This document shows, piece after piece, positions 1-64,000 of a stretch of DNA of 64,000 nt. The notes beneath the pieces were generated by a model. It was not told the origin of the DNA, did no database searches, and saw nothing but the letters and a program-made list of their open reading frames with translations. Position 1 is the stretch's first letter, and every line of letters begins with the position of its first letter. The DNA lies in NCBI RefSeq assembly GCF_016616885.1, contig NZ_CP067102.1, positions 1,516,501 through 1,580,500 on the forward strand, written 5' to 3'. The stretch comes from Bradyrhizobium diazoefficiens. GTDB taxonomy: Bacteria > Pseudomonadota > Alphaproteobacteria > Rhizobiales > Xanthobacteraceae. Both the position numbers and the translations under genes were made by a program.

Positions 1-279
1 CCGCCTGGCGGGCGATCGCCGACGATGAGCCGGCTGAGACATCCTCCACCTCGGCGCACCCGGCGAGCGCCCAGCATCGTCAACGCGATCGCAACCCGCG
101 CGAAGGCCATCAGCAGCGTCCATCAGGACGCCCGCGTGGCGGACCGAGCGGGATTCGACAATCCGGGACGATCCCGGCCGCTCAGCCATGGCCGCCCACC
201 TATCAATAGCAGCTGGGGGATTGGTCAGTTTATCGGAAGCGCAAGAAGAATGTCGGCTTCAGCCGTGAACATGCGCTAG

Positions 280-297
280 CAGTCTGCTGAAGAACCC
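280..297 (+). repeat. Left terminal inverted repeat of the IS5 element
   Basis: The first 18 bases match the reverse complement of 1548-1565 at 15 of 18 positions. CTAG lies immediately outside. Confidence 0.85.
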
Positions 298-356
298 GCT
301 CGCCACGGAGAGGGCTTGATGATTCACTTTATCATCCCGATTCGGTGGAGGCGATC

Positions 357-1442
357 ATGCGCGGCAGGTTTACGGATCAGGGCGGCCTGTTTTCGTACAT
401 CGCGCCGGAAAAGCGTGTGCCAGCGAACCATCCGCTGCGGAAGGTCCGGGAACTTGTCCGGGATGTCTTGAATGATTTGAACCGCAGCCTTGGGAGGCTC
501 TACGCCAGCGAGGGACGTCCTTCGATCCCTCCGGAGCAATTGCTGAGCGCCTTGCTGCTGCAGGTGTTCTACGGCATCCGCTCGGAACGCCAGTTGATGG
601 AACAACTGGACTACAATCTTTTGTACCGCTGGTTCGTGGGGCTGTCGCCGGACGATCCGGTCTGGGATCCGACCACCTTCACCAAGAACCGGGAGCGGCT
701 GCAGAACGGCGATGTGTTCACGAAGTTCATGACCTGGCTTCTGAACCATCCGCAGGTCAAGCCGCTGCTGTCGGACGAGCACTTCTCGGTGGACGGGACG
801 CTGATTGAAGCCTGGGCTTCACAGAAGAGTTTTCGTCCCAAGGACGGCTCCGGCGACGATGATGACGGCGCCAACTTCCACGGCCAGAAGCGCAAGAACG
901 ACACCCATGCGAGTACCAGCGACCCGGACAGCAGACTTTATCGCAAGGCGGCCGGACGGGAAGCCAAGCTTTGCTATATGGGCCACGCCACCATGGAGAA
1001 CCGGCATGGGCTGGCGGTGGCCGGCAGGGTCACGCATGCCAATGGCACCGCCGAACGCCGGGCTTCGGAGATCATGCTGAAGGCGAGACGCAAAGCCGCA
1101 GGTCGCCGCATCACGGCCGGTGAGGACAAGGCGTACGATACCGCCGATCATGTCGCCAATCTTCGCGCCATCGGCGTGACGCCGCATGTGACGCAGAACC
1201 AAGCCGTCACCAAAACCGGCAAGACCCGCAACAGCGCCATCGACGAACGAACCACGCGGCATCCGGGATATGGCATGTCGCAATCACGCCGGGCGATGAT
1301 CGAATGCATCTTCGGATGGGGCAAGCAGCACGGCACCATGCGCAAGACCAAATATCGCGGCATCGCGCGCGTCGCCGCCGACTTCCTGCTCAATCTGATC
1401 GCCTACAACCTGATCCGCATTCCCAAACTGCTTGCCGCTTAG
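357..1442 (+). CDS. IS5-family transposase
   Basis: A 361-residue DDE transposase of the IS5 type. The N-terminal part carries the usual domain of unknown function (starting MRGRFTDQGGLF and including the LLSALLLQVFYGIRSERQL stretch). The catalytic core follows, with HFSVDGTLIEAWASQKSF for the first acidic residue, DKAYD for the second and the Y-R-E-like segment MIECIFGWGKQHG for the third. The ATG at 357 was chosen over an in-frame GTG at 345 because family members begin MRGRF. Length is normal and the frame is uninterrupted, so the enzyme is probably active. It can mobilise its own element and near-identical copies elsewhere. Confidence 0.93.
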   Translation: MRGRFTDQGGLFSYIAPEKRVPANHPLRKVRELVRDVLNDLNRSLGRLYASEGRPSIPPEQLLSALLLQVFYGIRSERQLMEQLDYNLLYRWFVGLSPDDPVWDPTTFTKNRERLQNGDVFTKFMTWLLNHPQVKPLLSDEHFSVDGTLIEAWASQKSFRPKDGSGDDDDGANFHGQKRKNDTHASTSDPDSRLYRKAAGREAKLCYMGHATMENRHGLAVAGRVTHANGTAERRASEIMLKARRKAAGRRITAGEDKAYDTADHVANLRAIGVTPHVTQNQAVTKTGKTRNSAIDERTTRHPGYGMSQSRRAMIECIFGWGKQHGTMRKTKYRGIARVAADFLLNLIAYNLIRIPKLLAA

Positions 1443-1547
1443 CCACCCGCGTCAGGGTACACCCAGCACCAGCCTAGGAAATTACAACCAACTCCACCGC
1501 GTCGCCCCCAACAACGACCGGCAAGAACACGAAAACTCTCCATTTCA

Positions 1548-1565
1548 AGGTTTTTCAGCAAACTG
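1548..1565 (-). repeat. Right terminal inverted repeat of the IS5 element
   Basis: Reverse complement of the left end with three mismatches. It is followed directly by the CTAG target duplicate at 1566-1569. Confidence 0.85.
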
Positions 1566-1569
1566 CTAG

Positions 1570-1907
1570 ATCGTGATTTCGTCAGATCAATGATGCGTAG
1601 CACCGTAACCAAAACGACGCGCGAACCCGACTTGAACTACAAGCTCGACCTCATCCCTATTTCGCAGAGAAAGGTATTCTCATGCCCTCAAGGGCATGGC
1701 CTAGCCTCTCGACGATCCTTTCCGAAGTTTCTCGCTTAGTTATCCCGTCGTAAGGACGCGAACGTAGCCACTGCGAACTAGGTGTGTACCCATAAACCCG
1801 GCGGCGTCATGTGACTGTTAACTACGCCGCTTTGCTCCTATAACGACCAAGTTCGTGGGGTAGCGCAGTATGTCGCGATGGGCCAACACCGGGCATTAAG
1901 TTTGGCT
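1570..1907. other. Gene-free stretch right of the IS5 element
   Basis: About 340 bases with no open frame that looks like a protein and no RNA gene or repeat that could be recognised. It is presumably the far side of whatever the IS element entered. Confidence 0.5.
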
Positions 1908-2444
1908 CTATCTTTTATCGTTTGCTCTCTCGATGCCGACGGACCCAAGTGGCTCGACGCTTCGGCCGCTGGTGTGCTGTACAGTCAGTCCGTCACTAAT
2001 CTCGCCGCCAGACTTGATTGCCGCAGATTGAACTCCAAAAAGGCGGTCAAAAACGACACCAATCAATGCGCCAAATGCAGTTTCCGATGCTCCCAGCCAC
2101 ATCTTGAACTCGTTAACCTGATAGCTTGAGAAGAACGCAAATCGCGCAACGATATAAAGCAAGCTCAAACAGAAAATTGCCACCACTAAGTACATCGTTA
2201 GAGCCGCTAGAACGTCCAGGCGTTCGAATGCCCCCGCAGGCGCGGGCGCGGTATTTGCAACCACGTATTTCAAAAACGAGCTGGCATAGATCAGAGTAAC
2301 TGGCGCAACAATCAGGATACTTCCTATTTGATCTCGAAAGTCGGTGAACCGTGTGGCCACCGCTATACACCCGATGGCCACAACATGGGTCATCAGCACC
2401 GACAACCCGCATGCGTAACGGAATGTACGTGCCTGCATTATCAA
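1908..2444 (-). CDS. Unknown membrane protein, four predicted helices
   Basis: A 178-residue protein not recognised as a named family. It has four hydrophobic stretches (about residues 10-30, 40-60, 80-105 and 120-140), the first two strongly hydrophobic, and a polar C-terminal tail of about 35 residues, so it is probably an inner-membrane protein. Its start overlaps the stop of the upstream gene at 2441-3238 (ATGA overlap), so the two are almost certainly one transcription unit with coupled translation. No cofactor or catalytic motif was seen. Confidence 0.6.
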   Translation of the reverse strand: MIMQARTFRYACGLSVLMTHVVAIGCIAVATRFTDFRDQIGSILIVAPVTLIYASSFLKYVVANTAPAPAGAFERLDVLAALTMYLVVAIFCLSLLYIVARFAFFSSYQVNEFKMWLGASETAFGALIGVVFDRLFGVQSAAIKSGGEISDGLTVQHTSGRSVEPLGSVGIERANDKR

Positions 2445-3238
2445 TTCGCCTCGGTGGCTTGTTGTAAAGAAGCAGCTATCGAACTTTTTATTCGGTCTTG
2501 GAGCACGCGAATTTCCGAGTCGTGTTCGAGACCTATGTGCTCGAAGAGGTCACTGCGCTCCGGAAAAAGCTCTGCTGTCGTTCTGACCATGGGCTCAAAG
2601 TCAATGACTGTGATCTGAGGCTCAAGGTTTCGGCTGAAGCCCAGAGCGACGTAAAATCGATGACGCTCGATCCAATGGGGTGATTTTAGCGCGAGTTCCG
2701 AGCTCTTTCCGAGAAGCTCAACCTCGTAGGTGCCAGCTACACTATCAGTGGCAGTTACCAGGTAGCTAACTGACTTGACGTGGTTTGTAACTCTTCCTTC
2801 ACAGCCGTTCTTGCTTGGCTTTTCATCGTATAGACGAAGAAGAGCTTGGCATATGAGGGGCTCAACTCTTAGGTCGCTTCGAAAAAACCGCCTGAGTGCC
2901 TTTGCGTTTGCAATTTGCGGTTCATCTAGCCCACCCGTCACCTCCTCGTCCTCAGTATTGGCCGGAGCCGTTCGAATTCGGCAGTGCTTGTAAATTTTCT
3001 GTAGCTCGTAGAGAGACTTTCCGGTTACATCACACGGATCAGACAAGGGCAGCGAAGTCGGCGGGGCAATTTTGATCGTCGACGGTGGTATCCCACCAGT
3101 CGTCTCACGCGAGATCGGCACGGTGGGATGAGACGGCCCCGGGCCAGGCAAGCTTTTCAGATCAAAATCTGTCGAGAATGATGGACCCACGCTCACACAG
3201 AGAAAGTAAATACCGGCGCCGAAAAATACTCTCCACAT
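2441..3238 (-). CDS. Unknown secreted protein
   Basis: A 265-residue protein with an N-terminal hydrophobic stretch (residues 3-18) followed by a proline- and serine-rich low-complexity segment, which suggests export and a flexible linker. The C-terminal two thirds looks globular, with three cysteines that could pair in the periplasm (contexts LSDPCDV, KHCRI, KNGCEG). Family not recognised. It is the first gene of a two-gene minus-strand unit with the membrane protein at 1908-2444. Codon use appears AT-richer than the conjugation genes, which fits imported cargo. Confidence 0.6.
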   Translation of the reverse strand: MWRVFFGAGIYFLCVSVGPSFSTDFDLKSLPGPGPSHPTVPISRETTGGIPPSTIKIAPPTSLPLSDPCDVTGKSLYELQKIYKHCRIRTAPANTEDEEVTGGLDEPQIANAKALRRFFRSDLRVEPLICQALLRLYDEKPSKNGCEGRVTNHVKSVSYLVTATDSVAGTYEVELLGKSSELALKSPHWIERHRFYVALGFSRNLEPQITVIDFEPMVRTTAELFPERSDLFEHIGLEHDSEIRVLQDRIKSSIAASLQQATEAN

Positions 3239-3477
3239 ATCCTTACGCGCCTCCCGAACCCGAACTCAGGCTGCGATTGCAAGCTAACGACGATCTTAGG
3301 CTTTTCTCGCCCGGTTGCACAGCCTGTTTCGGCCCTTCGTCCGCTCCTAGAGCCGGCGTCCGGTTAGGGTCACTTTCGACGGTTTCAGCGGAGATTGTCG
3401 GCTGGCTGATGTCCGCTTTTACTCCGTAAGGGTCCGACTGGGACCTGCCCAGAGGCGTTGCGTCCGGTCAGCCCCCT

Positions 3478-4255
3478 GTGATTCAAGCTTCGAAACTGGG
3501 GCTCGAATCATGCACTACGAACTCGCCGATGATGAATGGATCGCAAGCCCATGCTGCCGAACAAGCCGCGTGGCGTTCACGGATTAACGACCATCGAGTC
3601 CTCAATGGCATGTTCTGGGTCTTGCGCTCTGGAGCACCTTGGCGTGATCTGCCCGAGATATTTGGTCCGTCCACCACATGCTATAACCGGTTCGTCCGTT
3701 GGCGGCGGGCTGATGTCTGGGGCCGCATCATAGACACACTTGCTGCTGCCCAAGATGCCGCTGTCCAAATGATCGACACCTCGATGGTCCGCGTGCATCA
3801 ACATGGAGCCTACATCACTAGGAATCAGTGCCAATCGATGGGAAGGTCACGCGGCGGCTTGACGAGTAAAATCCACGCGGTGGTCGATAGCAATGGTTTG
3901 CCGGTACGGTTGCCGTTGAACCCCGGCGAAGCCCGAAGTTCGGCTGGCCGGAAAACTGCTCTCTCGCCTGAAGCCCGGGTCAATGCCGCTTGCCGACCGC
4001 GACTATGACGCCGACTGGACAAGAGACCTGGCCATGAAAAAGGGCTCGTGGGCCAACATCCCCCCGAAAAGCAATCACAGCGATCCGATCTGCTTCAGCC
4101 GGTACCTTTATCGCGCTCGCAACCAGGTCGAACGCGTTTTTCAACAGGATCAAACAATGTCGTCGTGTGGCGACGCGCTAGGACAGCTTGCGGGAGACTA
4201 CCTTGCCTTCGTCCAACTCGCATCTATCCGGCTATGGCTGGCCGCGCCGTTATGA
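3478..4255 (+). pseudogene. Decayed IS5-type transposase
   Basis: The sequence encodes a recognisable transposase split over several frames. The expected N-terminus (MHYELADDEW from about 3511), the block NHRVLNG-like to FWVLRSGAPWRDLPE, the central AVQMIDTSMVRVHQHGA with the catalytic aspartate, and the C-terminal RNQVERVF block near 4110 do not lie in one frame. At least two frameshifts and an in-frame stop near 3980 are present, so no functional enzyme can be made. Terminal repeats could not be placed confidently. The element sits between two unrelated unknown operons. Confidence 0.8.
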
Positions 4256-4432
4256 GTCCACGCCCTAACTAATTCGACGAGCTTGGATAACGATTTGAAC
4301 TCCAGTCCAATTTCGTTTGCACAAATGCTTGCGCATCGATGAAGACGTAAGGTGTCACTAAGTTGTCTGCTTCCATCATGGAACCAAGGTCACCTGACAC
4401 CGCCAGTTCAGAAACGTTAGCGTCTCAGGAGG

Positions 4433-5035
4433 CTATAACGTCCCCTTCTCGCGTGAACGCTTCGATGCCTCAAAGTCTCGCCGAAAGATTTTGTTCTCGT
4501 AGATCAAGCGCCACGTTGCGGTGGAGCTATCACTTGCCGTGAGACCAAGTTGAATGAAAAGACTGGAGTTATCGAAATTCGTAAACCACCTCGATTGACC
4601 GCCGCGTATACCCGCAACGAAGTAGCCCGATTGAGCGTATATCGATTCACCAAGCCTGTGAACTTGAGCGCCTTTTCCGTATTTGTCTGACAGTAGACTG
4701 GCTAGCTCGTCGTAGCGAGCCACCGCCGCACTACCTGCCGGGTCTTCGCTGAATGGGCGGCTGGTTATAAGGACACGCCAAAGTTTGTCGTTGAACCCAA
4801 ACGACAATAAGGCTGCGCTTTGGTCGGCCAGCGCCTTTTCCAACTTCGATGCGAGGTAGCTCTTTCCGAAGTCCGTTCCTTCAACTTCTTTGAGTTCTAT
4901 CCCTTTGGCTTGAACCTCAGCAGAGGAACTTCCCCAAACAAGACCGATCGGAGCATCTGTTGCGAGCGACTGTGCGTGCGTAGGCGAGGCGAGGCACGAT
5001 GCTGCGAATGCAATCAGGCCAAGAGCATACTTCAT
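4433..5035 (-). CDS. Unknown exported protein
   Basis: A 200-residue protein with a clear signal peptide: MKYALG start, hydrophobic core, and a likely cleavage after AHA near residue 21. The mature part (APIGLVWGSSSAEVQAKG onwards) resembles small periplasmic proteins in which an alpha-beta domain follows a WG-S-S-EV motif, but no function can be assigned. The start overlaps the stop of the upstream coiled-coil gene by four bases, so the two are probably made together. It lies downstream of the decayed IS5 remnant. Confidence 0.62.
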   Translation of the reverse strand: MKYALGLIAFAASCLASPTHAQSLATDAPIGLVWGSSSAEVQAKGIELKEVEGTDFGKSYLASKLEKALADQSAALLSFGFNDKLWRVLITSRPFSEDPAGSAAVARYDELASLLSDKYGKGAQVHRLGESIYAQSGYFVAGIRGGQSRWFTNFDNSSLFIQLGLTASDSSTATWRLIYENKIFRRDFEASKRSREKGTL

Positions 5036-5628
5036 AGCGCGTCACGATCCTTTACGACTTTGCCCGGTGGTTGAGTAGGCTTGCTCGAATTCTCGGTGAG
5101 AGTCGGAAGCGACATTGGAATTCCATGCTTTGCGGAGTAAAATTTCAATCGGAGTTGAGATACACTCAACTCGTCAGTTTCTGCCTTCAAAAGAGACATC
5201 GCCTGAGCCAGCCCGCCGGAGTACCTCGCGGCCTCAAGCTTAGAGGCGGCAGCCTTCTTCTCTGCCTGCGAGAGCTCTTCAAGGATCATGTTTAGTTCTT
5301 GGTCGGATGCGTCGTGAACCGGCCGACCGTCCAGCCGATAATCCAGCGTGATGCGTTTGACGAAAGAAGCTCGTTTTTGGTCGAGCATGGCCAGCGTATT
5401 TCGCGCGATTGCGAGCCGAATCTCGATTAGAGATCTGAGAAGTCCCGGTCCGTACTTTTCGCTCTCCTCTTGCGTAGTCGATATCTGTGAGCTGAGAGTG
5501 GCCCTGTCTCGATCGATTTCAATGGTTGAGACTTCGGGCTCTTGAAGTACGACCCCAAGGGTCACGCTCAAGGCGACGCTTACGATTGTCAAAATGGCTA
5601 CTAAGAATTTTTGCACTTTCGCCCCCAA
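5032..5628 (-). CDS. Unknown membrane-anchored coiled-coil protein
   Basis: A 198-residue protein with one N-terminal transmembrane helix (about residues 8-28). Long charged alanine- and glutamate-rich segments follow (about 35-75 and 110-165) that should form coiled coils, then a proline-rich tail. The topology suggests a short cytoplasmic end and a rod in the periplasm. It is the first gene of a two-gene unit with the exported protein at 4433-5035 and could be its partner, but that rests on overlap of the genes only. Family not recognised. Confidence 0.6.
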   Translation of the reverse strand: MGAKVQKFLVAILTIVSVALSVTLGVVLQEPEVSTIEIDRDRATLSSQISTTQEESEKYGPGLLRSLIEIRLAIARNTLAMLDQKRASFVKRITLDYRLDGRPVHDASDQELNMILEELSQAEKKAAASKLEAARYSGGLAQAMSLLKAETDELSVSQLRLKFYSAKHGIPMSLPTLTENSSKPTQPPGKVVKDRDAL

Positions 5629-5876
5629 GGCGGCGGATCATTTCGCAACTTATGGAGGTGCACAAGCAAAAAGACAGAAGGCTAGACTTTGGTCGGGCAT
5701 TTCTCTTGCCGCACACGGCGGATTCTTAATTGCAGCGCGACCATTGTACCGAAGCCCGCTAAACACGGGCCGCAACCTCGATTTTACCGATTTTAGTTAC
5801 GTGTTTGACGTAGTTCGATTTGCTTTCGTCGCAAGTGTTTCCCTGCCGATTCGGTACGGGGAAACAACGCAAAGCA

Positions 5877-6005
5877 TTACCGCCAGTCAATGATGGCAAC
5901 CTCGATCTCACGATCGAACGGCGCACTGGCGATCTCGCGCCATTCGTCCGCAGCAGACTCCGACAAGAATGCTCTCAGTCGGATCATGGCCGCTTTTTCC
6001 GCCAT
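5877..6005 (-). pseudogene. Truncated small rhizobial protein fragment
   Basis: A 42-codon minus-strand frame ends in EWREIASAPFDREIEVAII. This resembles the start of a small conserved rhizobial protein (a W-x-P-I-A-x-A-P-F-D-R core followed by L-A-V-I-D). It stops right after that core, so it is probably a broken remnant. The family match is from memory and the length is short. Confidence 0.35.
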
Positions 6006-6199
6006 GATGACGAATGGCGGGTGATGGTAGCGCAAACATGCGTGAGCCGGCTCGAGCTGGTCAAGCGGCGCACGAACCGCCGCACAACCGGTCAGATTGC
6101 GGGTGCCTCCGGATTTATACTTAGGGGAATGACACGAGTTTCGAAACCCGGGGAAGCGGGCAGACTGCCGTCACCGACGATCGAAACCGGAGATCTGCC

Positions 6200-6874
6200 A
6201 TGCTCACCGCCGCAGCCGCCGGGCCCTCAATCCGCGCGCGTCCGGCCGCTGCGGTTCGGTCAAATTCCTTGCCCGGAGGCCCGCTGGGCTTGATCGGCGC
6301 TTCGACGCGCTTTGCGCGCAACGCCGAAATTTACGCCGAAGACGATCCGGCTGAATACCTCTACCAGGTCATCTCCGGGGCGGTGCGAACCTGTCGCACG
6401 CTGGATGACGGCCGTCGCCAGATCGGCAGCTTCTATCTGCCCGGCGATATCTTCGACGTCGAGGCCAGCGAGGTGCATCTTGCCTCCGCGGAAGCGATCA
6501 GGGAGGCGCATGTCGTGGTCGCCGAGCGCAGCGCCGTAATGGCCCAGGCCGAGTACGAAAAGGATGTTGCCAAACAGCTCTGGTCCCTTGCGGTCCGCGA
6601 GCTGCAGCGTATGCACGAGCACTCAATGGTGCTGATGAAGAGCGCGGAAGAACGGGTGGCCGGGTTTCTGTTGGAAATGGCGGGCCGCAACGCTGCCGCT
6701 CCTTCCATCGAACTGCCGATGCCGCGTCAGGACATCGCCGACTATCTCGGCTTGACGATCGAGACGGTGTCGCGGACGCTCAGTCAGCTGGCACTGTCCG
6801 GAACCATCGCGCTGGAAACCTCGCGCTGTATCGTCCTCCGCAACCGCGTGGAGCTGAGCCGGATCAATGCCTGA
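6200..6874 (+). CDS. FixK-type Crp/Fnr transcription regulator
   Basis: A 224-residue Crp/Fnr regulator. The N-terminal half is a cyclic-nucleotide-binding-like beta roll (about residues 30-130, including LYQVISGAVRTCR and IGSFYLPGDIFD). A dimerisation helix follows, then a C-terminal winged helix with the recognition segment LTIETVSRTLSQL, typical of FixK proteins that bind TTGA-N6-TCAA sites. The N-terminal cysteine cluster that holds an iron-sulphur centre in Fnr is absent, so it is FixK-like and not itself an oxygen sensor of the Fnr type. In rhizobia such proteins control microaerobic and symbiotic genes. No convincing FixK site was seen next to it, and its target genes are unknown. Confidence 0.85.
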   Translation: MLTAAAAGPSIRARPAAAVRSNSLPGGPLGLIGASTRFARNAEIYAEDDPAEYLYQVISGAVRTCRTLDDGRRQIGSFYLPGDIFDVEASEVHLASAEAIREAHVVVAERSAVMAQAEYEKDVAKQLWSLAVRELQRMHEHSMVLMKSAEERVAGFLLEMAGRNAAAPSIELPMPRQDIADYLGLTIETVSRTLSQLALSGTIALETSRCIVLRNRVELSRINA

Positions 6875-7334
6875 CAATCGAATCTCCGTCCGCGGTGTTT
6901 GCTACCAGCTCTTTCGCCTTGTTGGGGTTGGCCCTGAGCACCGCGTCGTCAATGGGATCGACGCGGTGAATGGCTCGAAAAGGCGAGATAGTTACCATCT
7001 CAGGCGTGCCGGGGACCTCCGCAATCAGCCCCCTGGACTTTTTGCCGGTCACCCGGCAAATCGAACAGAATAGGGCGCCATCGCGCGCTGGTCATTCGTC
7101 ACTCTCAAGCGCGACGAGATTTAAGATGAATCACCATCGCGGTTTAGATTGTTGTTTGAGGATCGTCTCCGCGCAAACGCATTCCGCGTTTGCCGGGAAG
7201 TCCGCGGCACAGTTTTCCCGATCATGCTCCACGCGCATGACTGCCCGGGCGCTGCGCTCATCTGCCGTCGTAAAAGCGGCTCGAGAATTGGCCCCAATTT
7301 GATCTGCGCAATCTGCGCTGACCACTGAAACCCC
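6875..7334. other. Gene-poor stretch between fixK-like gene and nuclease
   Basis: About 460 bases without a supported gene. The right half holds a palindromic intergenic repeat (7125-7229). A minus-strand frame of 62 residues across 6864-7052 is not convincing. Confidence 0.5.
7125..7229 (+). repeat. Palindromic intergenic repeat, Bradyrhizobium type
   Basis: The block contains a perfect inverted repeat GCAAACGC/GCGTTTGC (7173-7180 with 7186-7193), preceded by the GGTTTAGATTGTTGTTTGAG segment and ended by CCCGATCATGCTC. A related copy with the same GCGCAAACGCA core lies at 8295-8376. This layout matches a dispersed intergenic repeat common in Bradyrhizobium genomes. Confidence 0.6.
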
Positions 7335-7865
7335 ATGATCATGAGCAAGCGCAAAACCCTCATCCTCACGTTCCTGCTCCTGTCCAGGGCGGCCTCGGCT
7401 GCAGATCTTGTCGGACAGGCCAGTGTCATCGATGGTGATACGCTGGACATACATGGAACCCGCATCCGGCTTTGGGGTGTCGACGCGCCGGAAAGCAATC
7501 AGCTGTGCCGGGGTGCTGACAGCAATTTGTATCGCTGCGGCGCCAAGACGGCCAACGAACTCGATATTTTCATCGCCCGACGTCCGGTGAGTTGCACCTC
7601 GGTTTCTGCAGACCAATATGGGCGTACGGTCGCGACATGTGTTGTCGGGGCTGCCGACCTCGGGGAATGGCTGGTCAGCAATGGTCTCGCGCTGGATTGG
7701 CCGCGATATTCCCACGGCCGCTATTCCGCCGCGCAGCGCGATGCGGATCGTTCAGGTCGTGGGATGTGGGCTGGGAGCTATGTGGAGCCCTGGCTGTACC
7801 GCGCATGCATTCGGTCGGGCGGCACGCCGGCAAATTGTTCGGATGACGCTAACGCACATCCTTGA
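7335..7865 (+). CDS. Secreted thermonuclease-family (SNase-like) nuclease
   Basis: A 176-residue protein with a signal peptide (cleavage expected after the ASA-A region near residue 22) and a staphylococcal-nuclease fold. The motif VIDGDTLDIHGTRIRLWGVD carries the calcium-binding aspartates and a catalytic arginine. DAPESNQLC, then DQYGRTVATC with the second arginine region, and GLALDWPRYS follow in family order. It should cleave DNA and RNA outside the cytoplasm. An alternative start at 7341 removes two residues. The gene stands alone between two palindromic repeats. Whether it belongs to the element or to the core genome cannot be told. Confidence 0.88.
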   Translation: MIMSKRKTLILTFLLLSRAASAADLVGQASVIDGDTLDIHGTRIRLWGVDAPESNQLCRGADSNLYRCGAKTANELDIFIARRPVSCTSVSADQYGRTVATCVVGAADLGEWLVSNGLALDWPRYSHGRYSAAQRDADRSGRGMWAGSYVEPWLYRACIRSGGTPANCSDDANAHP

Positions 7866-7922
7866 GTGATCCCGGAGCGAATCAAAGCCCGCGCAGCTTG
7901 GCCGCAAAAATCAACATTGTTG

Positions 7923-8030
7923 GCTAGAGCGTTTTTCGAGCGAAGTGGATGCCGGTTCGCGCCAAGAGAACGGGTCAAAACAACAATCTAGAGCCCCTTC
8001 CGATTCCATCGGACGGGAAATGGCTCTAGC
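7923..8030 (+). repeat. Palindromic intergenic repeat, CTAGAGC type
   Basis: The block begins GCTAGAGCG and ends GCTCTAGC, with an internal TCTAGAGCC-to-GGCTCTAG hairpin (about 7987-8029). The order (GAGCGAAGTGGATGCCGGTTC, then GGTCAAAACAACAATCTAGAG) is that of a dispersed repeat found between genes in Bradyrhizobiaceae and related families. Confidence 0.65.
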
Positions 8031-8095
8031 TGGCGCAAATTGGGCGACTCGGGGTAAGCCTTGTCCTCGATCTCACGGTTGAGCAAAGGACGAAG

Positions 8096-8278
8096 ATGGT
8101 TGCAGCTGCCCGAGAATTGCCAGCTTCAGGATACGCGCTCGAAGTAGATGGCCGCCTCAAGGCCGAATTTGCGACCAAGGATGGGGCCAAGAGCGGTGCG
8201 AAAGAGCTGAAGAAGCGTTTTCCAATGCTTCGGATCAGAATCTATGACGCAGAGACGAAGACTCGCGAGGAGATCTAA
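8096..8278 (+). CDS. Small conserved protein of unknown function
   Basis: A 60-residue basic protein preceded by an AAAGGA ribosome-binding site six bases before the ATG. It contains a G-Y-A-L-E-V-D-G strand pattern and a lysine-rich helix (KSGAKELKKRFP), which suggests a small alpha-beta protein. Similar short proteins occur on rhizobial genomes without known function. No partner gene is adjacent. It lies between two intergenic repeats. Confidence 0.55.
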   Translation: MVAAARELPASGYALEVDGRLKAEFATKDGAKSGAKELKKRFPMLRIRIYDAETKTREEI

Positions 8279-8294
8279 AGCGGGATTGATCAGG

Positions 8295-8376
8295 CCGAAT
8301 CGCCATCACGCTCTTAGTTTTAATTTGAGCATGATCTCTGCGCAAACGCACTTCACGTTTGTCGCGGCGGAAAACC
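8295..8376 (+). repeat. Palindromic intergenic repeat, second copy
   Basis: Related to 7125-7229: both share a segment rich in TTAGTTTTAATTTGAG-like sequence followed by CTCTGCGCAAACGCA and a GTTTG arm. Here the arms are GCAAACGC and CACGTTTGTC, less perfect than in the first copy. Confidence 0.5.
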
Positions 8377-8603
8377 CCACTTTTTTCAAGCCCTGGTTTC
8401 CAGGCGCCTGATCGTTCCATCTGCATGGGATTTTGCCGTGCGTCTCCCTGCGGGACCGGGCTGTCGGCTGCGCTGAAACCCCGACCTTCGGCCGGGTTTT
8501 CACCCATTCGGGCTTCCATCCCTGACGCGAAGGCCGGAGCTCGTCCGAGCTCGCAGCGGCACGCCGCTCCTGCAACAGACACAACGCTTCCGCAACAAAC
8601 ATT

Positions 8604-8676
8604 GAGAGTGAGAGGGCTGGCCGGGTTCGGCCGCGACGGGTTGGAGCTGCGAGAGAGGCTTGCAGCGCCCGTCGCG
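8604..8676 (+). promoter_or_regulatory. Structured 5' leader of the ardC-like gene (radC-motif-like)
   Basis: Starts GAGAGTGAGAGG, then GGCCGGGTTCGGCC, then a hairpin with perfect nine-base arms CGCGACGGG (8632-8640) and CCCGTCGCG (8668-8676) enclosing TTGGAGCTGCGAGAGAGGCT. The same pattern precedes the ParB gene (9693-9741) and, more loosely, the methylase-helicase gene (12001-12057). The placement, upstream of antirestriction, methylase and other DNA-binding genes, is what has been described for the radC RNA motif. The identity is inferred, not tested. Confidence 0.5.
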
Positions 8677-8687
8677 AAAGATCCGCG

Positions 8688-9647
8688 ATGTCCAGACATT
8701 CTCGCCCGCGCGCCGGTCAGGACCGGACAAGCCTTTATGACGAAATCACCGACAAGATCATCGCCGAGCTGGAGGCCGGCCGCGTGCCCTGGGTTCAACC
8801 CTGGGGGACGGAGGCTGCAAAGGCGCCGCTGTCGATGCCAAGGAACGCCGCGTCCGCCCGGCCCTACAGCGGCATCAACGTTCTCATCCTCTGGGGGGCG
8901 GTGATCGAGCGCGGTTTTTCGGGCCAAAGCTGGCTGACCTTTCGCCAGGCGCTTGCGCTCGGTGGTCATGTCCGCAAGGGCGAGCGCGGCATAACCGTGG
9001 TCTATGCCGACCGCTTCGTGCCGGCCGACGAACGGCGCCGTGCGCGTGAGACGGGCGAAGAGGCGCAAGCCGTTCCATTCCTGAAGCGGTTCACCGTCTT
9101 CAACACCGATCAATGCGACGGATTGTCCGCCGACGTCGCCACCACCGCGCCAATGCCGCTGCCGGGCATGATCGAGCCGCAGGTCGAGGCCCTGATCAAG
9201 GCAACCAGCATCGACTTTCGCATCGGCGGCAATCGCGCCTTCTATATGCCGGCAGAAGATTATGTGCAGGTGCCGCCGCCGGCGGCCTATTTCGAACCGA
9301 TCAATTGGCACCGGACCGCGCTGCACGAGCTTGGCCATGCCAGCGGTCATCCTTCGCGCCTCAACCGCGATCTCGGCGGTTCCTACGGCACGAAAAAATA
9401 CGCGTTCGAGGAATTGATTGCGGAATTGTGCGCCGCGTTTTCCTGCGCTTCACTCGGCATCGTGCCGACGGTGCGGCACGCCGACTATATCGGCTCCTGG
9501 CTGGAAGTCCTGCGCGAGGACAACCGCGCGATCGTGCGGGCGGCCTCGCAGGCGAGCAAAGCCGCGGACTATCTGCTTGGCTTCCTGCCAGGAGATCATC
9601 CAACTGCTTCCGCCGATGGTGCCGACGCAGATCAGGAGGCGGCGTGA
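8688..9647 (+). CDS. ardC: ArdC-type antirestriction protein with zincin domain
   Basis: A 319-residue protein with the two-domain ArdC layout. The N-terminal single-strand-DNA-binding domain (about residues 12-130) contains W-V-Q-P-W and the segment SWLTFRQALALGGHVRKGE. The C-terminal zincin-like metallopeptidase domain has HELGHASGHPSR near residue 212, holding the HExxH zinc site, followed by the glutamate helix AFEELIAELCAAF. ArdC proteins protect incoming single-stranded conjugative DNA from host restriction. The gene follows a structured leader and precedes the large parB gene, an order usual for rhizobial plasmid and ICE maintenance regions. Confidence 0.92.
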   Translation: MSRHSRPRAGQDRTSLYDEITDKIIAELEAGRVPWVQPWGTEAAKAPLSMPRNAASARPYSGINVLILWGAVIERGFSGQSWLTFRQALALGGHVRKGERGITVVYADRFVPADERRRARETGEEAQAVPFLKRFTVFNTDQCDGLSADVATTAPMPLPGMIEPQVEALIKATSIDFRIGGNRAFYMPAEDYVQVPPPAAYFEPINWHRTALHELGHASGHPSRLNRDLGGSYGTKKYAFEELIAELCAAFSCASLGIVPTVRHADYIGSWLEVLREDNRAIVRAASQASKAADYLLGFLPGDHPTASADGADADQEAA

Positions 9648-9692
9648 GCGGAGCTTAGCTCGCGAAACAGAGGAAGAGGGCGGCGCCGAGCG

Positions 9693-9741
9693 CCACGACG
9701 GGTTGGAGGTCGAGAGAGAGGCTTTCGGCCGCCCGTCGTGG
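9693..9741 (+). promoter_or_regulatory. Structured 5' leader of the parB-like gene
   Basis: Perfect ten-base arms CCACGACGGG (9693-9702) and CCCGTCGTGG (9732-9741) enclose TTGGAGGTCGAGAGAGAGGC. The loop matches that of the ardC leader in its TTGGAG...GAGAGAGGCTT core, while the outer stem differs by paired (compensatory) changes (CGCG/CGCG against CCACG/CGTGG). This supports RNA structure over chance. Confidence 0.55.
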
Positions 9742-9750
9742 AGACGAAAC

Positions 9751-11859
9751 ATGACAAAGGCAGTCCAAAAGATCACGCTGTCGCCCTCGCGTGACATTCC
9801 CTTTAACAAGCTGGTGCTGAGCCAGTCCAACGTTCGGCGCGTCAAGGCGGGCGTCTCGATCGAGCAGCTTGCCGAGAGCATCGCCCAGCGCACGCTGCTG
9901 CAAAGCCTCAATGTCCGCGCCATCGTGGACGCAGACGGCAATGAGACCGGCATGTTCGAGGTGCCGGCCGGCGGGCGGCGCTACCGTGCTCTCGAGCTCC
10001 TGGTTAAGCAGAAGCGCATGTCCAAGACCCAAGCCGTGCCCTGCGTCGTTCGCGAGGGAGGCATCGCGGAAGACGATTCGATCGCAGAGAACGATGAGCG
10101 GGTCGGGCTGCATCCGCTCGACCAGTTTCGCGCATTCCAGATACTGCGAAACCTCGGCATGAGCGAAGAGGACATTGCCGCGCGGCATTTCGTGGCGCCG
10201 GCGATCGTCAAGCAGCGCCTGCGCCTGGCGTCGGTCTCGCCGAAGCTGCATGAGGTCTATGCCGAGGACGGCATGACGCTGGAGCAGCTGATGGCGTTCT
10301 CGGTGAGCGGCGATCACACTCGCCAGGAGCAGGTCTGGGACAATGTCAGCCGGTCCGGCTATGACGAGCCGTACCAGATCCGCCGCATGCTGACCGAGAA
10401 CACCGTGCGTGGGTCCGATCGCCGTGCGCAATATATCGGCATCGAGGCTTACGAGCGCGCCGGTGGTCCGGTCCTGCACGATCTGTTCGAGCATGACGAC
10501 GGTGGCTGGCTCCAGGACGTGGCACTGCTCGATCGTCTTGTCACGGAGAAGCTCAAGCAAGACGCCGAGGTGATTGCGGCGGAGGGGTGGAAGTGGGGTT
10601 CGGTGGCCGTCGATTTTCCATTTGGCCACACCAGCGGCTTGCGGGAATTGGAGGGAACGCCGGCCTCGCTCAGCATCGAGGAGCAGGGCACGATCGATGC
10701 GCTCAATGCCGAGCATGGCAGGCTCGAAGCCGAGTATCAGGATGCTGACGAACTGCCCGAGGCCGTCGACCAGCGCCTTGGCGAGATCGAGGCGGCATTG
10801 CTCGCGTTCGAGGATCGGCCAATGATCTACGATCCGGCCGACATCGCCCGCGCCGGCGTTTTCATCAGCATCGATTCCGACGGACGGCTCGCGGTGGATC
10901 GCGGCTACGTCCGCCCGGAGGATGAACCAACGGTCGATGCCGACCCCGGACAGGGCAGCGCAACGGTTGACGGCGAGAATGCCGTTGGTCCGGTGCAGCG
11001 TACGGCCATCACCGTCGGCGGTGCGCCAAGCGAGCCGGCGGAAGAGGATGAGGACGATGCTGCAAGACCGCTGCCGGATCGTCTGATCACCGAACTGACA
11101 GCGCATCGAACGCTGGCGTTGCGCGACGCGCTCGCCGAGCATCCGTCGATCGCGTTTTTGGCGGTGCTGCACAGTTTCGTGCTGGCAACCTTTTACCGGT
11201 TCGCATCATCCGCCAGTTGCCTCGAGATCGCGGTGCACACGCCGGCATTTCCGGCCCAGGCTCCGGGCTTGAAGGACAGCGCGCCGGCCAAGGCCATCGA
11301 CACCAGGCACGAAGCCTGGAAAGCGCGGCTGCCCAACGATGCGAAGGCGCTTTGGGATACGCTCTCCGCATTGGACGGCAATGCGCAAGCAGCCCTGTTC
11401 GCCCATTGCGCGTCGTTCTCGGTCAACGCGCTCTATGAACCGGTGAACCGCTATGCTCAGGGGCGGGTATCGGCTGATGGGCTCGCGCGCAGGCTCGCCC
11501 AGGCCGACGTGCTGGCACGGGCGGTCGGGCTCGACATGGTGCAGGCCGGCTGGAGGCCGACCGTCGATAATTATCTCGGCCGCGTCACCAAGCCACGTAT
11601 TCTGGAGGCGGTGAGGCAAGCAAAGGGCGACGCCTCCGCAGAACTAATCGACCATCTGAAGAAGGCCGATATGGCCCGCGAGGCCGAGCGCCTTCTCGAG
11701 GGCACGGGATGGCTGCCGGAGCCACTGCGCCTCACTGACGCTCTCCAATCGCCAGAGCAAGACGCAGTCGCGGGTCCGCTTCCCGAGTTCCTCGCCGGCG
11801 ATGAGGACGGTAGCGGCGCCGCAGACGACGTTCAGCCACACGGCATTGCCGCTGAATGA
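9751..11859 (+). CDS. parB: Large ParB/RepB/Spo0J-family protein
   Basis: A 702-residue ParB-family protein, about twice the usual length. The ParB nuclease-like domain occupies about residues 10-120, with LVLSQSNVRR, VPAGGRRYRALELL (the box II arginines) and AENDERVGLHPLDQFRAFQ. A helix-turn-helix region (about 125-190, ARHFVAPAIVKQRLRLASV) follows. The rest is a long C-terminal extension with an acidic linker at about 385-450. ATG 9751, directly after the hairpin leader, was chosen because upstream in-frame sequence overlaps ardC. Proteins of this size sit next to ardC and methylase-helicase genes on plasmids and ICEs. A role in element maintenance is inferred, since no parA partner is near. 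Confidence 0.9.
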   Translation: MTKAVQKITLSPSRDIPFNKLVLSQSNVRRVKAGVSIEQLAESIAQRTLLQSLNVRAIVDADGNETGMFEVPAGGRRYRALELLVKQKRMSKTQAVPCVVREGGIAEDDSIAENDERVGLHPLDQFRAFQILRNLGMSEEDIAARHFVAPAIVKQRLRLASVSPKLHEVYAEDGMTLEQLMAFSVSGDHTRQEQVWDNVSRSGYDEPYQIRRMLTENTVRGSDRRAQYIGIEAYERAGGPVLHDLFEHDDGGWLQDVALLDRLVTEKLKQDAEVIAAEGWKWGSVAVDFPFGHTSGLRELEGTPASLSIEEQGTIDALNAEHGRLEAEYQDADELPEAVDQRLGEIEAALLAFEDRPMIYDPADIARAGVFISIDSDGRLAVDRGYVRPEDEPTVDADPGQGSATVDGENAVGPVQRTAITVGGAPSEPAEEDEDDAARPLPDRLITELTAHRTLALRDALAEHPSIAFLAVLHSFVLATFYRFASSASCLEIAVHTPAFPAQAPGLKDSAPAKAIDTRHEAWKARLPNDAKALWDTLSALDGNAQAALFAHCASFSVNALYEPVNRYAQGRVSADGLARRLAQADVLARAVGLDMVQAGWRPTVDNYLGRVTKPRILEAVRQAKGDASAELIDHLKKADMAREAERLLEGTGWLPEPLRLTDALQSPEQDAVAGPLPEFLAGDEDGSGAADDVQPHGIAAE

Positions 11860-11885
11860 GTCCGGTAGCCTTCGAACTTGCGTCC

Positions 11886-11909
11886 GAAGCCCGGCATCAG
11901 CCGGGCTTC
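11886..11909 (+). terminator. Probable terminator after parB
   Basis: Perfect ten-base stem GAAGCCCGGC/GCCGGGCTTC with a four-base loop (ATCA), followed by TCATTTT. It lies 27 bases after the parB stop. Confidence 0.7.
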
Positions 11910-12000
11910 TCATTTTGGAATGCGGCTCCGTCGCGCTGAGCCTTGCGCGCGGCGTGGCCCGCGTCCTCCGCCCGCGGTGGAGGCAAGAGGTGAGCAGAGT

Positions 12001-12057
12001 GAGAGATCGGCCGGGACAGGTTTGAGCCGGTCGGGCCTTAGAGAGCGCCCGTCGGCC
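12001..12057 (+). promoter_or_regulatory. Leader of the methylase-helicase gene, related to ardC/parB leaders
   Basis: Shares the order AGTGAGAG, GGCCGGG, GGTTTGAG, AGAG and GCCCGTC with the ardC leader. Pairing between GGCC..GAC..GG and CC..GTC..GGCC is imperfect, so this is the weakest of the three members. It ends 35 bases before the start codon. Confidence 0.4.
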
Positions 12058-12092
12058 TGACCGTTCCCGCTCTCCTCGAAAGCTCAAGTGTC

Positions 12093-15000
12093 ATGATCAA
12101 TCTGTCCTGCTCCGCGACCGCCGCGGCTGCGTCCTCGATCGCCCAGGCCGCGCGGCTCATCCTCTGCGACCTCGAACACGGGCGGCGCATCGATGCCGCA
12201 AGTGTTCTGCGTTCGGCGATGGAAGGCGCCTTCGGCGGCTCGGATGCCGCCGGTGCTTGGCATTGGAAAGCCGCCTATGAGGCCTGTGAAGCCGCAACCG
12301 TTCTTTTCCTGCGCAAGCACGGCGCCGCCATGCGGACCAAGGCGGGATCGCCGGCTGCATTGCTCTCGATGCTGGCCAAGGTCGCCAGCCTGCTTCCAAC
12401 TCATACGCGCAGGTCCGAAGAAAGCGAGGCGCTTCAGCAATTCTCGACGCCGATCCCGCTCGGCTTCATCGCCTGCACCGCCGCCGGCGTTACCAACACA
12501 GACCTCGTGCTGGAGCCCTCGGCGGGCACAGGTCTTCTCGCCATCCTCGCTCAGATCTCCGGCGGCACACTTGCGCTGAACGAGCTCGCCGAGACGCGCG
12601 CCGGGCTGCTCGATCTGCTGTTTCCCAACGTGAGCGTCACGCGCTACGACGCGGCGCAGATCGACGATCATCTCGAGACCGCTGTTGCCCCGAGCGTCGT
12701 GCTGATGAATCCGCCATTTTCGGCTCTGCCCAATGTGGACCGGCGAATGGCGGACGCAGCCCTGCGCCATCTCTCCTCGGCATTGGCCAGGCTTCGCGAC
12801 GGCGGTCGCCTCGTCGCGATCACCGGCGCAAATCTCGCGCCCGACAATCCAGCGTGGACCGACGCCTTCATCCGTCTTCAGGAGCGCGGCCGCGTGGTGT
12901 TCTCGGCAGCGATTGCAGGGGCGGTTTTTGCCAAGCACGGGACGGCGATCGAGACGCGGCTCACTGTCATCGACAAGCAGTCCGCGCCGGACGGAAGCGT
13001 CCTTCCAGAATGTCTGGGTGTGGCGCCGGACGCAGCCACGCTGCTGGCATGGGTCATCGAACATGTGCCGCCGCGGCTTCCGATCACGTCACCTGTTCTC
13101 GCTCCGGTCAGCTCGCCCGGACCGGTTCGGCGATCCGCTCCCGCCTTCACGATGCGGCCCTCGCCTGGACAGCGGCTCGATGATCCGCAGAGCATTGAGC
13201 TCACCTACCAGACGGTCGACTGGACTCCTCCGGACGGAGCTCATCTGACCGATGCCCTCTATGAGGACTACACCCTGCAATCGATCCGCATTCATGGATC
13301 GCAGCCGCATCCGACCAAACTGGTGCAGTCCGCCGCGATGGCCTCGGTTGCTCCACCGAAGCCGTCGTACCGGCCCCATCTTCCGGAGAACGTTGTCGCA
13401 GACGGCCTGTTGTCGGACGCCCAGCTTGAAAGCGTGATCTACGCCGGCGAAGCACACGCGGCCTTCCTTGCAGGCGCCTGGAGGGTCGACGCGACCTTCG
13501 ACGTTGTCGCAGCTGCGCGCGACGACGCTCCAGATGCCGTCCGCTTCCGCCGCGGCTGGTTTCTGGGCGACGGCACCGGGGCGGGCAAGGGCCGGCAGGT
13601 CGCCGGTATCCTGCTCGACAACTGGCTGAAGGGCCGGCGCCGGGCGGTCTGGATCTCCAAGAGCGACAAGCTGATCGAGGACGCACAGCGCGACTGGTCG
13701 GCGCTCGGCATGGAGCGGCTCCTGGTCACGCCGCTCTCACGCTTCCGCCAGGGCACCCCGATCCGGCTGTCGGAAGGCATCCTATTTACCACCTACGCTA
13801 CGCTGCGCAGCGATGAGCGCGGCGAAAAGCTTTCGCGTGTCCGGCAGATCGTCGAATGGTTGGGCTTCGATTTCGACGGAGTGGTGGTGTTCGACGAGAG
13901 CCACGCCATGCAAAACGCGGTGGGCGGCAAGGGCGAGCGCGGCGAGCAGGCCGCCTCGCAGCAGGGACGTGCAGGCCTGCGGCTGCAGCACGCCCTGCCC
14001 AATGCACGGATGGTCTACGTGTCCGCGACCGGCGCCACGACCGTTCACAACCTCGCTTATGCCCAGCGTCTCGGCTTGTGGGGCGGCGAAGACTTTCCGT
14101 TCGCCACGCGCGCCGAATTCGTCGAGGCGATCGAGGCGGGCGGTGTCGCGGCGATGGAGGTTTTGGCACGCGACCTCAAGGCGCTTGGTCTGTATGCGGC
14201 GCGTTCGCTTTCCTACGAAGGCGTCGAATATGAACTGATCGAGCATGAGCTCACCCCCGAACAGATCCGCATCTATGACGCCTATGCGGCCGCGTTCAGC
14301 ATCATCCACAACAATCTCGATGCCGCAATGCGGGCGGCCAACATCACCGGCGAGACCGGGACCTTGAACGCCCAGGCAAAGTCGGCGGCCCGGTCGGCCT
14401 TCGAGTCCGCCAAGCAGCGCTTCTTCGGCCATTTGCTGACATCGATGAAGACGCCGTCCTTGATCTGCGCGATCGAGCGCGATCTCAGGGAGGGGCATGC
14501 CGCCGTCGTCCAGATCGTGTCGACCGGCGAAGCGCTGATGGAGCGCCGGCTCGCAGAGATTCCGACCGAGGAATGGGCGGATGTCCAGGTTGACATCACG
14601 CCGCGCGAATACGTGCTCGACTACCTCGCCCATTCCTTCCCGGTCCAGCTCTACGAGCCTTTCACCGACTCCGAAGGCAATCTCTTCTCCCGGCCCGTGT
14701 ACCGTGATGGTCAGTCCGTGGAGAGCCGGGACGCCGTCGCACGCCGCGACCGGCTGATCGAGAAGCTTGCTTCGCTTGCGCCCGTGCCCGGCGCGCTCGA
14801 CCAGATCGTCCAGCGCTTTGGCACCGACAGCGTCGCCGAAGTCACCGGGCGCTCACGCCGGATCATCCGCAAACACGACCGCCTGATGGTCGAGAACCGC
14901 GCCGGTTCGGCGAACCTCGCCGAAACCGCGGCCTTCATGGACGATCTCAAGCGCATCCTCGTCTTCTCGGATGCCGGCGGCACCGGGCGCAGTTATCACG

Positions 15001-16388
15001 CCGAGCTGTCGGCGCGGAATCGCCGTCTGCGGGTGCACTACCTGCTCGAACCCGGCTGGAAGGCCGATGCGGCCATCCAGGGGCTCGGCCGGACCAACAG
15101 GACCAATCAGGCCCAGCCGCCGCTGTTTCGTCCCATTGCGACCGACGTGAAGGCCGAGAAGCGCTTTCTCAGCACGATTGCGCGCCGCCTCGACACGCTC
15201 GGCGCGATTACCCGCGGTCAGCGTCAGACCGGGGGCCAGGGGCTGTTTCGGCCCGAGGACAATCTCGAAAGCATCTACGGCCGTGATGCTCTGCGCCAAC
15301 TCTACCTGCTCCTGGTTCGGGGCAAGGTGGATGGTTGCTCTCTCGAGATGTTCGAGAATGCGACCGGGCTGAAGCTCGTCGACTCCAATGGCATGCGGGA
15401 TGACCTGCCGCCGATCACGACCTTCCTCAACCGTCTGCTGGCGCTGACCATCGAGCTGCAAAACGTGCTGTTCACCGCCTTCGAGCAGCTGCTGACGGCG
15501 CGGATCGAAGGCGCAATCGCGTCCGGAATCTATGATGCGGGCCTCGAGACCCTTCGTGCCGAAAGCTTTGCCGTCACAGCTCGGCGCACAATCTACACCC
15601 ATCCCGCCACCTGCGCCGAGACACGGCTGCTCACGATCGTCCAGCGCGAACGCAACCGGCCGCTCACTCTGGTTGATGCCCTCGGCCTTCTATCGGACTG
15701 CCGCGCGGCCCTGCTGGTCAACGAGCGTTCCGGCCGCGCGGCCGTGCAAGTCCCCGCTCCAAGCCTGATGCTGGACGACGGCAATATCGAGCAGCGCGTC
15801 AAATTGGTCCGGCCGATGGAAAGCCACGCTGTCCCGTCCAAGGCCATGGGCGAGAGCCATTGGATCGAGACAGGCCGCGAGCAATTCCGCGCAGCCTGGA
15901 CAGCTGAGCTTGCAGACCTGCCGGAGTTCACCGAGAGCACGATCCACGTCGTCGCCGGGCTCCTCCTGCCGATCTGGAAACGGCTGCCAAACGAGTCGAC
16001 CCGCGTCTACCGCCTCCAGACCGACGCCGGCGAGCGGATCATTGGGCGGAAGGTCTCGTCCGCCTGGGTCGCCAACGCGCTGCTGAGCGAGCGGCCGACG
16101 CTCAAACCCGAAGACGTCTTCGCCGCCTTGCTCGAAGGCCGCGCGCTCGTCGAGCTTGCGCAAGGCCTGACACTGCGGCGCGTCCGCGTCATGGGTGCGC
16201 ATCGCATCGAGCTCGCGGACTTCAACGACACCATGCGCGAGCGCTTACGGACCTATGGACTGTTCAGTGAGATCATCTCCTGGAAGCTGCGCCTGTTCGT
16301 GCCCACCGATGCAAGCGGGGCCGTCGTGCTTGGCAAGGTGCTCGAATGCTACCCGGTCGAGCGCATCTGCGAGCGCGAGGCCGCCTGA
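12093..16388 (+). CDS. Methylase-helicase fusion, strawberry-notch-type
   Basis: A 1,431-residue protein. The N-terminal third is an adenine-type DNA methylase: LEPSAGTGLLAI near residue 140 binds S-adenosylmethionine and LMNPPFS near 205 is the catalytic NPPF motif. The middle and C-terminal parts form a superfamily 2 helicase of the strawberry-notch kind: Walker A GDGTGAGKGRQ near 491, DESH box near 600, and the arginine-finger region QGLGRTNRTNQ near 995. Such fusions are common on large conjugative elements, where they may modify or protect element DNA. The exact role is unknown. It overlaps the next gene by one base (TGATG), so it heads an operon with the primase genes. Confidence 0.9.
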   Translation: MINLSCSATAAAASSIAQAARLILCDLEHGRRIDAASVLRSAMEGAFGGSDAAGAWHWKAAYEACEAATVLFLRKHGAAMRTKAGSPAALLSMLAKVASLLPTHTRRSEESEALQQFSTPIPLGFIACTAAGVTNTDLVLEPSAGTGLLAILAQISGGTLALNELAETRAGLLDLLFPNVSVTRYDAAQIDDHLETAVAPSVVLMNPPFSALPNVDRRMADAALRHLSSALARLRDGGRLVAITGANLAPDNPAWTDAFIRLQERGRVVFSAAIAGAVFAKHGTAIETRLTVIDKQSAPDGSVLPECLGVAPDAATLLAWVIEHVPPRLPITSPVLAPVSSPGPVRRSAPAFTMRPSPGQRLDDPQSIELTYQTVDWTPPDGAHLTDALYEDYTLQSIRIHGSQPHPTKLVQSAAMASVAPPKPSYRPHLPENVVADGLLSDAQLESVIYAGEAHAAFLAGAWRVDATFDVVAAARDDAPDAVRFRRGWFLGDGTGAGKGRQVAGILLDNWLKGRRRAVWISKSDKLIEDAQRDWSALGMERLLVTPLSRFRQGTPIRLSEGILFTTYATLRSDERGEKLSRVRQIVEWLGFDFDGVVVFDESHAMQNAVGGKGERGEQAASQQGRAGLRLQHALPNARMVYVSATGATTVHNLAYAQRLGLWGGEDFPFATRAEFVEAIEAGGVAAMEVLARDLKALGLYAARSLSYEGVEYELIEHELTPEQIRIYDAYAAAFSIIHNNLDAAMRAANITGETGTLNAQAKSAARSAFESAKQRFFGHLLTSMKTPSLICAIERDLREGHAAVVQIVSTGEALMERRLAEIPTEEWADVQVDITPREYVLDYLAHSFPVQLYEPFTDSEGNLFSRPVYRDGQSVESRDAVARRDRLIEKLASLAPVPGALDQIVQRFGTDSVAEVTGRSRRIIRKHDRLMVENRAGSANLAETAAFMDDLKRILVFSDAGGTGRSYHAELSARNRRLRVHYLLEPGWKADAAIQGLGRTNRTNQAQPPLFRPIATDVKAEKRFLSTIARRLDTLGAITRGQRQTGGQGLFRPEDNLESIYGRDALRQLYLLLVRGKVDGCSLEMFENATGLKLVDSNGMRDDLPPITTFLNRLLALTIELQNVLFTAFEQLLTARIEGAIASGIYDAGLETLRAESFAVTARRTIYTHPATCAETRLLTIVQRERNRPLTLVDALGLLSDCRAALLVNERSGRAAVQVPAPSLMLDDGNIEQRVKLVRPMESHAVPSKAMGESHWIETGREQFRAAWTAELADLPEFTESTIHVVAGLLLPIWKRLPNESTRVYRLQTDAGERIIGRKVSSAWVANALLSERPTLKPEDVFAALLEGRALVELAQGLTLRRVRVMGAHRIELADFNDTMRERLRTYGLFSEIISWKLRLFVPTDASGAVVLGKVLECYPVERICEREAA

Positions 16389-16687
16389 TGCGGCGCGATG
16401 CTTTCGAACGGGCATGCCGCCTCGTGCGCGAGGCCGAGGCTGTGTGCCGCCACTCTCGCTGCAACCGCAAGCGCGAGCGACGCGACTGGCTGCCGGGCGA
16501 TGTCCACAACCGGCCTGGCCGCTCTTTGTTCGTACGACTCTACGATTCGCACGAAGCATCGGCCGGCAAGTGGAGCCAACATGGTGCGCGGCCGATGATG
16601 GTGCGCGTTTGCGCCTGGGCGCTGTCTCACAGACGATCGACAGCGTCTCCGCGACCTGCTGGCAGCGCAGTGCGGGAGGTTGCGTGA
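16388..16687 (+). CDS. Partial duplicate of the primase N-terminus
   Basis: A 99-residue protein whose first 55 residues clearly copy the start of the next gene: R-D-A-x-E-x-A-x-R-L-x-R-E-A-E-A-V-C-R-H, then GDVHNRPGRSLFVRL against GDVRNTPGRSMFVRL. After the GKW position (GHW in the primase) the similarity stops, and the tail looks like read-through in another frame. It overlaps both neighbours (TGATG joints), so it is translated with them. It is either a decayed tandem copy or a small protein that mimics the primase DNA-binding end. No independent function is known. Confidence 0.6.
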   Translation: MRRDAFERACRLVREAEAVCRHSRCNRKRERRDWLPGDVHNRPGRSLFVRLYDSHEASAGKWSQHGARPMMVRVCAWALSHRRSTASPRPAGSAVREVA

Positions 16688-17739
16688 TGACCCGCGATGC
16701 TTCCGAACTGGCGCGCCGGCTCGCCCGTGAGGCCGAGGCGGTCTGCCGCCACTACCTGTCCAATGGACGGCGCCAGGGCCGCTATTGGATCGTCGGCGAC
16801 GTCCGCAATACGCCCGGCCGCTCGATGTTCGTCCGGCTCAGCGGACCGGAGTGTGGTCCCGGCGCCGCCGGGCATTGGACCGATGCTGCCTCCGGCGAAC
16901 ATGGGGATCTCCTCGACGTGATCCGCGAGAGCTGCGGTTTCGTCGAGTTTCGCGATATCGCAGGCGAGGCACGACGCTTTCTGCGTCTGCCGCGCGCCGA
17001 ACCGCGCCGCAGCCTAAAGCCCGTTCGCACACCCGTCCCCGCCGGATCGGTCGAAGCGGCACGGCGGCTCTTGGCCATGTCGCAGCCGATCCGCCGAACG
17101 CTGGTCGAGACCTACCTCGGCAATCGCGGCATCAAGGCTGTCCACGATGCGGGCGCGCTGCGGTTTCATCCGCGCAGCTACTATCGCCCGGACGACGGTT
17201 CGCCGACTGAGACCTGGCCGGCGATGATCGCCGCCGTGACCGATCTTGCCGGTCGCATCACCGGCGCACATCGCACCTGGCTCGCGCCGGACGGCTCTGG
17301 CAAGGCGCCGGTCGACACGCCCCGACGGGCCATGGGCGGTCTCCTCGGCCATGCCGTGCGCTTTGGCACAGCCGGCGACGTTCTCGCTGCCGGCGAAGGC
17401 ATCGAGACGATGCTGTCGCTGCGCTGTGCGCTGCCTGCCATGCCGATGGCCGCCGCGCTCTCGGCGAACCACCTGGCCGCCCTTCTGCTTCCGCCGACGC
17501 TGCGTCGGCTCTACATCGCCCGCGACGCCGACGCCGCGGGTGACACGGCGGTCGCGGCATTGACGCAATGCGCGGAAGCCGCGGGCATCGAGGCGCTCGT
17601 CCTGTCTCCGCGCACGGGCGACTTCAACGAGGACCTGCATGCATTCGGGCTCGACGCCCTGCGGGCGGCACTGCGCATCCAACTCGCGCCGCAGGATGTC
17701 GTTCGCTTTATGCTGTTCGCCGATGCCGGGACGGTTTGA
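16687..17739 (+). CDS. Toprim-domain primase-like protein
   Basis: A 350-residue protein. The N-terminal region resembles the DNA-binding part of plasmid primases (with GDVRNTPGRSMFVRL). A Toprim domain sits at about residues 230-325, with the invariant glutamate in AAGEGIETMLSL and the paired aspartates in ARDADAAGDTA. Such proteins probably prime replication of transferred single strands on ICEs and plasmids. The start overlaps the stop of the preceding short gene. Together with the methylase-helicase this forms a three-gene operon. Confidence 0.88.
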   Translation: MTRDASELARRLAREAEAVCRHYLSNGRRQGRYWIVGDVRNTPGRSMFVRLSGPECGPGAAGHWTDAASGEHGDLLDVIRESCGFVEFRDIAGEARRFLRLPRAEPRRSLKPVRTPVPAGSVEAARRLLAMSQPIRRTLVETYLGNRGIKAVHDAGALRFHPRSYYRPDDGSPTETWPAMIAAVTDLAGRITGAHRTWLAPDGSGKAPVDTPRRAMGGLLGHAVRFGTAGDVLAAGEGIETMLSLRCALPAMPMAAALSANHLAALLLPPTLRRLYIARDADAAGDTAVAALTQCAEAAGIEALVLSPRTGDFNEDLHAFGLDALRAALRIQLAPQDVVRFMLFADAGTV

Positions 17740-18008
17740 CTGATCCACCTGCGGCGCCGCCGGCAATTGGGCAGATCATGTTGTGTTGTCGATGATGTTG
17801 CGGACCGCAGTCGGGTTTGGAAGAGCGCTCCAGCGGGCCTTGCCCACCTCTGCCGAGATGCGAGGCGCAATCACTCGGCAGCGATCTGAGGTGCAGCGAC
17901 CGTGGCACTACCGAATTTGGTAGGTCGCCTTTGACCAAAGCGGATCAGTTGATGGTCGTAATCGACAAGCGGCTTGTGCTACGCGACGCCTGATGAAAGG
18001 GATATCTG

Positions 18009-18326
18009 ATGGCCTGGCTATACATACTTCTGGCGGACGTGTTCGAGATCGCATGGCCCTTCGTTTTGAAGCGCTCGGTCGGGCTTTCGAAATGGACAAC
18101 AGTTTTATCGGGGGTCGTCTTCGCTCTTCCTATTTTTCTTCTGTTGGGTGAATCCGTGAAGTGCTTGCCCGCTTCGACGGTTTATGCGGCCTTCGCCGGA
18201 ATTGCGACCGTGGGAACAGCGATTGTCGGTATTGCGTTTTTCGGTGAGAGTGCAAATCTTGCTCGCCTCTGTTCTGTCATGCTGGTTGTTGTCGGTCTGG
18301 TCGGCGTGAAGCTCTTTTCGGAATAG
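18009..18326 (+). CDS. SMR-family exporter, guanidinium-exporter subtype
   Basis: A 105-residue protein with four transmembrane helices of the small multidrug resistance family. Glu13 is in helix 1 (DVFEIAWPF) and Trp16 follows, the signature of the Gdx/SugE guanidinium exporters and not of EmrE-type drug pumps. The helix-3 motif usually reading YAVWTGIG is here YAAFAGIA, so the conserved tryptophan is a phenylalanine. It acts as an antiparallel dimer driven by protons. It stands alone after the primase operon, with AAAGGG before the ATG. No guanidine riboswitch could be recognised upstream. Confidence 0.85.
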   Translation: MAWLYILLADVFEIAWPFVLKRSVGLSKWTTVLSGVVFALPIFLLLGESVKCLPASTVYAAFAGIATVGTAIVGIAFFGESANLARLCSVMLVVVGLVGVKLFSE

Positions 18327-18890
18327 TCTGCACTTGCACCATTCGTGAACGGATCAAGCCCATGGAGAACCGAATGCGGCTGTCGTGTGCGATCGAAGCG
18401 CGCATTTTGCCGCAGTTGGCGCCCTATGGAAAAACGCATTCCTGATGACAAGACTTGGAATGTCGCTCCCGCAGACACCCCGCACAAGATCCGCTTCCAG
18501 CCGGCTCTCATGTCGCTGGACTCGAAGGAAATCTGGTCGTTGATTCCGTCAGGGCTGGTGACGGTGGACATCGAGGCGGGATCGTTCGGGTCGCTGCTGA
18601 AGTCTCGCCGGAAAAGCGATAGCGCTGGCGCTCATTGCTGCTGCCGAAGAGCAACTTACGATATCGGCTGCGTCAAAGTCATCTCCAGGTGGTCGAATCC
18701 AACTCAGCCTTGGGTGCGCAACTCGTGCCTGAGGATATCGCCGGCATTTTGGCGCGTCCGAGGTCGCTACGGGAATGCGCCAGGCAATTTGAACGCGCTA
18801 TCGTCATGACCGGTCATTGCGCGCGGTGCCTGTGCCAGACAGCGCCGCGCCCACGGCCTTCTAGAGGGCGATCGGACGGCAAGCGGCCCG
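18327..18890. other. Gene-poor stretch after the SMR gene
   Basis: About 560 bases. A 154-codon frame across 18345-18809 has no credible composition or ribosome-binding site, and a second overlapping frame (18635-18961) competes with it. Decayed genes are likely but none was identified. Confidence 0.5.
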
Positions 18891-18898
18891 GCCCGGCA

Positions 18899-19120
18899 AT
18901 GGCTCCGGTGCGGCTATTTTCCGCCGGCGCTCACGCGCCTTTGCATCGCGAAACAAAATAGCCGCACCTCTGCCATCCTCCGCTTCGCTGCGGCCCTGCG
19001 CTTCCGCCTGCGCCCTCACGGGCTTCGGCGGATTGATCGCTCCGGGTTCTGGTCCGTTCCGCCCGCCGTCTGGTGATCGCCACGAAGGCCGCGATGGGCG
19101 CGGCCGAACGGCAAAGGACC
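18899..19120 (+). ncRNA. Structured 5' leader of the DUF2493 gene
   Basis: A long hairpin with outer arms ATGGC/GCCAT (18899-18903 with 18972-18976), a 3-by-3 internal loop, and inner perfect 14-base arms GGTGCGGCTATTTT/AAAATAGCCGCACC (18907-18920 with 18955-18968). Its apical part holds a small hairpin GGCGC-TCAC-GCGCC. Next come CATCCTCCGCTTCGCTGCGG and, just before the gene, GATCGCCACGAAGGCCGCG. The same order and shape, with different sequence in the stems, precede both DUF736 genes (21125 and 25744). It is called an RNA leader by this covariation. Function unknown. Confidence 0.6.
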
Positions 19121-19127
19121 CCAAGCC

Positions 19128-20060
19128 ATGATGACCGAACACGACGACAACCAGTTCGAACCGCCGCACGGCTCATCACCGACCGATCATATCCTCAACG
19201 AGCTTCAGCTCTATGGCCATCGCCCCTTCCACGACGAGCCTGACCCAAGGCCGCTTCCGGACGCCAAGGCCATCACAGGCGCGATCGCCGAGATCTTTGA
19301 TGCGCTCGTGGCGAGCCTGAGCGACACACGGCTTGAACCCGACCTCGAAGATCTCCTCTGGTCGACCGTCAATCTCTTCCATCGCGCCACGGGCCGCATC
19401 GAGCGCGAGCTCGACGACAACGAAAAAGCCCAGCAAAAGAGCCAGCGCGAGCAGAATGGATCGGAGGTGCGATCCGTCGAACTGGAAAGGCTTACCGCCG
19501 AAGGCGTCACATTGATCGAACGCCGCAACGCCATGGAGCTGTTCCGCGACGTGGCGACTGATCAATTCGAGCTTCATACCGGCTCGCCCTGGCGCCCCCG
19601 TTCCGGGTCACTCGTCAATCATCGCACGCTCACCTCTGCGATGATCGACAGCCGCGATTTCCTGGCCGCCAAACGTCGCGCGGACACCGAGGCGTTGCTG
19701 CCGTCGGGACCCAAGATCGCGCTCACTGGTGGGCTCGACTGTAATGACATCTCCCTGATCTGGGGCCGCCTCGACAAGGTCCACGCCAAGCACCCGGACA
19801 TGGTGCTGCTGCACGGTGGCTCGCCGAAGGGCGCCGAGCTGATCGCCGCCAAATGGGCGACCAGCCGCAAGGTTCCTCAGATCGCCTTTAAGCCGGACTG
19901 GACCAAGCACGGCAAGGCAGCTCCGTTCAAGCGCAATGACGCTATGCTTGCAGTGCTGCCGATCGGTGTCATGCACTTTCCGGGCAGCGGGATACAGGAC
20001 AACCTTGCCGACAAGGCCAGGAAGCTCGGCATTCCCGTCTGGAAGTTCGGCGGCGCGTAA
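19128..20060 (+). CDS. DUF2493 (SLOG-fold) protein
   Basis: A 310-residue protein. The C-terminal domain (about residues 190-305) is a DUF2493 Rossmann-like SLOG domain, with the strand IALTGGLDCNDISLIW, then VLLHGGSPKGAELIAAKWA and the tail GIPVWKFGGA. The N-terminal half is acidic and helical. Such domains are thought to bind nucleotide-derived ligands, and the gene is a regular member of rhizobial ICE and plasmid backbones. The stop is followed by a 240-base gap. It shares its structured leader type with the DUF736 genes, which hints at common regulation. Confidence 0.87.
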   Translation: MMTEHDDNQFEPPHGSSPTDHILNELQLYGHRPFHDEPDPRPLPDAKAITGAIAEIFDALVASLSDTRLEPDLEDLLWSTVNLFHRATGRIERELDDNEKAQQKSQREQNGSEVRSVELERLTAEGVTLIERRNAMELFRDVATDQFELHTGSPWRPRSGSLVNHRTLTSAMIDSRDFLAAKRRADTEALLPSGPKIALTGGLDCNDISLIWGRLDKVHAKHPDMVLLHGGSPKGAELIAAKWATSRKVPQIAFKPDWTKHGKAAPFKRNDAMLAVLPIGVMHFPGSGIQDNLADKARKLGIPVWKFGGA

Positions 20061-20296
20061 GCGCCGTTATCCATCGGCGCTTTCTTGATCGAGGACCAAG
20101 TTCGCCAGCGCGGATCAGTGCAAATTCTCTGACGCGACCGATATAGCGATCGAGCAGAACGCGTCGGTTCTGTCCGATTCGACGAACGAGGCCACGCACT
20201 CGCATAGCGGCGCATTCTGCGCTATGATTCTCATCGCGCCGTGGTGGTGGTGGTGGAAGGCGCGAGCGTCATGTCTTTTGTCGCGGAGCCACCACC

Positions 20297-20740
20297 ATGC
20301 TTATCATCGCACTCGTCCTCAATATGCTTGGCATCGGCCTGATCTGCTGGCTGGGTCTCACCCTTGCTGTCAACGCGCTGCCCTGTTTCATTGCGCTTTC
20401 CGCAGGTCTGGCGGCTGTTCACGGTGGCGCGGGCATTGCCTCCGCCGCTCTGCTCGCAATTCTTGCCGGCGCGGTGACCGTTCTCATCGGTCAAACCGCC
20501 TTGATCTCGGCTCGATCCACCTTCGTGCGCGCGGTGATTGCCGCAGCTTTCACCGTCCCGGCGGCTGTCGCGGGCTATCACCTCGCTCATGGCTTGGCCC
20601 AAATCGCGATGCCATCCTCATTTTGGCAGGATATCTTCAGCTGGACCGGCGCCTTTGCCATCGCCGGCATGGCTTGGAGACGGATCACCAGCTGTGCCGG
20701 ATCTTCGCCATCGGGCGAGGCTTTGTTGGAGGAACATTAG
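20297..20740 (+). CDS. Unknown small membrane protein
   Basis: A 147-residue, very hydrophobic protein with about four transmembrane helices (residues 2-28, 30-50, 52-75, 78-105) and a short polar end. Family not recognised. Proteins like this are often found between DUF2493 and DUF736 genes on rhizobial elements. The last 15 residues run into degraded DUF736-like sequence on the other strand, so the C-terminus may have been altered by rearrangement. Confidence 0.6.
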   Translation: MLIIALVLNMLGIGLICWLGLTLAVNALPCFIALSAGLAAVHGGAGIASAALLAILAGAVTVLIGQTALISARSTFVRAVIAAAFTVPAAVAGYHLAHGLAQIAMPSSFWQDIFSWTGAFAIAGMAWRRITSCAGSSPSGEALLEEH

Positions 20741-20744
20741 TAGC

Positions 20745-20870
20745 CTCTCTCGGCCACGACGCGACAAGGACGAGCCTTGGGTCTCGACGGCTGAGGCACC
20801 TCGGGTCCAAGCGTTGGCTGGATCGACGAGCTTGAGCGAGCGATAGTCGCGGCGTTCTCGGGGCGCTTGG
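20745..20870 (-). pseudogene. Inverted DUF736 gene remnant
   Basis: Read on the minus strand, the sequence gives RERRDYRSLKLVDPANA and then GSSLSRRGR. These align with the DUF736 segments EGRDYLSLKLDDPSFNA and GFSLIWSRPR, with a frame change between them. There is no start and no complete domain. It is a fourth, more divergent DUF736 copy, opposite in orientation to the other three and just left of the first long direct repeat. Confidence 0.55.
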
Positions 20871-21124
20871 CACCTGGCACCTGACCCTCCCGGCGGAAGG
20901 AAGCCCAGCCAGGGGCATGTCATCGCGGTTGGTCCACCGCAATCGCGATCGCCCTTTCTTCGCTTTTGTTTCCATGTCTACGCCTGAACGCAGCCACATC
21001 TTGTGCAGCCCAACCGAGCGGCGCCACAACTTCTTCCGGAGATGCTGTTCAGCGCACGGACCACCTGGCCTCTTGATGGCTCGATCTGGCCGAAGATCGG
21101 CTGCGCCTCGATCGCCTGAACGCA

Positions 21125-21303
21125 ACGCCAGCAGCGCGACTTTCTTCCCCTGGGCTACGCCCATTCCTCGCGAGGCAAGAAAGTCGCCCCGCTGGCGTCC
21201 TCCGCTGCGCTGCGGCCCGCGGGCGGGTGCGTCGTCGATCGTCTTCGGCCTGTAGATCGCCATCGAGGCCGCGGTGGTCGCGGCTCGAAACAGCAAAGGA
21301 GAA
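21125..21303 (+). ncRNA. Structured 5' leader of DUF736 gene, copy 1
   Basis: Outer arms ACGCCAGC/GCTGGCGT (21125-21132 with 21191-21198), a 3-by-3 internal loop, and inner perfect arms GCGACTTTCTT/AAGAAAGTCGC (21136-21146 with 21177-21187), with a small apical hairpin TGGGC-TAC-GCCCA. Then come CGTCCTCCGCTGCGCTGCGG and GATCGCCATCGAGGCCGCG, as in the DUF2493 leader. The whole leader lies directly before the ribosome-binding site AAAGGAG. Confidence 0.62.
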
Positions 21304-21308
21304 GTAAC

Positions 21309-21629
21309 ATGGCTACCATCGGTTCTTTCAAGAAGGTCGGTAGCGACTTCCAGGGCGAGATCGTCACCCTCAGCCTCCAGACCAAGGGCGTCCGCATCGT
21401 GCCCGAGGCCAAAGGCAGCAACGAGAACGCCCCGAGCCACCGTGTCTTCGTCGGCCGGGCCGAGATCGGGGCCGCCTGGTCGAAGTGCTCCGAGGAGGGC
21501 CGCGACTACCTCTCGCTCAAGCTCGACGACCCCTCGTTCAACGCACCGATCTACGCGAACCTGTTCAGCGACGAGGACGGCGACGGCTTCAGCCTGATCT
21601 GGTCGCGGCCGCGCAAGACCGGCGACTGA
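21309..21629 (+). CDS. DUF736 protein, copy 1
   Basis: A 106-residue DUF736 protein beginning MATIGSFKKVGSDFQGEIVT, with the conserved segment SEEGRDYLSLKLDDPSF and the end GFSLIWSRPRKTGD. This small beta-rich family is almost confined to plasmids and ICEs of Alphaproteobacteria and its function is not established. An AAAGGAG site seven bases upstream sets the start. The protein is identical to copy 2 at 25928-26248 even though the DNA differs at a few synonymous positions, which suggests selection or gene conversion. Confidence 0.92.
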   Translation: MATIGSFKKVGSDFQGEIVTLSLQTKGVRIVPEAKGSNENAPSHRVFVGRAEIGAAWSKCSEEGRDYLSLKLDDPSFNAPIYANLFSDEDGDGFSLIWSRPRKTGD

Positions 21630-21641
21630 GGTCGCCAAGAA

Positions 21642-21667
21642 GCCCCGTCCGGTCCGCCGGGCGGGGC
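21642..21667 (+). terminator. Terminator-like hairpin after DUF736 copy 1
   Basis: Stem GCCCCGTCCGG/CCGGGCGGGGC with a four-base loop, one G-T pair, followed by TTCTC. It lies 12 bases after the stop codon. The same hairpin follows the other two copies. Confidence 0.65.
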
Positions 21668-21740
21668 TTCTCAATTCGAGGTAACTGCCAGTTCGGACGC
21701 ATTGCGGCCCGGTCGAGCCGCTCGGCTCCCCACTGGCTAT

Positions 21741-21953
21741 TCAGGCAGCCGCGCGTCTTTCGTTGGCACCCGTGCCAGACGGCCGGTCAAAAAAATTGGC
21801 CGCCTCAACTTCCAAACTGCGCGCCAGTCGATCGACGACGTCGATGGCCCGCCGCTTAGCTGTTGCGTGTATGCGCTTGAATTCGTTGGACCGGTCTTCC
21901 TTTGCCTGGAGCACTTCCAGTTCTAAGGACCTTAAAATTGTTCGGTTGTTCAA
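21741..21953 (-). pseudogene. Remnant of a qseC-like regulator
   Basis: The C-terminal part (AIDVVDRLARSLEVEAANFF, then RPSGTGA) matches the end of the QseC-like protein at 28124-28375 (GIDVVDRLARSLGVEAADLL, RPPGAGA). The N-terminal helix-turn-helix is not recognisable. Like the intact gene, it lies on the minus strand just downstream of a DUF736 copy, so DUF736 followed by qseC was an ancestral order that was duplicated. Confidence 0.65.
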
Positions 21954-22021
21954 TCTCCTGCACGATAGATTGCCTTGCGTAGTATCCTGACGTTTGCAAG
22001 CTTTTCTATCACATAGGATTC

Positions 22022-22412
22022 ATGAGCATGGAACCGCAACGCCAGGAGGATAGAGCAACTTCGCTTCTCCGGGCGCGGGGCATGATGCGCCTTTCCGAAT
22101 TCCTCAACGAAAATATCACGGCGGCAACTATTTCCCGGATGGAGCGAAAGCTCAATCAACTTGCTCGCGGCCTCTACCAGCTCACTGACGCGCTCCTGGA
22201 CGGCAATCGCACGCTCGCCGTCGCCGCGAAACTAGTTCCTATCGGGGTCGTTTGTTATGACTCTGCACTCGCCTTTCATGAACTGATAGACCATATCCCG
22301 CGCTCTGTGTGGATGGCGATCGGCCCGCGCGATTGGCGGCCCAAGATTACAAGTCCCCGTACTGAAATCGCGCTTCAGTCCCAAGGAGTTCGACAAGGGC
22401 GTTGAAACGTGA
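22022..22412 (+). pseudogene. Truncated AbiEi-type antitoxin gene
   Basis: The N-terminal part (RATSLLRARGMMRLSEFL, then a shortened RMERKLNQLARGLYQLTDA) is an AbiEi-type winged-helix antitoxin domain. The next block VCYDSALAFHELIDHIP and WMAIGPRDWRPK follows the family. A frameshift near 22370 moves the reading (RFSPKEFDKGVET) and a stop follows, so about the last third of the protein is missing. It ends where the ftsZ-bearing segment begins. Confidence 0.65.
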
Positions 22413-22483
22413 TTCCGAAATTCTCCTGCAGCCGGTTGTCGACGTGAGCAGAAGCTCACGCAGTACAGCTCGGTCAGAATCAT

Positions 22484-23560
22484 TCAAGCCTGAACCGCTT
22501 GCCGCATCCTCGTTGGGTTCAATATTGCTGTATCGAACTGCGACTTCGAATCATTTGGTAGTTCGACCCTGCTTGTCCCAGCAATGGACTTATTCGCCGA
22601 GTCAAGATTATCGATGCCGGTCGCCACGACCGAGACACGGACGAGACCCTGCAGGCGTTCATCGAAAGTGGCGCCGACGATGACGTTGGCGTCCGGGTCG
22701 GCCCCTTCGCGAATGCAGCTAGCAGCTTCGTCGACCTCGAATAACGTCAGGTCCTTGCCGCCGGTGATCGAGATGATGAGGCCACTAGCGCGCTTGATCG
22801 AGGGGGCCTCGATCAATGGATTGGAGATCGCGGCCATGGCGGCGGTGAGCACGCGCTTCTCGCCAGAAGCCTCACCCCCACCCATCATGGCTTTGCCCTT
22901 CTCGCGCATGACGGAGAGAACGTCGGCAAAATCGAGATTGATCAGACCTTCTTTGACTATAAGGTCGCTGATGCAGGCCACACCCGAATAGAGCACTTGA
23001 TCAGCGATGGCGAAGGAATCGTTGAATGTGGTCTTCTCGTTGGCCACTCGGAGCAGATTCTGATTTGGGATGATCAGCAGGGTGTCAACCGCATTCAGCA
23101 GTTCCGCAATGCCCGCTTCAGCAACGCGCATACGGCGCTGGCCCTCGAAGTGGAAGGGCTTGCTGACGACGCCGACGGTGAGAATGCCAAGTTCACGCGC
23201 GATCCTGGCTATAACAGGAGCCGCCCCAGTTCCCGTACCGCCGCCCATGCCAGCGGTAACGAACACCATGTTTGCGCCGGTCAAATGATCCCGGATCGCA
23301 TGAATTGCCTCTTCGGCCGCCGCGCATCCTACTTTGGAGTTCGAGCCGGCGCCAAGCCCTTCGGTCACCTTTGTGCCCAACTGGATGAGGCGCTTGGCCT
23401 TGGACATGGTGAGCGCTTGTGCGTCGGTATTGGCGACAACGAAGTCGACGCCTTCCAACCCGGCCGCGATCATGTTGTTGACGGCATTGCCTCCGGCCCC
23501 ACCGACTCCAAACACAATAATACGCGCTTTCATCTCGCGAATGTCGCTGATGTCGGTCAC
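22484..23560 (-). CDS. ftsZ: FtsZ-family GTPase lacking the C-terminal tail
   Basis: A 358-residue tubulin-like GTPase. The nucleotide-binding glycines ([13 protein letters not shown]), the tubulin signature [12 protein letters not shown] near residue 105 and the synergy loop [11 protein letters not shown] with its catalytic aspartates are intact, so polymerisation and GTP hydrolysis should be possible. The protein ends about 40 residues after the globular domain. It lacks the long linker and the conserved peptide that binds FtsA and other partners in the main alphaproteobacterial FtsZ (usually well over 500 residues). It therefore resembles the short second FtsZ known in Sinorhizobium. It sits alone, without ftsQ or ftsA, between the two DUF736 repeats. 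Confidence 0.92.
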
Positions 23561-23658
23561 TTTTACCTCATGATTTCTTCGGCACGTTGGAATTGCGGAC
23601 CCGGATTGCTACCGACGAACCTTGCGGTCTGTCTTGACCAGGATCGCAGCTCGATATC

Positions 23659-24108
23659 CTAGTCGACGTGCGGTCTGTCGGTGGCTGTCGATCGAGCCGA
23701 CTCCGTCACCGGTCCGTAGAGCCGCCACCTCGTCCTCAAGCGGTGCGGTGGCCTCTCTGGCGGCATGATCTCTGCGGTCGCCTGCAGCACTTTAGCCATC
23801 AGGCGCTCGGCGCGCTCGCGTTCGCCCTCAAAATCCGCGCGGCAACCGGCCGCCCTTGCCTCGAGCTGCACAATTTCCGTCTGCGACGCCTCAATGTTTT
23901 CCACGAATGGGACAATGTCGCCCGCGCGACGACCACCTCGTGGGCAGGGAGTATGCCTTACTTCAGCGAAATCAACGATCACTACTGCTTTGCCATTGTC
24001 CGAAAGTGAGCGCGGCAACCTGAGCCGCTTGGCAACCGATCGGGCGGCCTCGGGTGAGATTTTCGGCCGAGCACCAAGTGCGACATATGTCAGCGCCTCA
24101 ATGGGCAT
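23659..24108 (-). CDS. Small HTH and coiled-coil protein, unknown function
   Basis: A 149-residue protein. Residues 1-35 (ALTYVALGARPKISPEAARS, then VAKRLRLPRS) look like a helix-turn-helix segment. A proline-rich link follows and then a coiled coil (about 75-120: QTEIVQLEARAAGCRADFEG, then RERAERLMAKVLQAT). Proteins of this build recur in Bradyrhizobium genomes without an assigned role. The C-terminal 30 residues are arginine-rich and differ from the usual ending, so the 3' end may be frameshifted. Confidence 0.55.
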   Translation of the reverse strand: MPIEALTYVALGARPKISPEAARSVAKRLRLPRSLSDNGKAVVIVDFAEVRHTPCPRGGRRAGDIVPFVENIEASQTEIVQLEARAAGCRADFEGERERAERLMAKVLQATAEIMPPERPPHRLRTRWRLYGPVTESARSTATDRPHVD

Positions 24109-24183
24109 CGACTGTTCTCCTAGAACGAACCGGGAGGCAATCGGCTGTTAACCGAAAAGTAACCGCAAGGTAGGCTGGGTTGG

Positions 24184-24376
24184 TTAACAAGTCGTTAACA
24201 GCTTCAGTGCCGATTGCCACTTGAGTACGCGTGGGCCCAGGCCAAGGCGGCCGAGCATTGCCCTCGTCAAAGCTAACTCAATCAAGCGTTCGAGTGCGGG
24301 ATCAATCCCCTTTTCTTCCGTCACGATCCGGATCAGGTCGGCAAACTGCGGATGTTGTGGAGGAAATCACGCGGCA
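24184..24376 (-). pseudogene. AbiEii-type toxin gene fragment
   Basis: Downstream of the AbiEi-type antitoxin gene, the minus strand encodes HPQFADLIRIVTEEKGIDPA, the N-terminal block of AbiEii/nucleotidyltransferase-like toxins. An early stop or frameshift precedes it (near 24365), and the sequence then runs into unrelated residues and ends at 24184. The catalytic part is missing, so the toxin is dead. Confidence 0.6.
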
Positions 24377-24960
24377 TGCAGTTCGTCCGTTCTCAGCACA
24401 CGATCGAAGAACTTCTTCGTTCTTTCGTTTCCATAATCGCGAACCGCGCGGCGCAAGCGCCGCCGGTCGGTCGATGCGGCATGCTGCATCACCCGCTTCA
24501 AGACCTCATCCTTGGCTTCCGCAAGCTGATCGACGTTGTTGACGAGATCGACAAGCAGAAACTCCTTCGTGAGCGACTTCGGAAAGCGCGGCTTCACGCG
24601 AAACGCGAACTTGCGGTTGCCAAGCTGAAACTCGCCGTGGCGCTTGTGATTGTAGACGACCGTCTTGTCATAGAGCTGCGTCGTTCCCACACCGAGACTG
24701 TTGTTAGCATTGGGGGAGGCCAGCAGAAACGGATCGTTCCTGAGGAAAGCGCCGACCACTTCCTTGTCGGAAGCCGGCGCCGGGCCGAACGCGGTTTCCT
24801 TCGGATAGGCGTAAAGTCCGCCCGAAAGCTTCTTAAGCATGCCGCTCTCAACCAGCTGCTTGAGGTGCCGATCGATGGATGTCGACCAGCGGGCCAAATC
24901 CGCGCGCCTATAGGCTTGGCCGGGCTTCAGACGCTTCTTGAGGGTCTCGAGCTTCGTCAT
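24367..24960 (-). CDS. AbiEi-type antitoxin (DUF6088 family)
   Basis: A 197-residue protein. It starts with a helical region rich in K-L-E-T-L-K-K-R-L and the winged-helix segment WSTSIDRHLKQLVESGMLKK, LSGGLYAYPKETAFGPAP. The C-terminal part (NNSLGVGTTQLYDKTVVYNH) matches the second domain of AbiEi-like antitoxins. In type IV toxin-antitoxin systems such proteins repress their operon and counter an AbiEii nucleotidyltransferase. The partner here survives only as a fragment at 24184-24376, so the antitoxin may now be orphaned. Confidence 0.75.
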   Translation of the reverse strand: MTKLETLKKRLKPGQAYRRADLARWSTSIDRHLKQLVESGMLKKLSGGLYAYPKETAFGPAPASDKEVVGAFLRNDPFLLASPNANNSLGVGTTQLYDKTVVYNHKRHGEFQLGNRKFAFRVKPRFPKSLTKEFLLVDLVNNVDQLAEAKDEVLKRVMQHAASTDRRRLRRAVRDYGNERTKKFFDRVLRTDELHAA

Positions 24961-25078
24961 GGCTTGGGGTATAGGTCAGAACTGACTGTTTGCAAGTTTT
25001 TTCATTGAAAAATCATGCACATATCCGACGTAAACTACTGAAAGCGCTAATAAGTATGTCTCCGTCAGCGCTTTGACA

Positions 25079-25511
25079 ATGAGCCGAACTCTTGCTCGAG
25101 CTCCCATCCGGAAACCATACCGCCGCGAGCGGCCAAGCGCCGATCTTCGACCCGGTCGTAGATCTCGAGTACCCGATGTGCCGGCCGCGACCTTACCGGA
25201 TGCAATGAATGACCAGATATCCGCCAGCTCGGTTTCGAGGTGGCGACATTGCCGCTACGCTTACCGGCTCTCAGCCGCTCGCGTCCGCGGGCCTTGACCC
25301 GATCCCTCAGTTCACCGGCCTCAAACGGGTCGGACCCCCGTTTTGACCTTCCTGATCGGCCGCTCGCAACGATTCAAGTTTCGCCGCGCAAAGCTGCTCG
25401 CGTTCTTCGACAAGCCGCAGCGCATGACTTCGCTGGCCGTGGCGTATCGGCCGCTATCGATGAGATCTTGAAGTTCTCGTGGTGTTTGCCGACGCTGTAG
25501 CTGGCGGCCAC
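25079..25511 (-). pseudogene. Degenerate ParDE-like toxin-antitoxin locus
   Basis: From a GTG at 25511 the minus strand reads AASYSVGKHHENF. After a one-base shift it continues QDLIDSGRYATASEVMRCGL and, after another, RLVEEREQLCGAKLESLRAA, which is a ParD antitoxin in pieces. Further down, TELADIWSFIASGKVAA resembles a ParE toxin core, again without a continuous frame. Both genes appear inactivated. The remnant abuts the left edge of DUF736 repeat copy 2. The ParD part is convincing, the ParE part less so. Confidence 0.5.
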
Positions 25512-25743
25512 AGGTCCTCCATCATAGCCAGGGGCATCTCATCGCGGTTGGTCCACCGCAATCGCGATCGCCCTTTCTTCGCTTTTGTTTCCATGTCTAC
25601 GCCTGAACGCAGCCACATCTTGTGCAGCCCAACCGAGCGGCGCCACAACTTCTTCCGGAGATGCTGTTCAGCGCACGGACCACCTGGCCTCTTGATGGCT
25701 CGATCTGGCCGAAGATCGGCTGCGCCTCGATCGCCTGAACGCA

Positions 25744-25922
25744 ACGCCAGCAGCGCGACTTTCTTCCCCTGGGCTACGCCCATTCCTCGCGAGGCAAGAA
25801 AGTCGCCCCGCTGGCGTCCTCCGCTGCGCTGCGGCCCGCGGGCGGGTGCGTCGTCGATCGTCTTCGGCCTGTAGATCGCCATCGAGGCCGCGGTGGTCGC
25901 GGCTCGAAACAGCAAAGGAGAA
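25744..25922 (+). ncRNA. Structured 5' leader of DUF736 gene, copy 2
   Basis: Same long hairpin as at 21125-21303, with no base change in the stems: outer arms 25744-25751 and 25810-25817, inner arms 25755-25765 and 25796-25806. Confidence 0.6.
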
Positions 25923-25927
25923 GTAAC

Positions 25928-26248
25928 ATGGCTACCATCGGTTCTTTCAAGAAGGTCGGCAGCGACTTCCAGGGCGAGATCGTCACCCTCAGCCTCCAGA
26001 CCAAGGGCGTCCGCATCGTGCCCGAGGCCAAAGGCAGCAACGAGAACGCCCCGAGCCACCGTGTCTTCGTCGGCCGGGCCGAGATCGGGGCCGCCTGGTC
26101 GAAGTGCTCCGAGGAGGGCCGCGACTACCTCTCGCTCAAGCTCGACGATCCCTCGTTCAACGCACCGATCTACGCCAACCTGTTCAGCGACGAGGACGGC
26201 GACGGCTTCAGCCTGATCTGGTCGCGGCCGCGCAAGACCGGCGACTGA
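25928..26248 (+). CDS. DUF736 protein, copy 2
   Basis: A 106-residue DUF736 protein identical in amino-acid sequence to copy 1 at 21309-21629. The ribosome-binding site AAAGGAG, leader and terminator are also repeated. Its own 3' neighbour is the RES-Xre toxin-antitoxin pair, on the opposite strand. Both copies appear expressible. Confidence 0.92.
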   Translation: MATIGSFKKVGSDFQGEIVTLSLQTKGVRIVPEAKGSNENAPSHRVFVGRAEIGAAWSKCSEEGRDYLSLKLDDPSFNAPIYANLFSDEDGDGFSLIWSRPRKTGD

Positions 26249-26260
26249 GGTCGCCAAGAA

Positions 26261-26286
26261 GCCCCGCCCGGTCCGCCGGGCGGGGC
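26261..26286 (+). terminator. Terminator-like hairpin after DUF736 copy 2
   Basis: Perfect stem GCCCCGCCCGG/CCGGGCGGGGC with loop TCCG, followed by GTTTCTCT. Confidence 0.7.
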
Positions 26287-26484
26287 GTTTCTCTCACCGG
26301 GCATCAAAGAATAGTCGCGAGGCCACTGCGCTTCAGCGCCTCACGCTGATCGACTTTCGCGGTCTTGTGCGTGAACGTCTGTGGATCGTCGGCATCCTTC
26401 CATCTTGCGGGAAAGCACCGTGCCGGTTCGATTCCTCCGACGCCTCTCGTCGCGGAAGACTACCGATCTGTGGTCGTCTCTGAG

Positions 26485-26946
26485 TCAGAACAGACGTGGG
26501 TCAAGAACGAATGGCTCTACAGAGATCACGGAGATCCGCGCCGCGTCCTTGTGAGTGTGGTTGATCAGGATGTTGACGTCGGGGGACTGATCTACAGGGA
26601 CGATGGCAGAGGGAACGCGGAGGAGGGGTGTCGCGAGCGAGGCGTGCCATTGATCACCTCGTTGCTGCGTCCAAACTTCCTGGCGCCGCCAATCGGCGGG
26701 CAGATCGCTTAAGCCCAGCGTCTCGACGGCAAGGTCATCTGCCCCATCGTAGCGCACCATCACAAGCGCGGGCATGAGAGCTGGGTCCTCGATATGGACC
26801 AGTTTTTCCAACACGCACAGCGCAGGCGACGTGCTGCAGTAGGTGACAGGCCGTCCGACCGTATTCCAGCGTCCGTCAAAAAGCAGGCCGTAGCCACCAT
26901 CGAACGTCTTGGCATGCTGCATGCCCGACAAACGCCAAAGCAGCAT
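26485..26946 (-). CDS. RES-domain toxin
   Basis: A 153-residue RES-family protein. The conserved polar residues that name the family occur in LLWRLSGMQHAKTFDGGYG (Arg), GRWNTVGRPVTYCSTSPALC (the Ser) and CVLEKLVHIE (Glu). RES toxins of this class degrade NAD+ or transfer ADP-ribose. The start at 26946 overlaps the stop of the antitoxin gene (TGATG), fixing it well inside a longer open frame. It is the second gene of a toxin-antitoxin operon and looks intact. Confidence 0.88.
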   Translation of the reverse strand: MLLWRLSGMQHAKTFDGGYGLLFDGRWNTVGRPVTYCSTSPALCVLEKLVHIEDPALMPALVMVRYDGADDLAVETLGLSDLPADWRRQEVWTQQRGDQWHASLATPLLRVPSAIVPVDQSPDVNILINHTHKDAARISVISVEPFVLDPRLF

Positions 26947-27395
26947 CAGGCGGCGGCGCCCCACGCGATCTTGCCGAGTATCGTCTCGACGACGCGGGCG
27001 CCAGTTTCGGTTTGTGCTACCGCCAACGGCGTCTCGCCATGAAGTTCTGCTAACGAACGCCGGAGCCATAAATTGGCCTTGTCGGCGTCGCCGAAGGTCT
27101 CCTCGGCAAGTGTCTGCACCCGCAGCAATCGCACTGCCCGGTCGGATTCTTCCACGGTGAGCGGTTGCTTTTTCTCCGCGCGATGCCGGCGCGTTCGTTG
27201 CGGAATGACGAACAATTCGATTTCCTGATCACTAAGTCCCGCCTTCGCCAGCCCATGCAGCGCGGTCAGGGGAAGCCGCTTTCGTACCGCCAGGGCGAGG
27301 TCTGCCTGCGAGCGTATAACCGCTCCGAGGACCGAGCGCCCACCCAGCTTCCTTGCTACGATTTCGACAATGGACACAAGGGCCTCCGTGAACAT
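26946..27395 (-). CDS. Xre/ParS-type antitoxin of the RES toxin
   Basis: A 149-residue protein with an N-terminal DNA-binding region (about residues 1-75, including ADLALAVRKRLPLTALHGLA and GLSDQEIELFVIPQR). The C-terminal toxin-binding domain (DUF2384, MbcA/ParS/Xre) contains RVQTLAEETFGDADKANLWL and the ending GARVVETILGKIAWG. The longer open frame upstream is not coding. ATG 27395 was chosen because the next in-frame ATG (27425) lies inside one of two operator-like repeats. It neutralises the RES toxin and should repress its own promoter. Confidence 0.85.
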   Translation of the reverse strand: MFTEALVSIVEIVARKLGGRSVLGAVIRSQADLALAVRKRLPLTALHGLAKAGLSDQEIELFVIPQRTRRHRAEKKQPLTVEESDRAVRLLRVQTLAEETFGDADKANLWLRRSLAELHGETPLAVAQTETGARVVETILGKIAWGAAA

Positions 27396-27397
27396 GG

Positions 27398-27432
27398 CGG
27401 CAATGTGCCGTATAGATAGCGGCATATTGCCG
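27398..27432 (-). promoter_or_regulatory. Twin operator of the RES-Xre operon
   Basis: Two near-palindromes, CGGCA-N3-TGCCG in type, occupy 27398-27410 and 27420-27432, with centres 22 bases apart and a TATCTATA-like promoter element between them. They lie immediately upstream of the antitoxin start. Paired sites two helix turns apart are expected for a dimeric autorepressor. Confidence 0.55.
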
Positions 27433-27822
27433 AATTTGCAAGAACTCCGCAAAGGCCCGCCTGCAAGGAGCCGGAGTGGGACGACCAGGCGGCCCCGGCC
27501 TTCCCGGCACGAGCTTAGGCAGGCAGGGCATTGCATTGCGGATTGTTCCGGGCAATCGAATCCACCACTTCCTTCGCCATTGTTGTTTTCTACACGCTGA
27601 CCGCAGCGACATCTTGCGCAGCCCAACCGAGAGGCACCACAACTTCTTCCGGGGATGCTGTTCAGCGCACGGACCACCTGGCCTCTTGATGGCTCGATCT
27701 GGCCGAAGAGCGGCTGCGCCTCGATCGCCTGAACGCAACGCCAGCGGTTCAACTTTCCTCCCCTGGTCTACGCCCATTCCTCGCGAGGCAAGAAAGTCGC
27801 CCCGCTGGCGTCCTCCGCTGCG

Positions 27823-28013
27823 TACCGCGTCTTCGTCGGCCGGGCCGAGATCGGGGCCGCCTGGTCGAAGCGCTCCGAGGAGGGCCGCGACTATCTCTCG
27901 CTCAAGCACGACAACCCCTCGTTCAACGCACCGATCTACGCGAACCTGTTCAACGACGAGGACGGCGACGGCTTCAGCCTGTCTGGTCGCGGCCGCGCAA
28001 GAACGGCGACTGA
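27823..28013 (+). pseudogene. DUF736 gene, copy 3, broken
   Basis: The reading RVFVGRAEIGAAWSKRSEEG, then RDYLSLKHDNPSFNAPIYAN matches DUF736 from about residue 40 on. The start codon and N-terminus are gone, and one base is missing in the AGCCTGATCTGG motif near 27980, which shifts the end. The upstream hairpin partly remains but has lost pairing (GTTCAACTTTCCT against AAGAAAGTCGC). Confidence 0.8.
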
Positions 28014-28025
28014 GGTCGCCAAAAA

Positions 28026-28051
28026 GCCCCGCCCGGTCCGCCGGGCGGGGC
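28026..28051 (+). terminator. Terminator-like hairpin after DUF736 copy 3
   Basis: Stem GCCCCGCCCGG/CCGGGCGGGGC kept intact, followed by TTCTC. Confidence 0.6.
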
Positions 28052-28123
28052 TTCTCAATCTAGCGCCCGTCTGGCAGCACGGACCGTGTCAACACAGATT
28101 CCAGCCGCTCGGCCGCTCATCGG

Positions 28124-28375
28124 CTATTCAGTCTGTCCGCGCGTCTTTTTCTTGGCGCCTGCGCCTGGCGGCCGTGTCAACAGGTCTGCTGCTTCGACTC
28201 CCAAACTGCGCGCCAGCCGGTCGACAACGTCGATGCCCGCCGCATAGACGCTCCGTTCGAGTGCACTGATATAGGTGCGGTCAATTTCTGCTCGATGTGC
28301 CAATTCCTCCTGCGACAAGCCGCGAGCTTGTCGTAGCTTTCGCAAATTGATTGCCAGTACCCCGCGTATATCCAT
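28124..28375 (-). CDS. qseC: QseC-like Xre-family regulator, module A
   Basis: An 83-residue protein made almost entirely of an Xre/Cro helix-turn-helix (LRKLRQARGLSQEELAHRAE, then DRTYISALERSVYAAG). It is divergently transcribed from a short DUF2285 gene, exactly as qseC and qseM are on ICEMlSym of R7A, where QseC binds between the two genes and sets qseM expression. A perfect inverted repeat CGCGTAT-N4-ATACGCG (28363-28380) overlaps its start codon. The direct repeats GAGTATT at 28398 and 28411 are other possible binding sites. A second copy of the arrangement is at 33786-34037. Confidence 0.75.
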   Translation of the reverse strand: MDIRGVLAINLRKLRQARGLSQEELAHRAEIDRTYISALERSVYAAGIDVVDRLARSLGVEAADLLTRPPGAGAKKKTRGQTE

Positions 28376-28521
28376 ACGCGAGACGGCACGTCCTTGAAGA
28401 GTATTTCACCACGGAGTATTCTCGACAAAACGTTCGCGCGGAAGCCTACGACCAAATTTTTACGCTTCTGCTCCTTCCGGCCGGCATGTTAGAATTTGTC
28501 AAATCTGAGGCGTGGAGTTTC

Positions 28522-28794
28522 ATGAGGAAGCCGCCGCTCGATCCCGACGTCGCCGACGCTGCCCCTACCGATCAAGCTCTGACGGTTTATGACGAGCAGC
28601 ACATCGTGACGTACACGCGCCTTTTGCAAGCCGACAGCGAAGGGGCCGACTGGCGGGAAGTCGCACGAATAGTGTTGCATATCGATCCGGAGCGCGAGCC
28701 TGATCGTGCGCGAAATGCATACCTGTCTCATCTTAAGCGCGCTAAGTGGGCTACTGAACAGGGACGTTTCTTGCGCGGTGCCAGGTCAAATTAG
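28522..28794 (+). CDS. qseM: QseM-like DUF2285 antiactivator, module A
   Basis: A 90-residue single-domain DUF2285 protein (DPDVADAAP, TVYDEQHIVTYTRLLQADSE, GADWREVARIVLHIDPERE). DUF2285 is a helix-turn-helix variant. In R7A, QseM uses it to bind and block both TraR and FseA, preventing excision and transfer in most cells. The second copy, at 34201-34473, has the same length and about four fifths identical residues. The ATG at 28522 was chosen over upstream in-frame starts because it gives the same N-terminus as that copy. It faces the qseC gene and precedes fseA. Confidence 0.78.
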   Translation: MRKPPLDPDVADAAPTDQALTVYDEQHIVTYTRLLQADSEGADWREVARIVLHIDPEREPDRARNAYLSHLKRAKWATEQGRFLRGARSN

Positions 28795-28862
28795 GAAAAT
28801 CTCACCGGTGAAGCGTTTGTCAAGAATACGATCTTCTTCTGCTCGTTGGTGGTCACTTTAGA

Positions 28863-28876
28863 GCACTGCGTGGTGC
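28863..28876 (+). promoter_or_regulatory. Conserved near-palindrome upstream of fseA, module A
   Basis: GCACTGCGTGGTGC, 12 of 14 positions symmetric. It sits in the same place as the perfect palindrome at 34541-34554 in module B, with the flank GGTGCCAAA...TTCCTACAACC conserved. It is a candidate TraR or other activator site for fseA. Confidence 0.4.
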
Positions 28877-28960
28877 CAAAGTAAGGACTTCCTACAACCC
28901 AATCGATCAGAATTATTGCGGCGCAATCCTTGTTATCCGACTGGACAAAGGGCGTAAGCA

Positions 28961-29155
28961 ATGCCGACATTCGACTGGCGGTCGCCGGATTCGTACAAGA
29001 GCCTACAGGACGCTGAAATAACCGACATCGCCTGGGAATTTCTTCGCCGAAACAAAGACTACCAACGCGACTACGAAGAGACTGTGAGGAACAGCCCGGA
29101 CGGCGAAGTATCCCCGGAGTTCAGGAGGAGGTGGGGCATCTGCTTTCGCCCATGA
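28961..29155 (+). CDS. fseA: FseA N-terminal part (DUF6499), module A
   Basis: A 64-residue frame starting MPTFDWRSPDSYKSLQDAEI, the DUF6499 transcriptional-regulator-like domain, and ending RRRWGICFRP before TGA. It corresponds to msi172 of R7A, where it is joined by a +1 ribosomal frameshift to the next frame (msi171) to make FseA, the activator of excision. Here too the +1 frame continues directly after the same point (DPQISFEEQVVIWAPEVLP), so the pair encodes one protein of about 257 residues. The short product made without frameshifting is probably inactive. Confidence 0.78.
   Translation: MPTFDWRSPDSYKSLQDAEITDIAWEFLRRNKDYQRDYEETVRNSPDGEVSPEFRRRWGICFRP
29141..29155 (+). other. Programmed +1 frameshift site in fseA, module A
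   Basis: The zero-frame codons are TGC TTT CGC CCA TGA. A +1 slip of the phenylalanine tRNA from TTT to TTC at 29144-29147 gives TTC GCC CAT GAC and continues into the DUF2285 frame. The string ATCTGCTTTCGCCCATGA is identical in module B. That the event occurs is known for R7A. The exact slip codon here is inferred. Confidence 0.6.
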
Positions 29156-29228
29156 CCCGCAGATATCCTTCGAGGAACAAGTCGTCATTTGGGCGCCTGA
29201 GGTTCTGCCGACGGTCGTTCCAATCGCG

Positions 29229-29735
29229 GTGATCGCGTCGACGGTCAGTGGGGACAGCTCTCCTCAGCTACTGCTCGATCTTGCGGCTGGCCGGGCGCGG
29301 CGTGCCTCCGATGGCTGGCACGCTGTGCTACGGATAGGCGTCGTAGAGCATCGAGTCTGGCTGAAGGATCTGCCAGCCGCCGGCGCCAATTACGCAGTTC
29401 AATTGGCATTCGACCGCGATTTCGACGCGCGCGCCCTTGCAGCGCAGCGGCTGTGGCGCGCGATGAATGAACGCGCTGTCGGTCCCGCCTCTCACGGTTT
29501 GTCAAAACTGAGATGCGAACGGCTGTGCGCCGCCATTCAGGCGCTCGACGCCCATGACGCCGGCGGCACGTATCGGATCATTGCCGAAGCTCTATTCGGC
29601 AAGAAGCGCATCCCCGATCGCGCCTGGAAAACGCACGATCTGCGCAATCGTACAATTCGCCTCGTGCAGAGCGGCGTCGCATTAATGCGAGGCGGCTATC
29701 GCGAATTGCTGCGCCCCAAGCGCAAGGACAAATAG
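29229..29735 (+). CDS. fseA: FseA C-terminal part (DUF2285), module A
   Basis: The frame is open from the slip site near 29145. The position given is the first GTG in it. The encoded DUF2285 domain contains DGWHAVLRIGVVEHRVWLKD and the helix-turn-helix end GKKRIPDRAWKTHDLRNRTI, GGYRELLRPKRK. It is the counterpart of msi171, which alone lacks a good ribosome-binding site and must be expressed by frameshifting from the upstream frame. Joined to the DUF6499 part, it would bind DNA and activate excisionase and transfer genes. Unlike module B, no rdfS gene follows: the next genes are an AbiEi/AbiEii pair. Confidence 0.78.
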   Translation: MIASTVSGDSSPQLLLDLAAGRARRASDGWHAVLRIGVVEHRVWLKDLPAAGANYAVQLAFDRDFDARALAAQRLWRAMNERAVGPASHGLSKLRCERLCAAIQALDAHDAGGTYRIIAEALFGKKRIPDRAWKTHDLRNRTIRLVQSGVALMRGGYRELLRPKRKDK

Positions 29736-29953
29736 CCGTCTCGATCTTCGCTGAGGCGAACGACAAAATCGCGGAAGACGCAACTACAGGAGCCTTAGAG
29801 ATCTGGCCGCGCGTTGGCATGACGGGCCGGGCCCTTTGGGGGCTTTTGAGCGCCAATTGACCTAAGCAACTGAATATACTGCAGAATTATGTATAAATCT
29901 AACGCTTGTAGTTTGTCAGAAGTCAGCCTATGTTTCTGACAGTGGAGTAAACC

Positions 29954-30547
29954 ATGGCCCCCCTGAGCATCAGGATTCTGGAAGCAACCAAAGCATTGCC
30001 CGAAGGCGCACCGATCGCTGCCAAGGCACTTTTGCATCTTGGAAAGCGTGCTGCCGTCGATCAGGCCCTTTCGCGTCTTGCCGAGCGAGGAAGACTTCTG
30101 CGCGCGAGACGAGGGATATATTTGCGCCCGGTTGAAAGCCGTTTCGGAGTTAGAGCTCCATCAGTTGAAAAAGTCATCGAGGAAACCAAGGTTCGCAGCG
30201 GCGAAACGATCGTTTCCAGCGGCGCGGCGGCGGCTAATCATCTTGGTTTGACGAGGCAAGTACCTGTCCGTCAGGTTTATCTGACCTCTGGTCCTTCCCG
30301 CAGACTCCGTCTTGGCAAGCAAGTCGTGGAGTTCAAGCATGCACCGAGTTGGCAGCTTACCCTGGCGAACCGACGTGCAGGTGAGGTTGTGCGTGCGCTT
30401 GCCTGGATGGGCCCAGAGACAGCAGAACGAGCATTGAGGTCCGTCAGTCAGAAATTGACCCCGACCGAAGTGAACGAGTTGAAGTCCGCTGCTTCTTCCT
30501 TTCCGACTTGGCTTGCCAAGCCGGTAAGCGAACTCCGTGTCGGATAG
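29954..30547 (+). CDS. abiEi: AbiEi-type antitoxin (DUF6088 family)
   Basis: A 197-residue protein with a winged-helix N-terminus (ALSRLAERGRLLRARRGIYL) and the AbiEi-type second domain (ETIVSSGAAAANHLGLTRQV, then QVYLTSGPSRRLRLGKQVVE). It acts as the antitoxin and autorepressor of a type IV toxin-antitoxin system. Its end overlaps the start of the AbiEii-type toxin by 11 bases, so the two are translated together. Upstream, 29740-29950 is gene-free and should hold the promoter. The pair looks intact, unlike the fragments at 22.0 and 24.2 kb. Confidence 0.85.
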   Translation: MAPLSIRILEATKALPEGAPIAAKALLHLGKRAAVDQALSRLAERGRLLRARRGIYLRPVESRFGVRAPSVEKVIEETKVRSGETIVSSGAAAANHLGLTRQVPVRQVYLTSGPSRRLRLGKQVVEFKHAPSWQLTLANRRAGEVVRALAWMGPETAERALRSVSQKLTPTEVNELKSAASSFPTWLAKPVSELRVG

Positions 30548-31553
30548 ATTTCTAACCCTCTCTGACGCCGAGCGCCAAGAGGCGCTCGGCGTTGCTGCGT
30601 CCAACTCAGGTCGCCCGGCACATCTTCTCGAAAAGGATGTCTGGGTCGTCTGGTGCCTGAACGCGCTCTTCTCCTCGCCTTTAGGCGAACATCTCGTCTT
30701 CAAAGGCGGAACATCGCTATCGAAGGCATATGGTGCGATCCGTCGCTTCTCGGAAGATGTCGACCTCACCTACGATATTCGGACGATAGCTCCGGATCTC
30801 GTGAACACAAGGGACGATAATCCGGTCCCTCAAACCCGTAGTCAGAGCAAGAAGTGGAGCACGCAGGCACGAGAGCGCCTCCCGGTCTGGGTGAAGGAGA
30901 AGGCCTTATCGGTCATCAAGCAGCGACTGGAAGAAGACAAGCTCAGTGCAACCGCTGAGGCCCAGGATGACAAGATTTTCGTAAGGTACGCTCCATTGGA
31001 GACCGGCAGTGGCTATGTGAGTCCCGCCGTTATGCTCGAATTCGGAGCGCGGTCGACGGGCGAGCCGAGCGAGCTCCACGATGTGGTTTGCGACGCCGCC
31101 GAATATCTCGACACCCTCGAATTTCCCACGGCCAAGCCCAAAACCATGAAAGCGGAGCGCACTTTCTGGGAAAAGGCCACGGCGATCCACGTCTTTTGCG
31201 TCCAAGGCAAACTGAAAGGCGAGCGCTTTGCCCGCCATTGGTATGACCTTGTAAGACTAGACGATGCAGGGATTGCCGAGGTGGCGTTGAAAGACAGAAA
31301 GCTTGCCGAAATCGTCGCAGAACACAAGACTTGGTTCTTTTTAGAAAAGGATCCCACGGGAGCGGTCATCGATTATCATAAAGCCGTCAATGGATCCTTG
31401 AAGCTGGTCCCCGAGGGACAATCGCGAACGGTCTTGGAGCAAGACTACAAACGCATGACTGACGACGGGCTTATGCTCGATGAGCCCGAAACATTCGATA
31501 AGTTGATGACACGGTGCTTGGACCTCGAGAATAGAGCGAACAAGTCCACCTGA
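30537..31553 (+). CDS. abiEii: AbiEii-type nucleotidyltransferase toxin
   Basis: A 338-residue protein with the AbiEii/AbiGii nucleotidyltransferase signature LVFKGGTSLSKAYGAI, then RFSEDVDLTYD, where the GTS and paired aspartates form the metal and nucleotide site. The C-terminal block TFWEKATAIHVFC and ARHWYDLVRL also matches the family. These toxins modify tRNA or similar targets and give abortive infection or element stabilisation. The start is a GTG at 30537 inside the antitoxin gene. The pair lies between the two qseC-qseM-fseA modules and may act as an addiction system for the element. Confidence 0.85.
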   Translation: MSDRFLTLSDAERQEALGVAASNSGRPAHLLEKDVWVVWCLNALFSSPLGEHLVFKGGTSLSKAYGAIRRFSEDVDLTYDIRTIAPDLVNTRDDNPVPQTRSQSKKWSTQARERLPVWVKEKALSVIKQRLEEDKLSATAEAQDDKIFVRYAPLETGSGYVSPAVMLEFGARSTGEPSELHDVVCDAAEYLDTLEFPTAKPKTMKAERTFWEKATAIHVFCVQGKLKGERFARHWYDLVRLDDAGIAEVALKDRKLAEIVAEHKTWFFLEKDPTGAVIDYHKAVNGSLKLVPEGQSRTVLEQDYKRMTDDGLMLDEPETFDKLMTRCLDLENRANKST

Positions 31554-31763
31554 TACGTTCGCGATCCCGCCGGGGAGCGCGCTCAAATCGACAGCTAGGC
31601 GCCAGCAGCGTGTCGAGAATGGACCAGGCGCCATAGGCGGCGCCGGGTGTCTGCAGCACCTCCCGAATGCCGGCATCCTCGATATCGGAGACTTCAAGGT
31701 CGACGGTCGGGCCGGCGATGGGGCTCGCCGCTGCAGGATCGAAGCTATGAAGAAATGTCCGTG

Positions 31764-32984
31764 TCAAAGCGCTAGCGCTCGCTTGAGATCGTCGTGCTCG
31801 AAAGCGCTGGCCATGCGATTGATCTCGGCCGCGCGGGCGCCGACAGCTTTGGCCGTGTCGCGCCAGGTCGCGGTCGCTGTCGCGACTTCCTTAATGATCG
31901 GGCGGGCCTGCTGCAGCGTAAGACCAAAATACTCCGACGCGGCCTCAAGTAGGTCGAGCGAGCAGGTGCCTTCGTCGAGGTCGATGTTCGTCGTCAGCAC
32001 CCGCGCCTTCACATCGGTAGGCACGGGATTGAGATCGTAAGCCGGAGAGAGCGACCATCCCGCCTTTCCCAACCACAGGAAACCGTGGTTGCGTAGATGA
32101 TCATCGACATTGGAGATCAGCACATTGAAGACGACACGCCTGTAGAGGGCATGGGCATCCGTCTTTCCTTGCGCACCATGTTGCGCGAGAGCGTCGACAA
32201 TCTCCGGGTAGCTGCCGCGCTCGCCGTCTTTGGCGCCCATCATCGCCATGGCGGACAGAAACGGGACGCGGACGGCGTCATTGCGATCGAAGCGGCGCGA
32301 CAGCATGACGGCCTTGCCGGCCACCTCGATCAGTTCGTGTTGCGGGGTGGCGATGCCGGCCTTGCTGGCGAGCCGCAGCGCAATCCCCTCCCAGGTCTCC
32401 ATGCTGTAGTCGTCGGTTTCCTTTGGAAACTTGGCGATCGAGAGATTGCCGTGTTGGTCGATCAGCGAGGCCTTCGGCCGCCCGCCACCGAGGGAGGAGC
32501 CCGGCGCGAAGATGAGCTGGAGATCTTCGTCCGTTTCCTCGTCGCGGAGAATGCGCTCGGTGATCTACAGCAGCTGCCCGAGTTCGATGAGGGCCGGCAC
32601 ACCGGCGCGGGTCGGCGCCTGGAAAGTTTCGTCGCCGACTCAGCGGAAGCGAAGTGCGCCAAGTCGCGTTTCGTCGGCAACGCCGAGCAAATAGTCGCTT
32701 TCTGCAGCGTGCGAACGGCGCGGCCTTCACGGTCGGCGAGGCGGCGTTCGGCGCGCTGCATGAGGCGGCGACCTCGAGCCAAAAGTCGCCAGGCCGGCAG
32801 GAGGAGCAAAGGCGCCGCGCGTCAGGGCGAGGGCGGGTTCCAGGGAGAACCGGTCCGAATCATCAAGCCACGCGCCATCGTACTCGAAGAGGATGGTCTC
32901 CGAGCCTCGAACACGGTTGCTCCTCGCCAGTCCGATGCGGCGCGTGCGGCCGCCGAGATCGATATGCACCTCGAAGTCAGCCAT
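31764..32984 (-). pseudogene. Disrupted hipA-type kinase gene
   Basis: The C-terminal half is open (31764-32402) and carries HipA motifs (VFNVLISNVDDHLRNHGFLW, then SLSPAYDLNPVP). The N-terminal piece (32727-32984, start MADFEVHIDLGG) is in another frame. The middle reads YLLGVADETRLGALRFR, stop, VGDETFQAPTRAG, LGQLL, stop, ITERILRDEETDED. So at least two frameshifts and two nonsense codons (about 32636 and 32570) separate the ends. No full kinase can be made. The gene overlaps hipB by eight bases, as in active hipBA operons. Confidence 0.8.
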
Positions 32985-33312
32985 CGCGTGAGGCTCCGGT
33001 CCTGCGTTTGAGGTGGATATGCTTCGGCAGCTCGGCGCTGGCGAGCGCCTGGCCTACGCTGTCGTTGCTGATGTCGGCGACCTTGATCAGACCGTCGAGC
33101 AGGCCGAGCGCCTGGAGAACGCCGGCATAGATCCCGATGCTGACACTGGTGTCGCCGGCTTCAACTCTCTGCAGCGTCGAGCGGGACGTGAAGGCGCGCT
33201 CGGCGACGACAGACATCGGCAGCCGCCGGCGCCGCCGGGCATCGTGGATGTCCGCGCCGAGCTTGCGCAGGGCCCGTCGAACGGCGGCCGGGGGATTGTG
33301 GGGGGTAGGCAT
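32977..33312 (-). CDS. HipB-like antitoxin, Xre family
   Basis: A 111-residue protein with an Xre-type helix-turn-helix (ADIHDARRRRRLPMSVVAER, then FTSRSTLQRVEAGDTSVSIG) and a C-terminal extension (SAELPKHIHLKRR) like HipB antitoxins that accompany HipA kinases. It normally binds and neutralises HipA and represses the operon. Its partner is a pseudogene, so the antitoxin is now alone. The divergent upstream region 33313-33400 should contain its promoter. Confidence 0.75.
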   Translation of the reverse strand: MPTPHNPPAAVRRALRKLGADIHDARRRRRLPMSVVAERAFTSRSTLQRVEAGDTSVSIGIYAGVLQALGLLDGLIKVADISNDSVGQALASAELPKHIHLKRRTGASRDG

Positions 33313-33439
33313 TTGTAACCTTCATACTACACATTCGGCGAATATGTAGCACGAAGATTACAAAACTCCTAGCCCCCAGCAGGGCGGTACCCTGTATTAG
33401 AGACGGCTAAGCGTTCGCCCGAGTCCCCGAAGAATGCGC

Positions 33440-33799
33440 GCAAGACCCCGCACAGTGAGGCGGCGATCGAAACTTATGCGGCGAGCGTCGTCGCCAAGGT
33501 ATCTTGCAGAATCTGCCGGTCGAACCGGGGTTGGACAGAGAAGGGCGGCTACAGGGTTTGCAGACGGCTTGCCCGGCTTCTGAGAGCGAAGCGGAAGGAG
33601 ATCAACAAGACTGACCCGCTGCATCATCGACACGGCGAACGATCCGCACGAAATCAGCCTAGACGAGAACGTCACGCGGGAAAATGTGCATCCCGCTGAT
33701 CAGTTCGTGGCCTTCAAGAAGCTGGCGGAAGAGCGCGGTTTTGGTGTGGAAGAAATCGCCGCCCGCTTGGGCTCTGCCGACCCGATCATTTCCGTTTAG
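33440..33799 (+). pseudogene. ParB-family gene remnant
   Basis: Pieces in different frames line up with a ParB domain: GILQNLPVEPGLDREGRL near 33510, GGYRVCRRLARLLRAKRKEI near 33545, then RCIIDTANDPHEISLDENVT and VHPADQFVAFKKLAEERGFG up to a stop at 33799. The normal box with AGGRRL is damaged and the C-terminus is missing. It differs from the long parB at 9.8 kb, so it comes from a second, lost maintenance module. It overlaps the end of qseC module B. Confidence 0.65.
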
Positions 33800-34037
33800 C
33801 CGGCTTTGATCGGTCGCTTCGCGCGTCTTCGTCAGGAACTACCAATTCAACGTGACTGACACCTAACGTGCTGGCGAGCTCAAAAAGAGTTACGACAGTT
33901 GGGTTACGACGGCCGCGCTCCAGGTCACTGATATATTGCTGAGTGAAGCCGGACATTTCGGCGAATTTCTCCTGCGTGAAGCGCTTTTGCTTCCGCAGTC
34001 TTGCGAAATTCCGGCCGACCAGCTTGCGCATGTCCAT
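33786..34037 (-). CDS. qseC: QseC-like Xre-family regulator, module B
   Basis: An 83-residue Xre-family repressor (RNFARLRKQKRFTQEKFAEM, then GFTQQYISDLERGRRNPTVV) with a short acidic and lysine-rich tail. It is the same length as the module A protein but much diverged in sequence, so the two probably recognise different operators. It is divergently transcribed from the QseM-like gene at 34201. A long inverted repeat (34057-34088) begins 20 bases upstream of its start and is the likely binding site. In R7A the matching protein sets the switch between transfer-off and transfer-on cells. Confidence 0.78.
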   Translation of the reverse strand: MDMRKLVGRNFARLRKQKRFTQEKFAEMSGFTQQYISDLERGRRNPTVVTLFELASTLGVSHVELVVPDEDARSDRSKPAKRK

Positions 34038-34056
34038 CGGCGCAAGTTGCGTCTTT

Positions 34057-34088
34057 ACATACTATGAGGTTTATCTCCTATAGTATGT
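34057..34088 (+). promoter_or_regulatory. Inverted-repeat operator between qseC and qseM, module B
   Basis: Perfect nine-base arms ACATACTAT and ATAGTATGT flank a centre GAGGTTTATCTCCT that is itself nearly symmetric. It lies between the divergent start codons and is AT-rich compared with its surroundings. It is probably one double-sized or two overlapping QseC sites. No similar repeat occurs in module A. Confidence 0.55.
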
Positions 34089-34200
34089 TTTTTCGAGCGG
34101 CTCGCTGGTCGGTTAGGTCCCAATGGGGCTAAAATGAGACGTCGGCACGATCTCGGCCTTCTAGGGAGATTAGAATCATTCGCTGTTTGTTGGGGTGGTC

Positions 34201-34473
34201 ATGACAAAACCGCAGCTAGATCCTGACGTCGTGGATGTCGCGCCGAACGAGCTGGCGCTGACCGCCTATGACGAACAGCATGTTGTCACATACATTCGCC
34301 TTTTGCAGGCGGAGGGTCAGGGAGCGGACTGGCGGGAGGTTGCTCGAATCGTTTTGCACATCGACCCGGAGCGAGAACCGGACCGTGCGCGGACTGCATA
34401 TCAGAGTCATCTTGCGCGCGCCAAATGGGTGACCGAGCAGGGGCGCCTCTTACGCGGCACCGGCTCAAAATAG
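34201..34473 (+). CDS. qseM: QseM-like DUF2285 antiactivator, module B
   Basis: A 90-residue DUF2285 protein (LDPDVVDVAPNELALTAYDE, then GADWREVARIVLHIDPEREP). It is nearly collinear with module A, the identical core being GADWREVARIVLHIDPEREP. By analogy with R7A it binds TraR and FseA and keeps transfer silent. ATG 34201 was chosen over a GTG at 34195 because it gives the same length and N-terminus as the other copy. It is followed after 164 bases by fseA module B. Confidence 0.78.
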   Translation: MTKPQLDPDVVDVAPNELALTAYDEQHVVTYIRLLQAEGQGADWREVARIVLHIDPEREPDRARTAYQSHLARAKWVTEQGRLLRGTGSK

Positions 34474-34540
34474 AAGAAAATCGCCAGCTAACTTTTGTGG
34501 CCAAAACAATTTTCTCCCGCTAACCGGCGGTCATTCTCAT

Positions 34541-34554
34541 GCACCACGTGGTGC
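34541..34554 (+). promoter_or_regulatory. Perfect palindrome upstream of fseA, module B
   Basis: GCACCACGTGGTGC, 14 bases fully symmetric, 84 bases before the fseA start. The flank GTGCCAAACTAGAGGCTTCC and a small ATTGC-GCC-GCAAT dyad nearer the gene are shared with module A. It could be the TraR box that drives fseA, though it does not look like the candidate box near traI. Confidence 0.45.
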
Positions 34555-34637
34555 CAAACTAGAGGCTTCCTACAACCGCTTCGTTCATAACTATTGCGCC
34601 GCAATCCTTGTTGGCTGCGTGCAATGGGACGGAAGCA

Positions 34638-34832
34638 ATGCCTGAATTCGACTGGCGATCGCCAGATTCGTTCAAGAGCCTGGAGAATGCTGAGATCACT
34701 CACATCGCCTGGGAAGGCCTTCGTATGAACGTGGACTATCAACGCGACTACGAAGCGATGATTGCGAATAGCCCAGATGGCGAAGTGACCGAGGAATTCA
34801 GGAGGAGGTGGGGTATCTGCTTTCGCCCATGA
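34638..34832 (+). CDS. fseA: FseA N-terminal part (DUF6499), module B
   Basis: A 64-residue DUF6499 frame (MPEFDWRSPDSFKSLENAEI, ending RRRWGICFRP) of the same length and ending as in module A. ATG 34638 was chosen because it matches the copy at 28961. The TGA at 34830 closes the frame, but the +1 frame continues with DPQKSSKEQVIFWTPEVLAS into DUF2285, so full-length FseA (about 256 residues) requires frameshifting. This copy sits directly upstream of rdfS, the main target of FseA in R7A. Confidence 0.8.
   Translation: MPEFDWRSPDSFKSLENAEITHIAWEGLRMNVDYQRDYEAMIANSPDGEVTEEFRRRWGICFRP
34818..34832 (+). other. Programmed +1 frameshift site in fseA, module B
   Basis: TGC TTT CGC CCA TGA in the zero frame. 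Slipping at TTT (34821-34823) to TTC yields TTC GCC CAT GAT. The 18 bases up to and including the stop are the same as in module A, while sequence on both sides has diverged. That conservation is what a functional recoding signal predicts. Confidence 0.62.
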
Positions 34833-34899
34833 TCCGCAAAAGTCCTCCAAAGAACAGGTCATCTTTTGGACACCTGAGGTTCTAGCGTCCGTTGTCCCC

Positions 34900-35409
34900 G
34901 TGACAACCGCGCCGCCTGTTTCTCACGAAGCGGCATCTCAGCCGCTGTTCGACTTTGCTGCCGGACAGGTATGCCGCGCCGCCGATGGTTGGCATGCGGT
35001 GCTGTGTATCGGCTCGGTTGAGCATCGCATCTGGTCGAAACAGCCGCTGACCCCAGGCGCTCACTATGCAGCCGAGTTACCGCTCGACAGCAGTTTCGAG
35101 GCGCGGGCGCACGCTGCCACGCGGCTATGGCGCGCGATGAATGGGCGCGCGCAAGGACCTGCCTTCCAACGCCTGTCGAAACAGCGGCGCGAAAGATTAT
35201 GCGCAGCCCTTCGCGCACTCGCCGCGTATTTCGCCGGCGCGACCTATCGCAGCATCGCAGAGGCTCTGTTCGGCGAAAAGCGCATCCCCGATCGTGTCTG
35301 GAAAACGCACGATTTGCGCAGCCGAACCATCCGTCTCGTCCAAAGCGGCTTCGCATTCGTTCGCGGAGGCTATCGCGAATTGCTCCGTGCCAAGCGCAAG
35401 GACAAATAG
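34900..35409 (+). CDS. fseA: FseA C-terminal part (DUF2285), module B
   Basis: The +1 frame is open from the slip site at 34821. The position given is the first GTG in it. The DUF2285 region has DGWHAVLCIGSVEHRIWSKQ and the end GEKRIPDRVWKTHDLRSRTI, GGYRELLRAKRKDK, nearly the same as module A in the last 60 residues. It provides the DNA-binding and QseM-sensitive part of FseA. Downstream lie an inverted repeat at 35420-35442 and then rdfS, so this copy is in the classical position of an ICE activation gene. Confidence 0.8.
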   Translation: MTTAPPVSHEAASQPLFDFAAGQVCRAADGWHAVLCIGSVEHRIWSKQPLTPGAHYAAELPLDSSFEARAHAATRLWRAMNGRAQGPAFQRLSKQRRERLCAALRALAAYFAGATYRSIAEALFGEKRIPDRVWKTHDLRSRTIRLVQSGFAFVRGGYRELLRAKRKDK

Positions 35410-35419
35410 CGCTCCAGCC

Positions 35420-35442
35420 GGGGGTATCGAAAACATACCCCC
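35420..35442 (+). promoter_or_regulatory. Inverted repeat between fseA and rdfS
   Basis: Perfect eight-base arms GGGGGTAT and ATACCCCC with a seven-base loop, 11 bases after the fseA stop and 100 bases before rdfS. It lacks a T tract, so it could be an FseA or RdfS operator as well as a weak terminator. Nothing similar follows module A. Confidence 0.45.
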
Positions 35443-35541
35443 CAATCATCGGCATCCCCATTCGCGGGCCTTCTCCGCGATCGTGGCCGTCGACGCGCCG
35501 CTGTTCGCACCGGCGCTCCAGATGGTCACGGAGCTTCTCAA

Positions 35542-35823
35542 ATGTCCGATCCGAACGCCGATCCGCCGCCTCGATACCTCCGTACATCCGAAGCCGCACG
35601 CTTTTTGAGTTTGTCTGGCCGCACGCTGGAAAAACACCGCACGTATGGCACCGGTCCCGAATATCACAAGATCGGCGGCCGCGTGGTCTATTCGGTTGCG
35701 GACCTGATGGCGTGGGCCAAACTTGGCAAAAAGAAATCGACGTCCGATCCCGGCAAGGGGACCGTGCTGCCTGCCAAAAAACATCCGACCCTGCGCCCGT
35801 ATGCGGGCCAGGAACGCCGTTGA
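35542..35823 (+). CDS. rdfS: RdfS-like excisionase (recombination directionality factor)
   Basis: A 93-residue protein with an AlpA/excisionase winged helix (YLRTSEAARFLSLSGRTLEK, then YHKIGGRVVYSVADLMAWAK) and a basic, proline-containing tail. By position (after fseA, before repA-like and traF genes) and type it matches RdfS of ICEMlSym, which turns the integrase towards excision and also helps activate the conjugation operon. The integrase it would act with is outside the window. It is the first gene of the rdfS-repA-traF operon. Confidence 0.8.
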   Translation: MSDPNADPPPRYLRTSEAARFLSLSGRTLEKHRTYGTGPEYHKIGGRVVYSVADLMAWAKLGKKKSTSDPGKGTVLPAKKHPTLRPYAGQERR

Positions 35824-35845
35824 TCTTTGGGAAAGAGCACCGGCG

Positions 35846-36727
35846 ATGCGGCGCAAGCACCCGTCCGAACGCGATCAACTGGAAATGTTTCGTGCGCTGC
35901 CTGGCGAACTCGCGCCCCGCGACGCGCAGGATCTGATGGCTTATCCATTCTTCTCGCTCGCGAAAGCAAAGCGCATTGTGCCGATCGATTTTCGTGCCGG
36001 TGCGATCGCAATTCGGGTCGAAGCGGTGCCGGAACACGGCATGGCAACCATTTGGGATGCGGACGTTTTGATCTGGGCCGCTTCCCAGATCGTCGAAGCC
36101 CGTGACGCCGGCTTGAAGACGTCGCGCCTGATGGCTGCAACGCCTTACGAGATTCTGACGTTCGTCGGCCGCGGCACCAGCGCACGTGACTATGACCGGT
36201 TGAAGGCTGGCCTCGACAGGTTGCAATCAACGACCGTATTGACGTCGATCCGGCAGATTGCGGAACGACGGCGGCATCGTTTCTCCTGGATCAACGAATG
36301 GAAGGAGACGGCCGACGCAAACGGACGCCCGTCCGGGCTCGAACTGATCTTGCCCGATTGGTTCTATTCCGGCGTGATCGATGACGCGCTCGTGCTCACG
36401 ATTGATCGCGCCTATTTCGATCTGACGGGCGGACTTGAGCGCTGGCTTTACCGGCTCGTGCGCAAGCATGGCGGCCGGCAGCAGGGCGGCTGGAGTTTCG
36501 ATCTTGTGCATCTCCATGCCAAGTCCGGCAGTCTCTCGCCTCTCAAGCATTTTGCATACGACGTGCGCCAGATTGTCCAGCGCCAGGCATTGCCTGGCTA
36601 CCAACTCGTGCTCACGCGAGATCTGGACGGCGCCGAGCGGTTGAGGTTCGCGCCCGCGCCCGTCAATCCATTCACCGAGAGACTTCGCAGCCGCGATCTC
36701 CTTCCGAAATCGGGAGGCAACCTGTGA
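35846..36727 (+). CDS. RepA-like replication initiator protein
   Basis: A 293-residue protein of the RepA replication-initiator type found on rhizobial plasmids and ICEs (MAYPFFSLAKAKRIVPIDFR, AATPYEILTFVGRGTSARDY, then AYFDLTGGLERWLYRLVRKH). It probably supports autonomous replication of the excised circle. The start at 35846 is 22 bases after rdfS. The sequence just after the stop carries one copy of CTCGTGCTATCGGGGACTGG, a motif that recurs as iterons near such genes elsewhere. Only one copy was seen here. No parA gene follows, although one is commonly found at this position. Confidence 0.82.
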   Translation: MRRKHPSERDQLEMFRALPGELAPRDAQDLMAYPFFSLAKAKRIVPIDFRAGAIAIRVEAVPEHGMATIWDADVLIWAASQIVEARDAGLKTSRLMAATPYEILTFVGRGTSARDYDRLKAGLDRLQSTTVLTSIRQIAERRRHRFSWINEWKETADANGRPSGLELILPDWFYSGVIDDALVLTIDRAYFDLTGGLERWLYRLVRKHGGRQQGGWSFDLVHLHAKSGSLSPLKHFAYDVRQIVQRQALPGYQLVLTRDLDGAERLRFAPAPVNPFTERLRSRDLLPKSGGNL

Positions 36728-36809
36728 ATCAGCTCGTGCTATCGGGGACTGGAATCGGATCCAAGTCCTTGTCCTTTAGCGCTTTCCAGCCGCCGTAACT
36801 CTTCTAACC

Positions 36810-36828
36810 AGAAATCCTTCGGATTTCT
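36810..36828 (+). terminator. Hairpin after the repA-like gene
   Basis: AGAAATCC-TTC-GGATTTCT, perfect eight-base stem, within the 249-base gap between the repA-like and DUF2840 genes. It is flanked by CTTCTAAC repeats. It may be a weak terminator or attenuator. Confidence 0.45.
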
Positions 36829-36976
36829 TCTAACGGACCGCGCCTTCGGGCCTGATGAGGATAACCACCACGGTCCGCCTGTTCTGCCTCGCCACAGTGA
36901 GGGCAAGGGCGAGGACGCGCTGTCGCAATTCCGCTCCCGCCAGGCAACCAGAACCTTTCTGTACTCGGAGTGCACC

Positions 36977-37441
36977 ATGAACAATTTCACCGAAGTCGAA
37001 CTCCTTTGGCTCGAGAAGCGCATTGAGAACCGCATCCGGTTCGGCCACTCCGTCGAGGAAAGAATCCTCGATCGCCGCCGACGCGTGCTGTCCTTTGCGC
37101 CCGGCAGCATCTTCGCGTTCGTACGCTGGACATCAAACGACTTCGGAACGGCAATCTCACGGATCGATATTCTGCGCGCGGTGGCACCGGGACAACGATG
37201 CTCCACGGTGACCTATGTGAAGCCCGGCGGGGACATTCTCCTGCGCCTATCCGGCTGGCCCAAGGTCGAACGGGTGCTTCAGTTGATCGACGCTGTCGAG
37301 GCGCTTGACATCGATCCCGCGGACGCTGCGCCCGATTACTGGCATCACGTTCATAACCGCATGTCGGTCAATGAAAAGCCCCGCCTCTACACGAAAGCGA
37401 GACACCAGGCATGGCTTCAGCGGCAAAGGACCATGCGATGA
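36977..37441 (+). CDS. DUF2840 protein
   Basis: A 154-residue DUF2840 protein (MNNFTEVELLWLEKRIENRI, then FAFVRWTSNDFGTAISRIDI). The family is nearly always encoded just before traF in ICE and plasmid transfer regions of Alphaproteobacteria and has no known function. The stop overlaps the traF start (ATGA), so translation is coupled. A GGAGTGCACC segment before the start serves as ribosome-binding site. Confidence 0.85.
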   Translation: MNNFTEVELLWLEKRIENRIRFGHSVEERILDRRRRVLSFAPGSIFAFVRWTSNDFGTAISRIDILRAVAPGQRCSTVTYVKPGGDILLRLSGWPKVERVLQLIDAVEALDIDPADAAPDYWHHVHNRMSVNEKPRLYTKARHQAWLQRQRTMR

Positions 37442-37950
37442 CAAGTGCGTGGAAAATCTTGGCAATGATGTTCGCCGGCGCTGGTGCCCTTCTCGCACCG
37501 ACGGTTCTCGACCTGACACCACTCTACGTCTGGAATGCATCTGAGAGCGTGCCGATCGGCCTGTATCGTTTGCAGCCTGCGGAAAAGCTGTTCGTGACCG
37601 AGCTGCTCGCCGTTCAGCCGCCGGAGCCGCTTGCAACCTTCCTCGACGTGAGCGGCTATCTGCCGGCCGGGATCCCGATGCTCAAGCGCGTGCTGGCGCT
37701 TCCGGGGCAGACCGTCTGTAGAACCGGGCTCGCAGTGACCGTCGACGCGATCGAAATGGGCGAGGCAAGAGATCGCGATGGCCGCGGCCGTCCCCTCCCG
37801 AAATGGCAGGGTTGCCGCGTCGTCGGCGAGGGCGAACTCTTTGTCATGAACCGGCAATCCGCCGGCTCGCTGGACGGAAGATACTTCGGCTTTCTGCCGG
37901 CATCCGCCGTCCTTGGGCGTGCGCTCCCCGTGTGGACCTGGGAGGACTGA
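37438..37950 (+). CDS. traF: TraF-type conjugative signal peptidase
   Basis: A 170-residue S26-family protease. The N-terminal transmembrane segment is followed by the catalytic serine region NASESVPIGLYRL and the lysine region MLKRVLALPGQTV. The C-terminal box reads SLDGRYFGFLPASAVLGRAL. In RP4, TraF matures and cyclises the TrbC pilin, so its substrate here is the trbC product at 45903. It is coupled to DUF2840 by a four-base overlap and is expressed from the rdfS operon. Confidence 0.9.
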   Translation: MTSAWKILAMMFAGAGALLAPTVLDLTPLYVWNASESVPIGLYRLQPAEKLFVTELLAVQPPEPLATFLDVSGYLPAGIPMLKRVLALPGQTVCRTGLAVTVDAIEMGEARDRDGRGRPLPKWQGCRVVGEGELFVMNRQSAGSLDGRYFGFLPASAVLGRALPVWTWED

Positions 37951-38138
37951 GCGTGCGCGTGTTGGGATTCCGATCTGCTATTCCGCTGTTCGACCGAATG
38001 CTCCACCGTTCCTCCGTCCCGGCCAACGATCGCGGAGCTGTCGCGCGCAGGCCCAGTCCAGACACTGCCCCGGAATTTGTTCGCAGGCGGCCGATAAGCC
38101 GGCACCACGCGACCTTACCCCGGAGGAGCACGAACACG

Positions 38139-38870
38139 ATGGCATGCTGGCGTTCAGTCGGGACGGGCGTTTGCGCTGTTGTCGTGTCGTTCTTGGCGCT
38201 GACGATGGGTGACGCCGCTGCCTTCGGCGCGACACCATCCGCAGAGCACACGGCGAGATTTCGTACTCACGACCCGTTTGCGGACTTCATCGACGAGGCC
38301 TCGCGTCGTTTCGGCGTACCGGTGTACTGGATACGCGCAGTCTTGGAGCTCGAAAGCGCTGGAAATGCGCGCGCCAAGTCCCCGAAAGGCGCCATGGGGC
38401 TGATGCAGATCATGCCGAAGACGTGGGCCGAACTGCGTCTGCGATACGGTCTTGGCAATGATCCGTACAATCCTCACGACAACATTCTTGCTGGTTCGGG
38501 TTATCTGCGCGAGCTGCACGACCGTTACGGTTCGCCGGGTTTCCTGGCGGCCTACAATGCCGGACCTGCTCGCTACGAAGAGCATCTCGTTGGCCGACCA
38601 TTGCCGATTGAAACTCTCGCATACTTGGACAAGCTTGCGCCAATGATCGGCGGCGACATGTCGGTTTCCAAGACAGTCGTCAAGTTGCGGCCATCGGCGG
38701 GAGCGCTCTTTGCAGTGCTCTCCGAAACTTCAAAAAAGTTCGCCTCGCCGCCGCCCCGCCGTGTGTCAGATCGCGCTCCGATCGCAATATCCGGCCGCGC
38801 CATTTCGGCCATTGCGCCCACCGCGACGGGCCTGTTCGTCACGAGATCTGATGCGGAAGGTCGGCGATGA
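38139..38870 (+). CDS. Lytic transglycosylase (VirB1-like)
   Basis: A 243-residue periplasmic SLT-family enzyme with a signal peptide (residues 1-29). The catalytic glutamate is in RAVLELESAGNARA, and GAMGLMQIMPKTW and AYNAGP follow in family order. It opens peptidoglycan locally for the mating channel. ATG 38139 was chosen over a GTG at 37953 because it begins a proper signal peptide. It follows traF by 188 bases. In related elements the relaxase gene comes next. Here an insertion with an IS66 remnant intervenes. Confidence 0.88.
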   Translation: MACWRSVGTGVCAVVVSFLALTMGDAAAFGATPSAEHTARFRTHDPFADFIDEASRRFGVPVYWIRAVLELESAGNARAKSPKGAMGLMQIMPKTWAELRLRYGLGNDPYNPHDNILAGSGYLRELHDRYGSPGFLAAYNAGPARYEEHLVGRPLPIETLAYLDKLAPMIGGDMSVSKTVVKLRPSAGALFAVLSETSKKFASPPPRRVSDRAPIAISGRAISAIAPTATGLFVTRSDAEGRR

Positions 38871-38986
38871 GCGAACGCGTTAGCTCGCATATATTGCATA
38901 CCCTGGAGAAGAATGGACGGCGGGGCGAGGGCAGTGGGAAGGCACCACGTATGCGTCCGGAGGCTGCACATGACGTCATGTCTTGA
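38867..38986 (+). CDS. Short frame overlapping the transglycosylase stop
   Basis: A 39-codon frame (MSERVSSHILHTLEKNGRRG) starting with an ATGA overlap with the preceding gene. Position and coupling suggest the beginning of a gene cut off by the insertion that follows. No family is recognised. Confidence 0.3.
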   Translation: MSERVSSHILHTLEKNGRRGEGSGKAPRMRPEAAHDVMS

Positions 38987-39031
38987 CGAGCCTAGCGGCC
39001 TCGGCCGGCAAGGCGTCGACTCGGCGGGCTC

Positions 39032-39280
39032 CTACTTTGTGCGGGGCTCTGACATGGCAGCTTCCGCCTTCGCGATCACCGCTTCGGCGCGCTCTATCGC
39101 GGCACGGAATTCCTCGCTCTTCCAAGTATCAACCTGTTCGCCGTCATCGTACGACTCGTCGCTGGCCTCTTGCGCGCGTGAGATCAACTCACGAAGCGCC
39201 GCAATGGCTTCGGAGAGCAGCTTGGCATCCGCCTCATTACGAGAAGACCGCGTCAACTCTTTAACCCCATCACATTGCAA
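39032..39280 (-). CDS. Unknown small helical protein
   Basis: An 82-residue, charged, alanine- and glutamate-rich protein (LLSEAIAALRELISRAQEAS, then FRAAIERAEAVIAKAEAAMS) predicted to be two long helices. It runs against the direction of the transfer operon, in the inserted segment between the transglycosylase and relaxase genes. Composition supports a real gene, but no family or partner is known. Confidence 0.45.
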   Translation of the reverse strand: MQCDGVKELTRSSRNEADAKLLSEAIAALRELISRAQEASDESYDDGEQVDTWKSEEFRAAIERAEAVIAKAEAAMSEPRTK

Positions 39281-39392
39281 TTATGGTTCATCAGGCAATA
39301 TCGTTACAAAAGACGACCATTGCAATTGCCTATGGTCCCAGGTTGGCCATTTGGCGGGCGTCTGGCTTTGCCCAGACGGTGGTAGCGGCCGC

Positions 39393-40354
39393 TCACTGGG
39401 AGCGCCAGTTCCACGGCAGCAACTCGTCGAGACGCTTGACAGGATATCCGTCGACCATCCGCTGGAGCACGTCGCGCAGGTAGACGGAGGGTTCGACGTC
39501 GTTGAGCTTACAGGTCGCAATCAGCGAGCAGGCGACAGCCCAACGATGCCCGCCGCCGTCGCTGCCGGCGAACAGGTGGTTCTTGCGGCCGAGCGCCACA
39601 GGCCTGATCGCGCGTTCGACCGGATTGGTGTCGAGCTCAATGCGGCCATCATGCAGGAATCGCGTCGGCCCCTTCCAGCGCGAGAGCGCGTAAGGGATCG
39701 CTTCGGCAAGCGTGCTGTGGCCAGAGACGAGGGGAAGCTGCGTCTCCAGCCAGGAATGCAATGCTTGAACGATTGGCTTGTCGTGGGCGGAGCGTCGTTC
39801 GAAGGCTCTCTCAAGCTGCTTTCGGAGGACGATTCCTTAGCACTAGTACTAACGACCGGGCGGGTGGAGGGGTGAAGATGCGCGCGCCAGTCGATTTCAA
39901 GTTCGCCGGCATCCAACCGGTCGCGCCATTTGCGCAGCGCGTACGGCGACAGGGACAGTGCAGCGGCATGTTCGCGTACACCCATTCCGCTCCAGTTCAT
40001 CGCGTCGACATGCATTGCCCAGAACGCTTGCAAACCGCGATCACGCACACGCGTGATGATCGAGAAGCGCTGCCGCAGTGTCATTCTCGGTTCTGCTTTC
40101 TGTCCTTCGCGGCGCAATTCCGTCTGATATTTCGTGAGCTTGCGTGCAGCTTCCTCGCCAGCAAGAGCCTCAGCCAACGCACGAACATCCCCTGGTCTAA
40201 GCGATGAGGACGGCAATACGCCCTCTGCGAAACGCGCTGCGCTGCCAGGCTTCGATGTGGATCGACCACCATTCACGTCTGGCTTTGTTCTGGAAATGTT
40301 TTGGGCCCACCGGAGATTCTCCAATGCAGCAGAGAACCCGAAATGGAACGACAA
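39393..40354 (-). pseudogene. IS66-family element remnant, internally deleted
   Basis: The minus strand first gives an accessory-protein-like part (from ATG 40084: MTLRQRFSIITRVRDRGLQA, LSLSPYALRKWRDRLDAGEL) and then, after a change of frame near 39760, the C-terminal end of an IS66 TnpC transposase (DTNPVERAIRPVALGRKNHL, then ATCKLNDVEPSVYLRDVLQR, PWNW). The tnpB gene and most of tnpC are deleted. Ends of the element were not found. It separates the relaxase gene from its usual upstream partners. Confidence 0.78.
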
Positions 40355-40571
40355 CGCACTCTTGGAAAGTCGTGCAGGATTCGGACGCTTACGACACGAC
40401 AGCAGGACGGCGAGATAAAAGGGGCTCGCCGGTCAGACCGCAAGCCATTGACATGGCTTGGGTCCTGGCGTGCCGGTCGGTCGGGGCGCGTGCCGCGCCG
40501 TGCGTTTTCACGAATGCAATCAACGATGTTTTCGGCACTGTGGCTGCTGTTGAGCGCCCGGAGGCCTGGCA

Positions 40572-42335
40572 GTGACCAATGGCGACAGCGATCTGCGCAT
40601 TCGGCCCGGGCGCATCCGCAGCACCCGCGCGCCCAAGCCGAAGAGCTTCATCAACCAGGTGCTACGTGCCGCGAAGAAAGCCGGACACACGTCGGGTCAG
40701 GTTGGGCTTGGCAGGCGTTCTGCGGCCTATGGCCGCTCGACGTTTGGCCGCGGCCGGCTGTCCTTTGGCCGCAGCCGCTTGTTCAGCACGACGCGGCGCG
40801 TTGTGGTGAAGGCGCGCATCGTGCGTCACCAGGGACGTTCATTCCGTTCAGCGCCGCTGACGGCTCATCTTTCATACCTCAAGCGCGACGGAGTAACCCG
40901 GAACGGCGAGCGGGCCGAGATGTTCGATGCTGGCAGCGATCGAGCTGACGGCGTGGACTTCGCAGACCGATGCCAGGGCGACCGCCATCATTTTCGATTC
41001 ATTGTCTCGCCCGAGGACGCCAGCGACATGACTGACCTCAAGGCCTTCACCCGCGATCTGGCCAAGCAGATGGAGACCGATCTCGGAACGCGGCTCGATT
41101 GGGTGGCCGTCGATCACTGGAACACGGACAACCCTCACGTCCATCTTCTCGTTCGGGGCGTCGATGAGACAGGCGCAGACCTCGTGATCTCGCGCGACTA
41201 CATCAGCCGCGGCCTGCGCTCACGTGCCGAGGAGTTGGTCGCCATCGAACTTGGTCCAAGACCGGAGCATGAAATCCGCAACTCGCTGGAGAGGGAAGTC
41301 ACAGCAGAGCGATGGACGCGGCTCGATCGGGAGATTCGGCTGTCAGCCGACGAAACCGGCTATATCGATCTTCGTCCTGAGAATCCGGGCAGCTCCGATC
41401 CCGAAATCCGGCGCCTGATGGTCGGCCGCCTTCAGCATTTGGAGAGGATGGGCCTTGCTGCGTCAGCTGCGCCAGGGGAGTGGATGGTCGGGCTCGAGGC
41501 TGAACGTAATCTTCGCGACCTCGGCATGCGCGGCGACATCATCAAGACTATGCATCGCGCCTTTACCGAGCGTGGGGAAGCGCGCAGCGTGTCCGACTAC
41601 GTTGTCGAAGGTGAACAGCCAAGGTACCAGATTGTCGGGCGCCTGGTCGATCGAGGATTGCATGACGAGCTCACCGGCGAGGCCTACGCCCTGATCGACG
41701 GAACCGACGGTCGCGCGCACCACGTCCGGTTCCGGGGAATCGAAGCTTTCGAACATGCGCCATCCGTCGGCGGTATCGTCGAGGTCCGGCGCTTCGGTCG
41801 GGCCAATGATCCGCGTCCGACATTGGTCCTTGCGGCCCGTTCTGATCTCGATCTTGGTGAGCAGGTCACCGCGAAAGGCGCCACCTGGCTCGACCACCGG
41901 TTGGTTGAATCCAACCCCATGCCCCTCGCCATGGGCGGCTTTGGTCGCCAGACGCGCGACGCTCTCGAAGCTCGCATCGAGCATCTGGTTCGGGAAGGTC
42001 TGGCGGTACGGCAGGGCCAGCGCGTCACCTTCCAGCGTGATCTCCTGAACACGTTGCGTCGACGCGAGCTGGACGAGGTGGCAGCAAGAATCTCGGCGGA
42101 GACCAGCCTGCCTCACGTGAAGGGCGCCACCGGCGAGCACGTGGCGGGCACGTATCGTCAGCGGTTGACGCTCGCCTCGGGGCGGTTTGCCATGATTGAC
42201 GACGGGCTCGGATTTCAGCTGGTGCCCTGGTCGCGCGAGCTCGAGAAAAGCTTGGGCCAGCACGTTGCCGGCACCGCGAAGGAGGGCGGCGGGATCGAAT
42301 GGAGCTTCGGCCGGAAGCGCGACCTCAGCCTGTAG
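40572..42335 (+). CDS. rlxS: RlxS-like relaxase (VirD2 type, DUF3363)
   Basis: A 587-residue mobilisation relaxase. The N-terminal nuclease region holds HHFRFIVSPEDASDMTDLKA, and DNPHVHLLVRG carries the H-x-H metal-binding motif near residue 187. The rest is a DUF3363 domain. It nicks oriT, stays bound to the DNA 5' end and pilots the strand through the Trb channel. It begins with GTG. The 60 basic residues at the N-terminus are typical for this group. The relaxase gene would normally follow the traF and transglycosylase genes directly. Its promoter may now lie in the IS66-derived segment. Confidence 0.9.
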   Translation: MTNGDSDLRIRPGRIRSTRAPKPKSFINQVLRAAKKAGHTSGQVGLGRRSAAYGRSTFGRGRLSFGRSRLFSTTRRVVVKARIVRHQGRSFRSAPLTAHLSYLKRDGVTRNGERAEMFDAGSDRADGVDFADRCQGDRHHFRFIVSPEDASDMTDLKAFTRDLAKQMETDLGTRLDWVAVDHWNTDNPHVHLLVRGVDETGADLVISRDYISRGLRSRAEELVAIELGPRPEHEIRNSLEREVTAERWTRLDREIRLSADETGYIDLRPENPGSSDPEIRRLMVGRLQHLERMGLAASAAPGEWMVGLEAERNLRDLGMRGDIIKTMHRAFTERGEARSVSDYVVEGEQPRYQIVGRLVDRGLHDELTGEAYALIDGTDGRAHHVRFRGIEAFEHAPSVGGIVEVRRFGRANDPRPTLVLAARSDLDLGEQVTAKGATWLDHRLVESNPMPLAMGGFGRQTRDALEARIEHLVREGLAVRQGQRVTFQRDLLNTLRRRELDEVAARISAETSLPHVKGATGEHVAGTYRQRLTLASGRFAMIDDGLGFQLVPWSRELEKSLGQHVAGTAKEGGGIEWSFGRKRDLSL

Positions 42336-42367
42336 CTGTTTTGTCAATTGCTCGAAAGGTATTCGGG

Positions 42368-44350
42368 ATGTCCGGAACCAAGATCCTCTGGGGACAGGTG
42401 ATTGTCGTCGGCCTGATCGTCTTGCTGGCGATCTGGGGAGCGACCGAGTGGACAGCCTGGCGGCTCGCCTATCAGCCGGAGCTAGGGCGGCCGTGGTTCG
42501 CGTTGTCGGGCTTCAAGCTCTATTACCCGCCCATCTTCTTTTGGTGGTGGTTCGTCTACGACGCCTATGCCCCTCAGGTCTTTGTCGAGGGTGCATTCAT
42601 CGTGGCCGCAGGGACCTTCGTTTCGATCGCGGTCGCGATCGGCATGTCGGTCTGGCGGGCGCGCGAGGCCAAGAATGTCCAGACCTACGGCTCGGCGCGG
42701 TGGGCCGATCCGCGCGAGGTGCAGGCGGCCGGACTTTTGGGTGGGGACGGAGTCGTGCTTGGCAGGTTGGCGGAGGATTACCTGCGCCACAACGGACCAG
42801 AGCATGTGCTCTGCTTTGCGCCGACCCGGTCCGGTAAGGGCGTTGGTCTTGTCGTTCCTTCCCTCCTCACGTGGCCAGACTCGGCAATCGTGCACGACAT
42901 CAAGGGCGAGAACTGGCAGCTCACGGCCGGGTTTCGGTCCCGACATGGCCGGGTGTTGCTGTTCGATCCGACCAATCCAAAATCGTCTGCCTACAATCCA
43001 CTTCTCGAAGTACGCCGCGGCGAATGGGAGGTTCGGGACGTCCAGAATGTTGCGGACGTGCTGGTCGATCCGGAAGGGTCGCTCGACAAGCGGAATCACT
43101 GGGAGAAGACCAGCCACTCGCTGCTTGTCGGTGCCATCCTGCACGTCCTCTATGCAGAGCCCGACAAGACGCTCGCCGGGGTCGCGGCCTTTTTGTCGGA
43201 CCCGAAGCGCCCAATCGAGGTCACGCTCAAGGCAATGATGACAAGCTCGCATCTCGGTGAGCAGGGTCCACATCCGGTTGTCGCCTCAACCGCGCGAGAA
43301 CTGCTGAACAAGTCCGAGAACGAGCGTTCTGGCGTGCTCTCGACCGCGATGTCGTTTCTTGGACTCTATCGGGATCCGGTGGTGGCCCAGGTGACAAGCC
43401 GATGTGACTGGCGGATCTCGGACCTGATTGCCGATGCTCGTCCCACGACGCTTTATCTTGTCGTGCCTCCGTCCGACATCTCCCGGACGAAGCCGCTCAT
43501 ACGTCTCGTGCTCAATCAAATTGGCCGTCGCATCACCGAAGATCTGCAAGCCAAGAACCGGCGCCACCGCCTCCTGGTGATGCTGGACGAGTTCCCAGCC
43601 CTTGGACGTCTCGACTTTTTCGAGTCGGCGCTCGCTTTCATGGCCGGATACGGGATCAAGGCCTTCCTGATCGCGCAGTCGTTGAACCAGATCGAGAAGG
43701 CCTACGGCCCCAACAATGCGATTTTGGATAATTGCCATGTCCGCGTGAGCTTCGCAACAAACGACGAGCGGACCGCAAGACGCGTTTCGGACGCGCTTGG
43801 GACTGCGACCGAGATGCGAGCCATGAAGAACTATGCCGGCCATCGGCTGAACCCGTGGCTTGGCCATCTCATGGTCTCGCGGCAGGAGACCGCACGCGCC
43901 TTGCTCACCCCCGGCGAGGTGATGCAGCTTCCTCCGACCGACGAAATCGTGATGGTGGCCGGGACGGCGCCGATCCGAGCCAAGAAGGTGCGCTACTACG
44001 AAGACAGACGCCTTACCGAGCGCATTCTCCCACCGCCAGAGCCGGCCAGACTGGGGCGGTCTTCGCGGGAAGATAGTTGGTCCAGCCCCAAGCTCCCCGT
44101 GCGGAACGACGCAACCGTCCAGACACAAGAGTCCGAAACCGATGCCGCCAACAGCGGTCTGCGCCGGGAACCCGAGCTTCCTGACCACGTCGCCATCGTC
44201 AAAGAGACAACCGATGTGACGCCGACAGAAGAGTTTGCCGTCCTGGACGACGACGATGAGGCCGTGCGGCAAGCTCGGCTTCTTCGCCAGCAGATGCGGG
44301 GCGTGGCCCGCCAGGCGGCGCTTGACCCGAACGACGGCATTGATCTCTGA
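42368..44350 (+). CDS. traG: TraG/VirD4-type coupling protein
   Basis: A 660-residue inner-membrane ATPase. Two transmembrane regions lie in the first 105 residues. Walker A (APTRSGKGVGLVVPSLLTW) is near residue 151 and Walker B (LVMLDEFPALGRLDFFESAL) near 406. The conserved QSLNQIEKAYG follows. It docks the RlxS-DNA complex to the Trb channel. It starts 32 bases after rlxS and is followed after six bases by a ribbon-helix-helix gene. ATG 42368 was chosen over an in-frame start within rlxS. Confidence 0.93.
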   Translation: MSGTKILWGQVIVVGLIVLLAIWGATEWTAWRLAYQPELGRPWFALSGFKLYYPPIFFWWWFVYDAYAPQVFVEGAFIVAAGTFVSIAVAIGMSVWRAREAKNVQTYGSARWADPREVQAAGLLGGDGVVLGRLAEDYLRHNGPEHVLCFAPTRSGKGVGLVVPSLLTWPDSAIVHDIKGENWQLTAGFRSRHGRVLLFDPTNPKSSAYNPLLEVRRGEWEVRDVQNVADVLVDPEGSLDKRNHWEKTSHSLLVGAILHVLYAEPDKTLAGVAAFLSDPKRPIEVTLKAMMTSSHLGEQGPHPVVASTARELLNKSENERSGVLSTAMSFLGLYRDPVVAQVTSRCDWRISDLIADARPTTLYLVVPPSDISRTKPLIRLVLNQIGRRITEDLQAKNRRHRLLVMLDEFPALGRLDFFESALAFMAGYGIKAFLIAQSLNQIEKAYGPNNAILDNCHVRVSFATNDERTARRVSDALGTATEMRAMKNYAGHRLNPWLGHLMVSRQETARALLTPGEVMQLPPTDEIVMVAGTAPIRAKKVRYYEDRRLTERILPPPEPARLGRSSREDSWSSPKLPVRNDATVQTQESETDAANSGLRREPELPDHVAIVKETTDVTPTEEFAVLDDDDEAVRQARLLRQQMRGVARQAALDPNDGIDL

Positions 44351-44356
44351 GGTCCC

Positions 44357-44785
44357 ATGCGCAACCGCATGAACGTGTATTTCCCCCCGGAGCTTCTGAA
44401 GCAGATCTCCGACCTTGCCGATCGCAAAAACCTCTCGCGATCGGCCGTCGTCGAGGCGGCAGTCGTCTCGTTTCTGTCACCCGATGGAGTGGATCGCAGA
44501 GAGGCGGCGTTCGCCCGCCGTCTCGACCGGTTGTCCCGCCAAGTGCAGCGACTTGAACGGGATGTCGGGCTGACGGCCGAGACGTTGGCCCTGTTTGTTC
44601 GGTTCTGGTTGACGATCACGCCTCCCTTGCCGAACGAAGCCCAGGCCGCCGCCCAGATCAAAGGACGTGAGCGCTTTGAAGGCTTCGTCGAGACATTGGG
44701 CCGCCGCCTGCAAAAGGGCCAAAGCTTCCTGCGGGAGATTCCGGACGATATCGTTCGTGGAGCGCCCGAGGATTCCACCAACTGA
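44357..44785 (+). CDS. CopG/ribbon-helix-helix protein of the tra operon
   Basis: A 142-residue protein. It has an N-terminal ribbon-helix-helix (MNVYFPPELLKQISDLADRK, then NLSRSAVVEAAVVSFLSPDG), a short coiled coil and a polar end. Genes of this type regularly follow traG in rhizobial ICEs. It may bind DNA near oriT or autoregulate. It lies six bases after traG, so it shares the transcript. Confidence 0.82.
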   Translation: MRNRMNVYFPPELLKQISDLADRKNLSRSAVVEAAVVSFLSPDGVDRREAAFARRLDRLSRQVQRLERDVGLTAETLALFVRFWLTITPPLPNEAQAAAQIKGRERFEGFVETLGRRLQKGQSFLREIPDDIVRGAPEDSTN

Positions 44786-44937
44786 TTGCGCCGGCCTTGC
44801 TGGCTGCTCCGGCCTTTCTCTTTCTACGCCAGACTACGACGAAGATGATCGTCTGGTTGCAGGAAGGTCGTTGGTGGTTTTTCTAATCATCCCCATCCGA
44901 GGGCGCTGCTTTAGCCCTCGATCGATGGGGGCAGGCA

Positions 44938-45906
44938 GTGGCGATCCATTCTCTTCAGTCGGAGGCGATCTCGCGTGGCGCGCGGATGCTCCGCAGCGCG
45001 CTGGGGCTCGCCATCGCGCGCTACCTCGAAGACGATGCGATCGTCGAGGTGATGCTGAACCCTGACGGCCGATTGTGGATCGACCGGCTCTCCAGTGGAT
45101 TGACTGACACAGGTGAAAAACTCTCCGCCGCCGATGGCGAGCGCATCATTCGCCTGGTGGCGCATCATGTGGGAGCCGAGGTCCACGCCGGCGCGCCCCG
45201 TATTTCTGCTGAACTACCCGAGACCGGAGAGCGGTTTGAAGGCCTGTTGCCGCCTGTCGTCGCGGCACCAGCGTTCGCCATTCGCAAGCCTGCCGTCGCG
45301 GTCTTCACGCTCGACGACTACGCCAGGGCGGGCATCATGACGGCCGATCACGCCACGGCACTGCGCCAGGCCGTCGCCTCACGCAAAAACGTCCTGGTCG
45401 CTGGCGGCACATCAACGGGCAAGACCACGCTCACGAATGCATTGCTTGCTGAGGTCGCGAAGACCAGTGACCGGGTCGTGCTGATCGAGGACACCCGCGA
45501 GCTGCAATGCAAAGCACCGAATCTGGTCGCGTTGCGCACCAAGGATGGCGTGGTCTCGCTCTCGGATCTCGTGCGCTCCTCACTTCGACTGCGTCCAGAC
45601 CGCATTCCCATTGGCGAGGTGCGGGGTGCTGAGGCTCTTGATCTGCTCAAGGCGTGGGGAACCGGTCACCCCGGCGGGATCGGCACCATCCATGCGGGCA
45701 CTGCGCTCGGCGCTTTACGCCGGCTGGAGCAGCTCATCCAGGAAGCCGTGATGACCGTGCCGCGCGCCCTGATCGCCGAAACCATCAACGTCGTTGCGGT
45801 TCTGTCCGGGCGCGGTGCCGAGCGCCGGCTTGCCGAACTCGCGCGCGTCAACGGCCTCGGAGCGGCCGGGGATTACAGCCTTTCACCAGCAGGAGACTTC
45901 ACATGA
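44938..45906 (+). CDS. trbB: TrbB, VirB11-type conjugation ATPase
   Basis: A 322-residue hexameric ATPase. Walker A is [15 protein letters not shown] near residue 158. The Asp box is [14 protein letters not shown], and the end has [20 protein letters not shown]. It powers pilus assembly at the inner membrane. It starts with GTG after a 152-base gap that may contain the trb promoter, and overlaps trbC by four bases. It is the first of ten trb genes in the order B-C-D-E-J-K-L-F-G-I, as on Ti plasmids except that trbH is absent. Confidence 0.93.
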
Positions 45907-46244
45907 GCAATCGAAACATGAGCAATCGAAACCCAGTTCCGCATTGGAGCGTTTCCATCGCCGCACTGGGTGCGGTCCTGTTTATGAGTCCGCCCGCCTG
46001 GGCTGCCGGCTCCAACATGCCCTGGGAGCAGCCGCTCAATCAAATCCTGCAGTCTGTCGAAGGACCGGTCGCCAAAATCATCGCCGTCATCATCATCGTC
46101 GTCACGGGCCTGACGCTCGCATTCGGCGATACCTCGGGCGGCTTTCGCAGGCTGATTCAGATCGTGTTCGGGCTTTCGATTGCGTTTGCAGCTTCGAGCT
46201 TCTTCTTGTCGTTTTTCTCATTCGGCGGCGGCGTGGTGGTGTGA
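45903..46244 (+). CDS. trbC: TrbC pilin precursor
   Basis: A 113-residue prepilin with signal peptide and two hydrophobic helices (about residues 58-75 and 88-105). The TraF peptidase should process it. The 15-base string ATGAGCAATCGAAAC is tandemly duplicated at the start, so two start codons 15 bases apart are possible. Confidence 0.88.
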   Translation: MSNRNMSNRNPVPHWSVSIAALGAVLFMSPPAWAAGSNMPWEQPLNQILQSVEGPVAKIIAVIIIVVTGLTLAFGDTSGGFRRLIQIVFGLSIAFAASSFFLSFFSFGGGVVV

Positions 46245-46507
46245 TGGACGAGCCCGTCGCCGGATTTATCGCGCCGATGCATCGGGCTCTGACGGAGCCG
46301 ATCCTGATGGGCGGAGCACCCCGCTCGGTCGCCATCGTTAACGGGACGCTCGCCGCAGCCCTTGGGCTCGGATTGCGCTTGTGGATCGCCGGTCTCCTGC
46401 TCTGGGCCATTGGCCACGCGGCGGCTGTATGGGCTGCCAAGCGAGACCCCGCATTCGTCGAAGTGGTGCGCCGTCACCTGCGTGTCCCAGCCCATCTCAA
46501 CATCTAG
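46244..46507 (+). CDS. trbD: TrbD, VirB3-like
   Basis: An 87-residue protein with one broad hydrophobic hairpin region (residues 28-65) after the conserved N-terminal block FIAPMHRALTEPILMGGAPR. It anchors in the inner membrane beside TrbE. It starts at the last base of the trbC stop. Confidence 0.88.
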   Translation: MDEPVAGFIAPMHRALTEPILMGGAPRSVAIVNGTLAAALGLGLRLWIAGLLLWAIGHAAAVWAAKRDPAFVEVVRRHLRVPAHLNI

Positions 46508-46516
46508 AGCTCTCCC

Positions 46517-48958
46517 ATGATGAATCTCGCGGAATACCGCCGATCAAGCACGCGGCTTGCCGATTTCCTGCCGTGGGCGGCCCTGGTCGACGCGGGCATC
46601 GTCCTGAACAAGGACGGCTCGTTTCAGCGAACGGCCAGATTCCGCGGACCGGATCTGGACAGCGCGGTCCCGGCCGAACTCGTGGCCGTGGCCGGTCGTC
46701 TCAACAACGCTCTGCGCCGTCTGGGATCCGGCTGGGCCGTCTTCGTGGAGGCGCAGCGCCATTCCGCAGGGGTGTATCCGCCGGACACATTTCCGGACGT
46801 CGCATCCGCGCTGGTCGATGCCGAGCGCCGTGCGCAGTTTGAAGAAGAGGGCGCCCATTACGACTCGAGCTATTACCTGACTTTCGCCTACCTGCCGCCG
46901 CCGGAGGATGCGGCGAGGGCGGAGCGGCTTCTTTATGAAGGCAGCAGTCGCACGCCAAGTGCCGACGCGCGGGAAGTTCTCACCGGCTTTGCCGACCGAA
47001 CCGACCGCGTGCTGCAGCTTATCGAGGGCTTTATGCCCGAATGCGCCTGGCTCGGCGACGAGGAGACGCTGACCTACCTGCATTCGACGATTTCGATCAA
47101 ACGGCATCGAGTTCGTGTGCCCGAGATCCCCATGTATCTCGACGCGCTGCTCGCTGATCAACCCTTGACCGGTGGTCTCGAGCCGATGTTGGGCGCGGCG
47201 CACCTGCGTGTTCTCACCATCGTCGGGTTTCCGACAGCGACCACGCCCGGAATTCTCGATGACCTCAACCGTCTCGCTTTCCCGTACCGCTGGTCGACCC
47301 GGGCGATCATGCTCGACAAAACGGATGCCACAAAGCTCCTGACGAAGATCCGGCGCCAGTGGTTCGCCAAACGAAAGTCGATTGCTGCGATCCTGAAGGA
47401 GGTGATGACCAACGAGGCCTCCTCGCTTCTCGATACCGACGCTCACAACAAGGCGATGGATGCGGACGCGGCGCTCCTGGAGCTGGGTTCGGACCAGGTC
47501 GGCGAGGCGTTCGTGACGGCGAGCGTTACCGTTTGGGGCCGAGATGCGCGCTCGGCCGATGAGAGATTGCGGCTCGTCGAGAAGGTCGTTCAGGGCCGCG
47601 ACTTCACCTGCATGATAGAGACGGTGAATGCCGTCGAAGCGTGGCTCGGCAGCCTGCCTGGACACGTCTACGCCAATATCCGGCAACCGCCGATATCGAC
47701 TCTCAACCTTGCTCACATGATTCCGCTGTCGGCCGTGTGGGCTGGCGAGGCGCGGGATCACCATTTCAAGGCTCCACCCCTACTTTTTGGCAAGACGGAA
47801 GGGTCAACTCCCTTCCGTTTCGCGCTTCACGTCGGGGACGTCGGACACACGCTTGTGGTTGGTCCGACCGGTGCCGGCAAGTCGGTCCTGCTGGCGCTGA
47901 TGGCGCTCCAGTTCCGCCGCTATCCCCAGTCTCAGGTCTTTGCCTTTGATTTTGGAGGCTCAATCCGGGCGGCAGCCCTCGCCATGGGTGGCGATTGGCA
48001 CGATCTCGGCGGCGCGCTGTCGCAAGCTGCGTCCGAGCCGGTCGCGTTGCAGCCATTGGCCTGGATCGACGATACGGCGGAACGGGCCTGGGCCACGGAC
48101 TGGGTCGCCTCGATCCTTGCCCGCGAGAAGATCGAGATCACGCCGGAGGCAAAGGATCATCTATGGTCGGCGCTGACTTCCCTTGCTTCAGCGCGCCTCC
48201 CGGAGCGGACCCTGACAGGGCTGTCCGTTCTGCTCCAGTCGACGACTCTGAAACGCGCTTTGCAACCCTATTGCCTCGGTGGGCCCTATGGGCGGCTGCT
48301 CGATGCAGAATTCGAGCGAATTGGCGAGGCGTCGGTCCAGGCGTTCGAGACCGAAGGACTGATCGGAACGGGCGCGGCGCCCGCGGTGCTGGCCTATCTG
48401 TTCCACCGCATTGGCGATCGCCTCGATGGCAGGCCGACGCTCATGATCGTCGACGAAGGCTGGCTTGCGCTTGATGATGCGGATTTTGCCGGCCAGCTCC
48501 GCGAATGGTTGAAGACGCTGCGCAAGAAGAACGCCTCTGTGGTGTTCGCCACACAGTCTTTGTCGGACATCGATGGATCTGACATCGCTCCTGCCATCAT
48601 CGAGAGCTGCCCGACTCGATTGCTTTTGCCGAACGAGCGGGCGATCGAGCCTCAGATCACCGCGATCTATCGCCGTTTTGGGCTCAACGATCGCCAGATC
48701 GAGCTCTTGAGCCGCGCGACGCCGAAACGGGACTACTACTGCCAATCCCGCCGCGGCAACCGCATGTTCGAGCTCGGACTCGGTGAAGTCGCGCTCGCCT
48801 TTGCGGCTGCATCATCCAAGACAGACCAGGCCGCAATCGACCGATTGCTCACAGAGCACGGCCGCGAGGCCTTTGTGCCTGCTTGGCTCCAGCACCGCGG
48901 AGCCGGTTGGGCCGTGGACCTCATTCCCAATCTCGGCAATCTGGAGAAGTCGCAATGA
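46517..48958 (+). CDS. trbE: TrbE, VirB4-type ATPase
   Basis: An 813-residue ATPase. Walker A GPTGAGKSVLLALMAL is near residue 449 and Walker B LMIVDEGWLALDD near 643. It supplies energy for pilus biogenesis and substrate transfer, working with TrbB and the coupling protein. Full length with no interruption. It overlaps trbJ by four bases. Confidence 0.93.
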   Translation: MMNLAEYRRSSTRLADFLPWAALVDAGIVLNKDGSFQRTARFRGPDLDSAVPAELVAVAGRLNNALRRLGSGWAVFVEAQRHSAGVYPPDTFPDVASALVDAERRAQFEEEGAHYDSSYYLTFAYLPPPEDAARAERLLYEGSSRTPSADAREVLTGFADRTDRVLQLIEGFMPECAWLGDEETLTYLHSTISIKRHRVRVPEIPMYLDALLADQPLTGGLEPMLGAAHLRVLTIVGFPTATTPGILDDLNRLAFPYRWSTRAIMLDKTDATKLLTKIRRQWFAKRKSIAAILKEVMTNEASSLLDTDAHNKAMDADAALLELGSDQVGEAFVTASVTVWGRDARSADERLRLVEKVVQGRDFTCMIETVNAVEAWLGSLPGHVYANIRQPPISTLNLAHMIPLSAVWAGEARDHHFKAPPLLFGKTEGSTPFRFALHVGDVGHTLVVGPTGAGKSVLLALMALQFRRYPQSQVFAFDFGGSIRAAALAMGGDWHDLGGALSQAASEPVALQPLAWIDDTAERAWATDWVASILAREKIEITPEAKDHLWSALTSLASARLPERTLTGLSVLLQSTTLKRALQPYCLGGPYGRLLDAEFERIGEASVQAFETEGLIGTGAAPAVLAYLFHRIGDRLDGRPTLMIVDEGWLALDDADFAGQLREWLKTLRKKNASVVFATQSLSDIDGSDIAPAIIESCPTRLLLPNERAIEPQITAIYRRFGLNDRQIELLSRATPKRDYYCQSRRGNRMFELGLGEVALAFAAASSKTDQAAIDRLLTEHGREAFVPAWLQHRGAGWAVDLIPNLGNLEKSQ

Positions 48959-49686
48959 ACCGTCGTCGTCTCGGTATGGCGATCAGTATCGTTGCTGTCT
49001 CGCTGCTGGCAACCGCGCCCAGCGGGGCGCAATGGATCGTCTTTGATCCCAACAATTACGTCCAGAATGTCCTGACCGCAGCACGAGAGCTGCAGCAGAT
49101 CAACAATCAGATCACCTCGTTGCAGAACGAGGCGCAGATGTTGATCAACCAGGCGAAAAACCTGGCAAGCCTGCCATATTCCTCGCTGCAGCAGCTCCAG
49201 AGCTCGATTCAACGCACCCAGCAGCTTCTCAGCCAGGCCCAGCGCATCGGCTATGACGTGCAGCAGATCGATCGGGCCTTCGCCACCAGCTACGGACCGG
49301 CAACCGCACGCCAATCCGATTCAGCGTTGATCGCAGGTGCGCAATCGCGCTGGCAGGACTCGGTCGCGGGATTTCAGGACGCGCTTCGTGTGCAAGCCGG
49401 CGTTGTCGGAAATCTCGACACAAACCGCATTCAGACCTCGGCACTGGTGAGCTCAAGCCAGGGTGCAAGCGGGGCCCTGCAGGCCACGCAAGCCGGCAAC
49501 CAGATCCTCGCACTCCAGGCGCAGCAGCTCGCCGACTTGACCGCGGCCGTGGCGGCGCAGGGCAGGGCTCAATCTCTGGAATCTGCCCGACGCGCCGCTG
49601 CTCAGGACCAAGGTCGCGAGCAGCTTCGGCGCTTTCTGACGAGCGGTCAGGGTTATCAATCCTCCAACGTGCAGATGTTTCATTGA
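48955..49686 (+). CDS. trbJ: TrbJ, VirB5-like
   Basis: A 243-residue protein with a signal peptide (about residues 1-25), then the family opening WIVFDPNNYVQNVLTAAREL and long glutamine-rich helices. TrbJ is a minor component of the transfer pilus and periplasm. Its stop overlaps the trbK start. Confidence 0.9.
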   Translation: MNRRRLGMAISIVAVSLLATAPSGAQWIVFDPNNYVQNVLTAARELQQINNQITSLQNEAQMLINQAKNLASLPYSSLQQLQSSIQRTQQLLSQAQRIGYDVQQIDRAFATSYGPATARQSDSALIAGAQSRWQDSVAGFQDALRVQAGVVGNLDTNRIQTSALVSSSQGASGALQATQAGNQILALQAQQLADLTAAVAAQGRAQSLESARRAAAQDQGREQLRRFLTSGQGYQSSNVQMFH

Positions 49687-50069
49687 TGAGCGATCAAAAG
49701 GCATTCCAAGCATTGTCGCTCGCTATCACGGTGATTGGCGGAGCGGCACTCATCGTCGCATGCACGATCCAGCTACGCGGTCCGGACAAAATCATGGGTC
49801 CGAAGCCATCGAGCGCAACGGCCAGCCGCACCATGGAATCCGATCTCACCCGCTGCCGTACTGTGACGTCAGAGCATTCTGCGGCATATCAGGATTGCCA
49901 AAGGATCTGGGCGGAGAACCGGCGCCGGTTCTTCGGCCAAGGGGTGAGTTCGACCGGTCCCGCTGTCAACGATCGAGCCAGCTCGCCGTTGCTGTCAGCG
50001 CCGAAAGATCAGAGCCGAATGCCTCAAGGCGATCCCTCCGTCGCGTCACCCGAGGGAGGTGATCAATGA
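49686..50069 (+). CDS. trbK: TrbK-like entry-exclusion protein
   Basis: A 127-residue protein whose N-terminal hydrophobic segment ends in LIVAC, a possible lipobox with Cys26. The conserved C-x(13)-C pair in LTRCRTVTSEHSAAYQDCQR matches TrbK proteins, which in Ti and RP4 systems sit at the membrane and block entry of the same element. It is overlapped by its neighbours on both sides. Confidence 0.8.
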   Translation: MSDQKAFQALSLAITVIGGAALIVACTIQLRGPDKIMGPKPSSATASRTMESDLTRCRTVTSEHSAAYQDCQRIWAENRRRFFGQGVSSTGPAVNDRASSPLLSAPKDQSRMPQGDPSVASPEGGDQ

Positions 50070-51286
50070 CGGGCACGGGAATTATCGATCAGTTCCTCGA
50101 GACCTTCACCCGCTACATCGACAATGGCTTTGGGCTTCTTGGCGGCGAGGTCGGTTATCTTGCGACAACGCTGGCTGCGATCGATATCACCCTGGCCGCC
50201 GTGTTCTGGAGCTGGGGCACGGATGAGGACATCGTCGCGCGGCTCGTCAAGAAAACTCTGTTCGTCGGTGTCTTCGCCTACCTGATCGGCAATTGGAATA
50301 ATCTCGCCCGTATCGTCTTCGAAAGCTTCGCCGGTCTCGGATTGAAGGCCTCAGGTACGGGCCTTACGGCAGGCGATTTCGTTCACCCTGGAAAAATTGC
50401 ACAAGTCGGGCTCGATGCCGGCCGGCCGATCCTGGATTCGATCTCAAACCTGATGGGCTACATCAGCTTTTTTGAGAACTTTGTCCAAATCGTGGTCCTG
50501 CTGTTCGCCTGGGCCGTCGTCCTGCTCGCCTTCTTTATTCTGGCGATCCAGCTCTTCGTTACACTGATCGAGTTCAAGCTGACGACACTGGCAGGGTTCG
50601 TGCTGCTTCCGTTCGGCCTGTTCGGCAAGACGGCGTTTGCGGCCGAACGCGTCCTTGGCAATGTCGTGTCGTCCGGCATCAAGGTGCTGGTGCTGGCCGT
50701 GATCGTCGGTATCGGGTCTACCTTGTTTTCCCAGTTCACCTCCGGCTTCAATGGCGGTCAGCCGACGATCGAAGATGCCATGACTCTGGTCTTGGCCGCA
50801 TTGTCGCTTCTGGGTCTTGGAATCTTTGGACCCGGAATCGCGAACGGACTGGTATCTGGTGGTCCGCAACTCGGAGCGGGCAGCGCGGTCGGTACGGGAC
50901 TTGCGGCCGGCGGGATGGCTGCAGCGGGAGCCGGTCTGGCTGCCGGCGGTGTCGGTCTCGCCGGCGGCGCGATCGCAGGTGCGGCGCGGGGCGGCAGCGC
51001 CATCGCAAGCGGCGCGGCGGCCGCCTACCGGAGCGGCGGCATAGGTGGTGTTGCCGAGGCTGCGGCTTCAGCGTCTGTCAGTCCGCTCCGCAGAGCCTCC
51101 GCGGCGATCCATGGCGGCAGCCGGTCCACCAGCGCCAGCTCGGGCGAAGGTCCGCCGGATTGGGCGCAGCGCATGAAGCGCGCGCAGACAATCAGCCATG
51201 GAGTTTCGGCGGCAACTCATGCCGTTCGGTCGGGAGACCATGGTGGAAGTGGCAGCTCGATCGACCTGTCTGACGGAGGGCGCTAG
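50066..51286 (+). CDS. trbL: TrbL, VirB6-like
   Basis: A 406-residue polytopic inner-membrane protein. Six or so transmembrane helices lie in residues 30-260, including LLFAWAVVLLAFFILAIQLF. The C-terminus is a long glycine- and alanine-rich stretch (about 270-340), as in TrbL of Rhizobiales. It forms the inner-membrane channel. It is followed by an anomalous 480-base gap before trbF. Confidence 0.9.
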   Translation: MTGTGIIDQFLETFTRYIDNGFGLLGGEVGYLATTLAAIDITLAAVFWSWGTDEDIVARLVKKTLFVGVFAYLIGNWNNLARIVFESFAGLGLKASGTGLTAGDFVHPGKIAQVGLDAGRPILDSISNLMGYISFFENFVQIVVLLFAWAVVLLAFFILAIQLFVTLIEFKLTTLAGFVLLPFGLFGKTAFAAERVLGNVVSSGIKVLVLAVIVGIGSTLFSQFTSGFNGGQPTIEDAMTLVLAALSLLGLGIFGPGIANGLVSGGPQLGAGSAVGTGLAAGGMAAAGAGLAAGGVGLAGGAIAGAARGGSAIASGAAAAYRSGGIGGVAEAAASASVSPLRRASAAIHGGSRSTSASSGEGPPDWAQRMKRAQTISHGVSAATHAVRSGDHGGSGSSIDLSDGGR

Positions 51287-51769
51287 ATGTCAAAGTGCCC
51301 GTTTGCTGCGAAGCCGTGCGGATATGGCCACAGGACTGACCAGCCGGGTTCAAGCGCGCGCCCTGGTCGGCGCGCCTGGCATGGTCAGGCTTGGCAAGCG
51401 CTGGTGCTGGCTTCTCAAGCACTCTCGTTGAGCCTTACGCCCGCGCTTCTCTGGCAGGCCACGCATGACCAGTCCGCGTCAGTGAGAGCGCCACTGCACG
51501 AGAGGCAACAAGTGTTCGAGATGTCGGCCATGCAGGATCGGCCGGACGCCTTCCTTACGCTGCCTCTCGTGCATTTGCTGCCGGACCTCCGGGGTTTGAG
51601 CTCGAGCGTTCGCAGACGGCAATGCAGGGCCTGCCGTGTCTCGCGCTGCCTTTGCGTGTTCAGACGCGTCGTGCGCGTCGAGCAACCGACGTGATTGCAC
51701 CCTCCGCACTCGCCGCCTGGCCATCGATCAAAATGTAAGTCTCAATTTCGTTTCTTGGGGAAATGACTG
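51287..51769 (+). other. Unusual gap inside the trb operon (possible 135-aa frame)
   Basis: Almost all trb genes here overlap or nearly touch, but 483 bases separate trbL from trbF. A 134-codon frame at 51287-51691 begins MSKCPFAAKPCGYGHRTDQP with many cysteines and arginines and no recognisable domain. A second frame (to 51431) competes with it. It could be a small inserted gene or a decayed one. Confidence 0.35.
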
Positions 51770-52453
51770 ATGTTCAAGAGGTCTTCGGTCCACTACGGGC
51801 GAACGCCCGCGCCGGTGACGCCCTACCAGAAGGCGGCGCAAGCGTGGGACGAGCGCATCGGTTCGGCACGTGTGCAGGCCCGAAATTGGCGGCTGATGGC
51901 ATTCAGCTGCCTGACGCTCTCGTGTGGCCTCGCAGGGGGGCTGGTCTGGCAATCCACCCAAGGAACAATCACGCCGTGGGTCGTTGAAGTCGATCGTTTC
52001 GGCCAGGCCCAAAGAATAGCTCCCGCAAACTCCGATTTCGAACCCAGCGATGCTCAAATTGCCTATCACTTGGCTCGCTTCATCGAGGACGTTCGCGGTC
52101 TGCCAGCAGACGGCATTGTCCTGCGCCAGAACTGGCTCAGGGCGTACGACTTCACCACTGACCGCGGGGCCGCCGCCCTGAACGAATACGCCAGGAGCAA
52201 TGATCCCTTCGCAAGGCTCGGAAAGACGCAAGTCTCAGTCGAGGTCTCGAGCGTGATCCGCGCCTCAACGGAAAGCTTCCGTGTCGCCTGGGTCGAGCGC
52301 GGCTACGAGAACGGATCACTTGGTTCAACCGAGCGCTGGACCGCCATTCTGACGATCGTCATTCAGCCCCCTCGCGATGCCGATCGGTTGCGCAAGAATC
52401 CGCTCGGCGTCTACGTCAATGCAATCAGCTGGTCGAAGGAGCTCGGGCAATGA
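51770..52453 (+). CDS. trbF: TrbF, VirB8-like
   Basis: A 227-residue protein with the family opening RTPAPVTPYQKAAQAWDERI, one transmembrane helix (about residues 44-66) and a periplasmic domain (TPWVVEVDRFGQAQRIAPAN). It joins inner-membrane components of the channel. It overlaps trbG by four bases. Confidence 0.92.
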   Translation: MFKRSSVHYGRTPAPVTPYQKAAQAWDERIGSARVQARNWRLMAFSCLTLSCGLAGGLVWQSTQGTITPWVVEVDRFGQAQRIAPANSDFEPSDAQIAYHLARFIEDVRGLPADGIVLRQNWLRAYDFTTDRGAAALNEYARSNDPFARLGKTQVSVEVSSVIRASTESFRVAWVERGYENGSLGSTERWTAILTIVIQPPRDADRLRKNPLGVYVNAISWSKELGQ

Positions 52454-53445
52454 AGCCGCAATCCTCTCAAGTGGCGACCGGCGTCTCTCCAGGGTCATCG
52501 GGCAGGGCGGCCGTTTCAGTGCTCGCGGTCCTCGCGTGCATGCTAGGCGCCTGCTCGACTTATATTCCGCCCCAAATCACCTATGACTCCGACGTGCCGC
52601 CACTGCCGCCGCTACCGGCCGATGTCGATGATCGGAGCCGGCCGCTTCACGTCCCGCCCGCCTGGAAGCCGGTGCTCGGCGGCAAATCGGGGGCAAAGGA
52701 GGAAGCCGAGCCGGTCGACAGGGTCGAAGCGGCCAATAGCGCAGCTCGCGTCCAGCCACGCAAACGCGGGTATTTCAACGCCGCGCAGATCTACAGCTTC
52801 AGTCCCGGTGCCCTGTACCAGGTCTATGCAGCGCCGGGTCAAATCACGGACATCGCGCTGGAAGAGGGCGAACAGCTGGTCGGGTCCGGCCCGATCGCGG
52901 CCGGTGACACGGTGCGTTGGGTCGTCGGTGATACCGAGAACGGAAGCGGGGACACCCGCCGCGTCCATGTCCTGGTGAAGCCGACGCGCGCGTCGATCGA
53001 AACGAACCTCGTCATCAACACGGATCGGCGCACCTATCTGGTTGAGCTTCGCTCGCGCGAAAAGCCCTACATGCCGTTGGTTGCGTGGTACTACCCGCAA
53101 GATCGGCAGGGGAAAAGACAATCAGCACCTTTGACACCTGCTTTGCCCGACATCACGCAGCGCCGGTTGCGTTACCGTATCGAAGGTGACAACGCTCCCT
53201 GGCGACCTATCGCGGCCTATGATGATGGTCGCAAGGTCTACATCGAATTCCCACAAGGCATCGTACAGGGCGAAATGCCGCCCCTGTTTGCCCTCGGCCC
53301 TGACGGCAAGACCGAGATCGTCAACTATCGGGCCTATGGCAATCTGCTGATTGTCGATCGGCTGTTCGCAGCCGCCGAACTCCGCCTGGGCGGAGAGCAC
53401 CAGCAGAAGGTCAGAATTGTCCGGACCGACGGGAGCTCGACATGA
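52450..53445 (+). CDS. trbG: TrbG, VirB9-like, with lipobox
   Basis: A 331-residue VirB9-type protein of the outer-membrane core (PKRPIEV-type strands replaced here by KRGYFNAAQIYSFSPGALYQ, with the C-terminal block RLRYRIEGDNAPWRPIAAYD). The N-terminus has a hydrophobic segment ending in LGAC with Cys35, a lipoprotein box. Since no trbH (the usual lipoprotein partner) is present, TrbG may supply its own anchor. It overlaps trbI by four bases. Confidence 0.9.
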   Translation: MKPQSSQVATGVSPGSSGRAAVSVLAVLACMLGACSTYIPPQITYDSDVPPLPPLPADVDDRSRPLHVPPAWKPVLGGKSGAKEEAEPVDRVEAANSAARVQPRKRGYFNAAQIYSFSPGALYQVYAAPGQITDIALEEGEQLVGSGPIAAGDTVRWVVGDTENGSGDTRRVHVLVKPTRASIETNLVINTDRRTYLVELRSREKPYMPLVAWYYPQDRQGKRQSAPLTPALPDITQRRLRYRIEGDNAPWRPIAAYDDGRKVYIEFPQGIVQGEMPPLFALGPDGKTEIVNYRAYGNLLIVDRLFAAAELRLGGEHQQKVRIVRTDGSST

Positions 53446-54656
53446 CCGACCGTCAGGATGAAGAACAACTGGCCGGCACGCAGCGACCGTCTCAGGATCA
53501 GACAGAGCTGTTTCGGCTCCGGCCAGAATACCCGCGCGTGACCCGCCTTTCGCGCAAGGTCCTGTTGACCGGAAGCTCCCTCGCATTATTCCTTGTGGCT
53601 GGGGCGACCTTCTGGGCACTGCAGAAAAATCAGGCACGCGGTCCCAGGCCAGAAGAGCTCTACAGCACTGATCATCACAATGTTGCGGAGAGTATCACTG
53701 CACTTCCGCAGGATTACGCGAAGGTGCCACGCCAGGTGCCGCAGTTGGGCCCGCCACTTCCAGGCGATCTTGGCCGCCCGATCCTCGCTGCTCAGGGGCA
53801 GCCAGCCGGTACCGCGCCAGGTTCGGCTGATCAGGAACGGCAGCGGGAGAACCAGGAGGCAGAGGCGGCGCGCATCAGCCGTCTGTTTGCCTCCACGAAT
53901 ACGCGAGAGGCCTCAAATCCGATAGGGACTGGGCAAGCAGTTGATCGCGCGAACCTGGCTGCGCCGGGGTTCAACAACGAGGAGGGATCTGCGCAGAATG
54001 CGCAGGACCGGAAGCTTGCGTTCGTGAATGCCGCCGTGGACAGGCGCACCACGAGTCCGGATCGAGTCACGAAAGCTGCTTCACCTTATGTGGTGCAGGC
54101 AGGAACGGTCATTCCCGGAGCGCTGATTACGGGGATCCGCTCCGATCTGCCGGGACAGATCACGGCACAAGTCACCGAGCACGTGTACGACACGCCGACG
54201 GGCCGCTTTTTGCTGATCCCGCAGGGCGCGCGTCTCATAGGGGTCTATGACAGCCAGATCAGCTTCGGCCAGTCACGTGTGTTGCTGGTCTGGACGCGAC
54301 TGATCATGCCCAACGGGCGCTCCATTGTCCTCGAGCGGCAACCCGGTGCGGATCCATCGGGGTATGCAGGACTTGAAGACGAGGTCGACAACCACTGGGG
54401 CGAACTCTTCAAGGCAGCCGCACTTTCGACCTTCCTGGCCGTCGGCACAGAACTGGGAGCTGGCTCCGACACAAACACCAACGATAGTGCGATCATTCAG
54501 GCGTTGCGACATGGCGCATCGGATTCGCTCAACCAAACTGGACAGCAAGTGGTTCGGCGCAGTCTCAACATCCAGCCCACACTCACTGTCCGACCTGGGT
54601 TTCCGATCCGCGTCAACATCAACCGTGACCTCGTTCTGGAGCCATATAAAGGGTGA
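53442..54656 (+). CDS. trbI: TrbI, VirB10-like
   Basis: A 404-residue VirB10-family protein with a cytoplasmic N-terminus, one transmembrane helix (about residues 40-60), a proline- and glutamine-rich stretch, and the periplasmic beta domain (VQAGTVIPGALITGIRSDLP, GRFLLIPQGARLIGVYDSQI, YAGLEDEVDNHWG). It bridges inner and outer membranes. It follows trbG with a start-stop overlap, which confirms the absence of trbH. Confidence 0.93.
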   Translation: MTDRQDEEQLAGTQRPSQDQTELFRLRPEYPRVTRLSRKVLLTGSSLALFLVAGATFWALQKNQARGPRPEELYSTDHHNVAESITALPQDYAKVPRQVPQLGPPLPGDLGRPILAAQGQPAGTAPGSADQERQRENQEAEAARISRLFASTNTREASNPIGTGQAVDRANLAAPGFNNEEGSAQNAQDRKLAFVNAAVDRRTTSPDRVTKAASPYVVQAGTVIPGALITGIRSDLPGQITAQVTEHVYDTPTGRFLLIPQGARLIGVYDSQISFGQSRVLLVWTRLIMPNGRSIVLERQPGADPSGYAGLEDEVDNHWGELFKAAALSTFLAVGTELGAGSDTNTNDSAIIQALRHGASDSLNQTGQQVVRRSLNIQPTLTVRPGFPIRVNINRDLVLEPYKG

Positions 54657-54662
54657 TTGCAC

Positions 54663-54908
54663 ATGCCAAAACTCAAAATTGGAGCGATACCAGATGAAAA
54701 GCCCGTCAAGATCAGTCTTGATCTGCCGGCGTCCGTGCATCGAGAGCTTGTTGCCTATGCCGAGACCCTCTCGCGTGAATCGAGCCAATCTGTAGAGCCC
54801 GCCAAGCTGATTGCGCCGATGCTGGCACGGTTTATGGCCACCGATCGTGGTTTCCGAAAACTTAGGCGTTCAAGTCACCCCTCTGCCGTTGAAGGCGGTG
54901 AGGGATAG
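54663..54908 (+). CDS. DUF2274 protein
   Basis: An 81-residue DUF2274 protein (MPKLKIGAIPDEKPVKISLD, then LPASVHRELVAYAETLSRES) resembling a ribbon-helix-helix DNA-binding protein. It typically closes trb operons in Alphaproteobacteria. The ATG at 54663 lies right after trbI. Its 3' end overlaps the end of the convergent LysR gene by 34 bases. Confidence 0.85.
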   Translation: MPKLKIGAIPDEKPVKISLDLPASVHRELVAYAETLSRESSQSVEPAKLIAPMLARFMATDRGFRKLRRSSHPSAVEGGEG

Positions 54909-55813
54909 CGTTCGGCCAAGAGATCCAGGAAGCGCGTAAGCGCCGGGTTCTCATTGTCCTTACGCCAGTACGCGTTAAAGCCCATTCGGCTTGGTCCAGA
55001 ACCGTCCTGGATTTCCCGATAGACCACGCCGGTGAAGTTGGCCCCCACGTCAGCTTCAAGGACCAGACTTATTCCAAGTCCCAAGCTGACGAGGCTCTTG
55101 ATGATACCTCGGCTGACATCATGCCGCTCGATCTTCGGCCGCCTCTCATTGGCAACCAGCTTTGAAACCAGCAGCTCTTTTATATCGCTTCCCGGATCGC
55201 GTTGGCTTAGCAGAACCGTCTCGTTGAGAAGATCGGTCCAGTAGATAACGTTGCGGGTGAGCAGAGGATGATCCTTTGGAAGCACAACGAGAATGCGTTC
55301 GCTCCAAACCGGCAGACTCTTCTGACCGGATAGCGTACGTCCTCCAGGCACGACAGCGACATCGGTCGTGCCACTGCGAACAGAATCCATCAGACGCGTA
55401 CGCGACTGTTCGGCTGTGGTGAGTGCGACCATCGGTGCTCGCTTCCTGAACTCCGCGAGGGTGGCACGTAGATTGCCTGCAGATATCGAGGTGCAGAAAC
55501 CCACGGAAAGATGGCCCGCCTCGCCGCGGCCGCTGGAGCGGCCCGTTGCGACCAGAGTGTCGACCTGCTCAAGGATCATTCGCGACATTTGCAGGATCGT
55601 TCGCCCGGCCGGCGTGGGCGCAACTCCGCCGGTCGAACGGTCAAAGAGAGCCACTCCGACCAGGTGCTCAAATTGACTGATCGAGCGACTGAGCACCGAA
55701 TGCTGCACAGCCAGGCATTCGGCCGCCTGTCGAAAACTTCCACAGTCGGCTGCAGCGACCGCGGATCGCAAGTGATGTAGACTGATATTGGCCGATTGGA
55801 CAGGGTGAGACAT
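54875..55813 (-). CDS. LysR-family transcription regulator
   Basis: A 312-residue LysR regulator with a winged helix (LHHLRSAVAAADCGSFRQAA, then LSRSISQFEHLVGVALFDRS) and a substrate-binding domain from about residue 95. The ligand is unknown. It is encoded on the minus strand 61 bases after traI, so it probably lies on the traI transcript and its level may follow quorum sensing. It converges on the trb operon and overlaps its last gene. Confidence 0.85.
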   Translation of the reverse strand: MSHPVQSANISLHHLRSAVAAADCGSFRQAAECLAVQHSVLSRSISQFEHLVGVALFDRSTGGVAPTPAGRTILQMSRMILEQVDTLVATGRSSGRGEAGHLSVGFCTSISAGNLRATLAEFRKRAPMVALTTAEQSRTRLMDSVRSGTTDVAVVPGGRTLSGQKSLPVWSERILVVLPKDHPLLTRNVIYWTDLLNETVLLSQRDPGSDIKELLVSKLVANERRPKIERHDVSRGIIKSLVSLGLGISLVLEADVGANFTGVVYREIQDGSGPSRMGFNAYWRKDNENPALTRFLDLLAERYPSPPSTAEG

Positions 55814-55874
55814 GTTTCTTGAGATAGCGATCGCTAGTGGTTGGGAGGTTGAGCGGGCTGAAATACGGTATCCT

Positions 55875-56504
55875 CTACGCAGCTTTCAGCGCCGGCTCCC
55901 AGAGCACAGGTGAGCGGAGTGTTCCGGTGTCGCGGACCCGCGATAGTGCGGCCGCTGAAATCTCGAGATAGCCAGCAACGGCCTGGGTGTTTCCCAATGT
56001 CCTTGCCTGGCCCGCCCGTCGCAGGGGCCACCCGGCGCGTCGCAAGATGCGCTCCATGCGAGCGTCGGTCACCGTGATGATTTCTGTTAGCCGTCTCGAA
56101 AGGCCGAATTCGATCATGCCAGCGAAGAGCTCGTACGTCGCGCTGGTCAGCCCGCGCATCGTTCCGCGCGCGCCAGCGTCAACATCCAGCGCGAAACGGC
56201 TGCTTTCCCAGACCGAATGATCCGCGTTAAAGGGCTGTCCATCGAGCAGCACAGGGAAGGTATCGCGCAACATCGTCGGTCCGGTAGATGGAAGCAGCCG
56301 TACGCAGCCCTGAACGCTATAATTGCTCGATCGCTGAATCAGGTAGACAGGACCGAGTGCATCGAATTCATCGACTTCCATGTCCCCGCTGGTCTGAACG
56401 TCCCATGCGAGTCGTTCCTTGAAAACCCTGTATCTAAGTCTGTGCATCTCACAAAGGTCTTCAGCAAAGGCTCCATAGAACTCCTGTGTAATCATCTGCA
56501 TCAT
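55875..56504 (-). CDS. traI: Acyl-homoserine-lactone synthase (LuxI/TraI family)
   Basis: A 209-residue LuxI-family enzyme that makes an acyl-homoserine lactone from S-adenosylmethionine and an acyl donor. The conserved N-terminal arginine and aromatic residues are in MHRLRYRVFKERLAWDV, the acidic triad in DMEVDEFDALGP, and the core in GCVRLLPSTGPTMLRDTFPV, then VWESSRFALDV. ATG 56504 was chosen because GGAGG lies eight bases before it. A longer frame upstream is not supported. The acyl chain cannot be told from sequence. Bradyrhizobial relatives can use branched or aryl groups. It is part of the traI-traR pair that controls transfer. Confidence 0.88.
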   Translation of the reverse strand: MMQMITQEFYGAFAEDLCEMHRLRYRVFKERLAWDVQTSGDMEVDEFDALGPVYLIQRSSNYSVQGCVRLLPSTGPTMLRDTFPVLLDGQPFNADHSVWESSRFALDVDAGARGTMRGLTSATYELFAGMIEFGLSRRLTEIITVTDARMERILRRAGWPLRRAGQARTLGNTQAVAGYLEISAAALSRVRDTGTLRSPVLWEPALKAA

Positions 56505-56563
56505 CGATTGTGCCTCCAAAGCCGCGGGGCGGGTATTGAAGGGGAATTGTTGGGGATGTGCAG

Positions 56564-56581
56564 CCTCCTCAGTTAAGGAGG
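56564..56581 (-). promoter_or_regulatory. LuxR-box-like palindrome upstream of traI
   Basis: CCTCCT-N6-AGGAGG, an 18-base dyad 60 bases before the traI start. Size and CT-N12-AG symmetry fit boxes bound by LuxR/TraR dimers. It is a candidate TraR site giving positive feedback on traI. Confidence 0.45.
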
Positions 56582-56797
56582 TGTGATACCGACGTACGCA
56601 TCTGGCAAAAAGCCGGATTGGCAGGGCCGAGCCGCGCCATCGGATTAAATCCTCTTCGCCCGCAGCGTCGCTGAACATCCTCAGAGCTCTATCGACGCGT
56701 TTTTTGCTGTCGGCTAGACGAGTCTTGACTGTCGGCCTATACGGGTGGCTAGGACTCGGGAGCGAGACTTAGAGCCAAGGGTACATTCTATCGAGGA

Positions 56798-57043
56798 ATG
56801 ACGCACACTATGGCAGAAATCTCATGGCGACGGGATGGGGTCGATTCTGGCTGGTTCATCGCTGAGGGCATCGGATCAGTCCGAAGCACGGCCAGCTACG
56901 GAAGACCAGGAGGTTGGTGGTTTCTCCCTACCTGGTTGCCTGACACTGAAGAGAATGACGTCGGACCATTCAGGACAAAAGCCGCAGCATTGAGAGAAGC
57001 CGAGCGTCTCGCGGCCGCACAAGATCAAATCGCCCGGAGTTAG
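56798..57043 (+). CDS. Unknown small protein near traI
   Basis: An 81-residue protein, divergent from traI, with W-R-R-D, RPGGWWFLPTWLPDTEEND and a short C-terminal alanine-rich helix. The tryptophan-rich core suggests a compact fold. Similar small proteins occur in rhizobial genomes, without function. An alternative start at 56810 removes four residues. It may share the intergenic control region with traI. Confidence 0.5.
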   Translation: MTHTMAEISWRRDGVDSGWFIAEGIGSVRSTASYGRPGGWWFLPTWLPDTEENDVGPFRTKAAALREAERLAAAQDQIARS

Positions 57044-57129
57044 TCGCGGTTTGGGAGTTCGGGGGTGATGCCGGAACATTGTTTCAGCCTCGTTAGCTCG
57101 TCTCGGCATCGAGCTGACGATCTCAAGCA

Positions 57130-57300
57130 TCATCGGCGACGCTCTGGGGCGCCAATCAAGGCAGGGGTGCGTGGATGCGCTTGGCAGGATGGCCTGGCAG
57201 ACGGGCAAGTATGCCTGCGCGCCCGGCCTCGGGGATCGGTGTCGTTCAGCTTGGCGCAGGTGATGAGAGTGTAGACGGCCTTGGCGCGCCGGCCGCCCTC
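57130..57300 (-). pseudogene. IS66 transposase C-terminal fragment
   Basis: Minus-strand RRAKAVYTLITCAKLNDTDP matches the C-terminal block of IS66 TnpC (compare ACSLIATCKLNDVEPSVYL at 39.4 kb), and PSCQAHPRTPAL is a frameshifted version of its DHPAKRIHELLPW end. Only this tail remains, between the small unknown gene and traR. Confidence 0.6.
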
Positions 57301-57302
57301 AT

Positions 57303-58025
57303 TTAGGTCTTTCGACCAGCGGCGACAAAGCGCGCAACTGCTTGGATCCTCGATCGAACGCCCAGTTTGGTCCTGGCGTTGTCCAGGTGATATGCGACCG
57401 TATGGTGAGAGATGCCCATGATACGGCCAATCTCCCAGGAAGACTTGCCCTGAGCGGCCCAATTTAGGCACTCGATCTCCCGCCGAGAAAGCGAGACACC
57501 GTCAATCTGATCGCGGGCACGCAGCTTACGTTCTGCGTGTGCATGGAAAACCGTTGCCATAAAAGGAAGTATACGAGCATGCCGGCGTACGGAGCGTCCG
57601 AAGGCAGCAGCTCGTTCGTTGGCGGCAAATGTGACTGCTGCAATAGCAACGCCGCTCTCGTGAATCGGAACGGTGAAGCCACAGCGAATGCCAAATCGCG
57701 CGGCCTCCTCGAAAAGCTGACGAGCGGGCTCCGAATGTGCTTCGGGCCCGAGGCCAAGGCCCCACTCAAAGGCCTTGTCTCGCCGAACGGATTGAATAAT
57801 TACAGGATCAAACCGATGGTACTGCTGCTCGACGTAATGCGAAGTCCAACTTGACGGATAGGTCGAAATCAGAAGCGGCGGCGCGCCTGGTCTGGAAGGC
57901 AAAACGAGGTAGGCGAAACAAGATAGATCGAGCGCGGCTGCAGTTTCAGCCATCCCGAGCCTAAGGTCATCGAGGTCGGTACTTTCAATCAGTTGATCAA
58001 CGAAAGCTTGGAAAACGTGACGCAT
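57303..58025 (-). CDS. traR: LuxR-family quorum-sensing regulator (TraR type)
   Basis: A 240-residue LuxR protein. It has an autoinducer-binding domain (about residues 10-160, with the conserved W-Y-D pattern in SWTSHYVEQQYHRFDPVIIQ and the G-F-T-V-P-I-H-E strand) and a LuxR helix-turn-helix (LSRREIECLNWAAQGKSSWE, then MGISHHTVAYHLDNARTKLG). It senses the TraI product and activates transfer genes. QseM is the expected antiactivator. ATG 58025 has AAGGA seven bases upstream, and longer starts are not supported. Symmetric TGAATC-AAAA-GATTCA (58063-58078) lies just upstream. Confidence 0.87.
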   Translation of the reverse strand: MRHVFQAFVDQLIESTDLDDLRLGMAETAAALDLSCFAYLVLPSRPGAPPLLISTYPSSWTSHYVEQQYHRFDPVIIQSVRRDKAFEWGLGLGPEAHSEPARQLFEEAARFGIRCGFTVPIHESGVAIAAVTFAANERAAAFGRSVRRHARILPFMATVFHAHAERKLRARDQIDGVSLSRREIECLNWAAQGKSSWEIGRIMGISHHTVAYHLDNARTKLGVRSRIQAVARFVAAGRKT

Positions 58026-58062
58026 TGTCCTTCTCGCTGCAGGCACTCGTACGACTGTCGTC

Positions 58063-58078
58063 TGAATCAAAAGATTCA
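58063..58078 (-). promoter_or_regulatory. Inverted repeat upstream of traR
   Basis: TGAATC-AAAA-GATTCA, fully symmetric, ending 38 bases before the traR start codon. Candidate operator in the traR promoter. Confidence 0.4.
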
Positions 58079-58180
58079 CATGTCAGGTTCATACGCATCG
58101 TCACTTCGTGGCGCGCGCGGAGAACGCCTGTGACGTCTTTGCGCGAACCAAGGTGAAACCTGATTGCTTGCCTCCAATGA

Positions 58181-58207
58181 TGAGGTCAAGTCGGTTGAGG
58201 TCAAGTC
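58181..58207 (+). repeat. Direct repeats in the ald upstream region
   Basis: TGAGGTCAAGTC occurs twice (58181-58192 and 58196-58207) with a 15-base period, in the 447-base gap between the divergent traR and ald genes. It is possibly an activator-binding site. The rest of the gap shows no gene. Confidence 0.4.
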
Positions 58208-58472
58208 ATGCTTGATATGCTGTGATGTTGTGATCAGCGTCCCATAGCTGCGCGAGCGTGGCGGCAAATAGTGTCCGCTCGACACGAGAGTTTGGTCTGG
58301 GAATCCGTCACTTGGGGCTGCTCATCGACATTGCGGTATCGGTCTCGTTCGCGTCTTTGAAATCCTGCGTGGTTGCCCAGAAAATCGCGGAATTTCCGCG
58401 CGACTTGGCTCCACTTTCGTAAGTTTGCACCGCGATTCCCACTAGAAGAGGCCGCTCAAGAGGAGATTGCAA

Positions 58473-59585
58473 ATGAAGGTCGGTGTTCCCAAGGAGATCA
58501 AGACGCACGAATACCGCGTGGGCCTGACTCCTGGGGCTGTCCGCGAATATGTGGCCGCAGGCCACGCCGTGCTGATCGAGACCACGGCTGGCGCTGGCAT
58601 CGGCGCAACAGACGACCAGTACCGCAAGGCTGGCGCGACGATTCTGGACTCCGCTCGCGAGGTCTTTGCGTCGAGCGAGATGATCGTAAAGGTCAAGGAG
58701 CCCCAGCCTTCGGAATGGACCCAGCTGCGAGAGAACCAGATCCTCTTCACATATCTGCATCTGGCGCCGGACCCGGAGCAGGCCAAGGGCCTCATAAAGT
58801 CCGGATGTACCGCCATTGCTTACGAGACCGTGACTGGTCCGGCTGGCGGGCTTCCGCTGCTTGCGCCAATGAGCGAGGTTGCGGGCAGGCTTGCGATTGA
58901 AGCAGCGGGCGCGGCGCTGAGGCGCTACTCAGGTGGGCGGGGGCTATTGATCGGCGGCGTGCCCGGTGTGCAGCCGGCCCGTATCGTTGTGATCGGGGGC
59001 GGGGTTGTTGGTGCGCATGCCGCACGGATGGCGGCGGGATTGGGTGCCGAGGTCACGATCCTCGATCGTTCGATTCCCCGGCTTCGCGAACTGGACGAAC
59101 TCTTCGAGGGGCGCGTTCGCACCAGGTTCTCGACCATAGACGCCGTCGAGGAGGAAGTATTTGCAGCGGACGTTGTCATTGGGGCGGTGCTCGTTCCCGG
59201 TGCCAGCGCGCCGAAGCTGGTCAGTCGCGGCATGTTGAGCTCGATGCGCAAGGGCTCCGTCATTGTGGACGTGGCTATCGATCAGGGCGGATGCTTCGAG
59301 ACCTCGCGTGCGACGACGCATGCGGATCCAACTTACGAGGTGGACGGCGTTATCCATTATTGCGTCGCCAATATGCCCGGAGCTGTCCCGCTCACCTCGA
59401 GCCAGGCATTGAACAACGCCACGCTGCCCTTTGGCTTGGCTCTCGCCAACAAGGGATTTGCAGCCGTGCTTGAAAATCCGCATCTGCGCGCAGGCCTCAA
59501 TGTCTATCGGGGCCGGCTAACCTATAAGGCCGTGGCCGAGAGCCTGGGCCTACCCTTCTCACCCTTCGACCAGGCCGCGGCCTGA
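58473..59585 (+). CDS. ald: Alanine dehydrogenase
   Basis: A 370-residue alanine dehydrogenase. The family opening [20 protein letters not shown] is present. The substrate lysine is in [13 protein letters not shown] and the catalytic histidine in FTYLHLAPD. The NAD-binding glycines are in [20 protein letters not shown]. It interconverts alanine with pyruvate and ammonia. In rhizobia it is linked to alanine export from bacteroids. AGAGGAG lies eight bases before ATG 58473, which sets the start. The gene is monocistronic with a strong terminator, and no adjacent Lrp-type regulator was found. Confidence 0.93.
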
Positions 59586-59625
59586 TCCACAGAGGCTCCT
59601 TAGGGAGCGTTTTCCTCCCTGACTT

Positions 59626-59662
59626 GGGCCACTCCTTCTTCCTCCGGAGTGGCCCTTTTTTT
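59626..59662 (+). terminator. Rho-independent terminator after ald
   Basis: Perfect ten-base stem GGGCCACTCC/GGAGTGGCCC followed by seven T residues. Confidence 0.9.
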
Positions 59663-59827
59663 GAGGGGATAGCACAACTCTGCGTAAGGCGGTGTGACTT
59701 GCCCTCAGGCTGCTATTCACAGACTCATCATCGCTGACCGGGCTGCCGTGAGTCGGCATCAGGCCTGAATACCCTTGGCGCCCCGAGCGTCACCGGTTGC
59801 GACGGATCGAACCGCTGCCGAGCAGGA

Positions 59828-60454
59828 TCATAGCGATCCGGCAATTGGCTCGATCTTCGCCCAGGAAGCTTCCGTCAGGCGCAAGAAGTTCATAAGCAGC
59901 ACGTGCCCTTGTTCCGTGAGTATCGATTCCGGATGAAACTGCACGCCAAATGTTGGTTGGAAACGATGTGCGAGCGCCATGACCTCGCCTTCGTCCGAAC
60001 GCGCCGTCACCGTGAGATGCGGCGCGCATGCCTCATCGAACTCAACAACAAGAGAGTGGTAGCGCCCGACGCGAAGTGGAGACGGAAGCTCCTTGAATAG
60101 CCCTCGACCGTCATGCGTTACAGTGGAGGACCGGCCATGCATAGGGCGACGTGCACGCTCCACGCCTCCGCCGAAAACGCTCCCGATACACTGGTGTCCG
60201 AGGCAAATGCCGAGAAGTGGTACGCGACCTGAAAGCTCGCGAACGACGGCGGTGGATATTCCGGCCTCAAGTGGAGTGCAGGGACCAGGCGAGATGACCA
60301 CTGCGCGCGGCTTCAGGCCTACAAGGTCCGTGACGCTGATCACGTCGTTCCGGATCACCTCCGCCTCCTCACCAAGGTTGCGGAAATAGCGGGCAATGTT
60401 GAAGACGAAGGAGTCGTAGTTGTCGATGATGACAATCAAAATGCACCCGTTCAT
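59828..60454 (-). CDS. pabA: Aminodeoxychorismate synthase glutaminase subunit (PabA/TrpG type)
   Basis: A 208-residue class I glutamine amidotransferase. The catalytic cysteine is in LLGICLGHQCIG and the histidine-glutamate pair in GVQFHPESILTEQGH. It hands ammonia to the partner synthase. PabA and TrpG cannot be separated by sequence alone, but the overlap with a PabB-type gene (ATGA at 60451-60454) favours PabA. It is the last gene of the minus-strand pabB-pabA unit. Confidence 0.85.
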   Translation of the reverse strand: MNGCILIVIIDNYDSFVFNIARYFRNLGEEAEVIRNDVISVTDLVGLKPRAVVISPGPCTPLEAGISTAVVRELSGRVPLLGICLGHQCIGSVFGGGVERARRPMHGRSSTVTHDGRGLFKELPSPLRVGRYHSLVVEFDEACAPHLTVTARSDEGEVMALAHRFQPTFGVQFHPESILTEQGHVLLMNFLRLTEASWAKIEPIAGSL

Positions 60455-61845
60455 TCAGCACGAAACGCATCGAAGATGCGCTCCGCCTTGGCGAGCGTCT
60501 CCTCGTATTCGGCCTCTGGATCCGACATCGCCGTAATGCCGCTGCCTGCATGAAAGACAGCCGCATCGCCATCGATCGTTACAGTGCGAATCGCAATGTT
60601 TGTATCCATGTGGCCGTTAAAACCGATGAAGCCGATCGCTCCACAATAGAGCTCGCGTGCCACACGCTCGATTTCCGCTATAATTTCCATCGAGCGCACC
60701 TTTGGTGCTCCGGTAATGGAACCGCCGGGAAAGCAAGCGCGAAGTAAGGTGACCGCGTCCTGATCTCCTGCAAGTTCACCCGTAACGACCGACACGAGGT
60801 GGTGCACCGAGGCATAGGATTCGAGGTTGCACAATGCCGGAACCTCGACCGAAGGCGCAGTGCAAACGCGAGACAGATCATTACGCAGGAGGTCGACGAT
60901 CATAACGTTCTCGGCGCGGTCCTTTTCAGACGTAAGGAGGATTTCAGCTCGACATCTGTCTTCCTTCCAGTCAGCGGAACGCGCGATCGTGCCCTTGATG
61001 GGGCGCGTCTCGACCCGACCTCCGCCAAGCTTTAGGAAACGCTCCGGTGAGCTCGATGCGACGGTCAGCTTGCCATAGCGCAGGAGCGCTCCAAAGGGTG
61101 CGGGGTTCGATGATCGTAGCTGGCAGTAGAAGGTGAGCGGGTCGAAGGAAGTCGATACCTTGGCGCTGAAGCGCTGCGCAATGTTGGCTTGGAAGACGTC
61201 TCCGGCCAGAATCAAGCCGATGACGCGCTTGACCGCAGCAATATAGTCATCGCGGCTGAAGTTCGAATGCCACACGCCCACGCTGCCGGAGGATGCATCC
61301 CGCGGCGTCTCTGCGCGGGCAAGGAGAGATGCAAATTCGTCAGCTCGGCGGTGTGCACGCTCTGCGCGGCGTATAGGATCCTGCTCCGGCCATCCGGTCG
61401 AAACGATCCAGCATTTGTTGTGCCGGTGGTCGTAGCTCACGACTACGTCATAGAAATGCAGGAGCGATTGGGGCAATCCCTGGCCGGGAATTACGGACGT
61501 CGGCAAGTTCTCTAAGGTCCTGTTTAGATCGTAAGCAAGGAAGCCGGCCGCGCCTCCCTGGAACGGCGGGAGATCAGAGCGATGCTCTTGCGAATAGTTG
61601 GCGAGAAGGGCACGAAGAGCTTCCCACGGGTCGCCCTCAAGAGCCTCTCCGTTCCAACTCGCCTGTCCGTCCGCGACCATAAAGGTGCCGAACGGGTCGC
61701 AGCTCAGATATGAATAGCGGCCGAGCAATTCGTGCGTTGCCGCGCTGTCGAGAAACGTCAGCTGCGGTCGATGCGCCAAACGTCGCATCGCCGTGACGGG
61801 CTCGATCCACTGCAGCTCGCGGACGTGCACTGGTCTGTCAATCAC
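60451..61845 (-). CDS. pabB: Aminodeoxychorismate synthase component I (PabB)
   Basis: A 464-residue chorismate-binding enzyme. The motif RPIKGTIARS has the lysine that marks aminodeoxychorismate synthases, where anthranilate synthases have alanine (PIAGT). The end carries FPGGSITGAPKVRSMEII and YCGAIGFIGFNGHMDTNIAI. With PabA it makes the precursor of p-aminobenzoate for folate. It is probably a second copy besides the core genome set. A role in a p-aminobenzoate-derived product is possible but unproven. It is followed by pabA with overlapping stop and start. Confidence 0.88.
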   Translation of the reverse strand: MIDRPVHVRELQWIEPVTAMRRLAHRPQLTFLDSAATHELLGRYSYLSCDPFGTFMVADGQASWNGEALEGDPWEALRALLANYSQEHRSDLPPFQGGAAGFLAYDLNRTLENLPTSVIPGQGLPQSLLHFYDVVVSYDHRHNKCWIVSTGWPEQDPIRRAERAHRRADEFASLLARAETPRDASSGSVGVWHSNFSRDDYIAAVKRVIGLILAGDVFQANIAQRFSAKVSTSFDPLTFYCQLRSSNPAPFGALLRYGKLTVASSSPERFLKLGGGRVETRPIKGTIARSADWKEDRCRAEILLTSEKDRAENVMIVDLLRNDLSRVCTAPSVEVPALCNLESYASVHHLVSVVTGELAGDQDAVTLLRACFPGGSITGAPKVRSMEIIAEIERVARELYCGAIGFIGFNGHMDTNIAIRTVTIDGDAAVFHAGSGITAMSDPEAEYEETLAKAERIFDAFRAE

Positions 61846-61944
61846 CGATGACTTGCGTGCTGTGAGATGTGCTCAGATTGTGATCCCGAGCAGACCGAGA
61901 GGCGCTCGCCTGGGGCCCGGAGACCATCGAGGGCGATTGTCAGG

Positions 61945-62304
61945 TTAGCCCTCGCCAGTCGGCTCGAGGCGCCGAGCGACCTGACCTGTTGCTGCCGTTG
62001 AGGCGAAGCGCGCATCCGTTGATACGGTGTAATCGGCCGCAAACCGCAGTTCGCGGAGCGGTCGCACCCGGCTAATCGATTTCTGGTATAGCTCATGAGC
62101 CTTGTAGGCTGCGAGTTCCCTGTCGTTGTCGAACTCACCGTAGACCACAACGTCGATATCGTTGCCGAACTGGTCGGCCTTGCGATTGCGACCAACCTCC
62201 AGCAGGCGTGCATGTGGGATTGTGGTGAGAATTGACAGGCCTTCGATCATTTCGTCGATCCGGGCCTTATCCTTGGCGGTAAACAAAACGATGTGACGAA
62301 TCAT
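61945..62304 (-). CDS. Dabb-family stress-response barrel protein
   Basis: A 119-residue protein of the dimeric alpha-beta barrel (Dabb) family: MIRHIVLFTAKDKARIDEMI, VGRNRKADQFGNDIDVVVYG, then LAAYKAHELYQKSISRVRPL. ATG 62304 begins the family consensus. A longer upstream frame is not supported. Some members are enzymes of polyketide or aromatic metabolism, others are stress proteins. It lies 99 bases upstream of pabB on the same strand and may be cotranscribed. Confidence 0.85.
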   Translation of the reverse strand: MIRHIVLFTAKDKARIDEMIEGLSILTTIPHARLLEVGRNRKADQFGNDIDVVVYGEFDNDRELAAYKAHELYQKSISRVRPLRELRFAADYTVSTDARFASTAATGQVARRLEPTGEG

Positions 62305-62923
62305 GAATGGCCTCGGGTTGATCGCATGCAGGCGCATAATTAACTTGGCATTGAGCCCGCTGCAACATTACCGCAGCGCGTCGCAATCGCCGCCATGGCT
62401 TCGCTGCTGGAGCTTCTGCCCTTGGTCAAGCGGGCTCCATTTGCGGCACGTGACCGCAGTCCAGGCCCAGCCGCCAGCGCGCGCGCTCCAGATGCCACGA
62501 CGTGAGCCGCCGGCACTCAATCATGGTGCCCCGGTGTCGGGATGAAATCGCCCTCAAACCTCACGCCATCGGTCTTCTCCTTGTTGAGATCTCCGCAGAC
62601 CGAGTTGCCGTGAATTCGTCCTCGCTATGCCCGGCCCAATAGTCGATTTCGGCGATGAATTTCTGCGCCAAATAGGGAAACATCGCGCGACGTATGCGCT
62701 GACAGGGAGGAGATTGGCGAATTTCTTTTAAATAAAGCGGATAAATTTCGCGCTTATCCACGGTGCCCGATCGGAAGGGGCGCAGGTCAAGGTCAAAGCG
62801 ACGAGTGCAAGCGGCATACCGAAGCGCGACGCGGGATTGAGCTACGTCGCATCCCGCCCGGCCACGCGTCGCAAGCCTGAGCCCTCCAACGCGCAATGGG
62901 AGAGGCAGGAATTGGAGACGGAC
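62305..62923. other. Gene-poor stretch
   Basis: About 620 bases with no supported gene. A minus-strand reading (FPYLAQKFIAEIDYWAGHSE near 62650) looks protein-like but has no good start and no family. Confidence 0.45.
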
Positions 62924-63109
62924 ATGTCCAAAGACCATCAAAAACTTCAGCGCAACACCGTCAAACGGTGCGCCATTTGCGCCGGAAAGTTTGGCCTTAT
63001 TCGTTACTACTCTTCGCGAACCGCCCTCTGCTCAAAGAGGTGCGTTGAGCACTTCAAGTCCCGTTGCGAAGCGGACAGCAATTGGTTACGGCGATTACCC
63101 GCCGCCTGA
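62924..63109 (+). CDS. Small zinc-finger-like protein
   Basis: A 61-residue protein with CAICAGKFGLIRYYSSRTAL and CSKRCVEHF, giving a C-x2-C then C-x3-C pattern that should bind one zinc ion. ATG 62924 follows AGGAATTGGAG. Family not recognised. It may work with the next cysteine-containing protein. Confidence 0.6.
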   Translation: MSKDHQKLQRNTVKRCAICAGKFGLIRYYSSRTALCSKRCVEHFKSRCEADSNWLRRLPAA

Positions 63110-63228
63110 GCGGTCAGCGGCGGCCGAGAGCGCGCCTCCTACAGCGGCGCCGAAATCATTGACGTCGACTAGCGCGCGACAATCTCGCGAATTGCGCACC
63201 GACCGCAGGGAAGGCGTGGATCTCCATT

Positions 63229-63621
63229 ATGAAGTTCGTATTGGTCAATCACAGGGCTCCGCTTAACCGCGCGGCCTGCACCGCATGCGCGAAAGCTCTC
63301 GGCACCGGATACCTGCGGGATGTGTCGACGCAGAGGCCATACTGTGGTTACGATTGCTACCTTCGCCATGAAGCCAGGAGCCTGTTGATGCCTTGGCTGA
63401 AAACGTCATGTGCCGAAGTGGATGCCCCGACGCTTCACGCTTTGCCGCTCGAATTCATGACGTCGTTTGCACCATCCTACTGGTATTCGATGTCACTTGC
63501 AGCCTTGCGGATGGGGGAGCTCATGGCCGTAGAGCTGTCCAACACTGTCCGCGCGGGAACATGGACGTTTGGCTCGCCCCTGTGGCGACGCTACGGAGGT
63601 GGCCCCAGCCCATCGCAATGA
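63229..63621 (+). CDS. Unknown protein with a cysteine cluster
   Basis: A 130-residue protein. Residues 17-45 hold CTACAKALGTGYL and QRPYCGYDCYLRH, a C-x2-C and C-x3-C pair like that of the preceding gene, followed by a helical part with ALPLEFMTSFAPSYWYSMSL. It is probably zinc-binding. The arrangement suggests two related small proteins in tandem. Function unknown. Confidence 0.55.
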   Translation: MKFVLVNHRAPLNRAACTACAKALGTGYLRDVSTQRPYCGYDCYLRHEARSLLMPWLKTSCAEVDAPTLHALPLEFMTSFAPSYWYSMSLAALRMGELMAVELSNTVRAGTWTFGSPLWRRYGGGPSPSQ

Positions 63622-63702
63622 GGTCCGCCGAGCTTCATAGGTCGATACAGACGACAGAGAAGCAGCTCCGTTATTGCAAGCTGGTGTCAGGAACAACCAA
63701 AA

Positions 63703-64000
63703 TGGCGGAGCATAGCTTCTGGCGCTTCTCGCGAACGTTGCATCGCGCGATCAACGACCGGCATCTTGAGGACATCGAGGTCCTCCTCGACGAGGAGGTC
63801 GACTGGACGATCTACGGTCCGATCGACATGTTTCCATTTCTCGGCACTCGGCACGGCAAGCGCGCCGTGCTCGACGTCATCCGGGAGATCTCTGACAATG
63901 TCCAGATTCGCCGTTTCGAACGCGACACCACCATGCTCGGCGTCGATTCCGCAGCCTCCATGCTGCGCTGTTCCCTGACGGCGCGCCAATCCGACAAGTC
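63703..64000 (+). CDS. SnoaL-like (NTF2-fold) protein, cut by window end
   Basis: At least 99 residues with an NTF2-like fold of the SnoaL type: LHRAINDRHLEDIEVLLDEE, VDWTIYGPIDMFPFLGTRHG, then KRAVLDVIREISDNVQIRRF. The frame is open to the last base, so the C-terminus lies outside. Such proteins are hydrolases, isomerases or binding proteins. The ligand is unknown. Confidence 0.75.

Follow-up and report, generated by a model that had tools for sequence, protein, structure and literature searches.

ICEMlSymR7A of Mesorhizobium japonicum carries divergent qseC and qseM genes, a DUF2285 antiactivator, an FseA of DUF6499 and DUF2285 parts with a +1 frameshift, an rdfS target and element-borne traR and traI genes, and the DNA analyzed here, from a mobile element of the nodule-forming soil bacterium Bradyrhizobium diazoefficiens, resembles it in each of these respects. 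Passages of PMC10359603 indicate that FseA residues 34, 37, and 210 matter in R7A for QseM binding and/or activation, that the Arg37-Asp210 contact is essential, and that an R37A substitution leaves near-zero QseM binding. For Cicer-lineage Mesorhizobium ICESyms, passages of PMC8627217 describe at least two paired qseM-qseC copies, for which distinct inputs were suggested, together with chimaeric quorum-sensing loci in which sequence identity breaks off at a qseC copy; doubled qseM-qseC pairs are in this respect already published for Mesorhizobium, a precedent that the initial annotation does not mention.

Inspection of the window (the whole 64,000-nucleotide stretch) by domain and ORF search confirmed the gene content and coordinates of the two complete modules, A and B, claimed in the initial annotation (Table 1). 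Both modules are intact, and each comprises a qseM, an fseA in two frames with a +1 frameshift site, and an Xre-type qseC that is divergent and has an intergenic region of its own; the predicted site TTTCGCCCATGA is present in 66/93 modules, A and B included. In both, the stand-alone DUF2285 protein is QseM-like (7uqt, E about 3e-16), although the QseM-A ORF has no Pfam match of its own and is matched instead by R7A QseM. Across the whole genome, PF20109 and PF10074 each gave two matches at E ≤ 0.001, all within modules A and B. A single TraR, a single TraI, and a single RdfS were found in the window, and the sole rdfS adjoins module B, as had been claimed. No match to the integrase family was seen within the window; elsewhere in the genome, the nearest are at C1:1446010 and C1:1685249. 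The same genome has nodA at C1:1970825.

Table 1. Features of the two modules and associated genes (window positions)
Feature	Position	Strand	Details
qseC fragment (third remnant)	21741..21953	(-)	best matches type 0a; beside DUF736 copy 1
DUF736, third, partial copy	27781-27981		71% over 72 residues
Module A	28124-29735		
qseC-A	28124..28375	(-)	83 aa, type 0a Xre-family regulator; HTH_3 3.8e-14
Intergenic region A	28376..28521		core GAGTATTTCACCACGGAGTATTCTC at 28399-28423, common to type 0a modules
qseM-A antiactivator	28522..28794	(+)	90 aa; 7uqt (R7A QseM) E 2.9e-16
Palindrome upstream of fseA-A	28863..28876		GCACTGCGTGGTGC, two mismatches from GCACCACGTGGTGC
fseA-A	28961..29735	(+)	DUF6499 (PF20109) 28961-29155 + DUF2285 (PF10074) 29229-29735
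fseA-A +1 frameshift site	29144-29155		TTTCGCCCATGA
AbiEi/AbiEii-like pair	29954..31553	(+)	in post-fseA slot, the rdfS slot of canonical modules
Module B	33786-35409		
qseC-B	33786..34037	(-)	83 aa, type 2; HTH_3 match
Intergenic region B	34038..34200		core CATACTATGAGGTTTATCTCCTATAGTATG at 34058-34087
qseM-B antiactivator	34201..34473	(+)	90 aa; 7uqt E 2.7e-16
Perfect palindrome	34541..34554		GCACCACGTGGTGC, 14 bp, centre 90 bp upstream of fseA-B
fseA-B	34638..35409	(+)	DUF6499 (PF20109) 34638-34832 + DUF2285 (PF10074) 34900-35409
fseA-B frameshift site	34821-34832		
FseA-box-like inverted hexamers	35426..35453	(+)	ATCGAA-N16-ATCGGC, upstream of rdfS; alignment
rdfS	35542..35823	(+)	8dgl RdfS match E 8.4e-9; single copy found in window
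traI (AHL synthase)	55875..56678	(-)	PF00765 1.3e-48
traR (LuxR family)	57303..58079	(-)	PF03472 + PF00196

Alignment of the two modules revealed that QseM and FseA are close (69/89 and 177/257 residues identical, respectively), whereas only 21/66 residues are identical between the QseC proteins and the qseC-qseM intergenic regions are no more alike in alignment than shuffled sequences (score of 14; shuffles with a mean of 15.0 and a largest value of 22). This is the pattern of likeness and difference that had been described at the outset. In a tree of 90 rows, A lies within a 12-row clade and B within a 7-row clade (node values of 95 and 100, respectively). A single clade of A, B, and their counterparts in a second genome that carries both modules, G260, in which B has another cassette, was rejected with a p-AU of 0.0137, a value obtained with a quick tree and for a group defined with the tree already in view. 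On this result, a recent tandem duplication of the module is rejected; neither copy being the other's sister, two lineages have met, and the sequences support their having been brought together rather than duplicated in place. The interpretation in the initial annotation is partly supported: by sequence, two lineages with unrelated QseC/intergenic pairs are present, and it may be that both modules act on one TraR and one rdfS, that either is bistable, or that transfer is rarer.

In related modules, qseC and the qseC-qseM intergenic region together fall into at least six types, to two of which modules A (type 0a) and B (type 2) belong. Intergenic regions matched in 629/629 same-type pairs and in 0/3112 different-type pairs (87 modules), and the exchanged unit, qseC plus the intergenic region, has its end near the qseM start codon. 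The core of module A has one match in the window, allowing ≤3 mismatches, and that of module B occurs once. The third remnant that had been claimed beside a DUF736 copy is indeed a qseC fragment, 50% identical to QseC-A over 48 residues; no Pfam model matches it, but the best 8 of its tblastn matches are all type 0a. It adjoins one of two identical DUF736 genes.

In 76/93 modules, the palindrome that lies upstream of fseA is either unaltered or has a single mismatch, and exactly two mismatches are found in A and its G260 counterpart only. The copy in module A was identified by position, the window having six matches with ≤3 mismatches versus 4.16 expected, which is near chance. The palindrome is probably not a TraR box, being absent from the 220 bp upstream of traI at all 30 loci examined (30/34 traI matches, from 19/20 genomes searched). 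In the comparison of traI upstream regions, TCCTTAACTGAGGA was observed at about −61 in five near relatives.

The reading we favor, with a probability of roughly one-half (0.52), is that the two modules differ in lineage and QseC type, that B is the working transfer switch, and that A, most likely a separately addressed extra brake, is addressed independently of it. Counted toward this reading are the intact genes and frameshift sites of both modules and the match of both QseM proteins to R7A QseM and of the gene after B to RdfS. Merger and rearrangement at the DUF736 repeats would have brought A and B together. QseC-B with its own putative operators would then set qseM-B, and FseA-B, the product of +1 frameshifting, would turn on rdfS. 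QseC-A, acting on its own operators, would set qseM-A, and QseM-A would increase the amount of antiactivator blocking TraR and/or FseA. Given the damaged upstream palindrome and the want of an adjacent rdfS, the intact FseA-A would contribute little or act in trans. Because it has Phe34, Arg37, and Asp210 and an intact frameshift site, it may nevertheless function as an activator and not be mere baggage.

Module A might instead be a passing relic of a merged or recombined element, having lost rdfS and the putative fseA control site and facing the same decay as the qseC fragment at 21741, an explanation that we regard as rather unlikely. It would account for the lack of rdfS downstream of module A in this genome and in G260, for the damage to the palindrome in both, and for the DUF736 copies and a gene order unlike that of G260. 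Of the 10 two-module genomes found, four have at least one visibly decayed module (G217, with both fseA genes cut short, G214, G089, and G006), and module A may only be younger. The fseA comparison between A and its G260 counterpart, with seven synonymous and nine non-synonymous changes, likewise points to weak constraint (p 0.067). In contrast, the 10 synonymous and five non-synonymous changes in qseC and qseM show these two genes of module A to be under purifying selection (p 0.0008; p 0.0003 for all four stretches of the module), as judged by a simple one-sided count of sites over 31 substitutions and a single comparison genome, and dN/dS for qseM-A against G260 is 0.20. The A stretch is 96.3% identical to that of G260 over 1920 bp, and qseC-A is 98.8% identical; recent exchange between the two genomes is possible. 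Module A also retains the type 0a intergenic core and contains no stop or frameshift in either genome. Inactivating changes of module A in close relatives formed part of the refuting test set in the initial annotation; in the one relative checked, G260, the module is intact.

It is less probable still, and in our judgment improbable, that the modules are redundant, with both FseA proteins activating one rdfS, both QseM proteins blocking both, and dosage as the only effect, which is the cross-acting version put forward in the initial annotation. The single TraR, TraI, and RdfS fit such an arrangement, as does the identity of QseM-A and QseM-B at published contact residues 18, 19, 22, 26, 28-31, 65, 66, 68, and 71; the two proteins differ at contact residues 23, 27, 67, and 72. 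However, the FseA proteins differ at the three positions described as important in R7A in passages of PMC10359603, with Phe34/Arg37/Asp210 in FseA-A and Gly34/Met37/Ala210 in FseA-B (R7A numbering), which counts against free cross-talk. The Arg37-Asp210 contact is kept in FseA-A, whereas FseA-B is without both partners, as are all 11 Met37 modules found; FseA-B is still placed with FseA by its domains, frameshift site, and position. The putative rdfS box of module B also differs from the one in its nearest relatives. Its hexamers, with a 16-bp spacing that agrees with the FseA box given in PMC10359603, are three changes from the GCCGAA-N16-TTCGGC of 9/10 other Met37 modules, the bare pattern with one mismatch being no more frequent than chance (11 found versus 10.95 expected). 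A search for a QseM residue marking the Met37 modules found none, and as QseM-A and QseM-B are alike at most published contact residues, insulation would be equally just a possibility.

In lambdoid temperate phages, immunity regions comprising a repressor and its own operators are swapped as one block between related elements. We propose tentatively, as a doubtful extension of the favored reading, that qseC and its operator region could be an immunity-type determinant of conjugative elements, with at least six mutually foreign types swapped at one position. Co-resident elements would then ignore each other's switch, two-module elements would hold two addresses, and the rebuilt Met37/Ala210 interface of FseA could make an activator/antiactivator pair private. 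The block here, which is not known to confer an immunity phenotype, differs from that of the phages in consisting of qseC and an intergenic region and in being borne by conjugative elements. Fewer same-type pairs than expected share a genome, a result suggestive of avoidance but not significant, in a chosen sample of genomes (4/47 pairs versus 7.0 expected, 29 genomes, p 0.14; for canonical modules only, 2/35 versus 5.4 expected, 24 genomes, p 0.073).

Which soil bacteria end up as partners of legumes is decided by the transfer of symbiosis elements. If switch types are exchangeable and mutually foreign, the coexistence, merger, and silencing of elements would be predictable from sequence, a prospect that can be tested directly on an element such as this one, whose two modules differ in type. 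The Met37/Ala210 group, moreover, is a natural double change in a residue pair found essential by R7A mutagenesis. Among the open-access titles and abstracts in the matches listed, none dealt with an exchange of qseC-operator types or with qse modules of Bradyrhizobium. Unlike ICEMlSymR7A, the present locus has two complete modules, QseC proteins of exchangeable types and an FseA-B without Arg37 and Asp210. Most of the related modules examined have qseC-qseM-fseA-rdfS in one contiguous run, whereas in R7A, as described in passages of PMC5882170, traI2 is situated upstream of fseA. In comparison with the Cicer ICESyms, for which the passages of PMC8627217 report no second fseA, what is seen here beyond doubled qseM-qseC pairs is that fseA is doubled too, that the qseC types are exchanged across the genus, and that the limits of the exchanged unit are mapped.

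Pfam searches identified HTH_3, PF20109 (DUF6499), and PF10074 (DUF2285) in both modules A and B, as the initial annotation had proposed, and the two PF20109 and two PF10074 matches in the whole 8.09-Mb genome all lay inside these modules. The qseM products of modules A and B matched the solved QseM of Mesorhizobium japonicum R7A (7uqt; E = 2.9e-16 and 2.7e-16, respectively), and R7A RdfS (8dgl) was matched by the gene 3′ of module B (E = 8.4e-9). The suspected third remnant is indeed a qseC 3′ end, best matching type 0a; types are classes of QseC and intergenic region, module A being type 0a and module B type 2. The surroundings comprise ArdC, DUF736, rdfS, RPA, DUF2840, SLT, relaxase, TraG, traI, and traR, a backbone that is ICEMlSym-like and conjugative; nodA is 390 kb distant.

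Features of the element (G260 is a surveyed genome carrying counterparts of both modules)
Feature	Position	Strand	Remark
DUF736 region, first copy	20907-21675		94-100% identical to second copy, by stretch; order of genes around the DUF736 repeats unlike G260
qseC remnant	21741-21953		
ftsZ-like extra gene	22484-23560	-	product 96% identical to one from matching G260 region
DUF736 region, second copy	25526-26294		
DUF736 region, third copy	27520-28059		partial
Module A	28124-29735		
AbiEi/AbiEii-like genes	29954-31553		between modules
HipA-like gene and HTH gene	31764-33312		between modules
Module B	33786-35409		
rdfS, preceded by FseA-box-like site	35426-35823		site differs at three positions from 9/10 other Met37 modules
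IS66-family transposase end	39393-39761	-	flanked by lytic transglycosylase and relaxase genes

The expectation that QseM and FseA would be close between the copies was borne out (69/89 and 177/257 identical residues), as was the divergence of QseC (21/66) and of the qseC-qseM intergenic regions, which aligned no better than shuffles. In a QseM+FseA tree of 90 of the 95 available rows (5 were dropped as broken or doubtful), modules A and B sat in separate supported clades, and forcing them together with their G260 counterparts cost 85 lnL units (p-AU 0.0137, from a quick tree and a group chosen after tree inspection). Fresh duplication was rejected as their origin on these grounds, which also lead us to read A and B as two lineages that have met.

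PF20109 was present in 196/265 genomes of the genus. When 115 genomes with at least two matches, chosen by eye from the genus table, were re-searched, at least 10 had two of the matches listed <20 kb apart on one contig (G000, G260, G239, G073, G089, G078, G217, G006, G050, and G214). Both modules contained qseC, qseM, and a full fseA in six of these (G000, G260, G239, G073, G078, and G050), with unlike QseC types in 5/6; each of the other four had at least one decayed module. Retrieval of 100 stretches centred on single matches, together with 13 longer stretches that mostly covered close pairs, yielded 123 modules from 79 genomes, and qseC, qseM, fseA, and rdfS occurred together at near-constant spacing (canonical modules) in 72 of the first 103.

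Discrete QseC types occupied one position: 0a (17 modules), 0b (14), 1 (17), 2 (17), 3 (18), 4 (19), and two rarer types (2 and 1), with 18 modules untyped. Clustering at 55% identity had given five classes; start motifs separated one of these into 0a, 0b, and one of the rarer types, and three modules were assigned manually. In the 87 modules whose intergenic region is <300 bp, blastn matched 629/629 same-type pairs and 0/3112 different-type pairs, 0a and 0b sharing 0/153. Type changes on the tree numbered 28 across 71 canonical modules (five shuffled values, 42 to 48) and 37 across all 90 rows (shuffled mean, 61); the types thus partly track the tree yet switch often. On well-supported branches alone, every one of the six main types requires 3 to 7 changes.

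Exchange boundaries were mapped in different-type pairs with ≥82% identity over ≥400 bp, which are non-independent given that modules recur across pairs. Homology on the qseM side began close to the start codon of qseM (n = 732; median, +14 bp; 10-90% range, -2 to +65) and on the qseC side ended a median of 58.5 bp past the stop codon of qseC (n = 556; 10-90% range, 168 to 6), whereas it was continuous into qseC in 214/218 same-type pairs. The cleanest case was module B compared with its G260 counterpart, where homology breaks at 33772 and returns at 34199, a type 2 cassette (qseC plus intergenic region) lying opposite type 0b. Between the window and G260, identity is 84% for RdfS and for the FseA-B C-part, and 95% for RPA. 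The intergenic cores of module A, GAGTATTTCACCACGGAGTATTCTC, and module B, CATACTATGAGGTTTATCTCCTATAGTATG, are both unique within the window and are putative operators.

In R7A FseA, activation is abolished by R37A or D210A, and QseM binding is near-zero with R37A and lowered with F34A (PMC10359603). At positions 34/37 and 210, FseA-A has AWEFLRRN and Asp, and FseA-B has AWEGLRMN and Ala. Across 121 modules with a DUF2285 domain, Met37 was accompanied by Ala210 in 11/11, and the 104 Arg37 modules had Asp (101), Arg (1), or a gap (2) at position 210; the motif was unscorable in 6. Alignment to RovC (6xz5) placed the FseA-A Asp opposite a RovC Asp, numbered 193 (PMC10359603), and the FseA-B Ala at the same position, although these matches were weak (E = 0.0023 and 0.45). 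Since the seven Met37 modules in the tree form one clade (the other four were fetched after the tree was built), Met37/Ala210 probably arose in one event or few, and the modules do not count as independent evidence. At QseM position 31, A and B have Gln and R7A has Asp.

Module B is best read as the working switch and module A as a second, separately addressed brake, with use of FseA-A uncertain; as annotated, only module B adjoins rdfS, module A being without it in the window and in G260. The rival in which module A is a decaying relic must be weighed against its conservation. Module A and part of DUF736 are 96.3% identical to G260 over 1920 bp. Synonymous changes outnumber non-synonymous ones in qseC-A plus qseM-A (10 and 5; p 0.0008), and all module A coding stretches together give p 0.0003; fseA-A has 7 and 9 (p 0.067). 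For module B against its G260 counterpart, dN/dS was 0.21 for qseM, 0.00 and 0.26 for the fseA parts, and 0.10 for rdfS. The surroundings of module A differ: in G260 it directly adjoins YAcAr and DUF736 genes, a location occupied in the window by the qseC fragment alone, and the window's copy sits beyond ftsZ, adjoining another DUF736 remnant. Full redundancy of A and B, the other rival, would fit the agreement of QseM-A and QseM-B at most published contact residues and sits less easily with the differences between FseA-A and FseA-B at residues 34, 37, and 210.

In 93 of the 123 modules, those with a WG-CF frameshift region and a 120-210 bp spacer, a palindrome, GCACCACGTGGTGC, centered ∼90 bp upstream of fseA, was exact in 65 and had one mismatch in 11, two in module A and its G260 counterpart, and 3 to 7 in 15 (10 outside the main QseM+FseA clade and 5 absent from the tree). 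Six sites with ≤3 mismatches were found in the window against 4.16 expected, which is near chance, so the module A copy is recognized by position. The palindrome was absent upstream of traI at 30/30 loci examined and for this reason is probably not a tra-box. Separately, five near relatives (loci L208-L212) carry TCCTTAACTGAGGA ∼61 bp upstream of traI, and this palindrome is a candidate TraR site; at the traI of the window it did not rank in the top three palindromes.

For Cicer ICESyms, qseM-qseC pairs in two or more copies, several variants of qseC, and chimaeric quorum-sensing loci have already been reported, with the suggestion that the inputs are distinct (PMC8627217). Relative to the literature searched, three features found here are new: the duplication of fseA, the sorting of qseC with its intergenic region into discrete types whose exchange boundaries could be mapped, and the group of modules with Met37 and Ala210. 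Phage immunity regions provide a parallel to the exchanged qseC-intergenic cassettes.
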